Source: Melanopsichium pennsylvanicum
Lineage: Eukaryota > Basidiomycota > Ustilaginomycetes > Ustilaginales
Direction of reading: 5' to 3'
DNA length: 64,000 nucleotides
Assembly (NCBI GenBank): GCA_900208305.1
Contig: OAPG01000019.1
Coordinates: forward strand, 490,605 to 554,604
Position 1 is the first letter of the stretch. Each line of letters begins with the position of its first letter. The notes below the pieces were generated by a model that saw only the letters and a list, made by a program, of their open reading frames with translations, made no database searches and was not told the origin of the DNA. The translations under genes were made by a program, and so were the position numbers. Of the stretch, positions 1-64,000 are shown piece after piece.

Positions 1-1358
1 ACGGTCGAGGTCGATCTCTTTGACGTGACTGTCCTCCTGGTCCACGCTCCATTCCACCACGTTGCCCTGGTCGATTCGGATTCGGGCACGCGTTGGCAAA
101 GTGTCCGTACTCTCCACATTTGAAGCAAAGCACTTCCGATAGATCTTTGCGCCATCCACGTCCACCTTCCTGTCCTCCTTGTCCACCACCTTGGGGTGGC
201 TGCCCAAATCCTCCTCCCTGTCCCCCGCCAGAGCCTGCACCACCACCACCACCACCAAAACCATTGTTGGATCGGCCTCCCATGCTGTTGTTGCCGAATC
301 CCGTCGGTCCTCCACGTCCGCCGGCTCCGCCTGCACCTCCTCCACCAGGTGGTCCAGATCCTGCCGCTCCACCTGGTACTCCGTATCGACCTGGCGGTGC
401 CCGTTGTCGCATACCTCCACCATCTGTAGTCTCGTCTCCGCGTCCGCCGCTCGCTCCGAAAGCTTCTGCTGCTGTCAAAGGTCGATGTGTCAGAATGGGC
501 GAGTTGGATCGTGAAGCGCTTGATGGTGGGGTGCTTTTGATGCTGTTGTGCGTACAAGACAATGAGCCAGAGTCATTGTCAGTGACCAAATCTTATGCTC
601 CTACATTGAGGTACTATGATGATGCTGCATGATACTTACTGTCCGCGTGGGCAGTCGAGCCCTTCTGGGCAGAATCCTGCAAGGTATAATGGGCATGCGA
701 CTCGACGAATGTGTTTCTTGGGACAAAGTGGACCTGTCAGACGAAAGATGAGGTGGAGTGTCAGCAAGAAAAGAAGGGCGGAAAAGGAGGCTAATGGTAT
801 CAGAATGTGGCGTTGTTACTACTTACCTTTTGGGCAGAATCCTCGGTTGTACTTTTCGCATTCCCTCCTCTTGATCGCTGAATCCACATGAAGGTAAAGG
901 CAGTCGTCACCGCTGTTGCAGAATCCAAAGGTAGCATAGAATCTGCATTCTGGAATGCGGCGCATATCGTATTCATGGAGGTAGTCGCACTGATCGCCCT
1001 TCTTGCAAAGGCCTCGGAGCCAGTGCTTGCATACGGTTCGCTTGTTGGGATCACGCAGCGCTGTTGATCCTTGAGGCAAAAAGTTGAGGTGACTCGGTTT
1101 GACGTGCCTTCTTGGGCAAGATGCGCCTCGAGGACACTGCAAGCGTTCCGCGTAGTCGGGACAGATCTGTGCGTCATTGTCAAGCTTGATATTGAGATTG
1201 GCTTTGATATGGTGTTCAAAGCTAAACTCGTTGTGGATCAAGTCGGAAGGTAATGAAGAAGATGCGGCTATGGTTCTTCGCTGTGTGACCAAAGGCCGAT
1301 GTGATAAGTGTGATGATTGTCCAGCACCATGATGGTGCAGCGTGAGTGGTGCATTCAT
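1..1358 (-). CDS. YTH1: CPSF30/Yth1-type mRNA 3'-end processing zinc-finger protein, 3'-truncated by the window edge
   Basis: The RNA-binding subunit of the cleavage and polyadenylation factor, which recognises the poly(A) signal region in the nucleus. I infer three exons: 1358-827, 733-640 and 518 to beyond position 1. The introns are GT-AG (GTAAGT donors at 826 and 639), and both junctions keep the frame. Five CCCH fingers are visible. Fingers 1-3 lie in exon 1 (CX8CX5CX3H, CX7CX5CX3H, CX8CX5CX3H). The fourth is split across the first splice junction. The fifth has its last His completed by the second junction. Exon 3 encodes a Gly-rich segment and a CCHC zinc knuckle ([14 protein letters not shown]), the arrangement of metazoan and basidiomycete CPSF30. 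The start is the ATG at 1358. The stop lies outside the window. The second acceptor (AAG at 519-521) is the least certain part and was chosen because it completes finger 5 and keeps the Gly-rich frame. Confidence 0.88.
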
Positions 1359-2111
1359 GGGAGGCGAGTTGGGTAGGTGGTATAAACGGTCGAGGCAATG
1401 CCTGTCATAAATGCCATGTACATGGAATGCTTTGTTCCTGTCCTCCTCTGGTGTGTTTGTGTGCTCCAGAAATACAGTCCACTGTGAATCTGTGAGTGTG
1501 AGTAGTCGACGACTCAGGTGGAATTTTGGACTTTGCCTCAGCCCGATGGTCTTAATCCCGATACATGGATTGAAGGTAGGTCTAAGATCCGACTTCCGGT
1601 ATCAGCTCACAAAATGAAATTTCTAAATGTTGGAAGAGCGAAAAAGTGCAGAAAACAAGGAAAGGAAGAGGGAGAAGGAGGAAAAAGGAAAAAGGAAAAA
1701 GGAAAAAGGTCGGCAAACCAAACCAATTCTGAGAGAGTGGCTGAAGAAGTGTTCAACTCGTATCTGAGCAAGGCAGAGAAGAATATCGGTCCTTTCTGCA
1801 AAAACTTTGAAAACTGTTCAGACAAGCCAAACTTTGGTACGCTCAGCCTTTAGATATCATCATCATCCTCGTCCCGTCCATACTCCTTGCACCTTTTCAT
1901 TGTGGGATAAAAATCCTCCTGCCTCGCATCTGCATTGAATTTCGTCCCTTCACGCAACTAGTATCGAGGCTACCCTCGTTCTCGTGCCTTTCAACCTTCT
2001 CGATCTCGAGATTTCCATTGCTTGGTTCGCTTGCGTCGCCCCCCTAGCAGGCTTCGAATACCCTCGAACCCCTCATTCTTTGCTTTTCATCACCATACAT
2101 ACAACGCCAAC
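1359..2111. other. Divergent promoter region between YTH1 and RLP24
   Basis: The region holds the 5' flanks of the minus-strand YTH1 gene and the plus-strand RLP24 gene. A purine-rich AAAGG/AAAAGG run occupies about 1660-1710. A pyrimidine-rich stretch lies upstream of the RLP24 ATG. Short open frames here show no coding character. Confidence 0.6.
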
Positions 2112-2651
2112 ATGCGTATCGAGCACTGCTTCTTCTGCTCTGCCCCTTGCTACCCGGGAAAAGGGATCACTTTCGTTCGTAATGATGCGAAGATCTTCAA
2201 ATTTTGCAAGTCGAAATGCCACAAGAACTTCAAGTTGAAGCGCAACCCAAGAAAGGTTCGATGGACAAAGGCTTTCCGCAAGGCCAATGGCAAGGAGATG
2301 ACCGTCGACTCCACCCTCGAATTCGAAAAGAAGCGCAACGTCCCCGTTCGCTACGACAGAGAGCTCGTCGCCACCACCGTACAGGCCATGAAGCGTATCC
2401 AGGAGATCAAGACGCGCAGAGAAATCGCCTTCTACAAGGCACGCATGGCAAAGGCAGGCGTCAAGGCAAAGTCAAAGGAGGCAGACCGTCTCCTTGTGCA
2501 CCGCAACGCTCACCTCCGCGCTTCCATCGAGGCCTCTCGACAGACCGCATCATCCTCCAAGGAAAAGATCAAGGTCAAGGCCACGTCTGCAAAGCTCAAG
2601 TCGGCTCTTGTTGGTGGCTCCGGTATGACCATGGGTATGGACATCGACTAA
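2112..2651 (+). CDS. RLP24: Ribosome biogenesis protein Rlp24 (L24e family)
   Basis: A nucleolar 60S assembly factor that occupies the rpL24 site of pre-60S particles and is exchanged in the cytoplasm with help from the AAA ATPase Drg1. The 179-residue protein starts [18 protein letters not shown] and has the four Cys of the L24e zinc ribbon (CFFC and CKSKC context). It then has the diagnostic block [21 protein letters not shown] and the [13 protein letters not shown] segment, followed by a Lys-rich coiled tail. The ATG at 2112 is chosen over an in-frame upstream ATG at 2022 because family members begin at MRI(Y/E) and the preceding 30 residues have no family resemblance. It has no introns. 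The family's normal length is about 160-200 residues, so the gene looks complete. Confidence 0.95.
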
Positions 2652-4017
2652 GACATGTTCCTGAATCTCACCTCATCCTTGGCAATCATATCGGTGGCCT
2701 TGTAAGCCTTGTAATGCTTGCTTGATTCACTCGCTTTATTCCACGTTGATTTGACATCTCGAGATCACTCGGTCCTGCTTAGACGCCAGAGCACATTCTG
2801 TCACCGTCTCATGACATTATCACATCTCCCACCACAACGGAAATCACCGACGCAAACCTGTCCGAAGAGCCATTCTCCAGGTAAATTCACTGCTCTGCAA
2901 CCCTCAATGCGGCAACCCTCAATGCGGTCGGCAGTGCTGACTTCTTGGTTTCACAACACTCACTTCCCAGATCCCTCAGCATATCATCGTGCTTGTATAA
3001 TATATACCTCAACTCGGGCAAAGTTCAGTCCCTGTCTTTGCATTGCATTCAATTGATCTATCCATGCTTTCCAAACAGATTTCATTGCTTCGCATGGATT
3101 CTCAGCAGCGGAGAAAGCCCATTACATGGCAAAATGTATGTCTTCTGAAGGCCTTCTGACGAGTTGTTGCTTGATTGGTCATGACCTTGAAGCTTGAGCA
3201 TTGCTGCCCTTGTTTGAGTTGGCTATCCATGGACTCTTATTGAAGATTACAAGAGTTTGATGTGCATGTGAAGGTAGTAGATTGGGAATCCTATCACCAA
3301 CCTATCAACCTTCTTGGGAGAGTGTGCACTAGTTGCTATAGAGCACAATTACTGCTGAAGCAAGTGCATATACTACAATTGGACAATTGTAATTGAGGTA
3401 CTGTCTCACAGTTATTATACCCACAGCCTTATGACAGTAGCAGATTGCAATACACAATGATGTCTCACAATATTTGCAGCAGGCAGCTTCAAAAATGGGT
3501 GTTTATCAAGATTACAATCTTTATTACATTTGTGTGTGTTGAGAAGACTTGAGGATTGTACAACAATCTTAGACAAGGGTTGATAATATGTGAAGGGGAA
3601 AATGGCCCAAGGAGGACCATCTGAGGCCTCAGAACCAGGACAGGTCCAAGATCCAACCAAGAAAGCATCCACCACTTTGTCAGCATCAACAGAAGGAGTG
3701 GATGCATTGTCCCTAGTCAAGGACTGCATCGACCAGATATTGCACTCAGGCATTGTTCCCAAAACTTAGATTGGGAAGCTGGGTAGCTTCCAGCAGCAAA
3801 GCCAGGTTGCTGGCAACAATGGGGACCAATGCATCAAACTTGGGAGTTGGACAGACCTGGAGTCCTGCCTGGCAAAGTTGCTGGGGAGAACCAAAGGAAA
3901 AGAGGCTCTCACAACAGATGAGAAGCCAAAGGGGAGGCAAGGCTGCAACAAGGAGTGTTTTAGGCAGTTACTGGTGCAGCCAAAGAAGCAGTGGCTCTGT
4001 TGGCCATGCAAACAGAT
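2652..4017. other. Gene-free region of old degenerate sequence
   Basis: No coding region is supported. The sequence is rich in TG/CA and poor in CG, like the LTR remnants to its right. I see no terminal structure that would define an element. Confidence 0.5.
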
Positions 4018-4881
4018 TGTTACAGGGCGCAAAACATCAGACTGGATAAAACTCTTAGTTTTATAAGGTTTCAATTTGACTTCCAATAAGATAAGAAGAA
4101 GAAGTTCTAGCCATTGGTTGGGAATCCGCCAAAACCCATAGATAAGGAACAGGGACTATTGAGGGCCTTGGTAGGGAATGCTAGGACTCCAGCTGGTAAA
4201 GAATGCCTAGACAGATAGTATTGCACATATGAGGCCCAGCAGCTATCAGTCACCAACCCTGGTAGTCAGTACTGATAAGCATGGGGCCCAGGGTTGCTAC
4301 AGTGCAATAGGAGAAGCTAGTATAGAGATAAGGGACAGGATGGCCATAGTATATAAGGGTATTGTGGTGTCAGTTTTGGAGGAGCAGGGCTTATCCACTC
4401 TACTATTCATACACCCAGTCTTTACCTTACAAGCTGTTTCCAATGTCTCAGTATTTAGTGTGTTGTCAGCCGCTGCAATCATATGGTATTGCAGCAATCC
4501 AGTGCCTATGTTCTCCTCAACTGAAGGAGTTCATCATCACCAACAATGGTCAGCACCTCAACTGTAGGCAGAGCCTCAACTGTGGCCACCACCAGTAACA
4601 ACAACAGCTCCTGGGCTCTCAGGAGAAGTCTCAGACCATGGCCAACACCTGCATCAAGAACACTTGTGCAATGCAAAGGTTGTACAATATCCAGATGAGC
4701 TGCATTACCTCTGAACAGAGTGTTCACAAAGACTCAATTAGCTTGGTACTGTTCCATTGGATCTTGAACAAAACCACATAGAATCATGTGTTTCACTGGT
4801 GCTCAAGTTGAATCAGGATAAAACAGCCAGTTTCATTGTGTTTTAAGCCAGTATCCAGGTTTGGCACACCAGTCCCTGACA
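4018..4881 (+). repeat. Family C LTR, old copy
   Basis: It starts TGTTACAGGGCGCAAAACAT and ends with the family-C terminus GGCACACCAGTCCCTGACA, giving TG...CA ends over about 864 bp. The same terminus recurs at about 23316, inverted at 34706, and at 60890. No matching TSD is visible (CAGAT versus CCAGC). This may be one half of a lost element or a recombinant copy. The intact segment AGCTTGGTACTGTTCCATTG near 4738 shows what the R1 insertion site looked like before insertion. Confidence 0.6.
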
Positions 4882-5084
4882 CCAGCGCTTTTGTGGCCTT
4901 GTGCAATTGAAGCCTGAGGCTTTTGACAGCCTTGCTCTCCATCTCCAGCAGACTGAAGCTTTTGGCGCAGGCCTGTATCAAATTGCTAAGGTCTCAGAGA
5001 TTGCATCTGTTGAGCTGTACCAGCTTGGCTGTTCACAGAATGGAGGCAGGCAATGTGGCTCTTCCCTTTCCTGCAGCTGCAACA

Positions 5085-6098
5085 TGTCAGGGGCCAATGT
5101 GCCTAACTTGGGGTTCTGTTTAATATCCAATGAAATCTGGGGTTTTATTGTTAGGTTTAGGGTTACCAATGTGCCTAACTTGGGGTTCCATTTAATATCC
5201 AATGGAACCTGATGAAATCTGGGGTTTTATTGTGTTCCAAAATGAAACCTGCTGGAAGTGCGTTTTCTATCCGGTTTTTTTCTGAGATCCGCTGGAACCG
5301 TTCCAAGTCAACTAGCCTCTGTGAACACTCCGTTCAGCGGTGGTGCAGCTTGTCTAGATGATTGTGTGACCTGCGCTGCACACAAGTGTCCTTAATGCAC
5401 GCACTGGTTGATGTCTACAACGTCTCCTGCAAACTTGGGAGCTGTTGTTGCTGTCTGATAAGGCTACGTTGTGGGTTCCGTTGCCGCAGTTGAGGTTCTG
5501 CCTACAGTGGAGGTGCTGTAGTGTCAGTAGAGGTGCTGACAGTTGTCAAGTGTGTTTGATCTTCCAATGAGGGAGACACAACACTGAAATGCTGCAATAC
5601 CTGGTGATTGCAGCAGAGACAAGAAGTAGATACTCAGAAACTTATAACATATAATTAAGGTAATGAATAATAGAGTGGACAAGCTCTGCTCCTCCACAAT
5701 TGAAACAAATGCCCCCTTTTATATCTATCAAGCCCTGCTTGAAGTTCTTATCAGGATCCCTCTTATCAGGGAACCCCTTATTGGCGGTTAGTCTCTTTAG
5801 TTGCCTTGCGCCTGTGCACACCGGATTTGGCCCCCGTGCTTATCAGTGCTGGCTACCTGAGCCAGTAGCTGCTTATCGCTTGACCCCAAATCCTACCAAG
5901 CCTGTTATCTGGACCCTCCGTACCTGCTGGCAATCCTTCCAACCCTTGTAGCGGTCCTCTACCGCCTCTGGTTCCCATCCACGGCTTCCAGCAAGTGTCC
6001 AACCAAAATTGGCTGGAAACCCACCCTTTACCGGAACTCATTATGAAACCCAATCAAATCAAGGGTTTCATCCAGACTCATTCTGAGTCCCTGTAACA
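5085..6098 (-). repeat. Family A LTR, inverted copy
   Basis: On the minus strand it begins TGTTACAGGGACTCAGAATG and ends GGCACATTGGCCCCTGACA, about 1014 bp with TG...CA ends. A second degenerate terminus follows at 6099-6144. Near its 3' end it has a tandem pair of about 70 bp containing TTAGGGTT-like sequence (about 5147-5165). It matches the solo LTR at 9851-10873. I see no TSD at this copy. Confidence 0.7.
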
Positions 6099-6144
6099 GC
6101 AAAATCAAGGGTTTCATCCGGACTTATTCTGAGTCCCTGAAACA

Positions 6145-8802
6145 GCATGCTCTCAAGAATGCAGACACCTACAACCATAATGTAAATCAGGGAGACAGTT
6201 TGTGGTGAGTCTTGACATGGACAGCATATGTCACCTCTCAATCTCACCTGCTCAGATTAATTTTCCAAGTTCAACAAGCTCTACTCATGTTATCATGATA
6301 GAGACTCTAGGATATTCTTGTTATCGTACGCTAAAGGTAGAAGCGCCACTGAAGTGGCTGCTGAAAATGGCTTCTTCCTTCTTTTTGGCGTATAACATTA
6401 ATTCTGATTATTTATTACTAAATACTTGGAATACTTAAATACTTGGAATACTTGGTTTTCACCTGTTCGACGTAAATTTGCAATCATACCCTGAGAAAAA
6501 GGAATACAGAGATTAGAGCCACCAGACGTGGTAACCGGGCTGGCGTCATCAATCCACCGTCCTGACTATCGATTCAGACATGGTGGCAGTCGGGTGGCGA
6601 ACTGTTGCCACCAAGAAGCTTTAGCTCATCTATACAGTTTTCGAAAGCAAATTCGAACTTTCGCATCTTTATCGTGCAAAAAGAAAAAGTTACTCGCCGA
6701 GCTAAGGGGAAGCAGGTCGCCATCTCCGTGCGTTAAGGTCTGGCGTCAGCCACCCGCACAACTTCTACTCCAACGACGATGCGATTATAATCCGTGCAAC
6801 AGTTCGCCACTGAATCATCATCCTATGAAACAAAAATTCTGTAATGAAAGAAGCTGGGAAAGAGATGGTACATAGGCCAAGCCTTGCGCTACAAAAGGGC
6901 TGTTACGAATGGTCATGACAGTGACTCTTATAAAAAAATATTTCGTCAAATTGCCGGCTGAAAATATAAATCGGTGAGACAAAAAAAGGTTATCAAGCGA
7001 CTATCTTACAAGTACTAAGTGATTTGCGGCGGCTGCTGTTGGGGTGGCTTGATGTGCGGACAGTCTTCGACAAGCCTTTCAGTCAGGGGTGGCTCTTAGG
7101 GTGGATGCTGAAATTTGATCATCCGCTTTGAAACAGGAAATTGCAAACAGTCTAAAATCAGCATGTCAAATCAATACTTCTGGTCACAATTTGCTGGAAT
7201 CTTTTTGCTAAGTGTTTGCTAACCGCAGTCCTGAATTTCAATAAATTTGTGTATATGAATCACTCTCTTTGTTTTTATCCCAGTCGTCAATATCATATTT
7301 TCGCAGTGGTCAGAAGTGCGACGACAAGGAGATCAGGTCGCACATGAATGCAGCTTCGATTGCACTCCGCATGGGTGGGTTCCATTCTCTCTTGCGGTGT
7401 CTCAGCTGCGAGTTGAGCCAGCCTCTAATTTCTTTGTAGTAGGTGAACGTGTGTGTCAGGTATTCCCTTGTATATACGCAGAAAGCCCACCTGACATGTC
7501 ACTCAGGACAGTCTCGCCTACAATCCATGCTGGTACAAGAATGCCACGTGAACAGCCACCCACAAAAAAACCATATTCAAGCCACCGACAAAAAACATTC
7601 ATGTGAGAATATTATGGGCTCAGAATGGACTTGAGAGTCACCCACACAACAAACGTATGTGTAGGAAGAGGATGGGCTTAGTATAGTACAACCCAATTTT
7701 GATGCTTTACTCCGATTTTTGGCAGCGTTCTCAATGAGACAGGCACCTTCATAACAAAAACTCGCATCCAAAGCTGATCAGTGCTTTGTACGTATAAACA
7801 CGATTTAAGATAATGTCGCACTGTAAATTTGAGCTCTGAATGGTTGCGCGTGGTGCGTAGCGTTGAATCGGACCAGAATAATGAGACTATGTTTCTCGAG
7901 ATTAACTCGATGTGCTGCTGCAGTCATTGTCGTGGCTGAAGGTGATCGCTACTAGCTTCACGCAGGAAGCGGTTGGGGCTGAAGTTGATCGATACTAGCT
8001 TCATGGAGGAAGCGATTTTGATACAGTCGCCGCCGCTTTTCCTGCTTATGGATTTTGTTGAACGATGCTTTGGATATTCCCTCTGCCTTCTGCTGCTGCT
8101 GGTCAGGAGACAAGTTTTGTTGTAACTAGTGCGGTTTTGGCCGCCATATTGACATTGAGCTTGATATAAATCACGTTGAGCTTGGCGCAAATTCAGCTAA
8201 GCAAGGTCTAGCCAAGCTCTAGCCAAGCTCAATGTGCAGGAGCTCAACAAGGCCTTGTTGACCGACATTTAGAGAGAGCTCAACAGCACCAAATTGACTG
8301 AAATTTGTCATTGAGCTCTGTTTCTATGAGGAGTATAACACAATTTGATTATATTGCAAATGCCAGACTTTGTCTGATTGTGACAACATCTACTAACACC
8401 ATTTCAAGAATCAAAAAGTCATGCATGTTGGTTCCAAGGGCCATAGAATGGTGTACAAATGCGTTAATTAATCAAACAACAAACATGTCACATGCAAAAA
8501 AATATTTGATCTTGAATCTGCAAGCCAAGCCCAACATCAACAGCAATCTCAACACTTCAATAGTCCAAAACACCATCATCTGCACTTTCAAGTTGAGCTT
8601 GACTAGGCCTGGCTATAAGCTCATCATCAACAACAAGGAAAAGACCAGAACTGCTCTACTTTGCCCTTGATTTGCGCATGGATTGAGGATTGAAAGACTG
8701 CCTTGGCAAGCATGATCCCCAATGTCTGATTAAAGGATGTAAAGAACAGTTGCAGCATCTTTCATTACTCCAGAGATGGCAGCAGCCACCAGCATCCTGT
8801 TA
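6145..8802. other. Gene-free interval
   Basis: No coding region or RNA gene is supported. A short imperfect tandem duplication of about 45 bp lies near 7925-8025 (GATCGCTACTAGCTTCA then GATCGATACTAGCTTCA). Repeated AGCTCTAGCCAAGCTC motifs lie near 8210-8235. The interval is generally AT-rich. Confidence 0.45.
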
Positions 8803-9615
8803 TATGGCACAAAACAGCAAACCAGATAAAACTCCTAGTTTTATTGGACTTCAATTTGACTTCCAATAAGATATGGAGTTCTAGCCAATTTTGCTTGGGG
8901 ATATGTCAAGACCCAAAGATAAGGAACAGGGACTATTGAAGGCCTTGGTATGGGATGTCAACTAGATTATTGACACAGTCAATCAGTTGCCTGCATCTGA
9001 CAACAAGGAGTTGGAAAACTAGATGGCAATGGGATCTGTTGTTGTACAGGCAAACCAGCATACTGCTGGATTCTTCATCAACCACACTGACCTAGGCGCA
9101 GAGGGTTTGAGTCTTGCTGGCTTTTGGGCAGTCCCTAATTAAAAGATCCCTGCTGGAGCCATAGCATTTGTTCTTGGCCCAACAGTGCTGTTGCCAACAA
9201 TTGACATTGTTGCACTGTGGGTACTCAGCCAGGGTAGATGCCCTGTCTTGTTGGCATGTATCTGGTAGGCTGCCTTTCTTACTGTAACTGTAGTTGCCAT
9301 TGTCTCAGTGCAACCCATTGCAAGAAGGCTATTAGTGGCCTTTTGGATTACCTCAATCTGGCATTCTGTCCAAATTGCAGTGTCAATGAAGTCCTTTAGG
9401 TTCCCCATTGGCACATGAATGAGTTGCTTGCATAGCCAGAGACAGTGGCTTCTTCCACAAGGACTGGGCTTCTGCTGTGATAGTTAGTATCCCATCTGGT
9501 TGGCTGGCAGCATGGCCAGTGGCTAATTGGTGGGTGCAACTGCTTGATTACTGTTGTTGGTGGTGCAAGCCATGGTTGCTACTTGCAACATTGTCCAAGG
9601 GGAGGTCAGATGTAA
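8803..9615 (-). pseudogene. Decayed R1-family retrotransposon fragment with gag remnant
   Basis: A minus-strand open segment at 9139-9414 encodes VPMGNLKDFIDTAIWTE and neighbours. This lines up with the R1 Gag segment VPMTDIRDFINAAMVTE and its following VIQ(K/E)AT. To its right, 9596-9617 resembles the R1 junction between gag leader and LTR (GGGGAGGT...ATGTAATGT). The orientation is as in R1, with the gag start facing the right-hand LTR. Stops and indels interrupt it. The first bases (about 8803-8890) resemble the start of a family-C LTR. This is an old relative of R1, not an active gene. Confidence 0.6.
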
Positions 9616-9850
9616 TGTCAAGACCATAGGTTCTTTGTGCTGCAAGCAACTATGGCCAGTAGGGCTTACTGGGTACAAAGGGGTGGTATGTAAGGGTTTC
9701 AAGCTGGTTTCCAGCAAGCTGGTTTCAAGCACTGTCCATGGTCAGACAGCTTTTCTGTTGAGGGTCAGAACACAATACCACTTGCTATTCAGCAGACTGA
9801 GTAATACATGCAACAGGGTTTGTGGGCAACCTTGGCAAGGAAGGGCACAG
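9616..9850 (+). repeat. Decayed family B (R1-type) LTR, split by a family A solo LTR
   Basis: It begins TGTCAAGACCATAGG and aligns with the R1 LTR. The clearest stretch is GAGTAATACATGCAACAGGG against R1 AAGTAATACATGCGACGAGG. CpG sites of R1 appear here as TG or CA. The copy is interrupted at 9851 by the family-A solo LTR and probably continues for some way after 10878. Confidence 0.6.
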
Positions 9851-10873
9851 TGTCAAAAGGACTCAGAATGACTCCAGATGAAACCCTTGATTTGATTGGG
9901 TTTCATAATGAGTTCCGGTAAAGGGTGGGTTTCCAGCCAATTTTGGTCGGACACTTGCTGGAAGCCGTGGATGGGAACCAGAGGCGGTAGAGGACCGCTA
10001 CAAGGGTTGGAAGGATCTCCAGCAGGTACAGAAGGTCCAGATAACCGGCTTGGTAGGATTTGGGGTCAGGTGATAAGCAGCTACTGGCTCAGGTAGCCAG
10101 CACTGATAAGCACGGGGGCCAAATCCAGTGTACACAGGCACAAGGCAGCTAGGGAGGCTAGCTGCCAATAAGGGGGTCCCTGATGAGAGAGATCCTGCCA
10201 AAAAAAAAAAAAGATAAGAACCTCAAGCAGGGCTTGATAGATATAAGTGGGCATTTGTTTCAATTGTGGAGGAGCGGAGCTTGTCCACTCTATTATTCAT
10301 TACCTTAGTTATATGTTATAAGTTTCTGAGTATCTACTTCTTGTCTCTGCTGCAATCACCAGGTATTGCAGCATTTCAGTGTTGTGTCTCCCTCATTGGA
10401 AGATCAAACACACTTGACAACTGTCAGCACCTCTACTGACACTACAGCACCTCCACTGTACACAGAACCTCAACCGCAGCGACGGAACCCACACTGTAGC
10501 CTTATCAGACAGCAACAACGGCTCCCAAGTTTGTAGGAGATGTTGTAGAAATCAACTGGCGCTTGCATCAAGGACACTTGTGTGCAGCGCAGGTCACACA
10601 ATCATCTAGACGAGCTGCACCACTGCTGAACGGAGTGTTCACAGAGGCTAGTTGACTTGGAACGGTTCCAGCAGGTCTCAGAACAAAATCGGATAGAAAA
10701 TGCACTTCCAGCAGGTTTCATTCCAAAACACAATAAAACCCAGAGTTCATTGGATATTGAACGGAACCCTGAGTTAGGCACATTGGTAATCCTAACCCTA
10801 ACCCTAACAATAAAACCCCAGAGTTCATAGGATATTAAACGGAACCCCAAGTTAGGCACATTGGCCCCTGACA
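9851..10873 (+). repeat. Solo LTR, family A, with TSD CACAG
   Basis: The LTR is 1023 bp with TG...CA ends (TGTCAAAAGGACTC ... TTGGCCCCTGACA). It is flanked by perfect 5-bp duplications CACAG at 9846-9850 and 10874-10878. No internal sequence remains, so it formed by LTR-LTR recombination. It contains GGAGCGGAGCTTGTCCACTC and other blocks related to the R3 LTR, so family A is probably an older relative of R3. Three CCTAAC units lie near its 3' end at about 10793-10811. Confidence 0.85.
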
Positions 10874-10878
10874 CACAG

Positions 10879-11351
10879 GAGATGAGAGTACAGTGGTGCT
10901 GGCTGGCTTTGAGGCAAGCTGTGCCCTGCTTCTAGTTGACTGGGAGTTACTGCCTGCAAGACAGTGTGTTTGTGGCCAGTCAGGGCTGCAATCTGACACA
11001 ATGTTGCATCTCTTTGTGATCCTCTCTGATGAAATTGTTTGCCTGACCATATGTGCTCAAGAACCTGATAGTTCTTGTGCCTAATGTCTATCCTGCAAGA
11101 TGGCTTGAATGCTGCATTTGGCAGGCACATTGGTGGTATAGATACATTAGTGGTACAGTAATGACGTTAAGAGGATTGCGGCCTCAAAAGAGAGCATCAG
11201 CGTCTGTGGACGATTGTTACATCACAGATTCGACACATCCAATCTCACTGTTCTCTTGTTTTGCGGGCAGGAGCGCCCATTCATGTGCGATCGAATTAAG
11301 AAAAGCATGAGCAAAATAAGGTCCGTGATATACTGATGGTGAGGAGACGAC
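10879..11351. other. Interval downstream of the NRAMP gene
   Basis: The first part looks like the continuation of the degenerate family-B LTR. The remainder is the 3' flank of the minus-strand NRAMP gene. No gene is seen. Confidence 0.4.
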
Positions 11352-13430
11352 TCATTCTCCCATGAAAGTCGTAATGAGCACGTATCCATCGGCCACGACA
11401 ATGACGGCAAAGATGGCATACGCAATGGCCTGGACGTACCACGCTGATGCGAAGCATTGCGACTTCTTGTCTGTGGACGACTGCATTGCTGCCCCTCCTT
11501 CTGACTTAGTTGCTGTGACTTGAAGCGGTCCTGAAGATGGTGCATCCGGCTGCGAATTTGAAGCAACTGGCTTTTGGCTTTGCTCTTCTACCAGAGAGCT
11601 ATCTTGCTGGTGGGGGAGCATCTCGATGATGGACAGAGACGCGTTTGAGCTGGCTTCCCGGGGGTAGCCCGGTCTGTGCGTGACCGTGTTCTTGCTCGCA
11701 TCTTCATTGTCGTTCGACTTTACAGCTTCCAATTGTTCACCGCTCTGACGTTGAGCTTGGACACTGGACCTGGCACTGCTCTCCGCACTCGCCACGTCAA
11801 TTTCATCACCCAGCTCAACCGCAGTCATCCTTACTTTTGACCCTGTAACAAGAATCAACGGCAACAACACGAAGGGTAACGCAATACTGAGTGCCACTTG
11901 GGATGCCACCAGCATCTCATCCAATCCATCTTTACCGACCGCCAATGACACGGCGAGACTTGGCACTACTGCCACTAGCCTCGTGAAGACCCTTCTGAGG
12001 AATGGGTCCGTTCTCCAGTTGATGAATCCTTCACTGACCAACTGACCGGCTAATGTTACGGTGATGCTGGCGCTCTGACCAGCAGCAAGTAGAGCTACGG
12101 CAAAGAGGATGGCAGCAAGCGAGCCGAGTCGTTCCTTGAGGAGGTAAAAGGCGTCATACAGTGACGCGACGACGACTTGGCCCGATCCCGCATTGGAATC
12201 AGCGTAGTAGAAAGCCGCAGCTGCGACAATAAGAATGGCGGAGTTGATGACGATGGCGAAGGATACGAGTGACATACCGATATCCACGGATGCGTGCTTG
12301 ATGTGAATGCGAATGTTCTCCAATGTGCGTGGTGGGAGGTCATCCGGTACGAAGGTTGCATGGCGGTGGGAGAAGTGAACGGATTCCGAATCGTCGACGT
12401 GGTGCGCGGCTGAACGAGAGGAGATCAGTGTGTGAAGGATGCGGGAGAGGCGGATGACTTCAGCTTTGGTCTCTGGTTTGGGTCGTAAAATCCTCCTGAA
12501 AGACCCGCTGAAGATTTCCCACCGGGTTTGGTCTGGTTGAATTTCCTGTCGGTCATTATTGATGGTATTTGCAGGGGAAGACGTGCTTCGAAGAGCGGTT
12601 TCGATTGAAGGCAGGCGGTCGATGGACGCAAAGTGACTACCCAAGATGATGGCATGAGGCATGACAGTAGCTCCTAGAATACCGACGCTGACGTAGAGCG
12701 CACCACTCTGCACGACTTTACGAGAAGGCAGGTAGCCATGGAAGACATCGGGCCAATACGGCTTGATCCTGACGAGCAGCACGATGAAGCAAGCCAATAC
12801 GATGAACACCAGAATGGCAATGAGCGCCTCGAGCAATCTGAAGCTGCCGTTCGGCGGCGGCTTGTAGATGAACAAGATCAGAATGACATCGACCGAGGTG
12901 ACGAGAATACCTGCCCACAGGGGGAGTGCGGGAAACAAGAGGTTCAACGCAATAGCTGAGCCTGTCAACTCTGCCAATTCGGTGGCTATAATGGCGCCTT
13001 CGGCAATGAGGTAAAGCGGATAGAGCAGTCCCCAGCGTCTCCATTTGGGATGCGAGATTGTGCATTGGGTGGGGCTGCCGTGGCGATCTTCCTTGAGGAT
13101 AAGCATGCGACATTGTCGAGCGAGGTCGGTGTTGGTGACCACGCCCACGCGACATGAGAGGATCTGGATAAAGACAGCAAATGAGCCAGTCATCAGGACG
13201 ATGAAGAGAAGCGAATAGCCAAATTCAGACCCGGCTTGGAGATCAGTGGCCCAGTTGCCTGGATCGGCGTAGGCGACGGATGCGACGATGCCAGGGCCTA
13301 GAAAGTAGACGTGTCTACGGACCACTCGGACGGCATTGACCCAGTGCGAGGCAACGCGGGTCTTGAATGAGGTTGATGGACATGGCTGCTCGAGGGTTGG
13401 TGGTGATGATGGCATTTTGAGTGCGTACAT
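11352..13430 (-). CDS. NRAMP-family divalent metal transporter (Smf-like)
   Basis: A proton-coupled importer of Mn2+/Fe2+ and related ions at the plasma membrane or an internal membrane. The 692-residue single-exon protein has the NRAMP signature in the first membrane segment (VAYADPGNWATDL, DPGN at about residues 56-59). The TM6 metal-site motif VMPHAIILGSH is at about 255-265. Multiple hydrophobic segments follow. The family is usually about 500-600 residues. The extra length is a hydrophilic loop at about 290-350 and a long Ser/Gln/Glu-rich stretch at about 545-655 before the last membrane segment. The start is the ATG at 13430; an alternative Met lies five codons downstream. Its neighbour DUF1996 is on the same strand about 760 bp upstream. 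Which metal it carries cannot be read from the sequence. Confidence 0.9.
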   Translation of the reverse strand: MYALKMPSSPPTLEQPCPSTSFKTRVASHWVNAVRVVRRHVYFLGPGIVASVAYADPGNWATDLQAGSEFGYSLLFIVLMTGSFAVFIQILSCRVGVVTNTDLARQCRMLILKEDRHGSPTQCTISHPKWRRWGLLYPLYLIAEGAIIATELAELTGSAIALNLLFPALPLWAGILVTSVDVILILFIYKPPPNGSFRLLEALIAILVFIVLACFIVLLVRIKPYWPDVFHGYLPSRKVVQSGALYVSVGILGATVMPHAIILGSHFASIDRLPSIETALRSTSSPANTINNDRQEIQPDQTRWEIFSGSFRRILRPKPETKAEVIRLSRILHTLISSRSAAHHVDDSESVHFSHRHATFVPDDLPPRTLENIRIHIKHASVDIGMSLVSFAIVINSAILIVAAAAFYYADSNAGSGQVVVASLYDAFYLLKERLGSLAAILFAVALLAAGQSASITVTLAGQLVSEGFINWRTDPFLRRVFTRLVAVVPSLAVSLAVGKDGLDEMLVASQVALSIALPFVLLPLILVTGSKVRMTAVELGDEIDVASAESSARSSVQAQRQSGEQLEAVKSNDNEDASKNTVTHRPGYPREASSNASLSIIEMLPHQQDSSLVEEQSQKPVASNSQPDAPSSGPLQVTATKSEGGAAMQSSTDKKSQCFASAWYVQAIAYAIFAVIVVADGYVLITTFMGE

Positions 13431-14189
13431 GAAGGTTTGGGTATAGACGATTAACTACAAGCCGGGAAGAAATATTGACTGTGTTGTGAGCATCGACATG
13501 GTCGTGCTGGTTGGACTCTTTATAGGAAATAAAAATTGAGGAGGTTCGCAAGGATTCAAAAAGCGTGGGCGGCGTTCGTGTATGCCGAGTAGCTCAGTCA
13601 GTGTGATGGTTAGAAGACTGAACGAAGGTGATGTGGTTAGGAATGAAGCAAAACCAAAATGTGTTTGTCGGAATCAGCTCATCTTTTTCTCTGTCAAACC
13701 CCGCATCCCACATCCCACAAATATTTACTTAATAATAATGGGGGCACTTTCAGAGTCTATTCAGGGACATTTATTTCTAAGCGACTTTGCCATGTTGGTG
13801 GCGCATTCCTTTTCGAGAATCACAAAAGTCTAATATTGAATTGCACTGTATACTGTTTATTTGTTGTACAGAGACAGTGGTTTTTCTTTCTTTCCTGCAC
13901 TAGTTTGTGAGAGTACAGTGTCACAGTCACCCGCAATCCTCCGCTCTCAACTCCCTCTTCGCACAATGCCGACACCATGCCGAGCTGACCGATCCGATTC
14001 CTCTTATGCTAGACTCAAGATGTACAGAGCTTGCAAGCGGAAGCTTGGCATTTACTTTCGCACGCGTATGGTCCCGCTATCTGAAACGTGCGGAGCGGTT
14101 CATCATCATAAGACTTTGTACATGTACATCAACATTCAAGAAACGTACAAGTTGAAATGAGAAGTTGGCGGCGGCTGTTTCTGCTCGTG
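13431..14189. other. Intergenic region between NRAMP and DUF1996 genes
   Basis: This is the 5' flank of the NRAMP gene and 3' flank of the DUF1996 gene. Short open frames show no coding character. A sequence resembling a tRNA A-box at about 13583 was considered and rejected. Confidence 0.5.
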
Positions 14190-15659
14190 CTACTTCTTGC
14201 TGCTCTTCTTGTTGCTCGTCATTTCGAATTGCTTCTCCTGGTTTTTTGTTTTCTTCTGATTGATCAAAGTGGATCGATGCTTCTTCTTCTCACTAGGTTT
14301 GGGTATAGATTTTAGATGGACTCCCTGTTCGTTGTTCTTCTTTGTCTTCTTCCCGCGTTCATGGCTGGATTTGCTTTGCGTCTTGCTTCCAGCTTTGGGC
14401 AACAAGGCGACTGCAGCACGGGTTGAAGTAGGCAGTGTCGAGATCTCGTGGTGCGATGCAGCGCTTGCTGCAGTGCCAGTGACGCTTGCATTGGTCAAAG
14501 TCTTCATTGATGACGTGGTGGTGGCTGCAGAGGCAGTGGAAATTGTTCTAGCTGTAGATGCAGAAGTCGTCGTAGAGTTCAATGCGGAACGCCATCCGGC
14601 AGGCTTCAACATGACATTGCTCGGGTCGCAACCCTTGGTCAAGCCCTTGCCTGCGTGAGGACCGTTCCAAATTACATTGCATCCAGGTAGAGACTCGATG
14701 CTTCCGCTTTTAGCCTCGGTCGAAGTGGCAGAACAAGCCTCACTTGCGTCTCTGTCAAGCGTCTCGGCCAGAGGAGGGCACGATTCGAGGTTGTTGAACA
14801 GATTGCCAGCGCACTCATCGATAGCGTTCTGCAAAATGGTCTCGTTCCAAGCAGCGATGAAGTCAGCGTGGAAAGAGTAACCGATAGCGTCTCCATTCGA
14901 GAAGACCCAACTGGAGTTGCCCGTGTTGTCTTGATCGTCAACTCCCCACACAAATTCATAAAATAGCGTAGGAAGTCGAACGTTGTGCGTGTCCGGGCAG
15001 AGACCATTGTCTGCATTGTCACCCAGAGGGTAAACGACGTGCGAGTGATTCGCAGAGACCAGATCCTCACCATTCCAACACGAAGGAAACACAATTTGCG
15101 TTCTCAGACCTTGCGGACAAGGGCCCGGCGGAAGAGTAGGATGCTGCGAACTTCCCTGAGCGTAGTTCAAGCATACGAAGGAAACAATGTTGTCCGCCTG
15201 TGTGGTTGGGCCTGGACCTGTCCTCGTCGCGTTGCCGGCCAAGAGCTGTAACCCCCTAGGATAGGCAGTGATTGGCACGTTACCTCTCATTAGGTAGTAC
15301 GTATTGACATAATACAAAGGCCGTGGGGTAAAGGTGTCGTTACCATTAAACGAATACAGTGTGGGTGCCCAGTAGGCCGACATGTCCGCCAAGATGCCCG
15401 AAGTTGTGCAATTCGAAGCCTCTTCAAGATCCCTGGCGGTGGTGGTGTCCGCTGAGACCCCATTGGCACCCACCAACGAATGGACATGCGACGAGACCTT
15501 GCCGGGCGAGACGATGGGGTCGATGCGGGCTTGCTTGAGATCGTGGTGGGCGAGAATCCACATGACTGGATCTTGGAGCGTAGCAGCCACCTTAACGGCG
15601 TTGAATAGCGCGCACCAGGCGGTAGCTCCAACCCATAACAGGCTGCGTTTGCCTACCAT
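14190..15659 (-). CDS. Secreted DUF1996-domain protein with basic C-terminal tail
   Basis: The 489-residue single-exon protein starts with a signal peptide (about residues 1-26, hydrophobic core SLLWVGATAWCALFNAVKVA). The DUF1996 hallmarks follow: a V(S)SHVHSLVGANG block near residue 55, IVFPSCWNGEDL near 195, VRLPTLFYEFVWG near 230 and YSFHADFIAAWNE near 265. Conserved Cys residues and N-glycosylation sites are present. After the domain come a Ser/Thr/Ala-rich stretch and a tail of about 60 residues very rich in Lys. The domain is common in fungal secreted or wall-associated proteins, and its biochemical role is unknown. The start ATG at 15659 immediately precedes the signal peptide. Confidence 0.88.
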   Translation of the reverse strand: MVGKRSLLWVGATAWCALFNAVKVAATLQDPVMWILAHHDLKQARIDPIVSPGKVSSHVHSLVGANGVSADTTTARDLEEASNCTTSGILADMSAYWAPTLYSFNGNDTFTPRPLYYVNTYYLMRGNVPITAYPRGLQLLAGNATRTGPGPTTQADNIVSFVCLNYAQGSSQHPTLPPGPCPQGLRTQIVFPSCWNGEDLVSANHSHVVYPLGDNADNGLCPDTHNVRLPTLFYEFVWGVDDQDNTGNSSWVFSNGDAIGYSFHADFIAAWNETILQNAIDECAGNLFNNLESCPPLAETLDRDASEACSATSTEAKSGSIESLPGCNVIWNGPHAGKGLTKGCDPSNVMLKPAGWRSALNSTTTSASTARTISTASAATTTSSMKTLTNASVTGTAASAASHHEISTLPTSTRAAVALLPKAGSKTQSKSSHERGKKTKKNNEQGVHLKSIPKPSEKKKHRSTLINQKKTKNQEKQFEMTSNKKSSKK

Positions 15660-17494
15660 TGTCGCGAGACTTCAATGTTGAGCCTTGAGGTCGTCGGGTC
15701 TTAAGACGTGAGATGGAATGGAGGGGGAGAGGGGGTGGGGAAGTTGCAAGGGTCAACTGGAGTGAAGACGGAGGTAGAGAGGAAAGATCTTGAAGGAACG
15801 GAGAATATAACCGATCAACCAAATGCCAGAGTTCGGAGGAGAAATGTGTTTCTGTTGCAGTGCAGGTCCGTTACACGGCATTGCACGAGTTGCAGTAGTC
15901 CAACCTCAGCTATCAGCACAACCATCTCATGTCAGCGCTTATCTGTGTTTCGGAGGTGGACATAAACGCGGTACGTGTGTGGAAAGACCGAGCCGCAGGC
16001 AGCTGGTGAGCTCTCTCTTTATGATGAGAAGAGGAACGTGGCCGTCAAGTTCGCAGATTTTTTCGTGTCTTGACTTCCTAATTAGGTTAGCACGAAAGGG
16101 AAACGAATGTGAGGTGCGAGTGCAACAAGAATCAGACTCATCGGATCGGAGAGCGAACGCTAAAGAATCAAGAAAGCAGAGGTTCGGTGGGAGAGGAAGC
16201 GGGAGGAGGACTGGGTTTAGGAATCAGACTAATCGGATCGGAGAGCGAACGCTAAAGAATCAAGAAAGCAGAAGTTCGGTGGGAGAGGAAGCGGGAGGAG
16301 GACTGGGTTTAGGAATGGAGTTGTGGTAGATGTGAAGAAGGATGGTGTTTACTGGTTAAATGGGACCGAAGCATCAATCTAGCATACAGAAGAGAGGGGC
16401 ACGGAAGGGAACAATGAAGCGCTTTCGCTCACCACAACTCTAGGAGCTGAAACAAAAGAATCGCCCTACTGTACTTCACTGTGGTATCACTGAGTGATTT
16501 GTAGTGCACCTTTCGTGACAGGCCGTTGCAATGCGAAATCAGACACCGTGGTTTCCCTATCAAGAAGGCCAAGGAGACTGTACGGAAAGCATCCACATAA
16601 CAACGCAGTCTTTTAGGCCCGGCTCGGGATTCACGTGCATGGAGTAGCAAGAACGTCGAGGCGCTGTCGATTGCTACAAGTTTGACAGCCAGAAGATTCC
16701 ACGGAGAGGATGGAGAGAGAGCGCCTCTGCATCTTTTTGACAGCTGGCGAAGAGTGCAGGCAGTTTACTCGCAGGGCGGACAGCACGTTATGATTTGAAG
16801 TCCGACCATGCACCTTCACCGAGCCCCAAAAATTTCACCATCCAACACAGGTGGTGCAGGCAACCCGGACAATAAAAGGCAATACTGCGTGATTGCCGAC
16901 TCGCGCAGCTTTCCTCCGGTCTAGCTTCGATTCATTCATAAGCCCCATGACGCGGAGGAGCTCGAACGAGCCGTGTCTAAGGAGCATCGGAGGTCTCAAC
17001 TATGTGACCGTAGCGTCATATTCTGAGAACAGACGACAGCCCAACGGGTTATCACCAAAAAATGACCGTCGAGTTTATGCAGACCGTCCTACCTTGATGC
17101 CACTTCTTGTGCTCCAACGGACCAGCTATGGGTAAAGGAAGCCGGTATTCCTCTACCTTATCGGGTTGACTTCGTCCAAGCTTAGCGCTAGACCGTCTCT
17201 CCGCTCGTATTGTGACAGCATTGGCTAGCGTGGGAAATACGAGAGTGCGCGTAAGATTAATGCGAGGATGACAAACTAAGCAAACGTATGGCAGTCTGAA
17301 GATGCAAGTACGATCATGTGAAGCAAGGTGTCTACTACTGATACACGGAAGGTTTTGTGCAAAAGCAGCCGTAGCGTTGTTGTCGAAATCGGATGGTCGA
17401 TCGAGAAAGCAAGCGAACGATGTTGACACGCAGTCTGAGCTTGGCGCCACTTCGTGGCAACATCAACTTCCGTGCATCAAGATCACGTGCTGAA
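15660..17494. other. Intergenic region with a 92-bp tandem duplication
   Basis: This is the 5' flank of the DUF1996 gene plus unassigned DNA. Apart from the direct repeat at 16129-16312, I see nothing defined. A minus-strand open frame at 17052-17450 has no recognisable features and is not called. Confidence 0.5.
16129..16312 (+). repeat. 92-bp direct tandem duplication
   Basis: Two adjacent copies start at GAATCAGACT (16129 and 16221), each ending in GGAGGACTGGGTTTAG. Only a few substitutions separate them (for example CTCATCGG/CTAATCGG and GAGGTTCG/GAAGTTCG). Confidence 0.85.
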
Positions 17495-17890
17495 CTAGAC
17501 TTCGTTGACATCTCCCAGCGGCACTAGGATCTGATCCATACTGCACGCCATGCTGTCCGCTGACAAGGGAACACTCGAAAACATGAGAGCGGTTGCAGTA
17601 AGTGGGAAGGATGCTGTAACATTACTGATGATAGCATTGATGTTCGTCATGGCCACATACATACCGTGGCTGGGATTGGGTTGCACGTGCACGTTATGGC
17701 TGGCGCCTTGGCTCGACGATTCCGAATGGCTGGTGTAGGACGTCTCGTGCCAACTCAAGGATGGCATTTTGAAGTTAATACCAACATTCCTGTCGCTGAT
17801 TGGGGTGGCATGGCTTTGCGGTGTCGAGTGATTGTTGTTGCCAGGTGCTGATTGCTGTGCTGTCAGGCCCGACGTCTGAACGGAGCGCTA
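17495..17890 (-). pseudogene. Possible C-terminal coding fragment, unidentified
   Basis: A minus-strand frame reads from about 17890 to a stop at 17495 with a natural-looking Ser/Asn/Gln/His-rich composition (QQSAPGNNNHSTPQSHATP, then MPSLSWHETSYTSHSESS). It begins directly after TAG, so an AG acceptor is possible there and this may be a last exon. No upstream exon or domain is recognised. It could be the remnant of a gene cut off by rearrangement, or chance. Confidence 0.22.
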
Positions 17891-18557
17891 ATGGCTGTTG
17901 TGAGCCAAGTCCAAAAGATGCGGCTGCGGCCCAGATGGGCCAGCAATTAACTTGTTGCATTACACATATCTGAGGTATTCAACCTCGTCCGCTCGGCGCG
18001 ACGTTCAAACTAGCATGCTGGACACGAGCTTCTCCAAGCACTCGAACTTGGATCCTTCAATTCCACACATCCTTTCTGCGAGCTGGGGAAGCGCGAGCGC
18101 ACACATGTTTCCTCGCGTGGCGCACACATGCATGCTGAATTGGATGAGATTTAGACAATTTTCGGTCTGCCATCGTCTGGGTCCTTTTTTTGAGCTCGCT
18201 TATGCAGTAATTCAAAGGCCGTGCATATCTCATGCACATTGTGTGTGTCCTAGATTATCATATGGGTGGATAGCTCTGTGCAAAATCCACCCAGATGGTT
18301 TGGCAACAAGCTGTCTTGGTGAGAGAGTCTCAGAAAGTTAGTTCAGAGAAAACAAGGGTGTTTGAGTTGAGGAACTTGGCTTGTGGAGTAAGTTTTGTTG
18401 CCCTCAAGGCATGTTATGAGTACTCACACCATCTCAATCCCCCTCATTACCCCACAAAACCTTATCATTTTGGATTTGGCAGGACTTGCAGGCATTTGGA
18501 ATCAATTGACACAATCATGCAATCCACCACACTATTTCTCAGGCACATCAATGCCAT

Positions 18558-18964
18558 ATGCATCTCCTTACAGTTGTTGCTGCTGCTACACAGAGCTTGC
18601 CAACTCAGCTTAGGCCCACAGAATACAACAAAATTGCATCTCAGCTTGGCAACAATCACTTCAAGTCAATGTTTGGTTACCCAATCAGAGACTTTGATGA
18701 CATACACACTGCATTGCAACTGCCTGATCCTGTGAGGATGGAAGCACAAGATCTCTGGGACAGCAAGACAGCAATGCTGATGCTATTGGCATGGTTGCAT
18801 GGCACTTGCATGCAATCACTTGAAGGTCAATTTGGATGGTCTCACAGCCAAAGCAGCCAGATGATTCACCATCTCAGCCAATTTATCCACAGGTGATGGG
18901 GTTACCTGCTTGATGCAACAAGCTCACGGCACCGTCTCTTGGCTCCTTGTTGTTTGGATTACTA
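18558..18964 (+). pseudogene. Transposase-like fragment (HARBI1-like N-terminal region), truncated by an LTR insertion
   Basis: The plus-strand frame 18558-18896 encodes about 112 residues. It contains DFDDIHTALQLPDPV, AMLMLLAWLHGTC and QFGWSHSQSSQMIHHLSQFI. Short-chain hydrophobic helices followed by a helix-turn-helix-like segment (…SLEGQFGWSHSQSSQMIHHL…) resemble the DNA-binding region preceding the DDE domain of Harbinger/HARBI1-type proteins. It ends at a stop at 18896, and a family-A LTR begins at 18965. No DDE domain is seen nearby. Family assignment is tentative. Confidence 0.35.
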
Positions 18965-20967
18965 TGTTTTACAGGGACTCAGAATGAGTTCAGATGAAAC
19001 CCTTGATTTTATTGGCTACCATATTGAGTTTTGGTAAATGGGTGGGTTTCCAGCTGTTTTGGTTGGACACTTGCCGGAAGCCGTGGGCAGAGACCAGAGG
19101 CTGTAGAGGGCCGCTACAGGAGTTGGAAGGATCTCCGGCAGGTATGCAGGGTCCAGATAACAGGCTCGGTAGGATTTGGGGTCAAGCAATAAGCAGCTAC
19201 TGGCTCAGGTAGCCAGCACTGATAAGCACAGGGGCCAAATCCGGTGTGCACAGGCGCAAGGCAACTAAAGAGACTAACCGCCAATAAGGGGTTCCCTGAT
19301 AAGAGGGATCCTGATAAGAACTTCAAGCAGGGCTTGATAGATATAAGAGGGCATTTGTTTCAACTGTGGAGGAGCGGAGCTTGTCCACTCTATTATTCAT
19401 TACCTTAATTATATGTTATAAGTTTCTCAGTATCTACTTCTTGTCTCTGCTGCAATTACCAGGTATTGCAGCATTTCAGTGTTTGTGTCTCCCTCATTGG
19501 AAAACCAAACACACTTGTATTCTGCTTATGGAGGGACCAGCCACGGTTGGACGGTAGGAGGATTGTGTTAGGCCAACCGCTCCTCTGCAAGGGGTCCGGA
19601 GAGGGTTGGTCGGGGCTTGATCGTGACAATTGCTCAATTGGGAGGGGGGCCGAGCGCCCACTCTTTGGACTACGGTTGGTGGAGCACTAACAGGCAGCTA
19701 CTGGCTCTGGTAGCCAGTACTGATAAGCATGGGGGCCAAATCCAGTGTACACAGGCACAAGGCAGTTAGGGAGGCTAACTGCCGATAAGGGGGTCCCTGA
19801 TAAGAGGGATCCTGATAAGAACTTCAAGCAGGGCTTGATAGATATAGAGGGCAGTTGTTTCAATTGTGGAGGAGCAGAGCTCATCCACTCTATTATTCAT
19901 TACCTTAGTTATATGTAATAAGTTTCTCAGTATTTACTTCTTGTCTCTGCTGCAATTACCAGGTATTGCAGCATTTCAGTGTTGTGTCTCCCTCATTGGA
20001 AGATCAAACACACTTGACAACTGTCAGCACCTCTACTGACACTACAGCACCTCCACTGTAGGCGGAACCTCAACCACGGCAACAGAACCCACACTGTAGC
20101 CTTATCAGACAGCAACAACAGCTCCCATGTTTGCAGGAGACATTGTAGACATCAACCAGCGCGTGCATTAAGGACACTCATGCATAGCGCAGGTCACACA
20201 ATCATCTAGACAAGCCGCACTACCGCTGAACGGAGTGTTTGCAGGGGCTAGTTGACTCAGAACGGTTCCAGCGGGTCTTGGCACAAACAAGATAGAAAAC
20301 GCACTTCCAGCGGGTTCATTTTTGTTAAGGCTGTAGGGTCTAGGTACCGCTGGGCGGCTACAGCCAGAGTAGGGTCTAGTACGGAGGGGTTGTAGGCGTA
20401 GGTGACACAGGCAGTTGGGGTCAGAGCACACTACTGCGTTGCTATAGAGCTAACTAAGTAATACATGCGACAAGGTCCGGAGGCAACCTCATGTCAGGCG
20501 GGGGCGGGGTGGTAAGGTCCAAGAACTATCAACCACCTCCCGTGCTAACTGCGGTAACTACCTCCCACCGCGGCGCTACAATGTTAGATTGCCAACGGCC
20601 ATATTCTGCTTACGGAGGGGCCAGCCGCAGTTGGACGGTGGGAGGGTCGTGTTAGGCCAACCGCTCCTCTGCAAGGGATCTGGTGAGGATTGGTTGTGGC
20701 TCAATCACAACAGTCACTCAATCGGGAGGGGGGGGGGGCAAGCGCCCACTCTTTGGACTACGGTTGGTGGGGCACTAACAATTTTGGAACGCGATAAAAC
20801 CCCAGATTTAATCAGATTCCATCAGATATTAAATAGAACCCCATGTTAGGCACATTGGTAATGCTAATCCTAACGATAAAAACCCAGATTTCATCAAATA
20901 TTAAACAGAACCCCAATTTCATCGAATATTAAATGGAACCCCAAGTTAGGCACATTGGCCCCTGACA
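18965..20967 (+). repeat. Composite family A LTR with nested and partial family B sequence
   Basis: It begins TGTTTTACAGGGACTCAGAATG and ends GGCACATTGGCCCCTGACA at 20967. Internally it is rearranged: family A to about 19516, a partial family-B 3' end at 19517-19692, then family A again restarting at an earlier point. An intact solo B LTR lies at 20323-20780. The segment 19517-19983 appears identical, inverted, to 35407-35873. The sequence directly after 20967 (TTAGAGTGGATTGTTCAAG) matches that after the R3 5' LTR, so this was the 5' LTR of an R3-related element. Confidence 0.65.
20323..20780 (+). repeat. Solo LTR, family B, TSD ATTTT
   Basis: The LTR is 458 bp, from TGTTAAGGCTGTAGGG to GGCACTAACA. 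It is flanked by perfect ATTTT duplications (20318-20322 and 20781-20785) and nested inside the family-A LTR. It is the same family as the R1 LTRs. Confidence 0.88.
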
Positions 20968-21655
20968 TTAGAGTGGATTGTTCAAGTAGCGCCCCTTGTC
21001 AAATGGCAGACAAAGCTTGACCATTGTCCTTGGCTCTGGCAGGGCGCCCATCCACCCCATCTTATTATGAAGTTGCTTTTCAACTCATGGTCCGGATGAG
21101 AAACCTTGTAGACTTCCGTAAGCATGTACAGGAAGTTGAAAAGCGCCAGAAGACAACGGATCAGAATCTTGATAGACTGCAGACCATGATGGAATGGGTA
21201 CTTGGCCTGGTGGAGGTGTTGGCCTGCCCTGAGCCGGAGACACCTACTCCCATGGCTAGGCCTAGCCCTACAGCCGTACCTGAGGAGAGAGCTTGTCTGT
21301 ACAAGCTGTACTCTACTCCCACAGGAGCCAGATGCCATCCTGAACCAGTCAGGCTCCCTCCAGCCTTTGGATTGACCGCCGAGTCAGTAATGGCCAACTC
21401 CCCAAGAGGAACGGGTTCTCAACCCAAGGATGATGATGATGCTCCTTGGCCAAGAGAACTCAAGACTCCTTTCCATGGACCTCCAAGACATGGATATGTT
21501 CTTTATTGAGGCTGAATGGTGGTTTAGAATGAAGGGCATTTGAGACCATAGCAAGATGGTTGCCTATACCAGCCAGTTCCTTGAGGGTAGTGCTCAAGAA
21601 TGGTGGAAGTCTAAAACCAAGGGTTTCATTCGGACTCATTTTGAGTCCCTGTAAC
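20968..21655 (+). pseudogene. Decayed R3-related gag fragment
   Basis: After the LTR and the conserved leader segment there is an open frame at 21024-21509, then a frame-disrupted continuation to about 21620. Its end encodes FFIEAEWWF, FLEGSAQEWWKSK and similar. These correspond to the R3 Gag segments IFILEADAWFKANG and QLEGTAREWWKGK. Stops interrupt it. It is cut off at about 21621-21655 by an inverted family-A terminus (GACTCATTTTGAGTCCCTGTAACA). It is a dead 5' piece of an old chromovirus. Confidence 0.65.
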
Positions 21656-22072
21656 ACATAGCTGCATGTCAGAAGCATTGGCAAGCTGGCCTGCCCAATG
21701 TTCTTGCCTTCAAAGCAAGGCATGGCAGCAAGAGCAGCAAGTGTGCTTTCATTGTGCAAATAACACTGTTTGCCAATGTCAAATATAAAGTCAAAGAGGC
21801 TCTTGTTGCTGCCATGCTGAACCAAGATGTCATTGGCAGTGATGGTCATTGCCTTTGAATATGACAATTTGTGTGTAACTTGAAAAGAGAAAGATCCAAT
21901 CAGATTCAGATTTGGGATCAATCCAATGGTCAAGGAGTCTCAAGCTTAGGCAGATCACCAAGTAGTTAGGGCCTGCATCATTTGTTTCTCTTGAGGTTGT
22001 TAAGAAACTCAAACTGCTGCTTGACACAGCTGCAAGTCTTGCGTCAAAATTTGGCATCAGCAAAGAGCAAAC

Positions 22073-23316
22073 ATCTGCACCACAAAACACTAAACCATTT
22101 AAGACTCTTGATTTTATTGGATTTCAATTTGACTTCCAATAAAATAGAGAGCTCTAGCTGAGTTTGGCAAAGGATATGCCAAATGATATAGATAAGGAAT
22201 AGAGGCTAGCAAGAGCCTTGGTATGGGAGGTCTAGACAGAAAGTGCAGCATGTATGAGGCCCAGCTGCTGCACAGACACTGACTCTGGGAGTCAGCACTG
22301 ATAAGCATGGGGCCCAGGTTTGAACACAGTGCAATAAGAAGAGCTAGCTTGGAGATAAGGGGCCAGGATGGCCATGGTATACAAGAACACAATTGTTTCA
22401 GTTGACAGCACTCTACTTTTCATGCACCCAGTCTTTACCTTACAAGCTGTTTCAACATCTCAGTGTTTAGTCTTCTTGTCAGCAGTTGCAATCATATGGT
22501 ATTGCAGCTATCCAGAGTCTGTGTTCTCCTTGCCTGAAGGAGTTCATCATCAACAACAATTGTTGGCACCCCTACTGACTCTGCAGCACCTCAATTGTAG
22601 GTGGAAGTCCAACTGCAGCAACAGAACTTCAATCATGGCCATCATCAGTATCAACAGCAGCTCACAGGCTCTCAGGAGTAGTCTTAGACCATGATCAACA
22701 CCTGCATCAAGAGCACTTGTGCCAAATGAGGGTTGTACAATATCCAGGTGGGCCACATTACCTCTGAACAGAGTGTTCACAGTGATGAGTCAACTTGTTG
22801 TTAGAATGCACCAAGGGTCTTGTACTGCTGGTACGCAAGAAGGTTAGGGCTTGCATGACAGGTATCTACACAATGATAGTAATCAGGAATAGTCTACTTG
22901 TATTGAGCAGTGCTCCCCTCAGGGTGATACAGCCATATCATACAATCAACAACCTCCAGGAAGACAGGTTCTGAAGGCTGGGGGAAGGTACAGAGAAGGT
23001 AGGGGGCTGCAGCACTGACCGCGTGGGTCATGTGGGCACCACAAGAGTCCCACCAGGTGCAGATTGCGCAGATTGCGCAGGTGGAGCAGGAGATGTGGAG
23101 GTGCTGGGTGCAATCTTGCCAAGATCACTGCAACAGCTCCTCCCTTCTTTGGGTGCGCTGTGGCAGGGTTCTAACACTTGGTACCATTCCATTGGATCTC
23201 AAACAAAATTGCACAGGACCACACGTCTTATTGGTTCTCATATTGAATGACAATAAAACCATCAGTTCCATTATATTTCAAACTGGTACCTGGGTTTGGT
23301 ACACCAGTCCCTGACA
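22073..23316 (+). repeat. Family C LTR, degenerate copy
   Basis: It shares with 4018-4881 the opening block TTTCAATTTGACTTCCAAT and the promoter-proximal block ACCCAGTCTTTACCTTACAA. It also shares the terminus GGTACACCAGTCCCTGACA. The left boundary is approximate. A short insertion with GCAGATTGCGCAGATTGCGC lies at about 23062. Confidence 0.5.
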
Positions 23317-24946
23317 CAGGCTAAAGATACCAGGCCATCCAAACTCACTGAGACAGGACTTGCAAAAGCAGCATGGCACTTTCTTGCATATCCTACATAC
23401 TCAAAGCTTGAAGCAGGCAGCACATTGAAGCAGGCAGGAACAAACCAGCCCTGAACAGTAAATTTACAAAGTGAGAATAAAATGCACTTCAATAATATAG
23501 TGCTCTCCAACTGATTGTATGCATGACTTGCAATGTAGAAGCACCATGGAAAAGCACTAGCTGGTTTAGCTGCAAGCATAGCCCTCAATCTAGCCTGCTA
23601 CACTTGCAGTTGCTGGTTCTTAGCTCTAGACTTGGCAAATAACAGTTTGCTGGCAACTGTTCTGTGGTGTGCTGTAATTAAAATTGGGGTAGCTTGGTCA
23701 ATTGTGGCTTCTGCAACACCCACAACTACATGCTTCTTCTATCTCTGAGATTTGAGTCTTGAATTTTGCAACAATGTGAATCACATCAAAATTTGATCCA
23801 CTCTGCGCTCCTGACCCCTTTTAACGCACAAGAGCGGGTCAAGTCTGCATCAATGGCACAGACCTAACACCTCTACGTTGTTAAAGGGGGTCCTTTGCAT
23901 CAGATCACAAACCACAAGACCCAACTTGTGATGCCTGCGGCTTTGACGCCATTTATACATCTTGATCTGCATCCCATAGTACAGATCATGGCAACATTGA
24001 TCATAGCAAAAGGCTATGAACTGCGTTGCACAGCACAGATGATGATTGACACATGCTCAGGCCACCAACAGGCTTGGACCATGTTGTCTAGTAGCGTCAA
24101 GGTGGCTGATACTCTTCATTGAGACTTAGGAGATTTGTTGCTTTCAACTTGTATGATACCCTTAACAAACCAACACCATTGCAATTCAAGCCATTTCTCT
24201 TCCCTCAAGCAAAGCATGTCTGGTTCCCCAACAAAGCACGTCAAGACGCCTTCTATGTGATGCCAACAAACTCCACCCAACCATGCTGTTGCCCTGAATG
24301 CTCATCCAATGCAAGGGGTTTTACACTGGTAAGCTACCGCACATGGCACTACCACACCAAGAAGCGCTCACAAATCTTACCTACCTGCTCCTGTTCAACT
24401 GCCCTTCTCTTCACAGTTTTGCCCCCCTGATTGTTGCTCAAAACCCTTTGTCTTTGGCCAGACACCATCACAACACCAGTCTGATGATATTGGTGGCAGT
24501 GTTGTTCAGAATGGTAATGTTTTTGTCACAGATGGTAGCATATATGCTGATGCTGTTAGAATGAAATGGTATGGGTTGCATGGCGCTGACATCTTGTCCT
24601 TGCTTTCTTGTTCTTTTATGTCACACTCCCATGCTATGCGCACTGCATCCCAATGTGGCCTTGATCAGTGGTATGTTCAACTCTCCTGTCTTGCTCACTG
24701 CAACCCAATGGGGCCTCTCTCAATGTCTTGCATTTCTCTGCAGTGCACTGTACTGACAACCACCTTTCTCTTTGACCTTGTCTCAACATATTGACATCAG
24801 CACTCAGATGTTGCCAGCAGAACAGCATCCTTGCAATTAGACCCAATATCACACAACAAATCAAATCAAGATTGTGCAAGGCTAGTATTGGTTGTTACGG
24901 ACTGTATATGGGATGGAGCTTGGGCCTGCTTATAATGACAACAAGG
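23317..24946. other. Old repeat-like DNA with a possible DNA-transposon remnant
   Basis: No intact gene. At 24119-24430 (plus) a broken frame contains CCCPECSSNARGFTLVSYRT and HYHTKK. A Cys-x-Cys pair followed by a VS-RT-H pattern recalls the N-terminal region of CACTA-like (Plavaka-type) transposases of basidiomycetes. The resemblance is short, so this is a suggestion only. Confidence 0.3.
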
Positions 24947-25115
24947 TCTTTCAACATTGTCTTTCAACATTGTCTTTCAACATTGTCTTTCAACATTGTC
25001 TTTCAACATTGTCTTTCAACATTGTCGTTCAACATTGTCTTTCAACATTGTTGTTCAACATTGTCTTTCAACATTGTTGTTCAACATTGTCTTTCAACAT
25101 TGTTGTTCAACATTG
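24947..25115 (+). repeat. 13-bp minisatellite, 13 units
   Basis: Thirteen contiguous units of TCTTTCAACATTG occupy 169 bp. The first six are uniform. Later units alternate TTGTTCAACATTG with TCTTTCAACATTG, making a 26-bp higher-order pattern. The repeat has no stop in any plus frame. Confidence 0.95.
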
Positions 25116-26085
25116 TCAAGACTGTTCAGCTTCACTGGAGCATCACAATACAATCTAGAACAAGTGCACATACAAATTTTCTCATCAAACAAGTGCACAA
25201 TACGAGTCACAAGTGTGTGTATGAGAGCTGTGAAAGTTAGTTCTGGGGCCAACCTGCAATCAAAATTGATAGCTGGGACGGAACGGCTTGCGTGGTGCTT
25301 GGACCTGTGTCAACTGGGTGACCCATCGTTAAGACGCGCAATTCCTCTGTGTTAAAGCGCGTCTAGCGCTGACGAGCGATGGCTGACCTATAAACGCGTT
25401 GGGGGCGCAGAGCTAGCCGAATTTCGATGTGAATGATCTGCTACACTACGAAGGGGGAAGCGCGAGATTATTTAGAGGCGCACACACGCATGCAAAGTCG
25501 AAAACCTCTCTTCCCTTCGGTCTGGGTCCGAGTGGAGATAGACACGGCACCACGAAAGGGTGGGCGCTATCGGCATTTCCGCTCTAACTCTTCGGCTCCA
25601 TCGCTCGCACAATGCTGCTCAAACCCCTGCTTTGCTATCTCACACTTCACGATCGCTGTCCCCAACCTCGTCTTTGACACTTAATAATCACCATCGACCG
25701 CGTGCTCATTGATTTCTGCTATCGTTACTGACTGCGGCTACTCCGACAATTCTGACTCATTCAGAGAACGGAGCGTTTCCGACCGCGAATCATCTGAATT
25801 TTGTTTTGGCTCGTGGGTGCTCAGCATTCGAACAACATCATACTGCGGCACATCCCATATTGTCTCGTCAGCGTCAGTCTCAGCATTGTTACGACCACTT
25901 GTACAACCGACCACCAATTTTTCCTTACATAGCAGCGCTTCCCATAAGCATTCACTCGTAGGCATTTGTTCCCTTACATTGGTACCGTCGTCAATTCTCA
26001 CCGCTTCTCGTCAACATCGAGCTCATCTTTCCACGTCTTTCGCCTGGAACACGGCCCCCAGTGCCAACGCACAACCTCTGAAATC
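25116..26085. other. 5' region of the Cdc4-like gene
   Basis: No separate gene is supported. The frame of the downstream gene is open back to 25966, but no ATG lies in that part before 26086. C/T-rich stretches typical of a 5' UTR lie at 25990-26060. Confidence 0.5.
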
Positions 26086-29000
26086 ATGAGCATCTCACCG
26101 CGCCATCGCGCCATCAGCCCGCCTACGCCCGCACCATCACCGCAGCCTGACCTGCATACATCGATCCGACTCGCCAACAATGCAGCAGCGGCAGCCGCAA
26201 GCTCATCGGTGCCGCATCCCTTTGTAGTCGACCCGCAGGATCCATCGCAGCTGCTCAAGCACCTCTCGCTTGTAATTCCTCAGTATTCCCAACCGGCTCG
26301 CTTCAAGCTCGTCACTGAGCTCGCCGATCTCTTTAGCGTTCGCGAGCTTGCTCACCTGTCGTCGGTCATCACTCCCCGGCTCAAGGTCGACTTTCTCTCT
26401 GCCCTGCCCATCGAGGTCAGTCTTGACATTCTCAGCTTCATTGATGATCCAAAAACTCTCGCACGCGCTAGCTGCGTCAGCCGCTTTTGGAGGAGTCTGG
26501 TCAATGACGAACACACTTGGAAGGTCATGTGCTTGAAGCACAAGTATCCCAGACGTGGCAGCAGCAATGCAGCCATTCCATCGCTCGACGACCGTCTCAT
26601 GCGATCCGTCGCTGCTTCTATCCCTCGCATCACCGCTTCCGCCGCAGGGGGTCCAGCAACGGCATCTTCGTCTTCGAGTGCCGTCTTGTCGCAGTCTGCA
26701 AGGGCCAACGCATCTGGTTCCCTTGGTGTCCTCCTCGAGCAGCCGCTCAAAGCTTCTTCGTCGACCGATCACGAAAACGACACGAACGAATTCAAGGACG
26801 ATGATGACGCTGCTGTGCTTGCCTCTCTGTACCAGCGATACCGGGATCGCGGTCTTGACCCCTCCAACGCACTCCACGAGCTGCGCACGCTTCACGACCT
26901 TTTCCTCAGCAAACAAGATGGTGCTCTCGGCAGCCTTAATGAGTCCATGTCCGAGGCAGATCTCGCTTTCTATGCTCAGCTCGAAGAGATCGTCGAAGAA
27001 GAAAGCCGAGCTCGCTACGGTGATGAGCCAACCCATGTCGACATTCAAGCGCACATAACAGCTGCTGCATCAGAGGCATCCTCGGCCAAGTCGAGAGTGC
27101 CGACTACCCCCCTCGATGTTACCGGCAATTCGGTCTTGACGAATGCAGGCTGGTTGAGCGCAGGCTCGTCCACCTCCGCAGTTTCACAGCAGACCAGAAC
27201 ATCTGCTCCCTCTCCTCCATCTGCCAGTCACGTCATCAGCGGTGCCTACAGAACCGCCACCGGACGACTTGATCGATTGAATGGCTGGCAGGGATCGAGA
27301 TCCGCCGCCTTCGCTACGCCTCGCCCAAACGATGGAAATGTAAGCACGCAAGGCATCGAGCACCAATTTAACGCCGGTTCTGATGTGGCCATGGACATGG
27401 ATGAGCAGGACGATCTGACCTCTACGGTCGCATCTTCGAGCAGACCCGTCGGACCACCTCCCAACGCACCGCTGTTGGCCTCGCTGCCTCATCACGATTC
27501 GCCCACCGGTCGCTTCTCAGCATCGGCAGCATCTCCGTCCACGACCACAGCAAGGGTTGGTGCGACTGCCAGCAGCTCGCTCGTCCCCGGTCCTCGCGAC
27601 TCTCGTCGCCCTTCGGTGAGGCAGGCACGCCGAAGTTCTTCTCCGATCGACAAAGATGACTATGATTCCGTTGCCGGCTCAAACCTGGTCGGGTTCTCCA
27701 CCTCTCCTGTGCAGGAGCGCTCCTCCAATGCAGGTCCCTCTCGGCAATCAATGACTTCGCCCTCTGCTGCTCACGTTCACCGACATCGATCAGCAAAGAT
27801 GCCCTTCAGCTACCGCACTCACTTCAAGATGGCCTATCTTACGGAGTCCAACTGGCGGAAGGGCGGTCGTCTCCAGACTCAGCACGTCTCGGCAGATGCC
27901 GGCCACGTCGTCACCAGCTTGGCCATCGACAGCGAATGGATTGTGGTTGGCATGGCCAATTCCAAAATCCACGTCTTCAGTGCAGAGACTGGTCTTTACG
28001 CACACACCCTTCTGGGACACGACGCAGGCGTGTGGTGCCTCACGCTCATTAGCCGAAGCGGCAAGAGCAGCAAGTTTACGGATGCAGCCCCGTCTGAATC
28101 AAGTAAAGGCAAGATGGTCATCACCGATCCTGAAGATGGCAGTGGCGGTAAGCCGTACCGAGCTGCTGCGGACGGTGACCTTCGTCTTGTTCACCACGAC
28201 CCACGTCCCGATGCTGCCGACGCCCTCTTGTCGCCGCCCCCGTCTTCAGTCGAGCTGTCCGAAGAGGATTTCCTCGACAGCCGCCGATTGCCCTCGTCTA
28301 CATCTAGCTATTCGGCGCCAGGCAAGGCACGACAGACCTACGGTCACGGAGAGACGCTCGAATGGTTCCACAAGGCTCGTCGGGCCCTCAGACTCCAGCA
28401 GAATGCAAGAAGGGCGACAACAGCAGCATCGGCCAGCTCCTCTATCCTGCAGTTGGACGACTATGCTGCTGGTGCCGGCGATCTCGACGCCGACCTGTCG
28501 ATCCGATCCGAGGGTCCTTCGTTTGTACACCGCGGATCGCATTCATATACCCGTGCGCGTTCCGATCGTGAGGAGGCCAGGGCCATCGCAGAGGCTGAGG
28601 CTGGCGCTATCCGAGATGCGGTGATGTCTGACGGCACCGGCCAGGTTCCTTCCGAGCTGGCAGAAAGGATTTGCCGAAACGGCGAGAGCACTGTGGGTGG
28701 TTCAAGCGGGCGTGCACGCTTCGCACCGGGATCTGCTGCTGCTCAGCTCAGTGGCAATGCGCTCGGCTTGGGTAATCCGTGCGGCAGCGTGCTTGGCTAC
28801 GGCAACAAGGATGCCATTGTCGTCAGTGGTGGTTGTGACCGCGATGTGCGCGTCTGGAATCTGCGTACGGGCGAATGCAAACACATCTTGCACGGCCATA
28901 CCTCTACGGTACGTTGTCTGAAAGTCCTTGATGGCAAGCCAATCGCTGTTTCCGGATCACGAGATTCGACGCTGAGTGTATGGAACGTCGAGACGGGTGA

Positions 29001-29622
29001 GCATCTGCACTTACTCGCCGGTCATCAGCACTCAGTGCGATGCATCGAAGTGGCCGGAAACAAGGTGGCGTCGGGTAGCTATGATGGAACTTGTCGTGTC
29101 TGGGATCTCGATACCGGCGCGTGCATCCATATACTGCGTGGACACATCCACTACATTTATGCAGTAGCCTTCGACGGCAAGAGGGTAGCCACAGGCTCGC
29201 TCGACTCGACAGTGCGTGTCTGGTCAGCAGAAACCGGCGAATGCCTTGCCCTTTTCCAAGGTCACTCTTCGTTGGTGGGCCAACTCCAGCTGCTGGATAA
29301 CACTCTTGTCACCGGAGGCTCCGATGGCCGTGTTATTGTTTTCTCCCTCAAGACCTACGAGTGCCTGCACCGGCTTTGCGCACACGACAATTCGGTCACC
29401 TGCCTCCAGTTCGACGATCGCTACATTATCACTGGTGGCAACGATGGGAGGGTCAAACTGTGGGATTTCAACACGGGCAAGTTCATCCGCGAAATCTGCG
29501 AGCCGTGCGAACAGATTTGGAAGGTCAGCTATAGGGATGACAAAGTGGTGGTGTTGTGCAAGAGGGGCGAAAAGACGTGCATGGACGTCATCACATTCCG
29601 TCCAGCCGCGGATGAAATGTGA
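26086..29622 (+). CDS. CDC4: Cdc4/Fbw7-type F-box and WD40 protein (SCF substrate receptor)
   Basis: A substrate-recognition subunit of an SCF ubiquitin ligase. The F-box binds Skp1, and the WD40 propeller binds phosphodegrons of cell-cycle regulators. The 1178-residue, intron-free protein has an F-box at about residues 100-150 (LSALPIEVSLDILSFI, then CVSRFWRSLVNDEHTWK). A very long Ser/Ala-rich region follows. A first WD-type unit lies at about 604-655 (SLAIDSEWIVVGMANSKIHV). An insertion of about 240 residues comes next. A run of seven WD40 units extends from about 905 to 1165 (for example VVSGGCDRDVRVWNLRTGE and KVASGSYDGTCRVWDLDTG). The ATG at 26086 is the first in frame. Yeast and human homologues are shorter; the extra length is low-complexity insertion. 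The split between the first and remaining WD units is unusual. Function in this organism is inferred from domain order. Confidence 0.88.
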   Translation: MSISPRHRAISPPTPAPSPQPDLHTSIRLANNAAAAAASSSVPHPFVVDPQDPSQLLKHLSLVIPQYSQPARFKLVTELADLFSVRELAHLSSVITPRLKVDFLSALPIEVSLDILSFIDDPKTLARASCVSRFWRSLVNDEHTWKVMCLKHKYPRRGSSNAAIPSLDDRLMRSVAASIPRITASAAGGPATASSSSSAVLSQSARANASGSLGVLLEQPLKASSSTDHENDTNEFKDDDDAAVLASLYQRYRDRGLDPSNALHELRTLHDLFLSKQDGALGSLNESMSEADLAFYAQLEEIVEEESRARYGDEPTHVDIQAHITAAASEASSAKSRVPTTPLDVTGNSVLTNAGWLSAGSSTSAVSQQTRTSAPSPPSASHVISGAYRTATGRLDRLNGWQGSRSAAFATPRPNDGNVSTQGIEHQFNAGSDVAMDMDEQDDLTSTVASSSRPVGPPPNAPLLASLPHHDSPTGRFSASAASPSTTTARVGATASSSLVPGPRDSRRPSVRQARRSSSPIDKDDYDSVAGSNLVGFSTSPVQERSSNAGPSRQSMTSPSAAHVHRHRSAKMPFSYRTHFKMAYLTESNWRKGGRLQTQHVSADAGHVVTSLAIDSEWIVVGMANSKIHVFSAETGLYAHTLLGHDAGVWCLTLISRSGKSSKFTDAAPSESSKGKMVITDPEDGSGGKPYRAAADGDLRLVHHDPRPDAADALLSPPPSSVELSEEDFLDSRRLPSSTSSYSAPGKARQTYGHGETLEWFHKARRALRLQQNARRATTAASASSSILQLDDYAAGAGDLDADLSIRSEGPSFVHRGSHSYTRARSDREEARAIAEAEAGAIRDAVMSDGTGQVPSELAERICRNGESTVGGSSGRARFAPGSAAAQLSGNALGLGNPCGSVLGYGNKDAIVVSGGCDRDVRVWNLRTGECKHILHGHTSTVRCLKVLDGKPIAVSGSRDSTLSVWNVETGEHLHLLAGHQHSVRCIEVAGNKVASGSYDGTCRVWDLDTGACIHILRGHIHYIYAVAFDGKRVATGSLDSTVRVWSAETGECLALFQGHSSLVGQLQLLDNTLVTGGSDGRVIVFSLKTYECLHRLCAHDNSVTCLQFDDRYIITGGNDGRVKLWDFNTGKFIREICEPCEQIWKVSYRDDKVVVLCKRGEKTCMDVITFRPAADEM

Positions 29623-29902
29623 TGCTGGTGAGAGAGTAGTTAGCGGTGGTAGCGTATCTGCGGCCCTAGCCGTGGTTGAGTTACGCAGTTGTTGTCGTTG
29701 TGTCTCAAGGGTATTGATTGTTTCATGCATTGCTGGCATCACTTCGATTTCATCGTTCATTTCCAATGGCAATGATTCTGGTTCAATCAGTCAACAGCAG
29801 GCCGAATATTTTTGTTTCTGGAAGCTTTTCAATTCAGTAAGGCAGGATCGATTGCAGTCAGGAAGGCAGAGTGATGAAAGGGCACAGATCTCAACGAAGC
29901 GT

Positions 29903-31717
29903 TTAGCCCTCGTACTCATCTAAATCTTTGCCCTTCTTGCCATAAATCTCGACGTCTTCCTCGTCTTCGGCATCGCTGGGAGCATTCGCACTGCCTTGAT
30001 CGTCTCGGTGCTTCTGTTCGCCGTCCTTTGCAGCGATGTTCCGATGCTTGAGTTGATCTCTATGAAATTCACCCAGCTTGACGACGGCCTTGGAGGGAAT
30101 GACGCCTTTGGGATTCAAGAACTCGAAATCGGGCCCTTGGAAGACATCGAGATAGTTCAACCATTTGCCAAACTCGTTTGTCTCCTCTTCGGTAGCGATG
30201 ATGCGGTCGTAGATCCATTCCTGTTTGAACTTTTCCATGATGCCTTCGTGGGGTACATAGGTAATGGATTCACGCAGCTCGTCTTCGAGGCTACTTGCCC
30301 TGCCTGCTTCGGTTGGATCTTGCTTGCCTGCTTCGCCTGTTTCACCCGATACTGGCTTTGCTGCATCCTTCGCCCCGGTGTCGTCCCTTGCCTTTTTGCG
30401 CATGAGCTTCGAGATCTTGTCATTGTTGTTTCGAATCCTCGTGTTGTATGCGTCGAAGATGGGTCGCTCAAGCAATAAGCCCAAGCCAGGAGCTTTCGGA
30501 ATGTGAACCCTGGCTGGCCCAAAACACTCATCCACCAAGCCTTGCCCTGCACCCGTCCTTCCGACCAAGACCAACAACCCAATCATCTTTCGAATCTGAT
30601 GGAGCATGAAGCTCTGTCCATGAAACTTGATGGAAAGCCACTCCATGTTGTTGATGATCTTGGGTTCAGAGATGGTGAGCTTCTTCATGAAACGTTGACA
30701 GGAACGGTCGCGGAACTCTTTGCCCACGGTGAAATTGTAAAAATTGTGACTGCCCAGGTATCTGTTGAAAATCGAACGGATCCTTTCGAGATGCGGGAGG
30801 GGGAGTCGGTAAGCTTTCTTGGCGGCGATGTCCGAGGAGAAATCGTGACTTGTGCCTTGTGCTTGCCAGAATTCATGGGAGAGGATGGGGTCGAGGGTGG
30901 ATTTGAGGTCGGATTCGGAAGCCTCAGGGTTGGCCTCCTTGAGCTTTGCCACTTCCTCGGCGCTCATACGCTTGAGCATGTCATGCATACTCGAACCAGG
31001 TTTGGGAGGGATAAAGACGTAGGTGGGCAACAAGTACTCGTACATCCTGCTATCACAACTCTGCCTTGCATTGAAGCCGTTTTGCACCCTCGTGATTCCC
31101 CAGATTCTGATGAAGTCGGGCAACAAAGAGTTGACTTTGTCTACCAGAGTCTCGCCCTGTTTCAAGCCGGCAGGTTCTAGAATGAGTTTGAGAGAGAGAA
31201 GGTTTCCAGCAGCATGTACACCACGATCTGTCCTAGCGGCGCGCTGAAGACCGACCTTGTTAGGGTTGACCGCATTGTCTTTAGAGACAGCACCGGCTGA
31301 GCAGAAAGCGTCAAAGATGTCACCCTCGATGGTCTTTACGCCTGGATTGATCTGAAGGCCCGAATAGCCGATTCCACAGTAGCCGAATTTGACGGCCACC
31401 TTGCGTTTGGGTAATCTGTCTCCGGAAGACTCGGATGCTTCTGATGATCGGGAAGAGTCTTGAGCACGACCTGTGCCTCGAGGATCTCTGCGTTCCCACT
31501 TGCTTTTCTTGTTCGCGCCGTCGTCTAGGTTGTTGTCGAAGCGAGCTCGCTTGGCAGAGGCCTGAGTTTGAGTATCAGCATCGTTGATTTGATTGGCGGC
31601 AGAGGTGGATTCGGTTGCGAGGGTAAAGTCCGGCGATGCCAGTTGGTGCTTTGGTGGAAGAACAGTGTCTTGACCAGCGGCGGCGGCGACCACTTGTTGA
31701 GAGAGACGTTCTGTCAT
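29903..31717 (-). CDS. PUS1: tRNA pseudouridine synthase Pus1 (TruA family)
   Basis: Isomerises uridine to pseudouridine in tRNAs and some other RNAs. From the ATG at 31717 the protein has 604 residues. The TruA catalytic motif RAARTDRGVHAAGN carries the nucleophilic Asp at about residue 160. Other family blocks are KFGYCGIGYSGLQ, NGFNARQSCDSRMYEYLLPT, SHNFYNFT and HGQSFMLHQIRKMIGLLV. The C-terminus is acidic (DEEDVEIYGKKGKDLDEYEG). The reading frame stays open for 83 codons upstream of this ATG with a presequence-like composition (see findings), but contains no ATG. Its 3' end faces that of the Cdc4-like gene with 280 bp between the stops. Confidence 0.9.
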   Translation of the reverse strand: MTERLSQQVVAAAAGQDTVLPPKHQLASPDFTLATESTSAANQINDADTQTQASAKRARFDNNLDDGANKKSKWERRDPRGTGRAQDSSRSSEASESSGDRLPKRKVAVKFGYCGIGYSGLQINPGVKTIEGDIFDAFCSAGAVSKDNAVNPNKVGLQRAARTDRGVHAAGNLLSLKLILEPAGLKQGETLVDKVNSLLPDFIRIWGITRVQNGFNARQSCDSRMYEYLLPTYVFIPPKPGSSMHDMLKRMSAEEVAKLKEANPEASESDLKSTLDPILSHEFWQAQGTSHDFSSDIAAKKAYRLPLPHLERIRSIFNRYLGSHNFYNFTVGKEFRDRSCQRFMKKLTISEPKIINNMEWLSIKFHGQSFMLHQIRKMIGLLVLVGRTGAGQGLVDECFGPARVHIPKAPGLGLLLERPIFDAYNTRIRNNNDKISKLMRKKARDDTGAKDAAKPVSGETGEAGKQDPTEAGRASSLEDELRESITYVPHEGIMEKFKQEWIYDRIIATEEETNEFGKWLNYLDVFQGPDFEFLNPKGVIPSKAVVKLGEFHRDQLKHRNIAAKDGEQKHRDDQGSANAPSDAEDEEDVEIYGKKGKDLDEYEG

Positions 31718-32604
31718 GCTAGCGATTTTGACCAACTTGTCTTGAGGTGTATCTGAATAGAGGACTGTACGTTGGACTGTTATGCGTTGACCTTTGCCTA
31801 TTCCAAGGGTTACGAACCAGTCTCGGCTAGTAGAGTTTGCAGCTCGTTTTGAAGTGTGGAACGCCGAAAGAGACGAAGGAGCGAGGCGAAACGACGGACG
31901 AGTGAATTTGGATGCTGCTCGCCACAAAGACTGTATGGCGTTGAGTAGGATGAAGATCTTGACCAAGGAAGCGCTGGAGGGTCTTTATGTGTGTGTTTTT
32001 GTGTTGGAGATGCTGTTGATGGTGGAGGAGGAGCATAGTCCAACCCCAAGAAATCTGGTGGAATTTGGCGAACAGAAATGTGAACATTTTCCTGTACGAC
32101 AGATTCACATTCACGTTATTCAGATTTTCTTCTAATTTAACAATCTGTGACTCTCTCTTTCTCTCTCTCTCCCTCTCTCTCTCTCTCTCCCGGTGCAAAA
32201 ATCTTTATCGGTGATGTCTACCCCCACTAAATCGGCGATGTTGAAAGAAAGAAGGAAGCGAAAAGAAAATGGACTCAGAGCGCCCGATACAACATGTCCA
32301 ACCAAGCCAAAAAAAAAAAAAAAAAAATTGAAAATTTAATTGGCGCGGCACCTAACGAGTCAAAGTGCGGAATGCGGCCGAAGCCCAGACTCGCACAACA
32401 CACTTATCACATGATTTACCAACACCCTTTTGAGGGTTGGATTTCTTCTTTTCCACTTTCAGATCATATACATAACGGCACACGTCCAACTTTAGCCAAA
32501 ACAGCGGACGACAACCAAATCCATCACATCTTGATCATCATCGTCGCAATCCTAATCCCAATTTCCAATCCCACCTCTAATCCGAATCCGGTCAATCGCA
32601 CACC
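31718..32604. promoter_or_regulatory. Divergent promoter between PUS1 and the TPR/DnaJ gene
   Basis: It contains a CT-rich microsatellite at about 32153-32190 and an A-tract of 18 at about 32311-32328. The left 250 bp are an open extension of the PUS1 frame. No TATA box is obvious. Confidence 0.55.
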
Positions 32605-34341
32605 ATGACATCATCTCCCCGTCCAAACTCGCCAGGCCATGACCAGCCCGCTTTGAATGGTCATGCTAACGGGACTCAAGCTTGCTCCTCCTCCTCCTCA
32701 TCTATCCCTGCCGCCAATGCCGCCCCAGTTGAACCCACACGAGATCAGAAAGCCCAAGCACAGCAACTCAAGACCCAGGGCAACCAGCGCTTTTCCTCAA
32801 AAGAATACTCCAAAGCCATCGATGCCTTCAGCCGTGCGTACCAACTCGATCCCACCGATTCCACTTTTCTGACCAACCGTGCTGCTGCAAAGATGAGCCT
32901 CAAAATGTATAAGTCTGCACTCGCAGATTGCCAGCTCGCAAAGGATGTTCAAGCCAAACAATCGTCTGACGGCGTTGCACAGCCAAAAACCCTCATGCGC
33001 CTCGCCAGATGCCATCTGTACCTTGGCAATCCTTCTGGTGCTCTTTCCGTGCTCAATCCTGTCGTAGGGGCTCCTGACCTCGACGACGCATCACTCAAAC
33101 AGGCAAAACAACTCCAAAAGCAGGCAAATTCAGTGGCCGACCACCTCGCGTCTTTCCAATCGCTTTCTGCACAGAAAGATTGGAGTGTAGCAGCTTTCGC
33201 CCTCGACCAAGCACAGCAGCATGCCGGAATCGCAGAATCCGATGTCCCCCTCACATGGCGTATCATGAGAGCCACAGTTCATCTTCACAAGAATAACCTC
33301 GATCACGCCAGTTCAGTCATCGCCGATGCGCTTCGTGCCGACTCCTCCAACCCAGAGGCTCTCCTCGTACGTGCCCGCATCCTCCTCGCCAAAGGCGACA
33401 TAGCCAAAGCCGTCGCACACTGCCAAGCTGCCCTGCGCTCCGATCCCGAACAGACTAGTGCAAGAGATTTGTTGAAGAAATGCCGCAGGTTGGAATCCAA
33501 AAAGGAAGAGGGCAACACGGCGTTCAAGGCTGGCGACAATGCTGCTGCAGTGCAAAGCTTCAGCGAGGCGCTCGCAATGGCGGATGACAACACTGACAAA
33601 GATGGACCCGCGGCCGGATTCAAAGCCATCTTGTATTCCAATAGGGCCACCGCCAACAGCAAGAATGGTGATCATGAAGCCGCTGTTGCTGATTGTGACG
33701 CAGCTCTCGCGCTCGACAGTGGATACGTTAAAGCGCTCCGTACTCGTGCTCGTGCATTGCTGGCGCTGGAAAAGTATGACGAAGCAGTACGTGATTTCAA
33801 AAACGCTCTCGAAGAAGCCTCTGTCACTGGCGGTCGCGATGTCGAAACGCTGCAGCGCGAACTGCGTGCAGCCGAAATCGACCTCAAGCGCAGCAAAAAG
33901 AAGGATTACTACAAGATCCTCAACGTTACCAAGACCGCCTCTGAATCCGAGATCAAGAAAGCCTACAGGAAAGAATCTCTTAAGCACCACCCGGACAAAG
34001 GTGGTGACGAGGAAAAGTTCAAGTTGTGTTCCGAGGCTTACGCAGTCTTGACAGACGAGAACAAGAGACGAAGGTACGACGCCGGTGCAGATGATTTGGA
34101 GCACGACGCCATGCCTGGATTCGGCGGCATGGGTGGATTCGGAGGTCCAGGTGGTGTCGAGGTAAACCTTGCGGATCTCTTCGGTGCAGGGGGTGGTATG
34201 AGCGGATCAATGGGAGGAATGGGAGGAATGGGAGGCATGGGAGGCATGGGAGGCATGGGAGGAATGGGTGGTATGGGTGGATTCCCAGGCAGTCAGAGGA
34301 GGGGTGGGGCAAGGCCTCCTCCCGGCTTCCACTTTGGCTAA
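32605..34341 (+). CDS. TPR-repeat DnaJ co-chaperone, DNAJC7/TPR2-like
   Basis: A cytosolic Hsp70/Hsp90 co-chaperone: TPRs hold chaperone C-termini and the J domain stimulates Hsp70 ATPase. The 578-residue single-exon protein has a low-complexity N-terminus. Several TPR motifs follow from about residue 50 to 420 (for example [20 protein letters not shown] and [20 protein letters not shown]). A J domain at about 433-500 carries the catalytic HPD ([18 protein letters not shown] near 461). The C-terminus is Gly/Met-rich with six or more GGM units (34205-34275). This TPR-then-J order matches human DNAJC7. The ATG at 32605 is the first in frame after upstream stops. Confidence 0.92.
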
Positions 34342-34705
34342 TCATGATCAACCGCCCCAGTTTGTCTTGCTGCCATGACAACATCTATATTGTATACTGA
34401 TCACACAAGCAATCCACATTTGCAGCCAATCACATCATCTTTCTTCCCCTCTTGATGTTGATACAATTGCAGACCCAGATATAATGAAATGGTGGTGAAG
34501 AGGCAGAGGTCCATGGAAAACGCTTGGCTGGTGTTTCTATGACAGCTGATGTCTTGGCAACAACAATATGAAATTCCACTTGGTGCATGGTCCAACATCA
34601 AGGATTTTACTACAACAGGGACACCTCAACCTTTGTGAGGCATGCACTCTACTGTGAAAGACATGTTGAGGCAAGGGTCAGGTCCAACTGAGACTGGTAG
34701 GTCTG
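34342..34705. other. 3' flank of the DnaJ gene
   Basis: No gene is seen. CpG-poor repeat-like sequence begins within about 250 bp of the stop codon. Confidence 0.4.
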
Positions 34706-34992
34706 TGTCAGGGACCAGTGTGCCAAACCTGGAAATTGTTTTGAGACCTACTGGACCTGACTGTTCGATCCTGTTTCACTTTGAAAGTTTGGTGAACAAT
34801 GCAGATATAATGAATTTCAATATGAGATCCGCTGGAGTGGTACAAACCAATTCTAAGCTGACTGGTTGCTGTGAACACTCCATTCAGAGGCAGTGTGGGC
34901 TGTCACAATGTTGTACAACCTTCATGATACACAAGTGTCCTTGATATAAATGTTTGTTGCTATCTACAACATGTCCCAAGAGCTCAGGAGCT
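34706..34992 (-). repeat. Family C LTR fragment, inverted
   Basis: It begins TGTCAGGGACCAGTGTGCCAAACC, the reverse complement of the family-C terminus. It is cut at 34993 by a family-A LTR terminus (TGTCAGGGGCCAATGTGCC). Confidence 0.6.
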
Positions 34993-36360
34993 TGTCAGGG
35001 GCCAATGTGCCTAACTTGGGGTTCCGTTTGATACCTGGTGAAATCTGGGGTTTTATTGTGTTTCAAAATGAAACCCGCTGGAAATGCGTTCTCTATCCAA
35101 TTTCACTCTGAGACCTGCTGGAACCGTCCCAAGTCAACTAGCCCCCGTGAACACACCGTTCAGCGGTAGTGCGGCTTGTCTAGATGATTGCAGACCTGCG
35201 CTATGCATGAGTGTCCTTAATGCATGCACCAGTTGATGTCTACAATGTCTCCTGCAAACTTGGGAGCTGTTGTTGCTGTCTGATAAGGCTACAGTGTGGG
35301 TTCCGTCGCCGCGGTTGAGGTTCTGTGTACAGTGGAGGTGCTGTAGTGTCAGTAGAGGGGCTGACAGTTGTCAAGTGTGTTTGGTTTTCCAATGAGGGAG
35401 ACACAAACACTGAAATGCTGCAATACCTGGTAATTGCAGCAGAGACAAGAAGTAAATACTGAGAAACTTATTACATATAACTAAGGTAATGAATAATAGA
35501 GTGGATGAGCTCTGCTCCTCCACAATTGAAACAACTGCCCTCTATATCTATCAAGCCCTGCTTGAAGTTCTTATCAGGATCCCTCTTATCAGGGACCCCC
35601 TTATCGGCAGTTAGCCTCCCTAACTGCCTTGTGCCTGTGTACACTGGATTTGGCCCCCATGCTTATCAGTACTGGCTACCAGAGCCAGTAGCTGCCTGTT
35701 AGTGCTCCACCAACCGTAGTCCAAAGAGTGGGCGCTCGGCCCCCCTCCCAATTGAGCAATTGTCACGATCAAGCCCCGACCAACCCTCTCCGGACCCCTT
35801 GCAGAGGAGCGGTTGGCCTAACACAATCCTCCTACCGTCCAACCGTGGCTGGTCCCTCCATAAGCAGAATACGGCCGTCGGCAATCTAACATTGTAGCGC
35901 CGCGGTGGGAGGTGGCCGATAGCTCTTGGACCTTACCACCCTGCCCCTGCCTGACATGAGGTTGCCTCCAGACCTCGTTGCATGTATTACTTAGTTAGCT
36001 CTATAGCAACGCAGTAGTGTGCTCTGACCCCCGACCGCCTGTGTTGCCTACGCCTACAACCTTTCTGTACCTGTAGACCCTATTCCGGCTGTAGCCGCCC
36101 TGCGGCACCTAGACCCTACGGCCTTAACACTGCCTATTGCTTGACCCCAAATCCTACTGAGCCTGTTATCTGGACCCTCTGTACCTGCTGGAGATCCTTC
36201 CAACTCTTGTAGCGGCCCTCTACCGCCTCTGGTCTCCGCCCACGGCTTCCGGCAAGTGTCCAACCAAAAACAGCTGGAAACCCACCCCTTTACCAGAACT
36301 CAATATGATACCCGATAAATTCAAGGGTTTCATCCGGACTCATTCTGAGTCCCTGTAACA
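34993..36360 (-). repeat. Family A LTR carrying a nested family B solo LTR
   Basis: On the minus strand it runs from TGTTACAGGGACTCAGAATG (36360) to GGCACATTGGCCCCTGACA (34993). The family-B solo LTR at 35697-36129 interrupts it. Without that insert, the A copy is about 930 bp. No TSD is visible at the outer ends. Confidence 0.7.
35697..36129 (-). repeat. Solo LTR, family B, TSD CTGCC
   Basis: A 433-bp LTR with TGTTAG...TTAACA ends on the plus strand. Perfect CTGCC duplications flank it (35692-35696 and 36130-36134). It is the R1 LTR family and is inserted in a family-A LTR. Confidence 0.9.
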
Positions 36361-36769
36361 CAGGGCTCATCCACTCTACTATACATACGGCCAGTCTTTA
36401 CCTTACAAGCTGTTTGTAATGATCAGTATTTAGCGTATTGTCAGCTGCTGCAATCATATGGAATTGCAGCAACCCAGTGCCTGTGCACTCCTTGCCTGGA
36501 AAAGTTCAACATCACAAACAACTGTCAGCACTTCTACTGACACAAACAACAGCACCTCAAATGTAGGCAGAACCTCAACTGCGGCAACAGAACCTCCACT
36601 GTAGCCATCAGCAACAGCAACAAGAGCAACAACAGCTTCCAGGCTCTTGGAAGACTTTGCACACCATGACAAACACTTGTACCAAGAACACTTGTGCAAT
36701 GTGAAGGTTGTACACTGTCCAGACAGGCTGCATTACCTCTGAATGGAATGTTCAAAGTGAGCAGTCAGC
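36361..36769 (+). repeat. Left part of the family C LTR into which R1 inserted
   Basis: It contains the family-C blocks CCAGTCTTTACCTTACAAGC and CACTTGTGCAATG. It stops at the TSD TCAGC (36765-36769), where R1 begins. The right part resumes at 60747. Confidence 0.75.
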
Positions 36770-37201
36770 TGTTAAGGCTGTAGGGTCTAGATACCGCGGG
36801 CGGCTACAGCCGGGATGGAGTCTACGGGTACGGAGAGGTCGTAGGCGTGGGCGACACAGGCGGTCGGGGGTCAGAGCACACTACTGCGTTGCTATAGAGC
36901 TAACTAAGTAATACATGCGACGAGGTCCGGAGGCAACCTCATGTCAGGCGGGGGGCGGGGTGGTAAGGTACAGGAGCTATCGGTCACTTCCCACCGCGGC
37001 GTTACAATGTTAGGTTGCCGACGGTTGTATTCTACGTACGGAGGGGCCAGCCGCGGTTGGGCGGTAGGAGGATCGTGTCAGGCCGACCGCTCCGCTGCAA
37101 GGGGTCCGGAGAGGGTCGGTTGGGGCCCAATCACGACAATCGCTCAATCGGGAGGGGGGCCGAGCACCCCCTCTTTGGACTCCGGTTGGTAGGCACTAAC
37201 A
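36770..37201 (-). repeat. R1 3' LTR (left end)
   Basis: 432 bp with TG...CA ends. It pairs with 60315-60746. All eight differences from its partner lie between 37039 and 37138. Confidence 0.93.
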
Positions 37202-37435
37202 TTACCCCCCGGTTCAGGCCAACTGGTCCCCAGGCGGCTGATAGGACAGGAGGGCGAGGGGGGTCGTACTCCCCCAACCTTAATCCGCGCCAGGGACGCC
37301 TCTCTGTACAAGTCGCGACGCTCGTCTCGGCAATTTAATCGCGGATGCGCAGCAATGAGGCAATACCACCCACAATGCCTTGGACCGGCGGAATTGACTG
37401 TGCGCCATTGCTCGTGCGTAGCTATCGAGGGGGGA

Positions 37436-37440
37436 TATAA
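37436..37440 (+). promoter_or_regulatory. TATA box of the R1 antisense gene
   Basis: GGGGATATAAGGA lies 63 bp upstream of the antisense ATG, in an otherwise GC-rich leader just inside the R1 3' LTR. Confidence 0.5.
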
Positions 37441-37502
37441 GGATGGGGGTCGACGGGTCTTCCTTCTCAATTTCCCCCATTCTTCCCCATTCCCTTTTCG
37501 CA

Positions 37503-37612
37503 ATGTCGTTGTCACCAGCAGACGCTATCATGGATTCCCCGGCCGACAACCCGTCGGCCGACATCAGTACCGTTCCCCCACCATTGCCTACGTCCGCGAC
37601 GGCGGCAGCGTC

Positions 37613-37690
<78 letters not shown>

Positions 37691-38925
37691 ACCCGCTTCT
37701 GGAGGTGAGTCGGTCGTGGTTCCGTCGTGGTTTGGTTGTGGATGGGGGGCCCAGAGGGTCTGACAACCACCGGTCGGTGCCGTAGAATGGGTTACTGACA
37801 TTTGTTCCCTCCCCCTTGTTTCGATTACGACAGATCGGCCGTTGGAGACCTCCGCTGGTCCCATCCGGGGGGTGCGCCGCTCCCCGCGTGCTCACCTTTC
37901 CCGGGGGGCCAACTCGGGCCGTCACAAGCACGCCGTGCGTCAACAGTCTGCCGATCCGTCGGTCAATCCTTCCTCCACCACTTCCCTCGTCCTGGCGCCC
38001 CGGAATTTGATGCCGTGGTCGCGTCCTTTGGTTCCCATCAAGATCACTCCGGAACTCGTTGGTGATGGTAAGTATTTGTTCCATTGCTGTGTTGATTGGG
38101 ATTGCTACTGACGTTTGTGTTTCCGTCGCCGCTGCGACAGATCTTGCCCCGCTATGGGCCGAGACGTGGGGCGATTGCTACGCCTGCGTATGCGCCGGCG
38201 TTGCCTGTGAGCGGGCGGGAGGCGATCTCCGCTGCCGTTGGTGTCAGGGGCAGCACGGGCAACCCTGCGACGCGGATATGCGCGGTAAGTATTTCCGTCA
38301 GGCGTCTGTCGCGACGTATTGGGTGGTTGGCTGACTCTTGTTCTTCCTTTTGTTTTCCCCGACAGTCCCCCCACTTGGCGGCGCCCAAGGTCCCCTCCGA
38401 ATGAGGGTTTACGCGTGCTTGCTTGAGAGGTGGAGGCCCGGGGGGGTCGGTCGGCGTCGCCGCCCCCACCCCAACGTCAGGTTGTCGCTGAGGACACTTG
38501 GCGAGATCCCGGAGGAGGAGGAGGAATTGAGGGAGGAGGTGGCTCGGGTGGGCGCGGTGGGTCGGGAGCGGGAGGCGGCTCGCAAGCGAGCTAGGTCCCG
38601 CCCTGACCGTCCAGCCGAGGCTGCCCGAGAGCGGCGCCGCACTTGGGCGCGGGCCCAAGGCCAGCCGGGGGAGTCCACTACGGGCCTGGGGGACCTGGGT
38701 GCGGCCGTAAGGCGTGCCGAGTCCCTCTTCCACAGGGTGCAGGAGGGGACTGAGTTATTTCAACAGGGGCTGGCCGACGTGGCTGCGCTGTTGCTGGCAG
38801 AGTTGCTGAGGACCGGCGGCGAGCGAGAGCTCCGCCGGATCAGCGAGATCCAGCAGCTGTCGCAGAACACGCGACAGCAGGTGGACATGGTCTGGGCGTG
38901 GTTGGAGGGCTTCCTGAGGGACTAG
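37503..38925 (+). CDS. Spliced antisense gene inside R1, function unknown
   Basis: Four exons can be joined: 37503-37704, 37834-38067, 38141-38284 and 38366-38925. They give one 379-residue frame ending FLRD at a stop at 38925. All three introns are phase 1, 73-129 bp long, with GTGAGT or GTAAGT donors and GACAG acceptors. The second and third introns both start GTAAGTATTT. A TATAA lies at 37436-37440, 63 bp upstream of the ATG. The protein has an Ala then Thr homopolymer near residue 35-65 (GCA and ACA triplet repeats). A basic middle comes next, then a Cys-rich knuckle in exon 3 (CYACVCAGVAC … CRWCQGQHGQPC). The C-terminal half is strongly charged and probably coiled coil. It lies opposite in sense to gag-pol and tail-to-tail with pol, 179 bp apart. 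I recognise no family. The splicing pattern is strong evidence that it is a real gene. Confidence 0.8.
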
Positions 38926-39104
38926 CCCTGGGGCCCTTATTCGAATGCACTTGTTTTTTCTGTCGCTTGCGTGTGTGTGTGTCTGTGTGTGGGAGTGGGG
39001 GTGAGGGGAGCCCGACCGGGTCTCCTAGCCAAGAGGTTGGGGACCGGAGGGGTTTTGGCTCCGGCGGGGGGTCTCCCGACGGCGACCGTCGCTCGTATCC
39101 GTGC

Positions 39105-39885
39105 CTAACGCCGGGTAGGAGCCGGCTTGGTCGGGTTTGCGGCGTGGTACGCAGCGACCAGATCCGGGGCGCGGTCCACGTCTTCCGCCGGGACCCAGCT
39201 TGGGGGGTACCCTACCCAGGAGACCTTGTACTGTAGGCGTCCGGCGCGGCGGCGGGAGTCCAATACGCCCTCGACTTCGAAATTGGTGTAGTCGTCCTCC
39301 AGAGTAGTCGGTTGGGGGGCGTCGCTGGACTCCCTGACTCCGTCGGGGTATGGCTCCGGCATCTGTACGTGAAAGACGGGGTGGACCTTCCACGACGGAG
39401 GCAGGAGGAGTCGGTAGGCTCGGTCGCTAATCACCTCGTCGACTTTGAACGGGCCGGCAAGGGGGTTGGAGAGCTTGTGGGAGGGTCGGTCGCTGCGGAG
39501 GTGCTTGGTACGGAGGAGCACCAGGTCCCCCCGGCGGAACAAGACGTCGCTCCTGCGACGGTTAAACCACTTCGCGACGGCAAGGTTGGCTCTGGCGTCC
39601 TGGCACACCCGCACTTTATCCGCCGACGGAACGTTGGAGGTGGCCGGGGGGATGGAGGGGTGTGCCCGAGGTGCAAACGTGAAGCAAGCTATAGCCGGGG
39701 CGATGGTTGTGGTTGCCGACGGTCTTTGGTTCAGCGCGAGCTGGGCTGTCGGCAGGAGGGTTGCCCAGTCGCTGTGGTCGTAGGCCGTATAGAAGCGGAG
39801 GAACAACTCCAGCGTCTGGTTGGCTCGCTTGGTCTGGCCATTTGTCTGAGGGTGGTAGGCCAACAAGTAAGACCCTTTAATCCGG
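39105..39885 (-). CDS. R1 pol, C-terminal piece: integrase end and chromodomain
   Basis: It continues the integrase core after the R2 insertion (AYHPQTNGQT…). A GPF-type C-terminal module follows (LVLLRTKHLRSDRPSHKL, LAGPFKVDEVI, VHPVFHVQMPEP). A chromodomain ends the protein (FEVEGVLDSRRRAGRLQYKV, WVGYPPSWVPAEDV), placing R1 among chromoviruses. The position of the integrase catalytic Glu (GQTERVN in relatives) is Lys here (GQTKRAN, codon at 39828-39830). The stop is at 39105. Confidence 0.9.
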
Positions 39886-40349
39886 TGTCACCGGTTATGC
39901 CTTTTGATATTTTCATTTTGTAATTTTTCATTTTCACACGAAAAATTCGACTTAGCTGCGGCCGAGTCGAGATATCCCCTTCCCTTGGAATCATCATCTC
40001 CTTCAGCATCGCAATCAAGCCCTTTATTGTGTTTCCTTTTACTTTAGCTTAGTGATTATCATTGTCATTGGGGGGCCAACCCGGAAACGACTTGCATCGA
40101 CAAATACCATTAGCATTACCAGAACTATTGATAGCAACTTCCTTATTAGCATTCGCAACAGCAGTAATAGGTTTGGCGCGTGGCTCAATTTTTGCCACAC
40201 GCAACTCAGCCATCCAAATCCATCCGCCCATCCACCATCGGCACCTCCCTAATATTCCTCACTCCTTCCCTTTTTCCGGTAATCAGTAGCATTTTTTCAG
40301 CAAGCAATTCAATCTTTTCTATTATTAGCAGCTTTTTCCCCGTAGGCGT

Positions 40350-41729
40350 ATGCCGCTTACGACAACGTCTAGTTCACCGCCGCCGCGCCGCTTTTCCCAG
40401 CAAATTGCTGAAAAGACCTCCCCCGCAGTATCAGAGCCCGAGCCTAACGTGCCATCAGCAAGCTTAACGCCGCCAACCGCAATCCAATTCGCTACCAAGT
40501 CTGCAACGAATCCTCGATCGCCAGAAGCCATCATTGCTTCTTCCCCTCTAAGCTTGCCACCCGCATCATCGTTATCAGCACTTTCTCTTGGCTCTGCGAT
40601 GACGATTCTTCCCTCTGCATCTTCCAATGGCCATGGTCGTCTGGACATCTTCAATGGCTCGATCGGCAAAGCAGGCAACGGCACTGCTCGCCACTTTGTC
40701 AAGAACTTCGAGGCTTATCTTATCGAACGCGACTTCATTGATGATGAGGCTAAATCTGCTCGTCTCTTCAAGACTCGACTTGATGGAGCAGCCGAAGCTT
40801 GGCTGGAATCACTTCCTTCGACCGTGAGCAGCACTTGGAATTCTCTCAAGATTGCATTCCTCGATCAATACGATAAGGACACCGCCATTGGCGGCGTAAA
40901 GCAAACTCGTTTCCAGCGCTTTACGACTCATCTTCACCCCACGCTCGACCTCTTGCGTGATATCGAGCATTGGGACGAATGGCTTCAACGTCTGTATGAC
41001 TTAGCCAGCGATATTCCCGCCGATTACGCTTCCCCGGCTTCTCTTGCTTTTGCGGCCTGGTCTTCCCTCCCTCCCGAAATTCAAGCAACTATTGCAGTTC
41101 CTAGCGAAACAGCTACTGTGGCCGAATTCGTCAACATCTGCCGTGCCATTCCTCAGCAGAGGTATGAGAGCATTTTGGCCGAGCATGACCAGAACGAAGA
41201 ATTTGTTAAGGAGATCAGAGCTCGCAAGCAACGAGATGCTGAGCTCGAGAACCGCATCGTGAACAAGATTCTTAATGCTCAGCGAGCGGTGTTTCCTCCT
41301 TCGCTCCCTCTCGAGCAAGGTGCTATCCAACAGCATCCAATAACTTTTGACCCTTCGCATCAGCAACAGCAGCAGCGTGGCCGTCAAATTCTGCCGCCTT
41401 CCCCTCCTCGCGAACAGCAGCAAGCGCGCATCACGGAGATTGTGCAGATGACCTTCGAGAATACACCTCAAGGCCAAGCGCAATACCAAGCTGCTTTGCA
41501 ACAGTTCCAGCGTGACCATCCTTGCGTCACCATGCAGCCACCTCTTGACCAACCTTATCCTCTCACCCCTGGTACTGCGCCAGCTGGTTCTAACGAATGT
41601 CACCGTTGTGGTCACCGCGGTCACTTTAGCACGGCTTGTCCTAATACCCCGGTTCCTCAAGCAGAGCAAACATACCGTCGAATGTTTGGAGCTAGCTCTC
41701 GAGACCGTAGGCGTCAGGGAAACGCCTAA
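40350..41729 (+). CDS. gag: R2 Gag
   Basis: The 459-residue capsid/nucleocapsid polyprotein forms the virus-like particle and binds element RNA. It has a disordered N-terminus and a retrotransposon-gag core at about 90-280 (for example FVKNFEAYLIERDFIDDEA and RLDGAAEAWLESLPS). A Gln-rich linker follows, then one CCHC knuckle near the end (CHRCGHRGHFSTAC). The start is the ATG at 40350. The stop TAA at 41727-41729 lies four nucleotides after the slippery heptamer. Confidence 0.9.
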   Translation: MPLTTTSSSPPPRRFSQQIAEKTSPAVSEPEPNVPSASLTPPTAIQFATKSATNPRSPEAIIASSPLSLPPASSLSALSLGSAMTILPSASSNGHGRLDIFNGSIGKAGNGTARHFVKNFEAYLIERDFIDDEAKSARLFKTRLDGAAEAWLESLPSTVSSTWNSLKIAFLDQYDKDTAIGGVKQTRFQRFTTHLHPTLDLLRDIEHWDEWLQRLYDLASDIPADYASPASLAFAAWSSLPPEIQATIAVPSETATVAEFVNICRAIPQQRYESILAEHDQNEEFVKEIRARKQRDAELENRIVNKILNAQRAVFPPSLPLEQGAIQQHPITFDPSHQQQQQRGRQILPPSPPREQQQARITEIVQMTFENTPQGQAQYQAALQQFQRDHPCVTMQPPLDQPYPLTPGTAPAGSNECHRCGHRGHFSTACPNTPVPQAEQTYRRMFGASSRDRRRQGNA

Positions 41730-41765
41730 GCCCTTTGGATTATCGCGACCCAAACCCAGGGGCTA
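41717..41765 (+). promoter_or_regulatory. R2 candidate -1 frameshift signal
   Basis: GGGAAAC at 41717-41723 is read G GGA AAC in the gag frame, followed by GCC TAA. The -1 frame is open into the protease ORF. Downstream, 41726-41738 can pair with the segment ending CCCAGGGGCTAAG at 41764. The stem is imperfect: 11 of 13 pairs, one of them G-U. The uninterrupted core starts 5 nt after the heptamer. It is weaker than the R1 and R3 structures. Confidence 0.6.
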
Positions 41766-43444
41766 AGACATCCCGAATGGGTCCCAATAGCATAACGCCG
41801 TTTTCTCTTTTCGTTTCAGACTCTGCTCCCCTTCCCTCAAACCAGCCTTCGTGGTCTAAGTCTTCGTATCCATTGCCGCCGCAGGAAACCCTTGCTCCTA
41901 CGTCGAGAAAAAAAGGTTTTGTCTCTAGTCTCGGTCTTGTTTCGCAGCCAACATCATATTCGCAATCTCAATCGTATTTGCAATTTTCATCGTCAGCAGC
42001 TGCGCCTTTGGCAGTACAACAGCAACAGCAAACTCGAACTTCCGGCAACAATGCCGAAATTTCGTCTTCATCCCCCATTCCCCCGGCAACGCCACTCCTT
42101 GCGACCGAGGCATCTCAGCAGCCCCGCAACGTTGTCGACCTTACAGTCGAATTCCCACTTGCGCGGACTATTGCATTAGTCCAAAGTCGTCAGGACAAGT
42201 CTCGCAGAGTGTCGCCTTCCCCCTCTATTCGCACTCCCTCGCCACCGCCGCACATTCTTGAAGAGGCTCGTGCTCGCCAGTCTAAACAACAGCAACCGCC
42301 GCAACAGCAGCAGCATCAACAACAGCAACCGCCGCAACAGCAGCAGCATCAACAACAGCAACCGCCGCAACAGCAGCAGCATCAACAACAGCAACCGCCG
42401 CAACAGCAGCAGCAGCAACAACAACAACCGCCGCAACAGCAGCAGCAGCAACAACAACAGCCGCCACAGCAGCAGCAGCAGCAACAGCATCAGCAACCGC
42501 AGACTCTTCCAGCTCGCAGAAAAGGAGCTGTGGGTAAACCTAAGGCAGACATTCAGGCGTTACAGCAACGGGCGCATTACAGCCGATATGACCTGTTCAC
42601 TCTTTCAGTCATCGTCTCACCAGTCAGAGTCGGTATCAATTCAGATGAGGTGACTCGAGTGGTGGGAAGAGCAATAGTGGACGATGGTGCTTCAGTCAAT
42701 GTTGTTTCGCGTACAGCGCTTGATGCCTTACGACTTGACCAAACGCCGTTCACCATTGGCGTGGAGCCCAGCGATACTTATGTGCGTCTGGCTGATGGAC
42801 GACGTGTTAAGACAGATGGTAGTGTCACGCTTAGCATCGTGGTTAAAGGAGCAGATAATGAGTTGCCTGCAGAAGAGCTCGACTTCGAGGTCTTGCCAGT
42901 AGCAGAGCTATATATGATACTCGGCAAACCTTGGAAGCAACTAGTCAGCGCCGTTCAGTTTTACGAGCTGGATGTCATCTATGTTCCAGATAATCGCATT
43001 GCAGGCTTCAATCGTTATTGGATACCGTTGGTTTCTCTTGCGCATCGCCATCGACTAATACCTACCCCAACTACCCCACTCGAAGCAATCCGCGTGCTCA
43101 ACTCTACCACACCGCGATGGCCCAACGTTGGAGATTTTAAAAGGCTCAACAGCCCATCGGTCGAAGAACCGCAAGATCAAGATGTTGCTCAAGTAGCAAT
43201 TGAAGACAGCGAACCCGTTGACCACGCTATGTCATGGGCAGAGCTCCCTCAGAGTGACATCCAGCCGCAACCAAGAAAGGTCTCATTCGTCGAGCCAGTG
43301 GATGAAGCAGAGTTGGATCGATTGCAGAACCTGTATCCAGTGGAGGATGAAGATCCTGATTACCTAGTTAATCGCAAGCATTATCAAGAGGAGTTCCGGC
43401 CGTACAGAGTCAATGGTCATGAAGATGACGAGTCGGAAGATTGA
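41735..43444 (+). CDS. R2 Gln-rich and protease ORF
   Basis: It is in the -1 frame relative to gag, and the apparent start at 41735 is a TTG. It is most likely reached by frameshifting, so the true frame begins at the heptamer at 41717. The first half is low complexity with a Gln/Pro/His repeat of about 200 bp (42290-42490). A retropepsin-like domain follows (RAIVDDGASVNVVSRTALDA, MILGKPW). The active-site triad reads DDG where DTG or DSG is usual. It ends at a single TGA at 43442-43444, after which the same frame continues open into RT. Confidence 0.8.
   Translation: MDYRDPNPGAKTSRMGPNSITPFSLFVSDSAPLPSNQPSWSKSSYPLPPQETLAPTSRKKGFVSSLGLVSQPTSYSQSQSYLQFSSSAAAPLAVQQQQQTRTSGNNAEISSSSPIPPATPLLATEASQQPRNVVDLTVEFPLARTIALVQSRQDKSRRVSPSPSIRTPSPPPHILEEARARQSKQQQPPQQQQHQQQQPPQQQQHQQQQPPQQQQHQQQQPPQQQQQQQQQPPQQQQQQQQQPPQQQQQQQHQQPQTLPARRKGAVGKPKADIQALQQRAHYSRYDLFTLSVIVSPVRVGINSDEVTRVVGRAIVDDGASVNVVSRTALDALRLDQTPFTIGVEPSDTYVRLADGRRVKTDGSVTLSIVVKGADNELPAEELDFEVLPVAELYMILGKPWKQLVSAVQFYELDVIYVPDNRIAGFNRYWIPLVSLAHRHRLIPTPTTPLEAIRVLNSTTPRWPNVGDFKRLNSPSVEEPQDQDVAQVAIEDSEPVDHAMSWAELPQSDIQPQPRKVSFVEPVDEAELDRLQNLYPVEDEDPDYLVNRKHYQEEFRPYRVNGHEDDESED
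42290..42495 (+). repeat. CAG/CAA-rich tandem repeat in the R2 protease ORF
   Basis: Units of about 36 bp (CCGCCGCAACAGCAGCAGCA then CAACAACAGCAA) repeat about five times. They encode PPQQQQHQQQQ-type repeats that grade into pure Gln. Confidence 0.85.
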
Positions 43445-46400
43445 GCTGAGCGTATAACATCTCTGCTCTTTTCTCAATTCGGTTCTCAAGGCACCGCCGC
43501 TGAACGTCAGCACCTGCAAGCACTGCTTAAAGCTAAGCACATTGCTTTTGCCGAGTCTTCAGCTGATTGTAAGCAGAACCGCAAAGTCATCTGCAATCCA
43601 ATCTTGATTTCCGAACCTCCTGATACTGCAAGACGATCTCAAACCCAAGCACTCTCACCACCGCAAAAGGAGTTCCTACATAAGCAGGTACAAGATCTTA
43701 TCAGCAATGGTTTTCTGGTCAAAGTCGATGAAGACCAAGTGCGATGGATCTCAGAAACTAGAATTGTACCGAAGCCTGCATCCGAATTTGATTCCAATGT
43801 GTCGATCGACGAGCTCCGCAAGCAAGTCAATGCAGCACTCAAGGACGCTGGTCTTGAGTATGATGAGAGCCTGCCACCACCCACGACCATCTCCACACCT
43901 TTACCAGTAGCGGACGCCAAGGCACGGTATCGACTTGTTCACAATTACGCTCCCATCAATCGTTACATGCGGGATGCAGCGTTTGTGCCTGGCGATATCG
44001 CAGTCAAAGCATCCAAGCTTTCGAATAAGCGTTACCTTTTCAAAGGCGATGGTTGTGCCGGCTTCTTCATTGTTGCCAACTCTCGTCTTGCGACCTTGCT
44101 GTCAGTCACATACATCGAAGACCTTGGCTTCTACGGCTATACTGTTATGCCATTTGGATTCAAAGTGGGACCTTCGCTGTACTATCGCTTCATTACTACA
44201 GCGTTTGGAGACCTATTTGATCGTGATAGTGACTTCTGGATGGATGATGTCGCTGCTGGACATCAGGACTTTGGAGCATACTTTGTTTGGCTTCGCACAT
44301 TCTTGGATAGGGCAATTGATACCGGTTTTACATTGGCAGTCAGCAAGTGTCAGTTCCTTCAAGAGGAGATCACGTTCTGCGGCCAAGTTGTTGGTCAGAA
44401 TGGCATTAGGATTGACCCAAGTCGATTGAAAGCCATAGTCGACTGGCCAAAGCCGACGACGGTCCGGGAACTTATGGTTTTCCGCGGCATCTGCTCCTAC
44501 CTTCGCTCAAAGATCCCTTGCTTTGCTAAAGTGTTCGCCCCGCTTGACGAGCTTACTCAAAAAGTCGAAGACTACGACCAGAGTCTTGATCAGGCTTGGA
44601 ACACTAAGCATGATGCAGCGTTCCTTCGTATCAAGCAGGCTTTAGTCAATTCTAATGTGTTAAAGGAACCGAGGTATGATCGGCCTTTCATAGTTCAGAA
44701 CGATTGGAGTATCGAAGGTATGGGTGCCGTACTCATGCAAGAGTATGAGGTTTGTAAGGACGCCGTTGGCAAGTGGCAGTTGGTTATTGATCCACTTGAT
44801 CGGTCTGCAGAAGAGCAAGGAGTACGCCGTAAGGTTGCTTTCCCCATTGCCTATGCCAGCCGCAAGCTATTGCCTTCTGAAGCTCGCTACTCTGCACATC
44901 TGGGCGAATTAGCTGCAGCAAAGTTTGCACTAGATAAGTTCGCTTCATTCACCTTCGGCCAGCCAATCATCTTGATCACTGACTGCACGGCACTGCGCGA
45001 CATGCTGAGGACGGACAAGATGCCCGTTGCTCATGCTCGATGGCAAGAACAGTTGTTGGCCCACAACATCGTAGAGGTCAGGCACTGTGCTGGACGTTGG
45101 CATCAACTTGCCCATGGATTATCGCATCGACCCCAGGCAGCAACCGATGACCTTCCGCAACCTTTGCAAGAATATGGCATCTTAGCTATCGTTCCAGATC
45201 CTGACGAAGCTCGATCGTCTGCTCAGCGGTATCTTGAACTCGATCGCTTAACAGGACCGCTGCTGCAACGGTTCCAAGGTGATGAAATGGAACCGTTGAT
45301 CCGTTTTCTTCTTTTCCTCGAAATGCCCGAGTCACAGACTCTTCGCAAGAAGCTTGGCAAGTACGACTCTTATGTTATTCGCGATGGTGATCTTTACCAG
45401 CGCAAAGATGGAGAGCTTTACCGAGTCTTGCCACGACGAGAAGCACAGCAGTTCGCTCGCTCGGTCCATAACCAAAGCCACATGGGAATCGCCAGCACGA
45501 TTAGCATTTTACGATTACAGGAATCAGTTATTTGGCCTTCGATGTGGCGTGACGTGCGCGACATCATCAAGCGCTGCCCAACTTGCCAACAGTTTGGACC
45601 TCAACTCAGCAGCACCATCGATCCTGTTGTGATCACTTCGCCAATGGCTGTCTGGGCCATGGATTTCGTTAGTCTGCCGCTGTCTCAAGGTTGTAGTAAA
45701 GTGCTGGTTATAATCGATTCCTTCAGTCAATTCGTTTGGGCATTTGCTTGCACGTATCAACGAGCGCGTGATGTAGTCAAGGCATTGCAGGAGTTACGCG
45801 ATTCTCTTGGTATCTTGCCAGGAAAGATCATCACGGACGGTGGTTCGCATTTTGATTGCGCTGAAGTCTCAAACTTCCTAGTAGAGCATGAGGTCGAGCA
45901 TATCATCACCTCTGCTTACGCACCTTGGGTCAATGGGTTGGTAGAACGTCATAACGGTCTTCTCATCCAAACATTGCGCAAGCTGATTGCCAATCCGCTC
46001 GACGATACCGACTTACCTCCTCAGCAATGGCATCCGTACTTGGCAGTAGCAGTACGAGAGCTCAATTGTCGTCCGATGCCAGCTATGGCAAACTGGTCAC
46101 CAGTCGAGCTTCTCTATGGATTTACTATCAAGGATAGTCGCGAGCAGCAAGGAGAGTACCCCTCTGACGTCGCAGCAGCAAAAAGTCAACGCGCATTTGT
46201 CGATGCAATCCGGGTTGAAGCCTCTGCTCACCTCGAAGAAGAGCAAGGTAAACGTGTTGCTCAGTCCACACCGTACCGTAGTTCAGTGGCTTATGAACCT
46301 GGCGATTTAGTCCTCAAGCACCGCACCCAGCTCGAATCAACTTATTCCACGGCAGCAAAGATGGCTCCTCGCTGGGAAGGACCCTATGCCATTCAGTCTA

Positions 46401-46531
46401 AGCAGCGAAAATCATACATTGTTCGAAGCTTGATTGATGGACGACAAGAACGAGTTCATCAAGATCAACTCAAACCATACTGGCCTTCGCGAGAACTGGA
46501 AGAACCCGGCGATAGAGTTACAGAGCTTTGA
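43445..46531 (+). CDS. pol: R2 Pol: reverse transcriptase, RNase H, integrase
   Basis: It is in the same frame as the protease ORF, open from 43445; the first ATG-independent start considered was a TTG at 43604. The RT region has RYLFKGDGCAGFF, TVMPFGFKVGPSLYYRF and DFWMDDVAAG, where the usual Y-x-D-D box is WMDD. RNase H (FIVQNDWSIEGMGAVLMQ … HLGELAAAKFAL) and a zinc-binding HHCC follow (HNQSHMGIA … CPTCQQF). The integrase core carries D, D and E (WAMDFVSLPL, IITDGGSHFD, GLVERHNGLL). A GPY-type end follows (RWEGPYAIQ), with no chromodomain. The frame is intact apart from the TGA at 43442. Confidence 0.87.
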   Translation, partial: AERITSLLFSQFGSQGTAAERQHLQALLKAKHIAFAESSADCKQNRKVICNPILISEPPDTARRSQTQALSPPQKEFLHKQVQDLISNGFLVKVDEDQVRWISETRIVPKPASEFDSNVSIDELRKQVNAALKDAGLEYDESLPPPTTISTPLPVADAKARYRLVHNYAPINRYMRDAAFVPGDIAVKASKLSNKRYLFKGDGCAGFFIVANSRLATLLSVTYIEDLGFYGYTVMPFGFKVGPSLYYRFITTAFGDLFDRDSDFWMDDVAAGHQDFGAYFVWLRTFLDRAIDTGFTLAVSKCQFLQEEITFCGQVVGQNGIRIDPSRLKAIVDWPKPTTVRELMVFRGICSYLRSKIPCFAKVFAPLDELTQKVEDYDQSLDQAWNTKHDAAFLRIKQALVNSNVLKEPRYDRPFIVQNDWSIEGMGAVLMQEYEVCKDAVGKWQLVIDPLDRSAEEQGVRRKVAFPIAYASRKLLPSEARYSAHLGELAAAKFALDKFASFTFGQPIILITDCTALRDMLRTDKMPVAHARWQEQLLAHNIVEVRHCAGRWHQLAHGLSHRPQAATDDLPQPLQEYGILAIVPDPDEARSSAQRYLELDRLTGPLLQRFQGDEMEPLIRFLLFLEMPESQTLRKKLGKYDSYVIRDGDLYQRKDGELYRVLPRREAQQFARSVHNQSHMGIASTISILRLQESVIWPSMWRDVRDIIKRCPTCQQFGPQLSSTIDPVVITSPMAVWAMDFVSLPLSQGCSKVLVIIDSFSQFVWAFACTYQRARDVVKALQELRDSLGILPGKIITDGGSHFDCAEVSNFLVEHEVEHIITSAYAPWVNGLVERHNGLLIQTLRKLIANPLDDTDLPPQQWHPYLAVAVRELNCRPMPAMANWSPVELLYGFTIKDSREQQGEYPSDVAAAKSQRAFVDAIRVEASAHLEEEQGKRVAQSTPYRSSVAYEPGDLVLKHRTQLESTYSTAAKMAPRWEGPYAIQSKQRKSYIVRSLIDGRQERVHQDQLKPYWPSRELEEPGDRVTEL

Positions 46532-47208
46532 GCTTAAAAACTCTATTGTGAAAACCCCACGTTCCGCGTTATGTGGTATTCAATACGATCGCATCGCTCC
46601 TCCTACCACCACCTCCCGCCATCACCATTCCTCTCTTACGCTGCATGCCTTTTTTCCGCGCATCAACTTGACCATCATCGTCACAATCGTTGCCAACCCC
46701 ATTCATCATTGTCACCGCAAAAATTGCTTTCAGCACGATCGATATGCTCAATACCGCCATTACCTTCTTTCTTGGCCAACTCTCGAAGCTCTTGTCGATC
46801 ATTGACATCAGCTGGCGCTCACGCACTTTGCAGCTGTCCTTTCACACTCGCTGTGGTACCTTCACCGGGTCACGACGCTTTTAATCTCTCGATGACCACC
46901 GAATAAGTGACTATTCCCGCATAACCAACTTAAAGTGGCAATGACAGCACTGCCGCGGGACTTGCTTAAGCCATTTCCATTCCTCCATTCTACTATTCTA
47001 CTGTTCGACTGTTTACTCGCACCTTGTATCGCAACGCCGCGTCTACTTTCGCAGCAGCAAGTTATACCAGCATTCTTTGCCGCAATGTATAGCATACTCG
47101 GCATCGTATCATTTCCTTTCCTTTCCACATTCGTTTCTCTCAGCGTTTAGTAATATCCTTGTTTTGTACGACGTCTCCGAGGACGGAGCCTGTTTCTGTT
47201 TGGGCCTC
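46532..47208 (+). other. R2 non-coding tail
   Basis: The region between the pol stop and the 3' LTR. No convincing antisense gene is seen here, unlike R1 and R3. No clear polypurine tract lies before the LTR (GTTTGGGCCTC). Confidence 0.5.
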
Positions 47209-47390
47209 TGTCACCGGTTATGCCTTTTGATATTTTCATTTTGTAATTTTTCATTTTCACACGAAAAATTCGACTTAGCTGCGGCCGAGTCGAGTTATCC
47301 CCTTCCCTTGGAATCATCATCTCCTTCAGCATCGCAATCAAGCCCTTTATTGTGTTTCCTTTTACTTTAGCTTAGTGATTATCATTGTCA

Positions 47391-49582
47391 CCGGAGGGCC
47401 CGGAGGAGTTCCGTCCAAACGGAAGCTACAAACGTGGTTCCTCGGTCAGATACAATGGTGTCCGGGAGGCCAAAGTATGAAAAGACGTAGCGGTGGAGCT
47501 GGTACGCCAAAGTCTCCGCCGTATCAGTTTTGTTTGCAGGAATGAAGACCACAAACTTGGTGAGGCGGTCGACGACTACGAGAATGGAGTTGTAGGTGGT
47601 GCCGTTGGCAAGGGAGGGCGGGAGGTCAGTGATGTGGTCCATGGTAATAGTGGACCACGGCCAATCGGGAGGGACCGACGGGAGAAGGTAGCCGTGGGGT
47701 TTGTGACGGGGGTGTTTTGCCCTTCGGCAGGCCGCGCAAGAGGCGACATAGCTGTCGGTGTCCTGCACCATGGTTGGCCAGTAAAAACGTTGACGCATGA
47801 GATGGAGGGTCGTCTTGCGGCCAGGATGTCCCGCCGTAGGGTGGTCGTGCAGTAGGTGGAGTGCCTTGTCCCGTAATTGGGGTGGCAGGTAGACGTGACC
47901 CTCTGTGGTGTACGGGACACCATCGCAGACGGCAACGTTTGGGGGGAGGTTGGCCGCTTTCCGGAGGGTTTCGATCCACTCCGTAGGCAGGGGGTCCAAG
48001 GAGTGTACGCCGGCTGCCCTTGCAAACAAGTTTGCAGGGAGGAGAGTGGCTTGGTTGGCGGGGTCTGGGCGCAACGGTCCGTCGGGGAACAAGTTGTGCT
48101 GGCAACTCAGAGCGTCAGGGCGGACGGCCTCCTTACCCGGACGGTAGTGGAGGACGAAGTCGAACTCAGCCAGGTCGGCTTGCCAGCGGGCTTGGCGATG
48201 GTTGAGTTGTCGCTTTGTCTGAAAATACTGGAGCGCCTGGTGGTCGGTGTAAATGAGGAACGGTCGGGTGAGGCCATGGAGGTAGTGTCTCCAAGCGCCG
48301 CAGGCGTCTACAATAGCCAGGAGTTCCTTGTCGTGGATTTCGTAGTTACGCTCCGCCGGGATCATCTTTTGCGACCAGTATGCCACAGGATGGAGGGTGT
48401 GCGAGCGGCTGTTGGGCTCGGCGCTTGCGTCGGCGCCCGGCTGTGGGTGCCACTGCAACAGCACGGCGGCTACCACAGCATCGCTTGCGTCTGTTTCGAC
48501 GACGGTGTAGAGCGTTGGAGAGAAGTGCCGGAGGATAGGGGCAGAGGTGAACGCTTCTTTCAGCCAGTTGAAGGCTGCCGTTGCTTCCGGGGGCAGATCT
48601 ACCTTTCCGGAGGCTCCTCCTTTCAGGAGGTCGGTGAGGGGGGCCGCTACACGAGAATAGTGGCGGATGAAGCGACGGTAGAAGTTGGCAAATCCGAGGA
48701 AGACTTGGATCTGTCGGATCAACTGTGGTGGCGGCCACTCCAAGACTGTACTGACCTTGGTCGGGTCCATGGAGAGGCCGTCGGGGCTGACAAGGTAGCC
48801 GAGGAACTCGACGGAGGCGGTGTGGAATTCGCATTTGTCCGGAGCGCAATACAGCTGATGCTTCCGTAATCGATCCAGCACTTGGCAGACATGGTGGTGG
48901 TGGTCGGCCTCGTTGTCGGAGAAGACTAGGATGTCGTCCAGATATACGATGACGGACACGTCTAAGAGATCCGACAGCATGTGGTTCATGAGCCGTTGGA
49001 AGGTCGCCGGAGCGTTGCAGAGGCCGAACGGCATGACGAGGTATTTGTAGCTGCCGTAGCGCGTGCGGAATGCAGTCTTCCATTTGTGGCCGGGGGCGAT
49101 CCGGAGGAGGTTGTAGGCACCCTTCAGGTCAAATTTAGTGAAGATCTTGGCCGTCGCCAGCCGATCAAGGTGTTCGGAGATGAGGGGGATTGGGTAGCGA
49201 TCCTTGACGGTGATGGCGTTGAGGGCGCGGTAGTCCACACACGGCCGGAGGCGACCGTCCTTCTTTGGTACAAAAAGGAGGGGCGCGGCAGCTTGGCTAC
49301 TCGACGGTCGGATGAAGCCAATGGTCTGCATCTTCCGGAGGTAGTTCCGGAGCTCCTCTTGTTTGCGGTGCGACAGAGAGTAGAGTGCGCCGTAGGGAGG
49401 GGTTTTGCCAGCCTCCAGGTTGATCTCGTGGTCGTGTGGGTGGTGGGGAGGCAATTGGTTGGCCCTCTCAGCGTCGAAGACGTCGGCGTACTCGCGGTAT
49501 TCTGGCGGTAGGACGGCGAGGTTGGTCGCGGAAGCTCGGAGGGGCAGTAGCTCCTCTTCCGGTTCTGGGAGGACCAGCAGGT
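47391..49582 (-). CDS. pol: R1 pol, middle piece: RT, RNase H, integrase N-terminal half
   Basis: Reading from 49582 down, the RT carries the canonical blocks FVPKKDGRLRPCVDYRALN, FTKFDLKGAYNLLRI, YLVMPFGLCNAPATFQ and VIVYLDDILVF. RNase H follows (VVETDASDAVVAAVL, YEIHDKELLAIV, IYTDHQALQYF). Next are the integrase zinc module (HDHPTAGHPGRKTTLHL … CAACRRAKH) and the first two core Asp residues (ITMDHITDLP, IVSDRGTTFVASVW). The frame is uninterrupted. It is bounded by R3 at 49583 and R2 at 47390. Frame beyond these points is LTR sequence of the inserts. DALSCQ stands where relatives have DALSRQ. Confidence 0.93.
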
Positions 49583-50593
49583 TGTCACAGGAGTGGGTCC
49601 CAAGGAAGAGGTCTGCGCAGACCAGAGATGTTGAATCGGCTGAGATCCGGTGGGAGAGCATGTCTCGACGGATCTCAGGGAGATCTGGTGGATATTGGTG
49701 GGCTCATGGGATTTAAGGTTAGCGCAGGACCGAGAAGTTGAATCGGACGAAATCCGGTGAGAGAGCAGGTCTCAACGGATCTCACGGGAATTCGGCGAGT
49801 GGCAGTGACTCGCCGGATATCGAAGGTATCGATGGCAAGGGGAGCATCTGCGATGGCGGCGACCAACGCCACGCCGGAACGACACGTGGGCCAATCGACG
49901 CCCAGGGGGCAACGGAGAGGGAGCACGCGGGCGTGCTCAGAAGCACCCTGCCGAAGGACTAGGGGGCGGTCTTATCGTGCGGGGGTCCAATCTCGACGCA
50001 CGCAGGTCGTACAGTACCGATGGACCTCGCACACGATACATATATATAAATACTCTGTTCCCCGCTATCGGATGAGCGGAAGCTCATCCACTCTATCTTA
50101 TATCTCAGTCACACATAGTTATCAGTACGTCGTACTTACCATACTCTTCACACGTCGCACATCGCAATACCATTTATTGCGATCCATATAGTCTGTGTCC
50201 CCGTCGGTGAACGGAGAACAACGTATAGACGTCGTTGACACCACAATCGACGCTGTAGCACCTCAACTACAGGCGGAACCTCAACTGCGGGCCTGGCACC
50301 ACAACCAGTCCCTCATAACTCCACCGGCAACGACGGCTGAGGTCCAACCCAGCCATCAGCAGTATCCCGTCGACGTCGTGACACTCACGTCGACCGAATA
50401 CCCCGTCCGAGCTTGCCGCGTTACCTCTGTACGGAGTGTCACCAGCGGTCAGCCGATATCCATCGAGAGATCGCCACTCGCAGGATTCTCTTCGATATCC
50501 GTTGAGGCCAAGCTTAACCGCCGGAATTCACTGAAATCTGGCGAGTCGCGCTTTCTCACGGGAATTTGGATCTCTGGCACGCGACCGCTGACA
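49583..50593 (+). repeat. R3 5' LTR with TATA box
   Basis: 1011 bp. TATATATAAA at 50041-50050 is the likely core promoter, so U3 is about 490 bp. The sequence just after the LTR (TTAGAGTGGATCGTACAAG) is conserved in the decayed R3 relative at 20968 and is the likely primer-binding/leader segment. Confidence 0.93.
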
Positions 50594-50633
50594 TTAGAGT
50601 GGATCGTACAAGCGACGCCCCAAGTTCACCAAG

Positions 50634-52004
50634 ATGGCCGACTCTGCACTACATGACAGACTCGGCCGCCTCATCGCCCTCCTTGAGCAGCAGCAGGTAG
50701 ACAATGCCGCCCTCAAGGCTCGGCTCGACCAACAGGAGACTCCCTCCCCTGGTCGACGAGCTAGGGAGCATGATCTAAGCTCCCCGACCCGTCGAGCCTC
50801 GCAGCAGGCGGATGAGTCCTACCTCGGTGGTCTCGAGACACCCACTCCTGCAACTAGACCACACCCTCGGTCCGTCACCTTCGACATTCTTGACCGACGA
50901 GCGTACACCGACCAAGAAAAGTACGCTACGCCTACTGGACCTCGGTATGTCAAACCGGTGACCCCGGGGGCATGGACCGGCACTGGCAGTGAACAGGACA
51001 CTCAGCCCCACGCTGCCCTCAAGACTCCATTCCCCAAGCTCGACACTCGCGACATCGATATCTTCATTCTCGAGGCCGACGCTTGGTTCAAGGCTAATGG
51101 TGTGTACGACCATACTTCGATGATCCTACACACGGCAGCTCAGCTCGAGGGCACCGCTCGAGAGTGGTGGAAGGGTAAGCTCTGCGTCAACCGGCATCGT
51201 CAAGGGATGCTCTTCCATGATTGGAGCCACTTCACCACTCGACTCAGGGAGCTGTACAATCAGCGCAGCGACAGGGTCAATGCCTACAACAAACTCCTAG
51301 CGTTGAGGCTTATTACCGACGCACCAGGAGCAGCAACGCGACATGTCGAGCAATTCCGAGACCTGGCAGCTCAGTGCCACATGGAGGACCCTGAGTTTGT
51401 CATCGACCTCTTCCGAGGGAGCCTTACTCGCTCACTTCAGGAGAAGTTCGAGCGTAACCCACCTGAAGACCAGTGGGCCTGGTACCGGGAGGTCGAGGAC
51501 ATTGATCGCCAGCGTATGCGGCATCAGCAGAATGCTGTCCGCTTCGCCCCAACCCCAGCAATCAGGACTGCTCATACCGAACCGGGCATTCCCCAGAGAA
51601 CTGGCTCTCGACCGTTGCCCCCTCATCTGGCACAGAAGCTGCCGGTACGGGAAGCACCACCGAGACCTCGCGACGACCGAAGGGTCGTCACCGGCCCAAC
51701 GACATTTAACAGCAACGCTTGTAGGGTCTGCGGCAAGACCGGGCATTGGCAGCAGAACTGTCCAGACGCCAAGCCAACGGTTTACCCGGCTAGACCATCA
51801 GGACCACAGATGCGAGCGCACGTGGTGTTGGAGTCGGAGAAACCACAGGACGGCTCACCAGAGGAAGGAGACGGAGCTGAAGACCATCGCAAAGACGATG
51901 GCGGTCTTGAAGACCACTTTGATCCCAACCTCTTCGCCGACGATCACAACGCAGGCGAGCCCTACCACGAGGACAAGGGAAACGACCTTGGAGCGATGCA
52001 ATGA
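50634..52004 (+). CDS. gag: R3 Gag
   Basis: The 456-residue structural polyprotein starts MADSALHDRLGRLIALLEQQ with a short coiled-coil-like segment. A retrotransposon-gag core follows at about 135-285 (DIDIFILEADAWFKANG, LEGTAREWWKGKL, VEQFRDLAAQCHM). One CCHC knuckle lies at about 360 (CRVCGKTGHWQQNC), then an acidic tail. The stop TGA at 52002-52004 overlaps the first ATG of pol (ATGA). The GGGAAAC heptamer lies 18 nt upstream of the stop. Confidence 0.93.
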   Translation: MADSALHDRLGRLIALLEQQQVDNAALKARLDQQETPSPGRRAREHDLSSPTRRASQQADESYLGGLETPTPATRPHPRSVTFDILDRRAYTDQEKYATPTGPRYVKPVTPGAWTGTGSEQDTQPHAALKTPFPKLDTRDIDIFILEADAWFKANGVYDHTSMILHTAAQLEGTAREWWKGKLCVNRHRQGMLFHDWSHFTTRLRELYNQRSDRVNAYNKLLALRLITDAPGAATRHVEQFRDLAAQCHMEDPEFVIDLFRGSLTRSLQEKFERNPPEDQWAWYREVEDIDRQRMRHQQNAVRFAPTPAIRTAHTEPGIPQRTGSRPLPPHLAQKLPVREAPPRPRDDRRVVTGPTTFNSNACRVCGKTGHWQQNCPDAKPTVYPARPSGPQMRAHVVLESEKPQDGSPEEGDGAEDHRKDDGGLEDHFDPNLFADDHNAGEPYHEDKGNDLGAMQ

Positions 52005-52023
52005 TGGCATGCATCGCTCTAAG
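51977..52023 (+). promoter_or_regulatory. R3 candidate -1 frameshift cassette
   Basis: GGGAAAC at 51977-51983 is read G GGA AAC in gag. After 7 nt, GAGCGATGCA (51991-52000) pairs perfectly with TGCATCGCTC (52010-52019). Four more pairs, one of them G-U, extend it outward (51987-51990 with 52020-52023), giving 14 bp. The 9-nt loop (52001-52009) contains the gag TGA and the pol ATG. The -1 frame is open from the heptamer into protease. Confidence 0.8.
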
Positions 52024-55000
52024 ACCGCCTTCGCCATCACCTTGTATATGTCAAGATTGTTCATTATGTTTCTCTGCAGCTTCCGGTGCCTCAGTACTCG
52101 AGCTAGCAGGTACGGTCAACCACCATCCTGCTAGCATTCTCGCCGACACCGGCGCTGCATTGTCTATAGTTTCAGCTCCGTTTGTTTGCAAGTACTCGAT
52201 AACCACAAAACCCATAAAAAACAGAACCGTACACGGAGTGACCGGACATTCCCTCACGATCACGAGCGCTGCTGACGTCAACGTAGTCATAGGAGGACAA
52301 CACCTAGGGATGCTCAAGGTCGCTGTCGCTGACGCTAGCGACTACAATTTCATCCTGGGGTACGATGAACTACGACGCCTACAGCCAAGGGTCCATTGGG
52401 ATACTGGACAGCTCAATTTTGGAAAAACCAACGAGATCCGGTCAGACGCGGTCGTTCAAGGGATTTCACCGAAATCCGCCGAGACCGGCCGATCTGCCGA
52501 ATCTCGAGCAAACTTAGTAGTACATGGCTACGAGTTTGTCGACGCCAACGAGCTCGTTCAGGCGGCACTACGGGATGGCCCCATAGGGGTCATGCTAATC
52601 AGCGCTCCTCCGACGTCGCTCCCGTCGTTTGGCTTTGTCCCCACGGGAGGCGACAAAGGCATAGAGATGGAAACGACACTAGAAGAGCCTCCCACTGCCG
52701 TCGACATCCCAGCCCCGTACTACCCCCTCAAGGATGTATTCGACGAGGTCAAAGCGGACAAGCTTCCCCCTCACACAAAGCACGACTTGCACATCGAGCT
52801 ACTACCCAGTTCGACGCCACCTCAAGGTCCGCTATATCTCAAGGGCCCTAAGGAGATGGCCGAGCTGAGGAAGTACCTCGAAGAGAATCTCGAGAAAGGA
52901 TTCATTCGGCCCTCAAAGAGCCCGGCGCGATCACCCGTCCTTTTCGTGCCTAAGAAGGACGGCGGCCTGCGACTCTGCGTAGACTACCGCGGTCTCAACG
53001 AGGTCACGGTCAAGAACCAAGCTCCACTGCCTCTAATCGAGGAGCAGCTGTTCCTCCTACAAAAAGCAAAGATCTATACCAAGCTGGACCTAAAGGCAGC
53101 TTACAACTTGGTTAGGATCGCCGATGGGGACGAATGGAAAACCGCGTTTGGAACTCAACTCGGACTGTATGAGTATCTGGTCATGCCATTCGGATTGGCA
53201 AATGCGCCCGCGCACTTCCAATCGCTCATCAACACCATCTACCGCGACATCATTGGCGTATACGTGGTAGTATACCTTGACGACTTCCTGATCTTCAGCG
53301 ACAACGAGAAGGAACACATCGAGCACGTCAGGACGGTGCTCAGTAGGCTCAAGGTATGGCGGTTATTCGCCAAACTCTCAAAGTGCGTGTTCCATACCGA
53401 TACTGTTGAGTTCCTCGGCTACATCATCAAGCCGTCAGGTATCGAGATGGACCCCGACAAGATCAGGACTATCAAGGAATGGCCGATGCCGGAGTCTATA
53501 CACGACATCCAACGCTTCCTCGGGTTCGCCAACTTCTATCGCAGATTCATCTCTCACTTTGCACGTATAGCGAGACCGCTCACTTCCCTCGTTAAGCCCA
53601 CAGAGCGATTCAAGAAGTTCGACCTCCCTGACGACGCTCGCACTGCTTTCCACAAGCTGGTGGAAATGTTCACCACCGCTGGGGTTCTCAAACACTTCGA
53701 CTACCATCGTCCTACCCGGTTGGAAACGGACGCAAGCGACTTCGCTCTCGCTGGAGTACTCAAACAAGAGCACGACGGACAATGGCACCCGATAGCATTC
53801 TACTCGCGCAAGATGGCATCGGCGGAGAAGAACTACGAGATCCATGACAAGGAACTCCTCGCTGTTGTCGTCTGTCTCAACCACTGGCGGCACATGCTTG
53901 CAGGACTACCTAGTCAGCTCATTATTCTCACTGATCACGAGGCGCTCAAATACTTCAAGTCTCAGCGGAAGATCACAGGTCGGCAGGCTCGATGGTCAGT
54001 GTTACTCGCTGACTTCGACTTTGTACTCCAATACAGACCAGGAGATAAAGCGGGAGAGCCAGATGCGTTGACACGACGAAGTGATATGCAGCCGACCGCA
54101 GAAGAAGACCTACACAACGTCCGACAGCTGTTACCGGCACGAGTATTTGCCGAGGATTTCGAAAACCGCCGAGTGGACTCAACTCGGCGGATTTCACCAA
54201 AATTCGCCAAGAAAGAGCTACTCGCCGAATCTCAAATAAATATGCTAAAGCCAACAATGTCCAATATCGCGGAGGGAGGGCTGGTCCAACTCGTAAAGAC
54301 TTTCCAGCCGCTCGATGCCGAGCTCGCAGAGCTTCATCAGAAGCAACCTTTCGAAGTTAGACATGGCCTGTGGTATCGCGACGGTCGGCTAGTGGTGCCG
54401 CAAGTCACATTACCAGGTAAGAAAGGTCAACGCAACACTCGGAGTGCCGCCGAAGCAAAGGATCGCTCGCTCTCGGTGGAGCACCTGAGATACATGGTAA
54501 TGTCCCAATGCCACGACGGCGCTACCGCTGGCCATGCAGGTCGAGACGCCACCCTCGAGCTCACAAGGCGGCATTATTGGTGGCCGAATATGGCGGCATG
54601 GGTTGCTGACTATGTAGCAAGCTGCCCAGTGTGCGCTCGATATAAAGCACCGCGACACCGACCATATGGCCTTTTGCAGCCGCTGTCGACGCCGTCAAGA
54701 CCCTGGAATTCCATCTCAATGGATTTCATTGAAGGGTTACCTAAATCGGAGGGGTATGACTCGATCTTTGTAGTGGTCGACCGGTTGACCAAATATGCCA
54801 TCTTAACCCCGACGTACAAGACAATAACGTCAGAGCAGACGGCAAAGATGCTCAAAGACCAAGTTATGTCCCGTTTCGGGGTACCGGAGCACATTGTCTC
54901 AGACCGCGGCCGACAATTTGTCTCGGCGGCATGGAAAGAGTTCACCGACAAGCTGGTCATCCACCACTCGCTCAGCACAGCCTACCACCCACAGACGGAC

Positions 55001-55765
55001 GGGCAAACGGAGCGAGTCAATCAAGTTGTCGAGCAGTACCTCCGTATGTACTGCAACTACGAGCAGGACAACTGGGTAACCTGGCTGCCGATGGCCGAGT
55101 TTGTTTACAACAACACGGTCCACAGCAGCATAGGAGTCTCGCCTTTCTTTGCTTGCTACGGGTGGAATCCAAAATCACACCCCGATCTCCCAGAACAAGT
55201 CGGTGTGCTTGACCCCAAGAAAAAAGAGTTTGCCACCCGAAGAAAAGAATTTACGGAGTATCTACAGGAGCAAATCAGGTACGCTCAAATCCGAACCGTT
55301 GAGCAATATAACCGTAAACGGAAGGACATCGAGTTCAAAGTTGGAGACATGGTCTACGTCAACCGAAAGAACTGGAAGACAGCTCGACCCAGTCCCAAAC
55401 TCAACACAAGATTAGCAGGCCTGTTCCCCATCCTCGAACGAATCGGCAGAAGAGCATACCGGCTCCAACTCCCAGCAAGTTTGCGCGTACACAACGTTTT
55501 CCATGTCTCGATGCTCGAGCCTCAAAGGGCAAGCTCACTCCCACAGCGCTCCACACTCAAAGTCACGCCGCCCCTACCGGACAACACGCTAGAATTTGAG
55601 GTAGAGGCTATTGTGGGAAAGCGAAAACAGGGTAGGCAAGTACAGTACAAAGTCCAATGGCAGGGCTACCCCAAGGAGGCAGCCTCGTGGGAACCGACAG
55701 ACTGTCTCAACTGCCCAGACCTCATCCGGGAGTATGAGGAATCGGCGGGGGGACGGAGACACTAA
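52001..55765 (+). CDS. pol: R3 Pol: protease, RT, RNase H, integrase, chromodomain
   Basis: It is 1254 residues from the ATG at 52001, but the frame is open from the upstream heptamer, so a Gag-Pol fusion is the likely product. In order it has retropepsin (SILADTGAALSIV), RT (LFVPKKDGGLRLCVDYRGLN, TKLDLKAAYNLVRI, VVVYLDDFLIFS) and RNase H (LETDASDFALAGVL, IHDKELLAVV). Next come the integrase HHCC (HDGATAGHAGRD … CPVCARYKA) and the DDE core (SMDFIEGLPK, IVSDRGRQFVS, GQTERVNQVV). A GPF-like end and a chromodomain follow (FEVEAIVGKRKQGRQVQYKV, WQGYPKEAASWEPTD). All catalytic residues I can check are present, and no stop or frameshift is seen. Confidence 0.95.
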   Translation: MMACIALRPPSPSPCICQDCSLCFSAASGASVLELAGTVNHHPASILADTGAALSIVSAPFVCKYSITTKPIKNRTVHGVTGHSLTITSAADVNVVIGGQHLGMLKVAVADASDYNFILGYDELRRLQPRVHWDTGQLNFGKTNEIRSDAVVQGISPKSAETGRSAESRANLVVHGYEFVDANELVQAALRDGPIGVMLISAPPTSLPSFGFVPTGGDKGIEMETTLEEPPTAVDIPAPYYPLKDVFDEVKADKLPPHTKHDLHIELLPSSTPPQGPLYLKGPKEMAELRKYLEENLEKGFIRPSKSPARSPVLFVPKKDGGLRLCVDYRGLNEVTVKNQAPLPLIEEQLFLLQKAKIYTKLDLKAAYNLVRIADGDEWKTAFGTQLGLYEYLVMPFGLANAPAHFQSLINTIYRDIIGVYVVVYLDDFLIFSDNEKEHIEHVRTVLSRLKVWRLFAKLSKCVFHTDTVEFLGYIIKPSGIEMDPDKIRTIKEWPMPESIHDIQRFLGFANFYRRFISHFARIARPLTSLVKPTERFKKFDLPDDARTAFHKLVEMFTTAGVLKHFDYHRPTRLETDASDFALAGVLKQEHDGQWHPIAFYSRKMASAEKNYEIHDKELLAVVVCLNHWRHMLAGLPSQLIILTDHEALKYFKSQRKITGRQARWSVLLADFDFVLQYRPGDKAGEPDALTRRSDMQPTAEEDLHNVRQLLPARVFAEDFENRRVDSTRRISPKFAKKELLAESQINMLKPTMSNIAEGGLVQLVKTFQPLDAELAELHQKQPFEVRHGLWYRDGRLVVPQVTLPGKKGQRNTRSAAEAKDRSLSVEHLRYMVMSQCHDGATAGHAGRDATLELTRRHYWWPNMAAWVADYVASCPVCARYKAPRHRPYGLLQPLSTPSRPWNSISMDFIEGLPKSEGYDSIFVVVDRLTKYAILTPTYKTITSEQTAKMLKDQVMSRFGVPEHIVSDRGRQFVSAAWKEFTDKLVIHHSLSTAYHPQTDGQTERVNQVVEQYLRMYCNYEQDNWVTWLPMAEFVYNNTVHSSIGVSPFFACYGWNPKSHPDLPEQVGVLDPKKKEFATRRKEFTEYLQEQIRYAQIRTVEQYNRKRKDIEFKVGDMVYVNRKNWKTARPSPKLNTRLAGLFPILERIGRRAYRLQLPASLRVHNVFHVSMLEPQRASSLPQRSTLKVTPPLPDNTLEFEVEAIVGKRKQGRQVQYKVQWQGYPKEAASWEPTDCLNCPDLIREYEESAGGRRH

Positions 55766-56188
55766 GCTGAAGAGGATCTTGCAAGCCGCAATGCATGCCA
55801 TCACAGGAGAGTAAGATGGTGAGAAGCTCGACAACGATGTCGAGCGGCAAAGGTAGAAGGTTGCAGGAATCGAGATCCGGACAATGACCCCAACTCAGGG
55901 AATTTCCACAAAATCCGCCAAGTACTGCACAATTCAACGGATCTCAGAAAAAATTAAAATAAAAAAAAAATTGCGGGGTAACGAGAACCTAAAAAGGCAC
56001 GAAATCCGCCGAGGAATGCATGATCCAAAGGATCTCAGGCCTTAACGGGCGATGCGAGTTGACAAGTATATTCCTCAGAGTCGTCGCACCTGTTGCACAC
56101 CGAAAGTCACGCAATCAAGCTCACACTAAGTTCAATGGGTAACGAGGCACTGCCATTGCAACAAGTCGACACAGCCAGCGGGCACAGA

Positions 56189-57336
56189 CTACTCCGCAGA
56201 CTCGGGGGCTAACGAAGGCCCAGGTACCGAAGGAGGCTCGATATCCTCGAAGGGCGAGCACATGGACCGCAGTCGCCGCTGACGATCAAAGTATTCCTCG
56301 ATCGTCGTCAGTACCGGCACGCGCCGACCGCGAGGCGAGGCAGACCAAATGATACGCATTGCGTGCGCCCAGTTCGGGTCTGCCACACCATCCGAGTCAC
56401 AGTCGAGGCCACGTACCTCTCCCAACCCTCGACCCCCCGCTCCCGTGACGTGAGCTCGCTCGACGCCACGCTCGCCTCGATGCAGATGGCTAGGAGGGGC
56501 GTCACCAGCGTATACCATTGTTGGCAACGCCCTCTCGGTTTGCACGCACTTCTTGTGGCCGCCCAGATGGCAATGCACACAAGCGCGCGGAGTTCGGCCC
56601 TTGCCACCGGCAGAAAGCACGTCAGCAAAGGCCGACGGGAAACAACTGGGACGAAACAAAAAAAAGGGAAGAACCAGAGTCAGCAGTGAGTATCGAACGT
56701 TGAAGGGGGCAGTGGTACTTATGGTATACCAAGCTTGGCGCAGCGGGCGCATTGCCAGCTCGGCCAAGGCATGCAGCCTTCGGTTAGCCGAAGGAGAACC
56801 AGACGATGCAGTCAACCGGCCGTCACGGAACCCTCCGATACCACCCAAGTGGGGGGCCAGGCCTCGCACGCCACGAACACCAGCAACACCGGAGCAATAA
56901 GCGACTCCGCCCACAGCGCAACCTCGAGGTAGTTGGGCACATGAGGCCCAACGAGCGGAGCGACAGGTTCCTCCCCGACCTCGCTAATCCTCCCTACGAC
57001 CGACTCCTCCACCTCCATCGCCTCCAGCCGCTCTTCCTCCTCCTCCGCAACATCGTTTCCCAAAAACAGCGGTTCCAGTGGCCGCGGCGTCGACCGCAAC
57101 GCGACAAGCTGCTCGGCAGCCACAATTTCGATGGGCTGCTCGCCAGCAGCAGGGGACGACGAAGCTGTGGCCTCGAGGCCGACAGCCGAAGGTGTTGTCA
57201 CTGCCCAAGTGGCAGGATTTTGGTTGCGAAGCCTGGCGCTACGGCGCACAGGCTCTTCTGCCCTGAGGGCAGGCAGTCGTGTCGACGCTGGTCGCGATGA
57301 CGCAGCGGAAGGGGCATTATTCGAGTGGTTCGACAT
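56189..57336 (-). CDS. R3 antisense ORF region, possibly a spliced gene
   Basis: On the minus strand an ATG at 57336 opens 174 codons to 56812 (MSNHSNNAPSAASS…, RRSARLRNQN, an acidic EEEEERLEAMEVEE stretch). A second frame is open to 56189 and contains RACVHCHLGGHKKCVQ and an end rich in Arg and acidic residues. A plausible intron separates upstream from downstream coding (donor GTATACC near 56731, branch-like CTGAC, acceptor CCCAG near 56646). I could not find a splice joining the first ORF to the second, so the model is incomplete or the gene is damaged. A TTAAATA lies about 60 bp upstream of the ATG (57397-57403). Position and orientation mirror the R1 antisense gene. Confidence 0.45.
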
Positions 57337-57438
57337 CTTGACGGTTTAGAAGGTGCTGTTGGTGGAAGAACAAGTCGGGGGAACACCCGCCGACCCTATT
57401 TAAGCCTCAACAGAGCTCGGCTCTCGAAGGGGGGGTAG

Positions 57439-58449
57439 TGTCACGGGAGTGGGTCCCAAGGAAGAGGTCTGCGCAGACCAGAGATGTTGAATCGGCTGAG
57501 ATCCGGTGGGAGAGCATGTCTCGACGGATCTCAGGGAGATCTGGTGGATATTGGTGGGCTCATGGGATTTAAGGTTAGCGCAGGACCGAGAAGTTGAATC
57601 GGACGAAATCCGGTGAGAGAGCAGGTCTCAACGGATCTCACGGGAATTCGGCGAGTGGCAGTGACTCGCCGGATATCGAAGGTATCGATGGCAAGGGGAG
57701 CATCTGCGATGGCGGCGACCAACGCCACGCCGGAACGACACGTGGGCCAATCGACGCCCAGGGGGCAACGGAGAGGGAGCACGCGGGCGTGCTCAGAAGC
57801 ACCCTGCCGAAGGACTAGGGGGCGGTCTTATCGTGCGGGGGTCCAATCTCGACGCACGCAGGTCGTACAGTACCGATGGACCTCGCACACGATACATATA
57901 TATAAATACTCTGTTCCCCGCTATCGGATGAGCGGAAGCTCATCCACTCTATCTTATATCTCAGTCACACATAGTTATCAGTACGTCGTACTTACCATAC
58001 TCTTCACACGTCGCACATCGCAATACCATTTATTGCGATCCATATAGTCTGTGTCCCCGTCGGTGAACGGAGAACAACGTATAGACGTCGTTGACACCAC
58101 AATCGACGCTGTAGCACCTCAACTACAGGCGGAACCTCAACTGCGGGCCTGGCACCACAACCAGTCCCTCATAACTCCACCGGCAACGACGGCTGAGGTC
58201 CAACCCAGCCATCAGCAGTATCCCGTCGACGTCGTGACACTCACGTCGACCGAATACCCCGTCCGAGCTTGCCGCGTTACCTCTGTACGGAGTGTCACCA
58301 GCGGTCAGCCGATATCCATCGAGAGATCGCCACTCGCAGGATTCTCTTCGATATCCGTTGAGGCCAAGCTTAACCGCCGGAATTCACTGAAATCCGGCGA
58401 GTCGCGCTTTCTCACAGGAATTCGGATCTCTGGCACGCGACCGCTGACA
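57439..58449 (+). repeat. R3 3' LTR
   Basis: 1011 bp, TGTCACGGGAGTGGG … CGCGACCGCTGACA. It differs from the 5' LTR at four sites, each a CpG in one copy and TpG or CpA in the other. Confidence 0.93.
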
Positions 58450-59043
58450 CAGGTCCTCCTCAGTGGAGACCAGCTGTCGCCGGCTGACCAAGTTGTGGAG
58501 TTTGTTCCTTTTGAGTTTGGGGTTGGAGGGCACCGTGACGGTGTGGGGGACCCAGAGGTCCCACGTACGGAGGGTATAGTTTGGCTCCGGCCTGGCGGCC
58601 TCGATCCAATCCATACCCAACAGCACGTCGTGGGAGGTCATGGGGGTGATGAAGAGTTGGTGGCGTGAGGTGATGCAGTGGTTGTTGATGATGATATCCA
58701 CCGCCGCGTGGCGACTGATGGCGGCCGACATGCCCTGGAGGAATGTGGCGTGGACGGATTTACGGAGGGAGTGGGTAGGAATGTTGGCCGTTGCGACCAT
58801 TTTGGGAGTAATGAAAGAGGCGGTGGCGCCGGTATCGAGCAAGGCGAGGCCTTGCGTGTCGCTGACGCTTACCAAGCATTTGTAGGTTGGTAAGGTAGGG
58901 TGTCGATGGATCCGGAGAACGGATCCCTCTTGCTCCACGACGGGAGTGTCGGTCCGGTGGGCTGCCCAGAATGCTGCGGCGAGCACCCGGAGCTGGCTTA
59001 GGTTGTCGATGGGTTCGGACCGAAGGAACCCATCGACCCTTAG
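58450..59043 (-). CDS. R1 pol, N-terminal piece: protease
   Basis: The -1 frame relative to R1 gag, open from the slippery heptamer at 59043-59049. It encodes a retropepsin with LALLDTGATASFITPKMV and a downstream VLLGMDWI flap-region block. The R3 insertion at 58450 cuts it shortly after the protease domain. Merging one TSD copy with the sequence left of 49583 continues the same frame into RT. Confidence 0.88.
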
Positions 59044-59049
59044 TTTCCC
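59005..59049 (-). promoter_or_regulatory. R1 -1 frameshift cassette: GGGAAAC plus perfect hairpin
   Basis: On the minus strand GGGAAAC (59049-59043) is read G GGA AAC in gag and is followed at once by the TAA stop. After a 5-nt spacer (TAAGG), GTCGATGGGTTC (59037-59026) pairs perfectly with GAACCCATCGAC (59016-59005) across a 9-nt loop, CTTCGGTCC. The -1 frame runs open through the stop into protease. This matches the X XXY YYZ rule for -1 frameshifting. Confidence 0.87.
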
Positions 59050-60275
59050 TCCGGGGGATCCTCTGAGTCCGATAGGTCACTGTCGGGGTTGGAGGCTGAC
59101 CCGTCATCCATGGGGTTGACGAGTATAGTCCCGGAATCGTTGTCGAATGAAATAGCATGTGCCCGGAGAGTTTGTGTTTGGGGCGCCTTTGGGCAGTCAC
59201 GGGCCAAATGGTCGCTGCCACCGCAGCCGAAGCACTGCCCGTTGGTCCGTTGGTGCTGGCGGAGGCGTTCCGCCGCATCACGCGTAGGGTCCTTGGCCGG
59301 TAGTGGAGGTCGTTCCATTTTGCAGGGTCCCTCCGGGGGCTCTCGTTTGGCTGTCACGGCTGGGAGGGGCGGTCGGTGTCGCAGCTGTGACTCCGTGGGT
59401 CTTGTTGTGGCCTCCTGTATCACCTGCATCCGGCGCTCCGTGACCATGGCGGCGTTGATGAAGTCACGGATGTCGGTCATCGGCACGTGGGTGAGCTTTT
59501 CCCGTAGGCGCGGCCGGAGGCTTTGTTCGAACAGCATCAACGCCTGCTGCTGGTCGGTCAGGTGCGATTTGGCCGTCAGCGACATGAACTCCGCCGCGTG
59601 CTCCGATACTGATCCCTTCTGGCGGAGGGCATTCAGTTGGAGGCGTGCGGTGTAGCTGGGGTCGGGATTGCCATGGACGCGACGGAGGTCGGCGCAGAAG
59701 GCCCTCCAGGAGCTCATCCAGGGCGGATCCTCCCCCTCCTGTTGTTGCACATTGCGAATGCGGGTTCGTGGTTTGCCCGTCATGTTGCCGATGGCAAACA
59801 TGATGCGACGGGCATCCGTCGGAAACTTGGAGGGATTAGCCTCGAAGTTGAGTTTGCATTGATCCAAGAAGTCCTCCAGTTTGTCTTGGCTGCCGTCCCA
59901 TTCCGGAGCCTGGAGTTGAATCTCTGGCTCGCGGGGCGCGGCCTCCACGTAGACGGGGGCTACGGTTGGCGGGGGAACCTGGGCAGCGGTTGCTCCTTGG
60001 TAGTGCTGGGAAGACTCCGGTCTAGGTTGATCCTCCCTGGGGAAGAAGGCGGCCTCTAACAGAGCGGTAATGCGCCGCTGTTGTTCAGAGGTTTCACGCA
60101 GAAGCGCCAGGATATCCACTTGCCCTTGGACCAAGGTGGTCAGGGCGGCGGGCGGTTCGCCCGAGGGTGCAACGACGCTGGCGGGCTTGTCTCCGCTGGG
60201 GGAGATGGTGGGAGCGTCTCCCTCCGCTTGGGGGGAGGCGTCCGTTTGGTTTTGTCGGTTGGAGCGTGTACTCAT
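59040..60275 (-). CDS. gag: R1 Gag
   Basis: 411 residues from the ATG at 60275 (MSTRSNRQNQTDASPQAEG), 40 nt inside the 5' LTR. A disordered N-terminus and short coiled coil come first. A retrotransposon-gag core lies at about 130-290 (QDKLEDFLDQCKLNFEANP, PMTDIRDFINAAMVTE). A CCHC knuckle follows (CFGCGGSDHLARDC), then an acidic C-terminus ending SEDPPEGN. It is uninterrupted. The stop directly abuts the slippery site. Confidence 0.93.
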   Translation of the reverse strand: MSTRSNRQNQTDASPQAEGDAPTISPSGDKPASVVAPSGEPPAALTTLVQGQVDILALLRETSEQQRRITALLEAAFFPREDQPRPESSQHYQGATAAQVPPPTVAPVYVEAAPREPEIQLQAPEWDGSQDKLEDFLDQCKLNFEANPSKFPTDARRIMFAIGNMTGKPRTRIRNVQQQEGEDPPWMSSWRAFCADLRRVHGNPDPSYTARLQLNALRQKGSVSEHAAEFMSLTAKSHLTDQQQALMLFEQSLRPRLREKLTHVPMTDIRDFINAAMVTERRMQVIQEATTRPTESQLRHRPPLPAVTAKREPPEGPCKMERPPLPAKDPTRDAAERLRQHQRTNGQCFGCGGSDHLARDCPKAPQTQTLRAHAISFDNDSGTILVNPMDDGSASNPDSDLSDSEDPPEGN

Positions 60276-60314
60276 CTTGGTTACGACGTCGTCCTGTGGG
60301 GAGGTTGCATGTAA

Positions 60315-60746
60315 TGTTAAGGCTGTAGGGTCTAGATACCGCGGGCGGCTACAGCCGGGATGGAGTCTACGGGTACGGAGAGGTCGTAGGCGTGGGCGAC
60401 ACAGGCGGTCGGGGGTCAGAGCACACTACTGCGTTGCTATAGAGCTAACTAAGTAATACATGCGACGAGGTCCGGAGGCAACCTCATGTCAGGCGGGGGG
60501 CGGGGTGGTAAGGTACAGGAGCTATCGGTCACTTCCCACCGCGGCGTTACAATGTTAGGTTGCCGACGGTTGTATTCTACGTATGGAGGGGCCAGCCGCG
60601 GTTGGGCGGTAGGAGGATCATGTCAGGCCAACCGCTCCACTGCGAGGGGTCCGGAGAGGGTCGGTCGGGGCCCGATCACGACGATCGCTCAATCGGGAGG
60701 GGGGCCGAGCACCCCCTCTTTGGACTCCGGTTGGTAGGCACTAACA
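60315..60746 (-). repeat. R1 5' LTR (right end)
   Basis: 432 bp with TG...CA ends, followed by the TSD TCAGC at 60747-60751. It drives the minus-strand gag-pol. Confidence 0.93.
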
Positions 60747-60890
60747 TCAGCTTGGTACTGTTCTATTGGATCACAAAGAAAACTGCATAGAAGTGCACAT
60801 TTCATTAGACCTCATATTAAGTTGCAATAGGACCACTGGTTTCATTATATCTTGAACCAGTATTTGGGTTTGGCACACTGGTCCCTGACA
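60747..60890 (+). repeat. Right part of the family C LTR holding R1
   Basis: It starts with the TSD, continues the family-C block AGCTTGGTACTGTTCTATTG, and ends with the terminus GGCACACTGGTCCCTGACA at 60890. Confidence 0.75.
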
Positions 60891-61796
60891 TTCCCCAAGT
60901 CCAGAACAAGTTGGACTGTCTTGCTTGTACTTCAGTGTCATGTGGAATGGATACACCAGCTATGGTTCTAGCTGGTGTAGTGGTTTTACTGCTCATTATG
61001 TCTTGGTTGAGTTCCCCAATTGCCAATCCCTGACACCTGTCCGCAATGCCCCACTTGATTGAACCTGCTGCACCCCACAGCAGATTATCACCAGTTTGGA
61101 TGAAGAAACAATCATCAAGCAGATTGACAATCCTCAAAACCAATGCAGGGGCTTTAACTTCATCCTTTGCGCTCATGCACCACAAACCACATTTGATTGC
61201 ACTGCATTCCAGCTGGATGCCAGCAGACCAGCATAGATGTTCCAAGAGCCACCCATGGCCAGTTGGCACAGCAGGAATGCCAAGCACTTGACTTCTCCTA
61301 ACAGGCAGCCAAGGCCTTACTGCCACCCACATTCAACCATGCCTCCAATGCTGGCCCTTACTGGTATGCAGCCCAACACTAGTTGGCAGCTTGGCATCTT
61401 TGCTGCAAGAGCAAATGTTGCTCAAGCTCCTTGTCTGAGTCAACTACCCTCTGCCCTCCTCACAATAAACCTGCCTTTTTAGCTGCCTCTGGCCCTGCCT
61501 TAACCTGACCATTTTTTACCAGGACCCAACTCTTTCTCAGATACAATTTTAGTTTTTGTCAATAGTCCACACCACCTGCAAGGGCCTTGAAGGCCTGGGA
61601 TGGCATATGAAAAAAAAAGAGAAAAAAAAGAGAAAAAAAAGACACTGCCAGCATGTGGCTGTGGTGCTTTGCTCATCTTCCAATAAAAATAGATGTTTCC
61701 TGGTCCAACATCGGATGCCATGCTTTTCTTCTCGCGTCGAGCCTTATTACCCGCATTCACCATATCGTACCACCAAAGCTTCCTCTTCGGGCAACG
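60891..61796. other. Unassigned interval with a minus-strand open frame
   Basis: A minus-strand frame is open over 60817-61332, partly inside the C LTR. The translation (for example GHGWLLEHLCWSAGIQLE) is not recognised and the start is not convincing, so no gene is called. An A-rich run with AGAAAAAAAA units lies at about 61608-61641. Confidence 0.4.
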
Positions 61797-63049
61797 ATGA
61801 GCTCAGAAGCGGGCCCGAGCTCCGCACCTCTGTTCAAAAAGCGAGGCAAGTCACATACAACCTCGCGCATATCTAGCTCTGTCATTGACAACCCCGCACC
61901 ATCGACGTCCATCAATCCAGGAGTTGCATCAGACTTAAATCCAGCCAAAACAGCAGACTTAGATGGAGAAGAAAACTCTGTGCAGGATTTAATCGCACTC
62001 CGCTCACTCAACCGCAAACCCACTGGCATTGAGCTCGAGCGACTCAACAAGGGCGATAGAAAGAAAGGGAAGCAGCCGCAGAAAGAGAAGAGCGCCGCCC
62101 AACAGGTAGAGGATAGATGGGAGGCGCAGATGAAGCGCGGTGGTCTTATGGCCAGTGATAGTAGCAGTGGTGGCTACGGCGGAGGAGGAGGAGCTGCTGG
62201 GGAAGCGATTGAGGCAGAGAGCGATGAAGAGTGAGTTTGTCCTTCCATCTCGCAATGACGCAGGAAGGCCGCAAGACATAGACGTACTAACGATGCTTTC
62301 CGTTCTGACTTGCCTTTCAACATTTTCGCTGAGTGTCTATCAACAGAGCTGGGTCAAAAGGGAGAAGGCTGGTCCGGAAGAACAACTTCCAAGGCGAAAC
62401 TGGCACCATTGACGTTGATAAACACATGTAGGTCCTTCGTTTCTGCACCTGTGCCTTTCCCGCTATGTGCTGGTCTCCGGCACTCACACATTCTCTCTAT
62501 CTTCATCGAATCATCTCGTGCAGGATGGCGTATATCGAAGAAGAGATGAAGAAGCGCACTGGTCGCTCGGCCCTACCTTCCGACCTTGACGGAACAGCGA
62601 TGCGAAGAGCATTGGACGACCCGGAAGATAGCCTCTACGCCATGGCGGAGAGGTACAAAGAGTTGCAACGATCCATCAAATCGGAACAGACGCAGGAGGA
62701 GCGGGAAGGAAATGTCGCGCTCTCTGCCGCCATGTTGAGCAGCATTCCCGAAGTGGATTTGGGCATTCATTCGAGGATGAAGAACATCGAAGAGACCGAA
62801 CGGGCGAAAAGGGAGTTCTACAAGAAGCGCAAGAAGGAAGGTGCTGTGGATGCCCCCACGGCGGATGAGGCATATGCGAATGCCAGGTTTCAACGTGCCC
62901 GGCCAAGAGCCAACAACTTGGATTTCCAACATCGTCCAGCCGAAGGTTCACACGGCGCTGCTGGTGGGGACAGGGGAGCGAGGAAGCAGATGGCTACCGA
63001 TCAGCTCGCTGTAGACAGGTTCAGGAAGCGACAGCGTAAGTTCAGGTAG
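61797..63049 (+). CDS. C9orf78/HCA59 (Tls1-family) spliceosome-associated protein
   Basis: Members associate with the spliceosome (Brr2 in human). The fission yeast homologue Tls1 affects splicing of telomere-related transcripts, and through that telomere length and silencing. I infer three exons: 61797-62230, 62347-62427 and 62524-63049. Introns are GTGAGT…CAACAG and GTAGGT…GTGCAG, both phase 2, giving 346 residues. The family block is rebuilt across the second junction (GETGTIDVDKHM then MAYIEEEMKKR). Other matches are QDLIALRSLNRKPTGIELER near the N-terminus, YKELQRSIKSEQTQEEREGN, and a basic end with RFRKRQRKFR. It is the last gene, about 700 bp from the telomeric repeats. Confidence 0.88.
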
Positions 63050-63360
63050 CGTCACATCTCCACTACAAATGGTTGCGCACACGGCAATCTGATCCACTTT
63101 CGCATTGCAACATTTGCACAACGTCTAAGAACCTGTCCGTGAACCGAGTTGATCTTGCGAGGCCAATCCATGATGGAATCCATGCAACAATCCATCCCCG
63201 CCTTTTGGCGGCTCAAGGTGCAAGCATGCACATCTTGGCAACGTGAGCCAGCCAGTCTTGGGCAAGTGCCTCCTTGGACTTCTTCTTGTTGGTGCACTTG
63301 TATGGCTTCTTGTTGGCATAGCATTTGGTTCTGGCCTGCTTTGGGATCACGCCACTGAGC

Positions 63361-63472
63361 ATGTACTTGTGCATGATTCTGTTTACATACTTGTGCATGA
63401 TTCTGTTTACATACTTGTGCATGGTTTTGTTTATGTATTTGCGCATGATGCTGTTTGTGCACTTGCTTGTGT
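63361..63472 (+). repeat. 24-bp tandem repeat, about 4.5 units
   Basis: Units of TACTTGTGCATGATTCTGTT plus TACA: the first two are near identical and later ones diverge (TATTTGCGCATGATGCTGTT). The repeat sits immediately left of the terminal LTR fragment. Confidence 0.8.
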
Positions 63473-63480
63473 CTCCCAAG

Positions 63481-63760
63481 TGTCAGCAGTTGCGTGCCAG
63501 AGATCCGACTTCCCGTGAGAAAACGCGACTCGCCAGATTTCAGTGAGTTCCGGCGGCTAAGCTTGGCCTCAACGGATATCGAAGAGAATCCCGCAAGTGG
63601 CGATCTCTCGACGGATATCGGCTGACCGCTGGTGACACTCCGTACAGAGGTAACGCGGCAAGCTCGGACGGGGTATTTGGTCGACGTGAGTGTCACGACG
63701 TCGACGGGATACTGCTGATGGCTGGGTTGGACCTCAGCCGTCGTTGCCGGTGGAGTTATG
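63481..63760 (-). repeat. Truncated R3-family LTR at the chromosome end
   Basis: 280 bp, starting TGTCAGCAGTTGCGTGCCAG. It matches in reverse the last 280 bp of the R3 LTR (50314-50593) with scattered substitutions. It stops inside the LTR at GGTGGAGTTATG, where telomeric repeats begin; the rest of the LTR is missing. Confidence 0.9.
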
Positions 63761-64000
63761 GGTTAGGGTTAGGGTTAGGGTTAGGGTTAGGGTTAGGGTT
63801 AGGGTTAGGGTTAGGGTTAGGGTTAGGGTTAGGGTTAGGGTTAGGGTTAGGGTTAGGGTTAGGGTTAGGGTTAGGCGTGTGGATCGAAAACGAGTTGGAA
63901 GCTGCGTTAGGGTTCGGGTTAGGGTTAGGGTTAGGGTTAGGGTTAGGGTTAGGGTTAGGGTTAGGGTTAGGGTTAGGGTTAGGGTTAGGGTTAGGGTTAG
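63761..64000 (+). repeat. Telomeric TTAGGG array
   Basis: Tandem TTAGGG running rightward, the expected orientation for a right chromosome end. It is interrupted by about 31 bp of other sequence at 63876-63906, followed by one TTAGGG, a TTCGGG variant, and TTAGGG again to the window edge. Confidence 0.97.

Follow-up and report, generated by a model that had tools for sequence, protein, structure and literature searches.

The closest described counterpart of the site reported here belongs to mammals. In PEG10, which derives from a sushi-ichi-like Ty3/gypsy element, reports describe the heptamer GGGAAAC just before the stop of ORF1 and, beyond it, a spacer of 5 nt and a pseudoknot on the 3' side (PMC10570562, PMC2800197). 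G_GGA_AAC is also listed, in a review, among the most shift-prone heptamers with mammalian ribosomes (PMC5009743). The same text reports that a 2003 survey of recoding in LTR retrotransposons included animal elements with -1 pol frames, many of them with classical heptamers, and fungal elements of both +1 and -1 type. The chromodomain Gypsy elements VdLTRE2/3/4 of Verticillium have -1 pol frames, and differ from the element studied here in that the available description gives no slippery site or structure (PMC3441728). In one published tree the chromoviruses of fungi cluster with the Sushi-like ones of vertebrates (PMC2774666). A 2024 study takes a frameshift in the metaviral ancestor of PEG10 to be almost certain, the proxy chosen for that ancestor having none (PMC11011659). 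Because PEG10, the retroviral G_GGA_AAC class and the fungal -1 elements precede it, we count the signal described below as a further case of a known type.

Melanopsichium pennsylvanicum is a smut of the Ustilaginales. In a stretch of 64,000 nt of its DNA (the window), we have analysed the gag-pol junction of a retrotransposon, R1. The nucleotide sequence there is very probably a signal for -1 programmed ribosomal frameshifting from gag into pol in a chromodomain Ty3/gypsy family of smuts. A putative signal of this type, known from retroviruses and PEG10, recurs across several retrotransposon families of the one fungus. An earlier, sequence-only reading of the window had suggested that such use in smut elements may be undescribed. 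No description of an R1-type site in smut elements was found among the papers listed in the literature searched, which leaves aside most subscription papers, including the 2003 survey. GGGAAAC combined with a spacer of 5 nt and a structure 3' of it is, however, already described for PEG10.

R1 and the elements nested in it

R1 is a chromodomain Ty3/gypsy element (chromovirus) on the minus strand of the window. Its domains are arranged in the order protease-RT-RNase H-integrase, with a chromodomain at the integrase end (PF00385, E 3.7e-08), and its two LTRs of 433 bp, at 60747-60315 (5') and 37202-36770 (3'), are 98.15% identical. Two plus-strand elements are nested in it. R2 (49583-58449), with LTRs at 49583-50593 and 57439-58449 that are 99.6% identical and a 5-bp target duplication, CAGGT, cuts the R1 pol frame (59076-58450, with the aspartyl protease) at 58450, the open frame continuing to 58384 within R2. 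The displaced part of pol with RT, RNase H and the N-terminal part of the integrase is found at 49703-47388, in which R1 sequence runs from 49582 down and 49703-49583 lies in the R2 LTR. R3 (39886-47400), with LTRs at 39886-40077 and 47209-47400 that are 97.9% identical, is also inserted in pol, the end of which, with the chromodomain, is displaced to 39887-39105. Since R2 and R3 are inserted in its pol, the R1 copy of the window is dead and unable to make full Pol.

R3 itself has an in-frame TGA at 43442-43444 between its protease-side and RT-side open frames, at variance with four other copies of its family, in which the frames are open (1619-1641 aa). A CAG-rich tandem repeat that encodes glutamine runs occupies 42285-42500 of its -1 frame.

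Layout of the R1 gag-pol junction

Read on the minus strand, the 3' end of R1 gag is CCG GAG GGA AAC TAA. The slippery heptamer GGGAAAC (59049-59043) stands in the phase G GGA AAC of the gag frame and the gag stop TAA (59042-59040) lies directly 3' of it, as the sequence-only reading had it, exact to the base. A spacer of 5 nt (59042-59038), the stop included, leads to stem 1, the 5' arm of which, GTCGATGGGTTC (59037-59026), pairs with the 3' arm GAACCCATCGAC (59016-59005) in 12 of 12 Watson-Crick pairs. The arms enclose a 9-nt loop, CTTCGGTCC (59025-59017), of which 59023-59017 (TCGGTCC) would be the 5' strand of a proposed stem 2. Spacer, perfect 12-bp stem and loop had all been given correctly, as re-reading of the coordinates on the minus strand confirms.

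The gag open frame, from stop to stop, extends over 60425-59040, ends in ...PPEGN* and contains Ty3_capsid (PF19259) and Retrotrans_gag (PF03732); a zinc knuckle (PF00098) scores 20.3 bits, just under the cut-off of 20.8. The -1 frame, which had been claimed to run open into the protease, is indeed open over 59076-58384 with an aspartyl protease domain inside (RVP_2, E 8.6e-10). The overlap that permits a -1 shift from gag to pol measures 37 nt, and one in-phase X XXY YYZ heptamer is present in it. As expected of an X XXY YYZ signal, the heptamer is in phase, the -1 frame is open across the site, and the structure is stable and starts 5 nt after the heptamer, within the range of about 5-9 nt.

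We propose that ribosomes reaching the end of gag would read G GGA AAC there and that most of them would meet TAA at once and stop, which would yield Gag. Some would slip back by one base, by tandem slippage at G GGA AAC assisted by the stem, and would go on to make Gag-Pol, in which the enzymes are an extension of the shell protein. Slippage, its rate, the exact stimulator and the downstream pairing of the loop are what we infer.

In this layout R1 is like PEG10, as far as the accessible reports go, in having GGGAAAC in phase by the stop, a 5-nt spacer, a 3' structure and a protease in the -1 frame, and in both the -1 codons read GKL. The two differ in that a pseudoknot and frameshifting have been reported for PEG10, a single domesticated gene, whereas R1 represents a fungal transposon family in which both features are putative. 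Retroviral G_GGA_AAC sites belong to the same heptamer class as that of R1, which is known from its sequence, and differ from it in host and element.

Stability of the hairpin and chance expectation

The R1 stem with 5 flanking bases has a folding energy of -21.1 kcal/mol, a stability reached by none of 200 shuffles; in a context of 66 nt it has z = -2.0 and is equalled by 10 of 200 shuffles. We also scanned the first 63.7 kb of the window on both strands for perfect Watson-Crick stems of at least 12 bp with a spacer of 1-10 nt and a loop of 3-15 nt. Among 127,220 start positions there are 20 hits, all of them the R1 hairpin read from both strands. The assertion that a perfect 12-bp hairpin at such spacing is unlikely by chance is therefore borne out, this hairpin being the sole one in the scan. 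GGGAAAC occurs 8 times on the two strands of the same 63.7 kb; R1, R2 and R3 account for three of these occurrences with their in-phase sites between gag and pol.

Heptamer and structure in other Ty3/gypsy families

The Ty3/gypsy families of the genome were grouped by RT identity to R1, which is mostly 95-100% in family A (that of R1), about 59% in B1 and B2, 38% in C, 29% in D and 25% in E. Their gag-pol overlaps are 37 nt long in A, 82 in B1, 37 in B2, 19 in D and 133 in E, and each of these overlaps holds one in-phase X XXY YYZ site, which is GGGAAAC in A, B1, B2 and D and GGGAAAT in E (one copy). The site that had been noted at the R1 junction is thus not peculiar to it, as the same heptamer stands at the B1, B2 and D junctions. 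Stems of different sequence follow the heptamer after spacers of 5 nt in A, 3 in B1, 4 in B2, 5 in D and 6 (or 9) in E. When the fold of the 50 nt downstream was ranked among GC-matched window positions, A fell in the top 1.3%, B1 in the top 0.4% and B2 in the top 2.9%, followed by E at 5.9%, D at 38% and C at 57% and 89%.

Both nested elements have the site. In R2, a B1 element, the in-phase heptamer at 51977-51983 (plus strand) has the gag stop 18 nt downstream, and stem 1, of 14 bp with one G-U, is formed by arms at 51987-52000 and 52010-52023. In R3, a D element, the in-phase heptamer (41717-41723, plus strand) lies within the 19-nt overlap, and a weak stem 1 at 41729-41764 (arms 41729-41738 and 41755-41764, 9 of 10 pairs) is not unusually stable, being equalled by 38% of matched positions. 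We regard the pattern of site plus structure, as predicted from these folds, as strong in A and B, as suggestive in E and as only partial in D, which has the site without a notable stem. The overlap of family C contains neither an X XXY YYZ heptamer nor a stable structure, though its pol is in the -1 frame.

Gag of family C ends CAA AAC TAG or CAA AAC TAA (L040, about 2035-2044; L042, about 1996-2005), and so shares the A-site half AAC before the stop with R1 and not the P-site half. A different layout is seen in two Ty1/copia copies, which differ from each other: gag and pol are in one frame with a single TAG between them (L119:1969-1971 and L120:1970-1972), which is a readthrough layout, and the stretches examined of these copies have no GGGAAAC.

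Conservation among genome copies

A 24-base junction pattern of R1 is found at 33 places of the genome with at most 3 mismatches, 30 of them exact, and at no place when read backwards. Related copies without the heptamer or with a broken stem had been named as what would speak against the signal. Of the 33 R1 copies, 32 have an intact heptamer and 1 has lost it; all 12 pairs are kept in 28 and 11 pairs in the other 5, each lost pair being a single transition. The heptamer is present in 33/33 copies of B1, 24/24 of B2 and 5/5 of D, and stem 1 is complete in 32/33 B1 copies and at its 12 of 13 pairs in 24/24 B2 copies. Each count is of separate genome positions whose junction resembles the query by 90% or more, and because the census selects in this way, copies without the junction are absent from its denominators. 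Such copies exist in A (L052 and L053, C2) and in B, where the junction is missing in 4 of 59 B-type copies (L081, L110, L111 and L117). The B-type set consists of 59 of the 65 longer RT-match rows together with the window's R2, five rows and some fragments being left out; also left out of the census were the B2 copy L068 (1-nt indel) and the divergent L048 (heptamer GGGGAAC).

A long protease match is present in 30 R1 copies, 13 of which have an open pol frame of 1198 aa. The 33 R1 copies are near identical to each other, and heptamer and stems contain, if anything, proportionally more of their variable sites (7/45) than the other positions do (3/63; p 0.09). Eight of these 10 sites are CpG and the changes are mostly transitions, which looks like the decay of dead copies. 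With all four families pooled there is no difference between structured (11/168) and other (11/137) positions (p 0.66). B1 and B2 alone show sparser variation in the structure (4/96 against 7/32, p 0.005), the opposite direction to A.

Compensatory change in stem 1

An alignment for compensatory changes in the two arms had been proposed as a check, and it gives most in the B elements. From the heptamer onward B1 and B2 align without gaps with 57 of 84 positions identical. In stem 1, four pairs are still formed after a change in both partners, one pair has a change in one partner, and 2 of the 14 pairs of B1 are lost in B2. With L048 added, 93.7% of the cells of the three-sequence alignment pair, and four two-sided pairs are reached by 10 of 500 shuffles; with the partner slid by 1 to 3 bases, 24-51% are paired with 0 or 1 two-sided pairs. 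For R1 the check gives less: against L058, the one divergent relative found, there are 2 two-sided changes, 8 pairs kept and 2 broken, as many two-sided changes as in 117 of 500 shuffles, which is consistent with a kept stem and not significant alone. The compensatory changes of B, in three sequences, are the best evidence for selection on the stem itself. The L058 relative (L058:1-108, minus strand) is stop-ridden and has AGAAAAC at the junction.

Gag ends in other species

Other species were compared by their proteins alone, in which codons are not visible. The search with R2 Gag found 161 relatives; the 120 listed are mostly from Ustilago hordei, U. nuda and related species, with some environmental ones, and in 29 of these 120 a Gly-Asn is followed by exactly six further residues before the end, as in R2 and B2. 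Of the 43 listed relatives in which a zinc knuckle can be recognised, 20 have this end, 10 hold such a Gly-Asn but run on, several of them being predicted fusions, and the other 13 have different ends and are often truncated. Such a pattern would be expected if G GGA AAC and its distance to the stop were fixed in an otherwise variable region.

R1 Gag has 6 relatives, and the 4 with a complete end all have Asn directly before the stop, preceded by Gly in one and by Glu in three. These Glu-Asn ends, together with the AGAAAAC of L058, indicate that in the R1 clade the heptamer is variable in its P-site half and that GGG is not universal. The three Glu-Asn ends belong to environmental Gag relatives. 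None of the four relatives of R3 Gag ends like R3.

A simple hairpin or a pseudoknot

Whether the stimulator is a simple hairpin or an H-type pseudoknot, in which the loop of stem 1 would pair downstream (with a long linker in R1), we consider evenly balanced. Signals of the X XXY YYZ type often, though not always, have a pseudoknot. For each of the five families that have a GGGAAAC/T site, a downstream stretch can pair with the loop over 6-7 contiguous bases: TCGGTCC with GGACCGA in A, TGATGGC with GCCATCA or GCCATCG in B1 and B2, GACCCA with TGGGTC in D, and GGGGAC with GTCCCC in E. Against dinucleotide shuffles of 60 or 100 nt downstream, the combined p for this pairing is 0.0015 or 0.0044, and 0.005 or 0.016 without B2, which is a homologue of B1. 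However, no single family is convincing alone, with p from 0.019 to 0.16 (60 nt) and from 0.034 to 0.17 (100 nt), and stem 1 of B2, D and E had been picked by eye ahead of this test.

A pseudoknot is likely in the B elements, judging by the predicted pairing. In R2 the 5' strand TGATGGC (52002-52008), which includes the gag stop TGA, faces the 3' strand GCCATCA at 52033-52039, and this predicted stem 2 is intact in 33/33 B1 and 24/24 B2 copies. The R1 hairpin may also be stem 1 of a pseudoknot. Its putative and weak partner strand GGACCGA (58955-58949, minus strand) is 49 nt past stem 1, with p 0.019 (60 nt) and 0.069 (100 nt), and L058 keeps 5 of the 7 pairs and breaks 2. Two-sided changes in stem 2 were looked for in B (B1, B2 and L048) and between R1 and L058, and none was seen.

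Discussion

The frameshift reading has to be weighed against three other explanations of the junction. The first is that Gag-Pol is made by splicing out the end of gag, which we consider very improbable. This explanation can appeal to the gene model MEPE_06620, another R1 copy, in which gag is joined to the protease through an apparent predicted intron matching about 59200-59061, and to several Ustilago gene models that run on past EGN into protease sequence. However, the MEPE_06620 junction deletes the last zinc-knuckle cysteine and the entire conserved end of gag, and splicing leaves the in-phase heptamer in four families unexplained. Gene callers typically yield models that bridge two overlapping frames, and this also counts against splicing.

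Even less credit can be given to a separate translation of Pol, by re-initiation or internal initiation after gag. The pol frame of B1 does have ATGs at the junction. In the pol frame of R1, however, no ATG lies between the heptamer and the protease DTGA, which starts at residue 72 while the first Met after the heptamer is residue 84, so that separate initiation of Pol is unlikely for R1, and the conserved heptamer would again be left unexplained. Equally slight is the chance that the hairpin has a different role in the RNA (packaging, dimerisation or reverse transcription) and stands next to the heptamer incidentally, since, although hairpins are common in retrotransposon-type RNAs and this one is known from its sequence, stems of unlike sequence trail the heptamer at short spacers (3-6, or 9 nt) in A, B1, B2, D and E.

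Two Rfam matches at the junction, both sub-threshold, were rejected as chance; one is to mir-181 on the opposite strand, with 22.6 of the required 45.5 bits, and one to a Giardia snoRNA. A PDB search with R1 Gag returned 16 weak matches only (E 0.05 or worse), mostly zinc knuckles, and the scan for R1 protease relatives in viral contigs returned none.

The frameshift signal as proposed recurs in at least four Ty3/gypsy families of one small genome, with the same heptamer, differing stimulators and many open-frame copies, alongside copia copies of readthrough layout. The smut families thus offer a natural series for asking which part of a frameshift stimulator is conserved, and fungal chromodomain elements a comparison for the question of the PEG10 ancestor. 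We speculate, tentatively and with more doubt than confidence, that GGGAAAC with a close pseudoknot might be one ancient cassette of chromodomain Ty3/gypsy elements in which the stem sequence has turned over, and that the PEG10 and smut signals might descend from one site. The agreement between PEG10/sushi-ichi and the smut signal, compared by description, is limited to heptamer, spacer and layout.

At 35690-36129 there is an R1-like LTR, oppositely oriented, that shares 88% identity with the LTRs of R1. A TTAGGG-type array occupies 63759-64000, where window and contig end, and a piece of R2-type LTR on the other strand (63480-63760) adjoins it.
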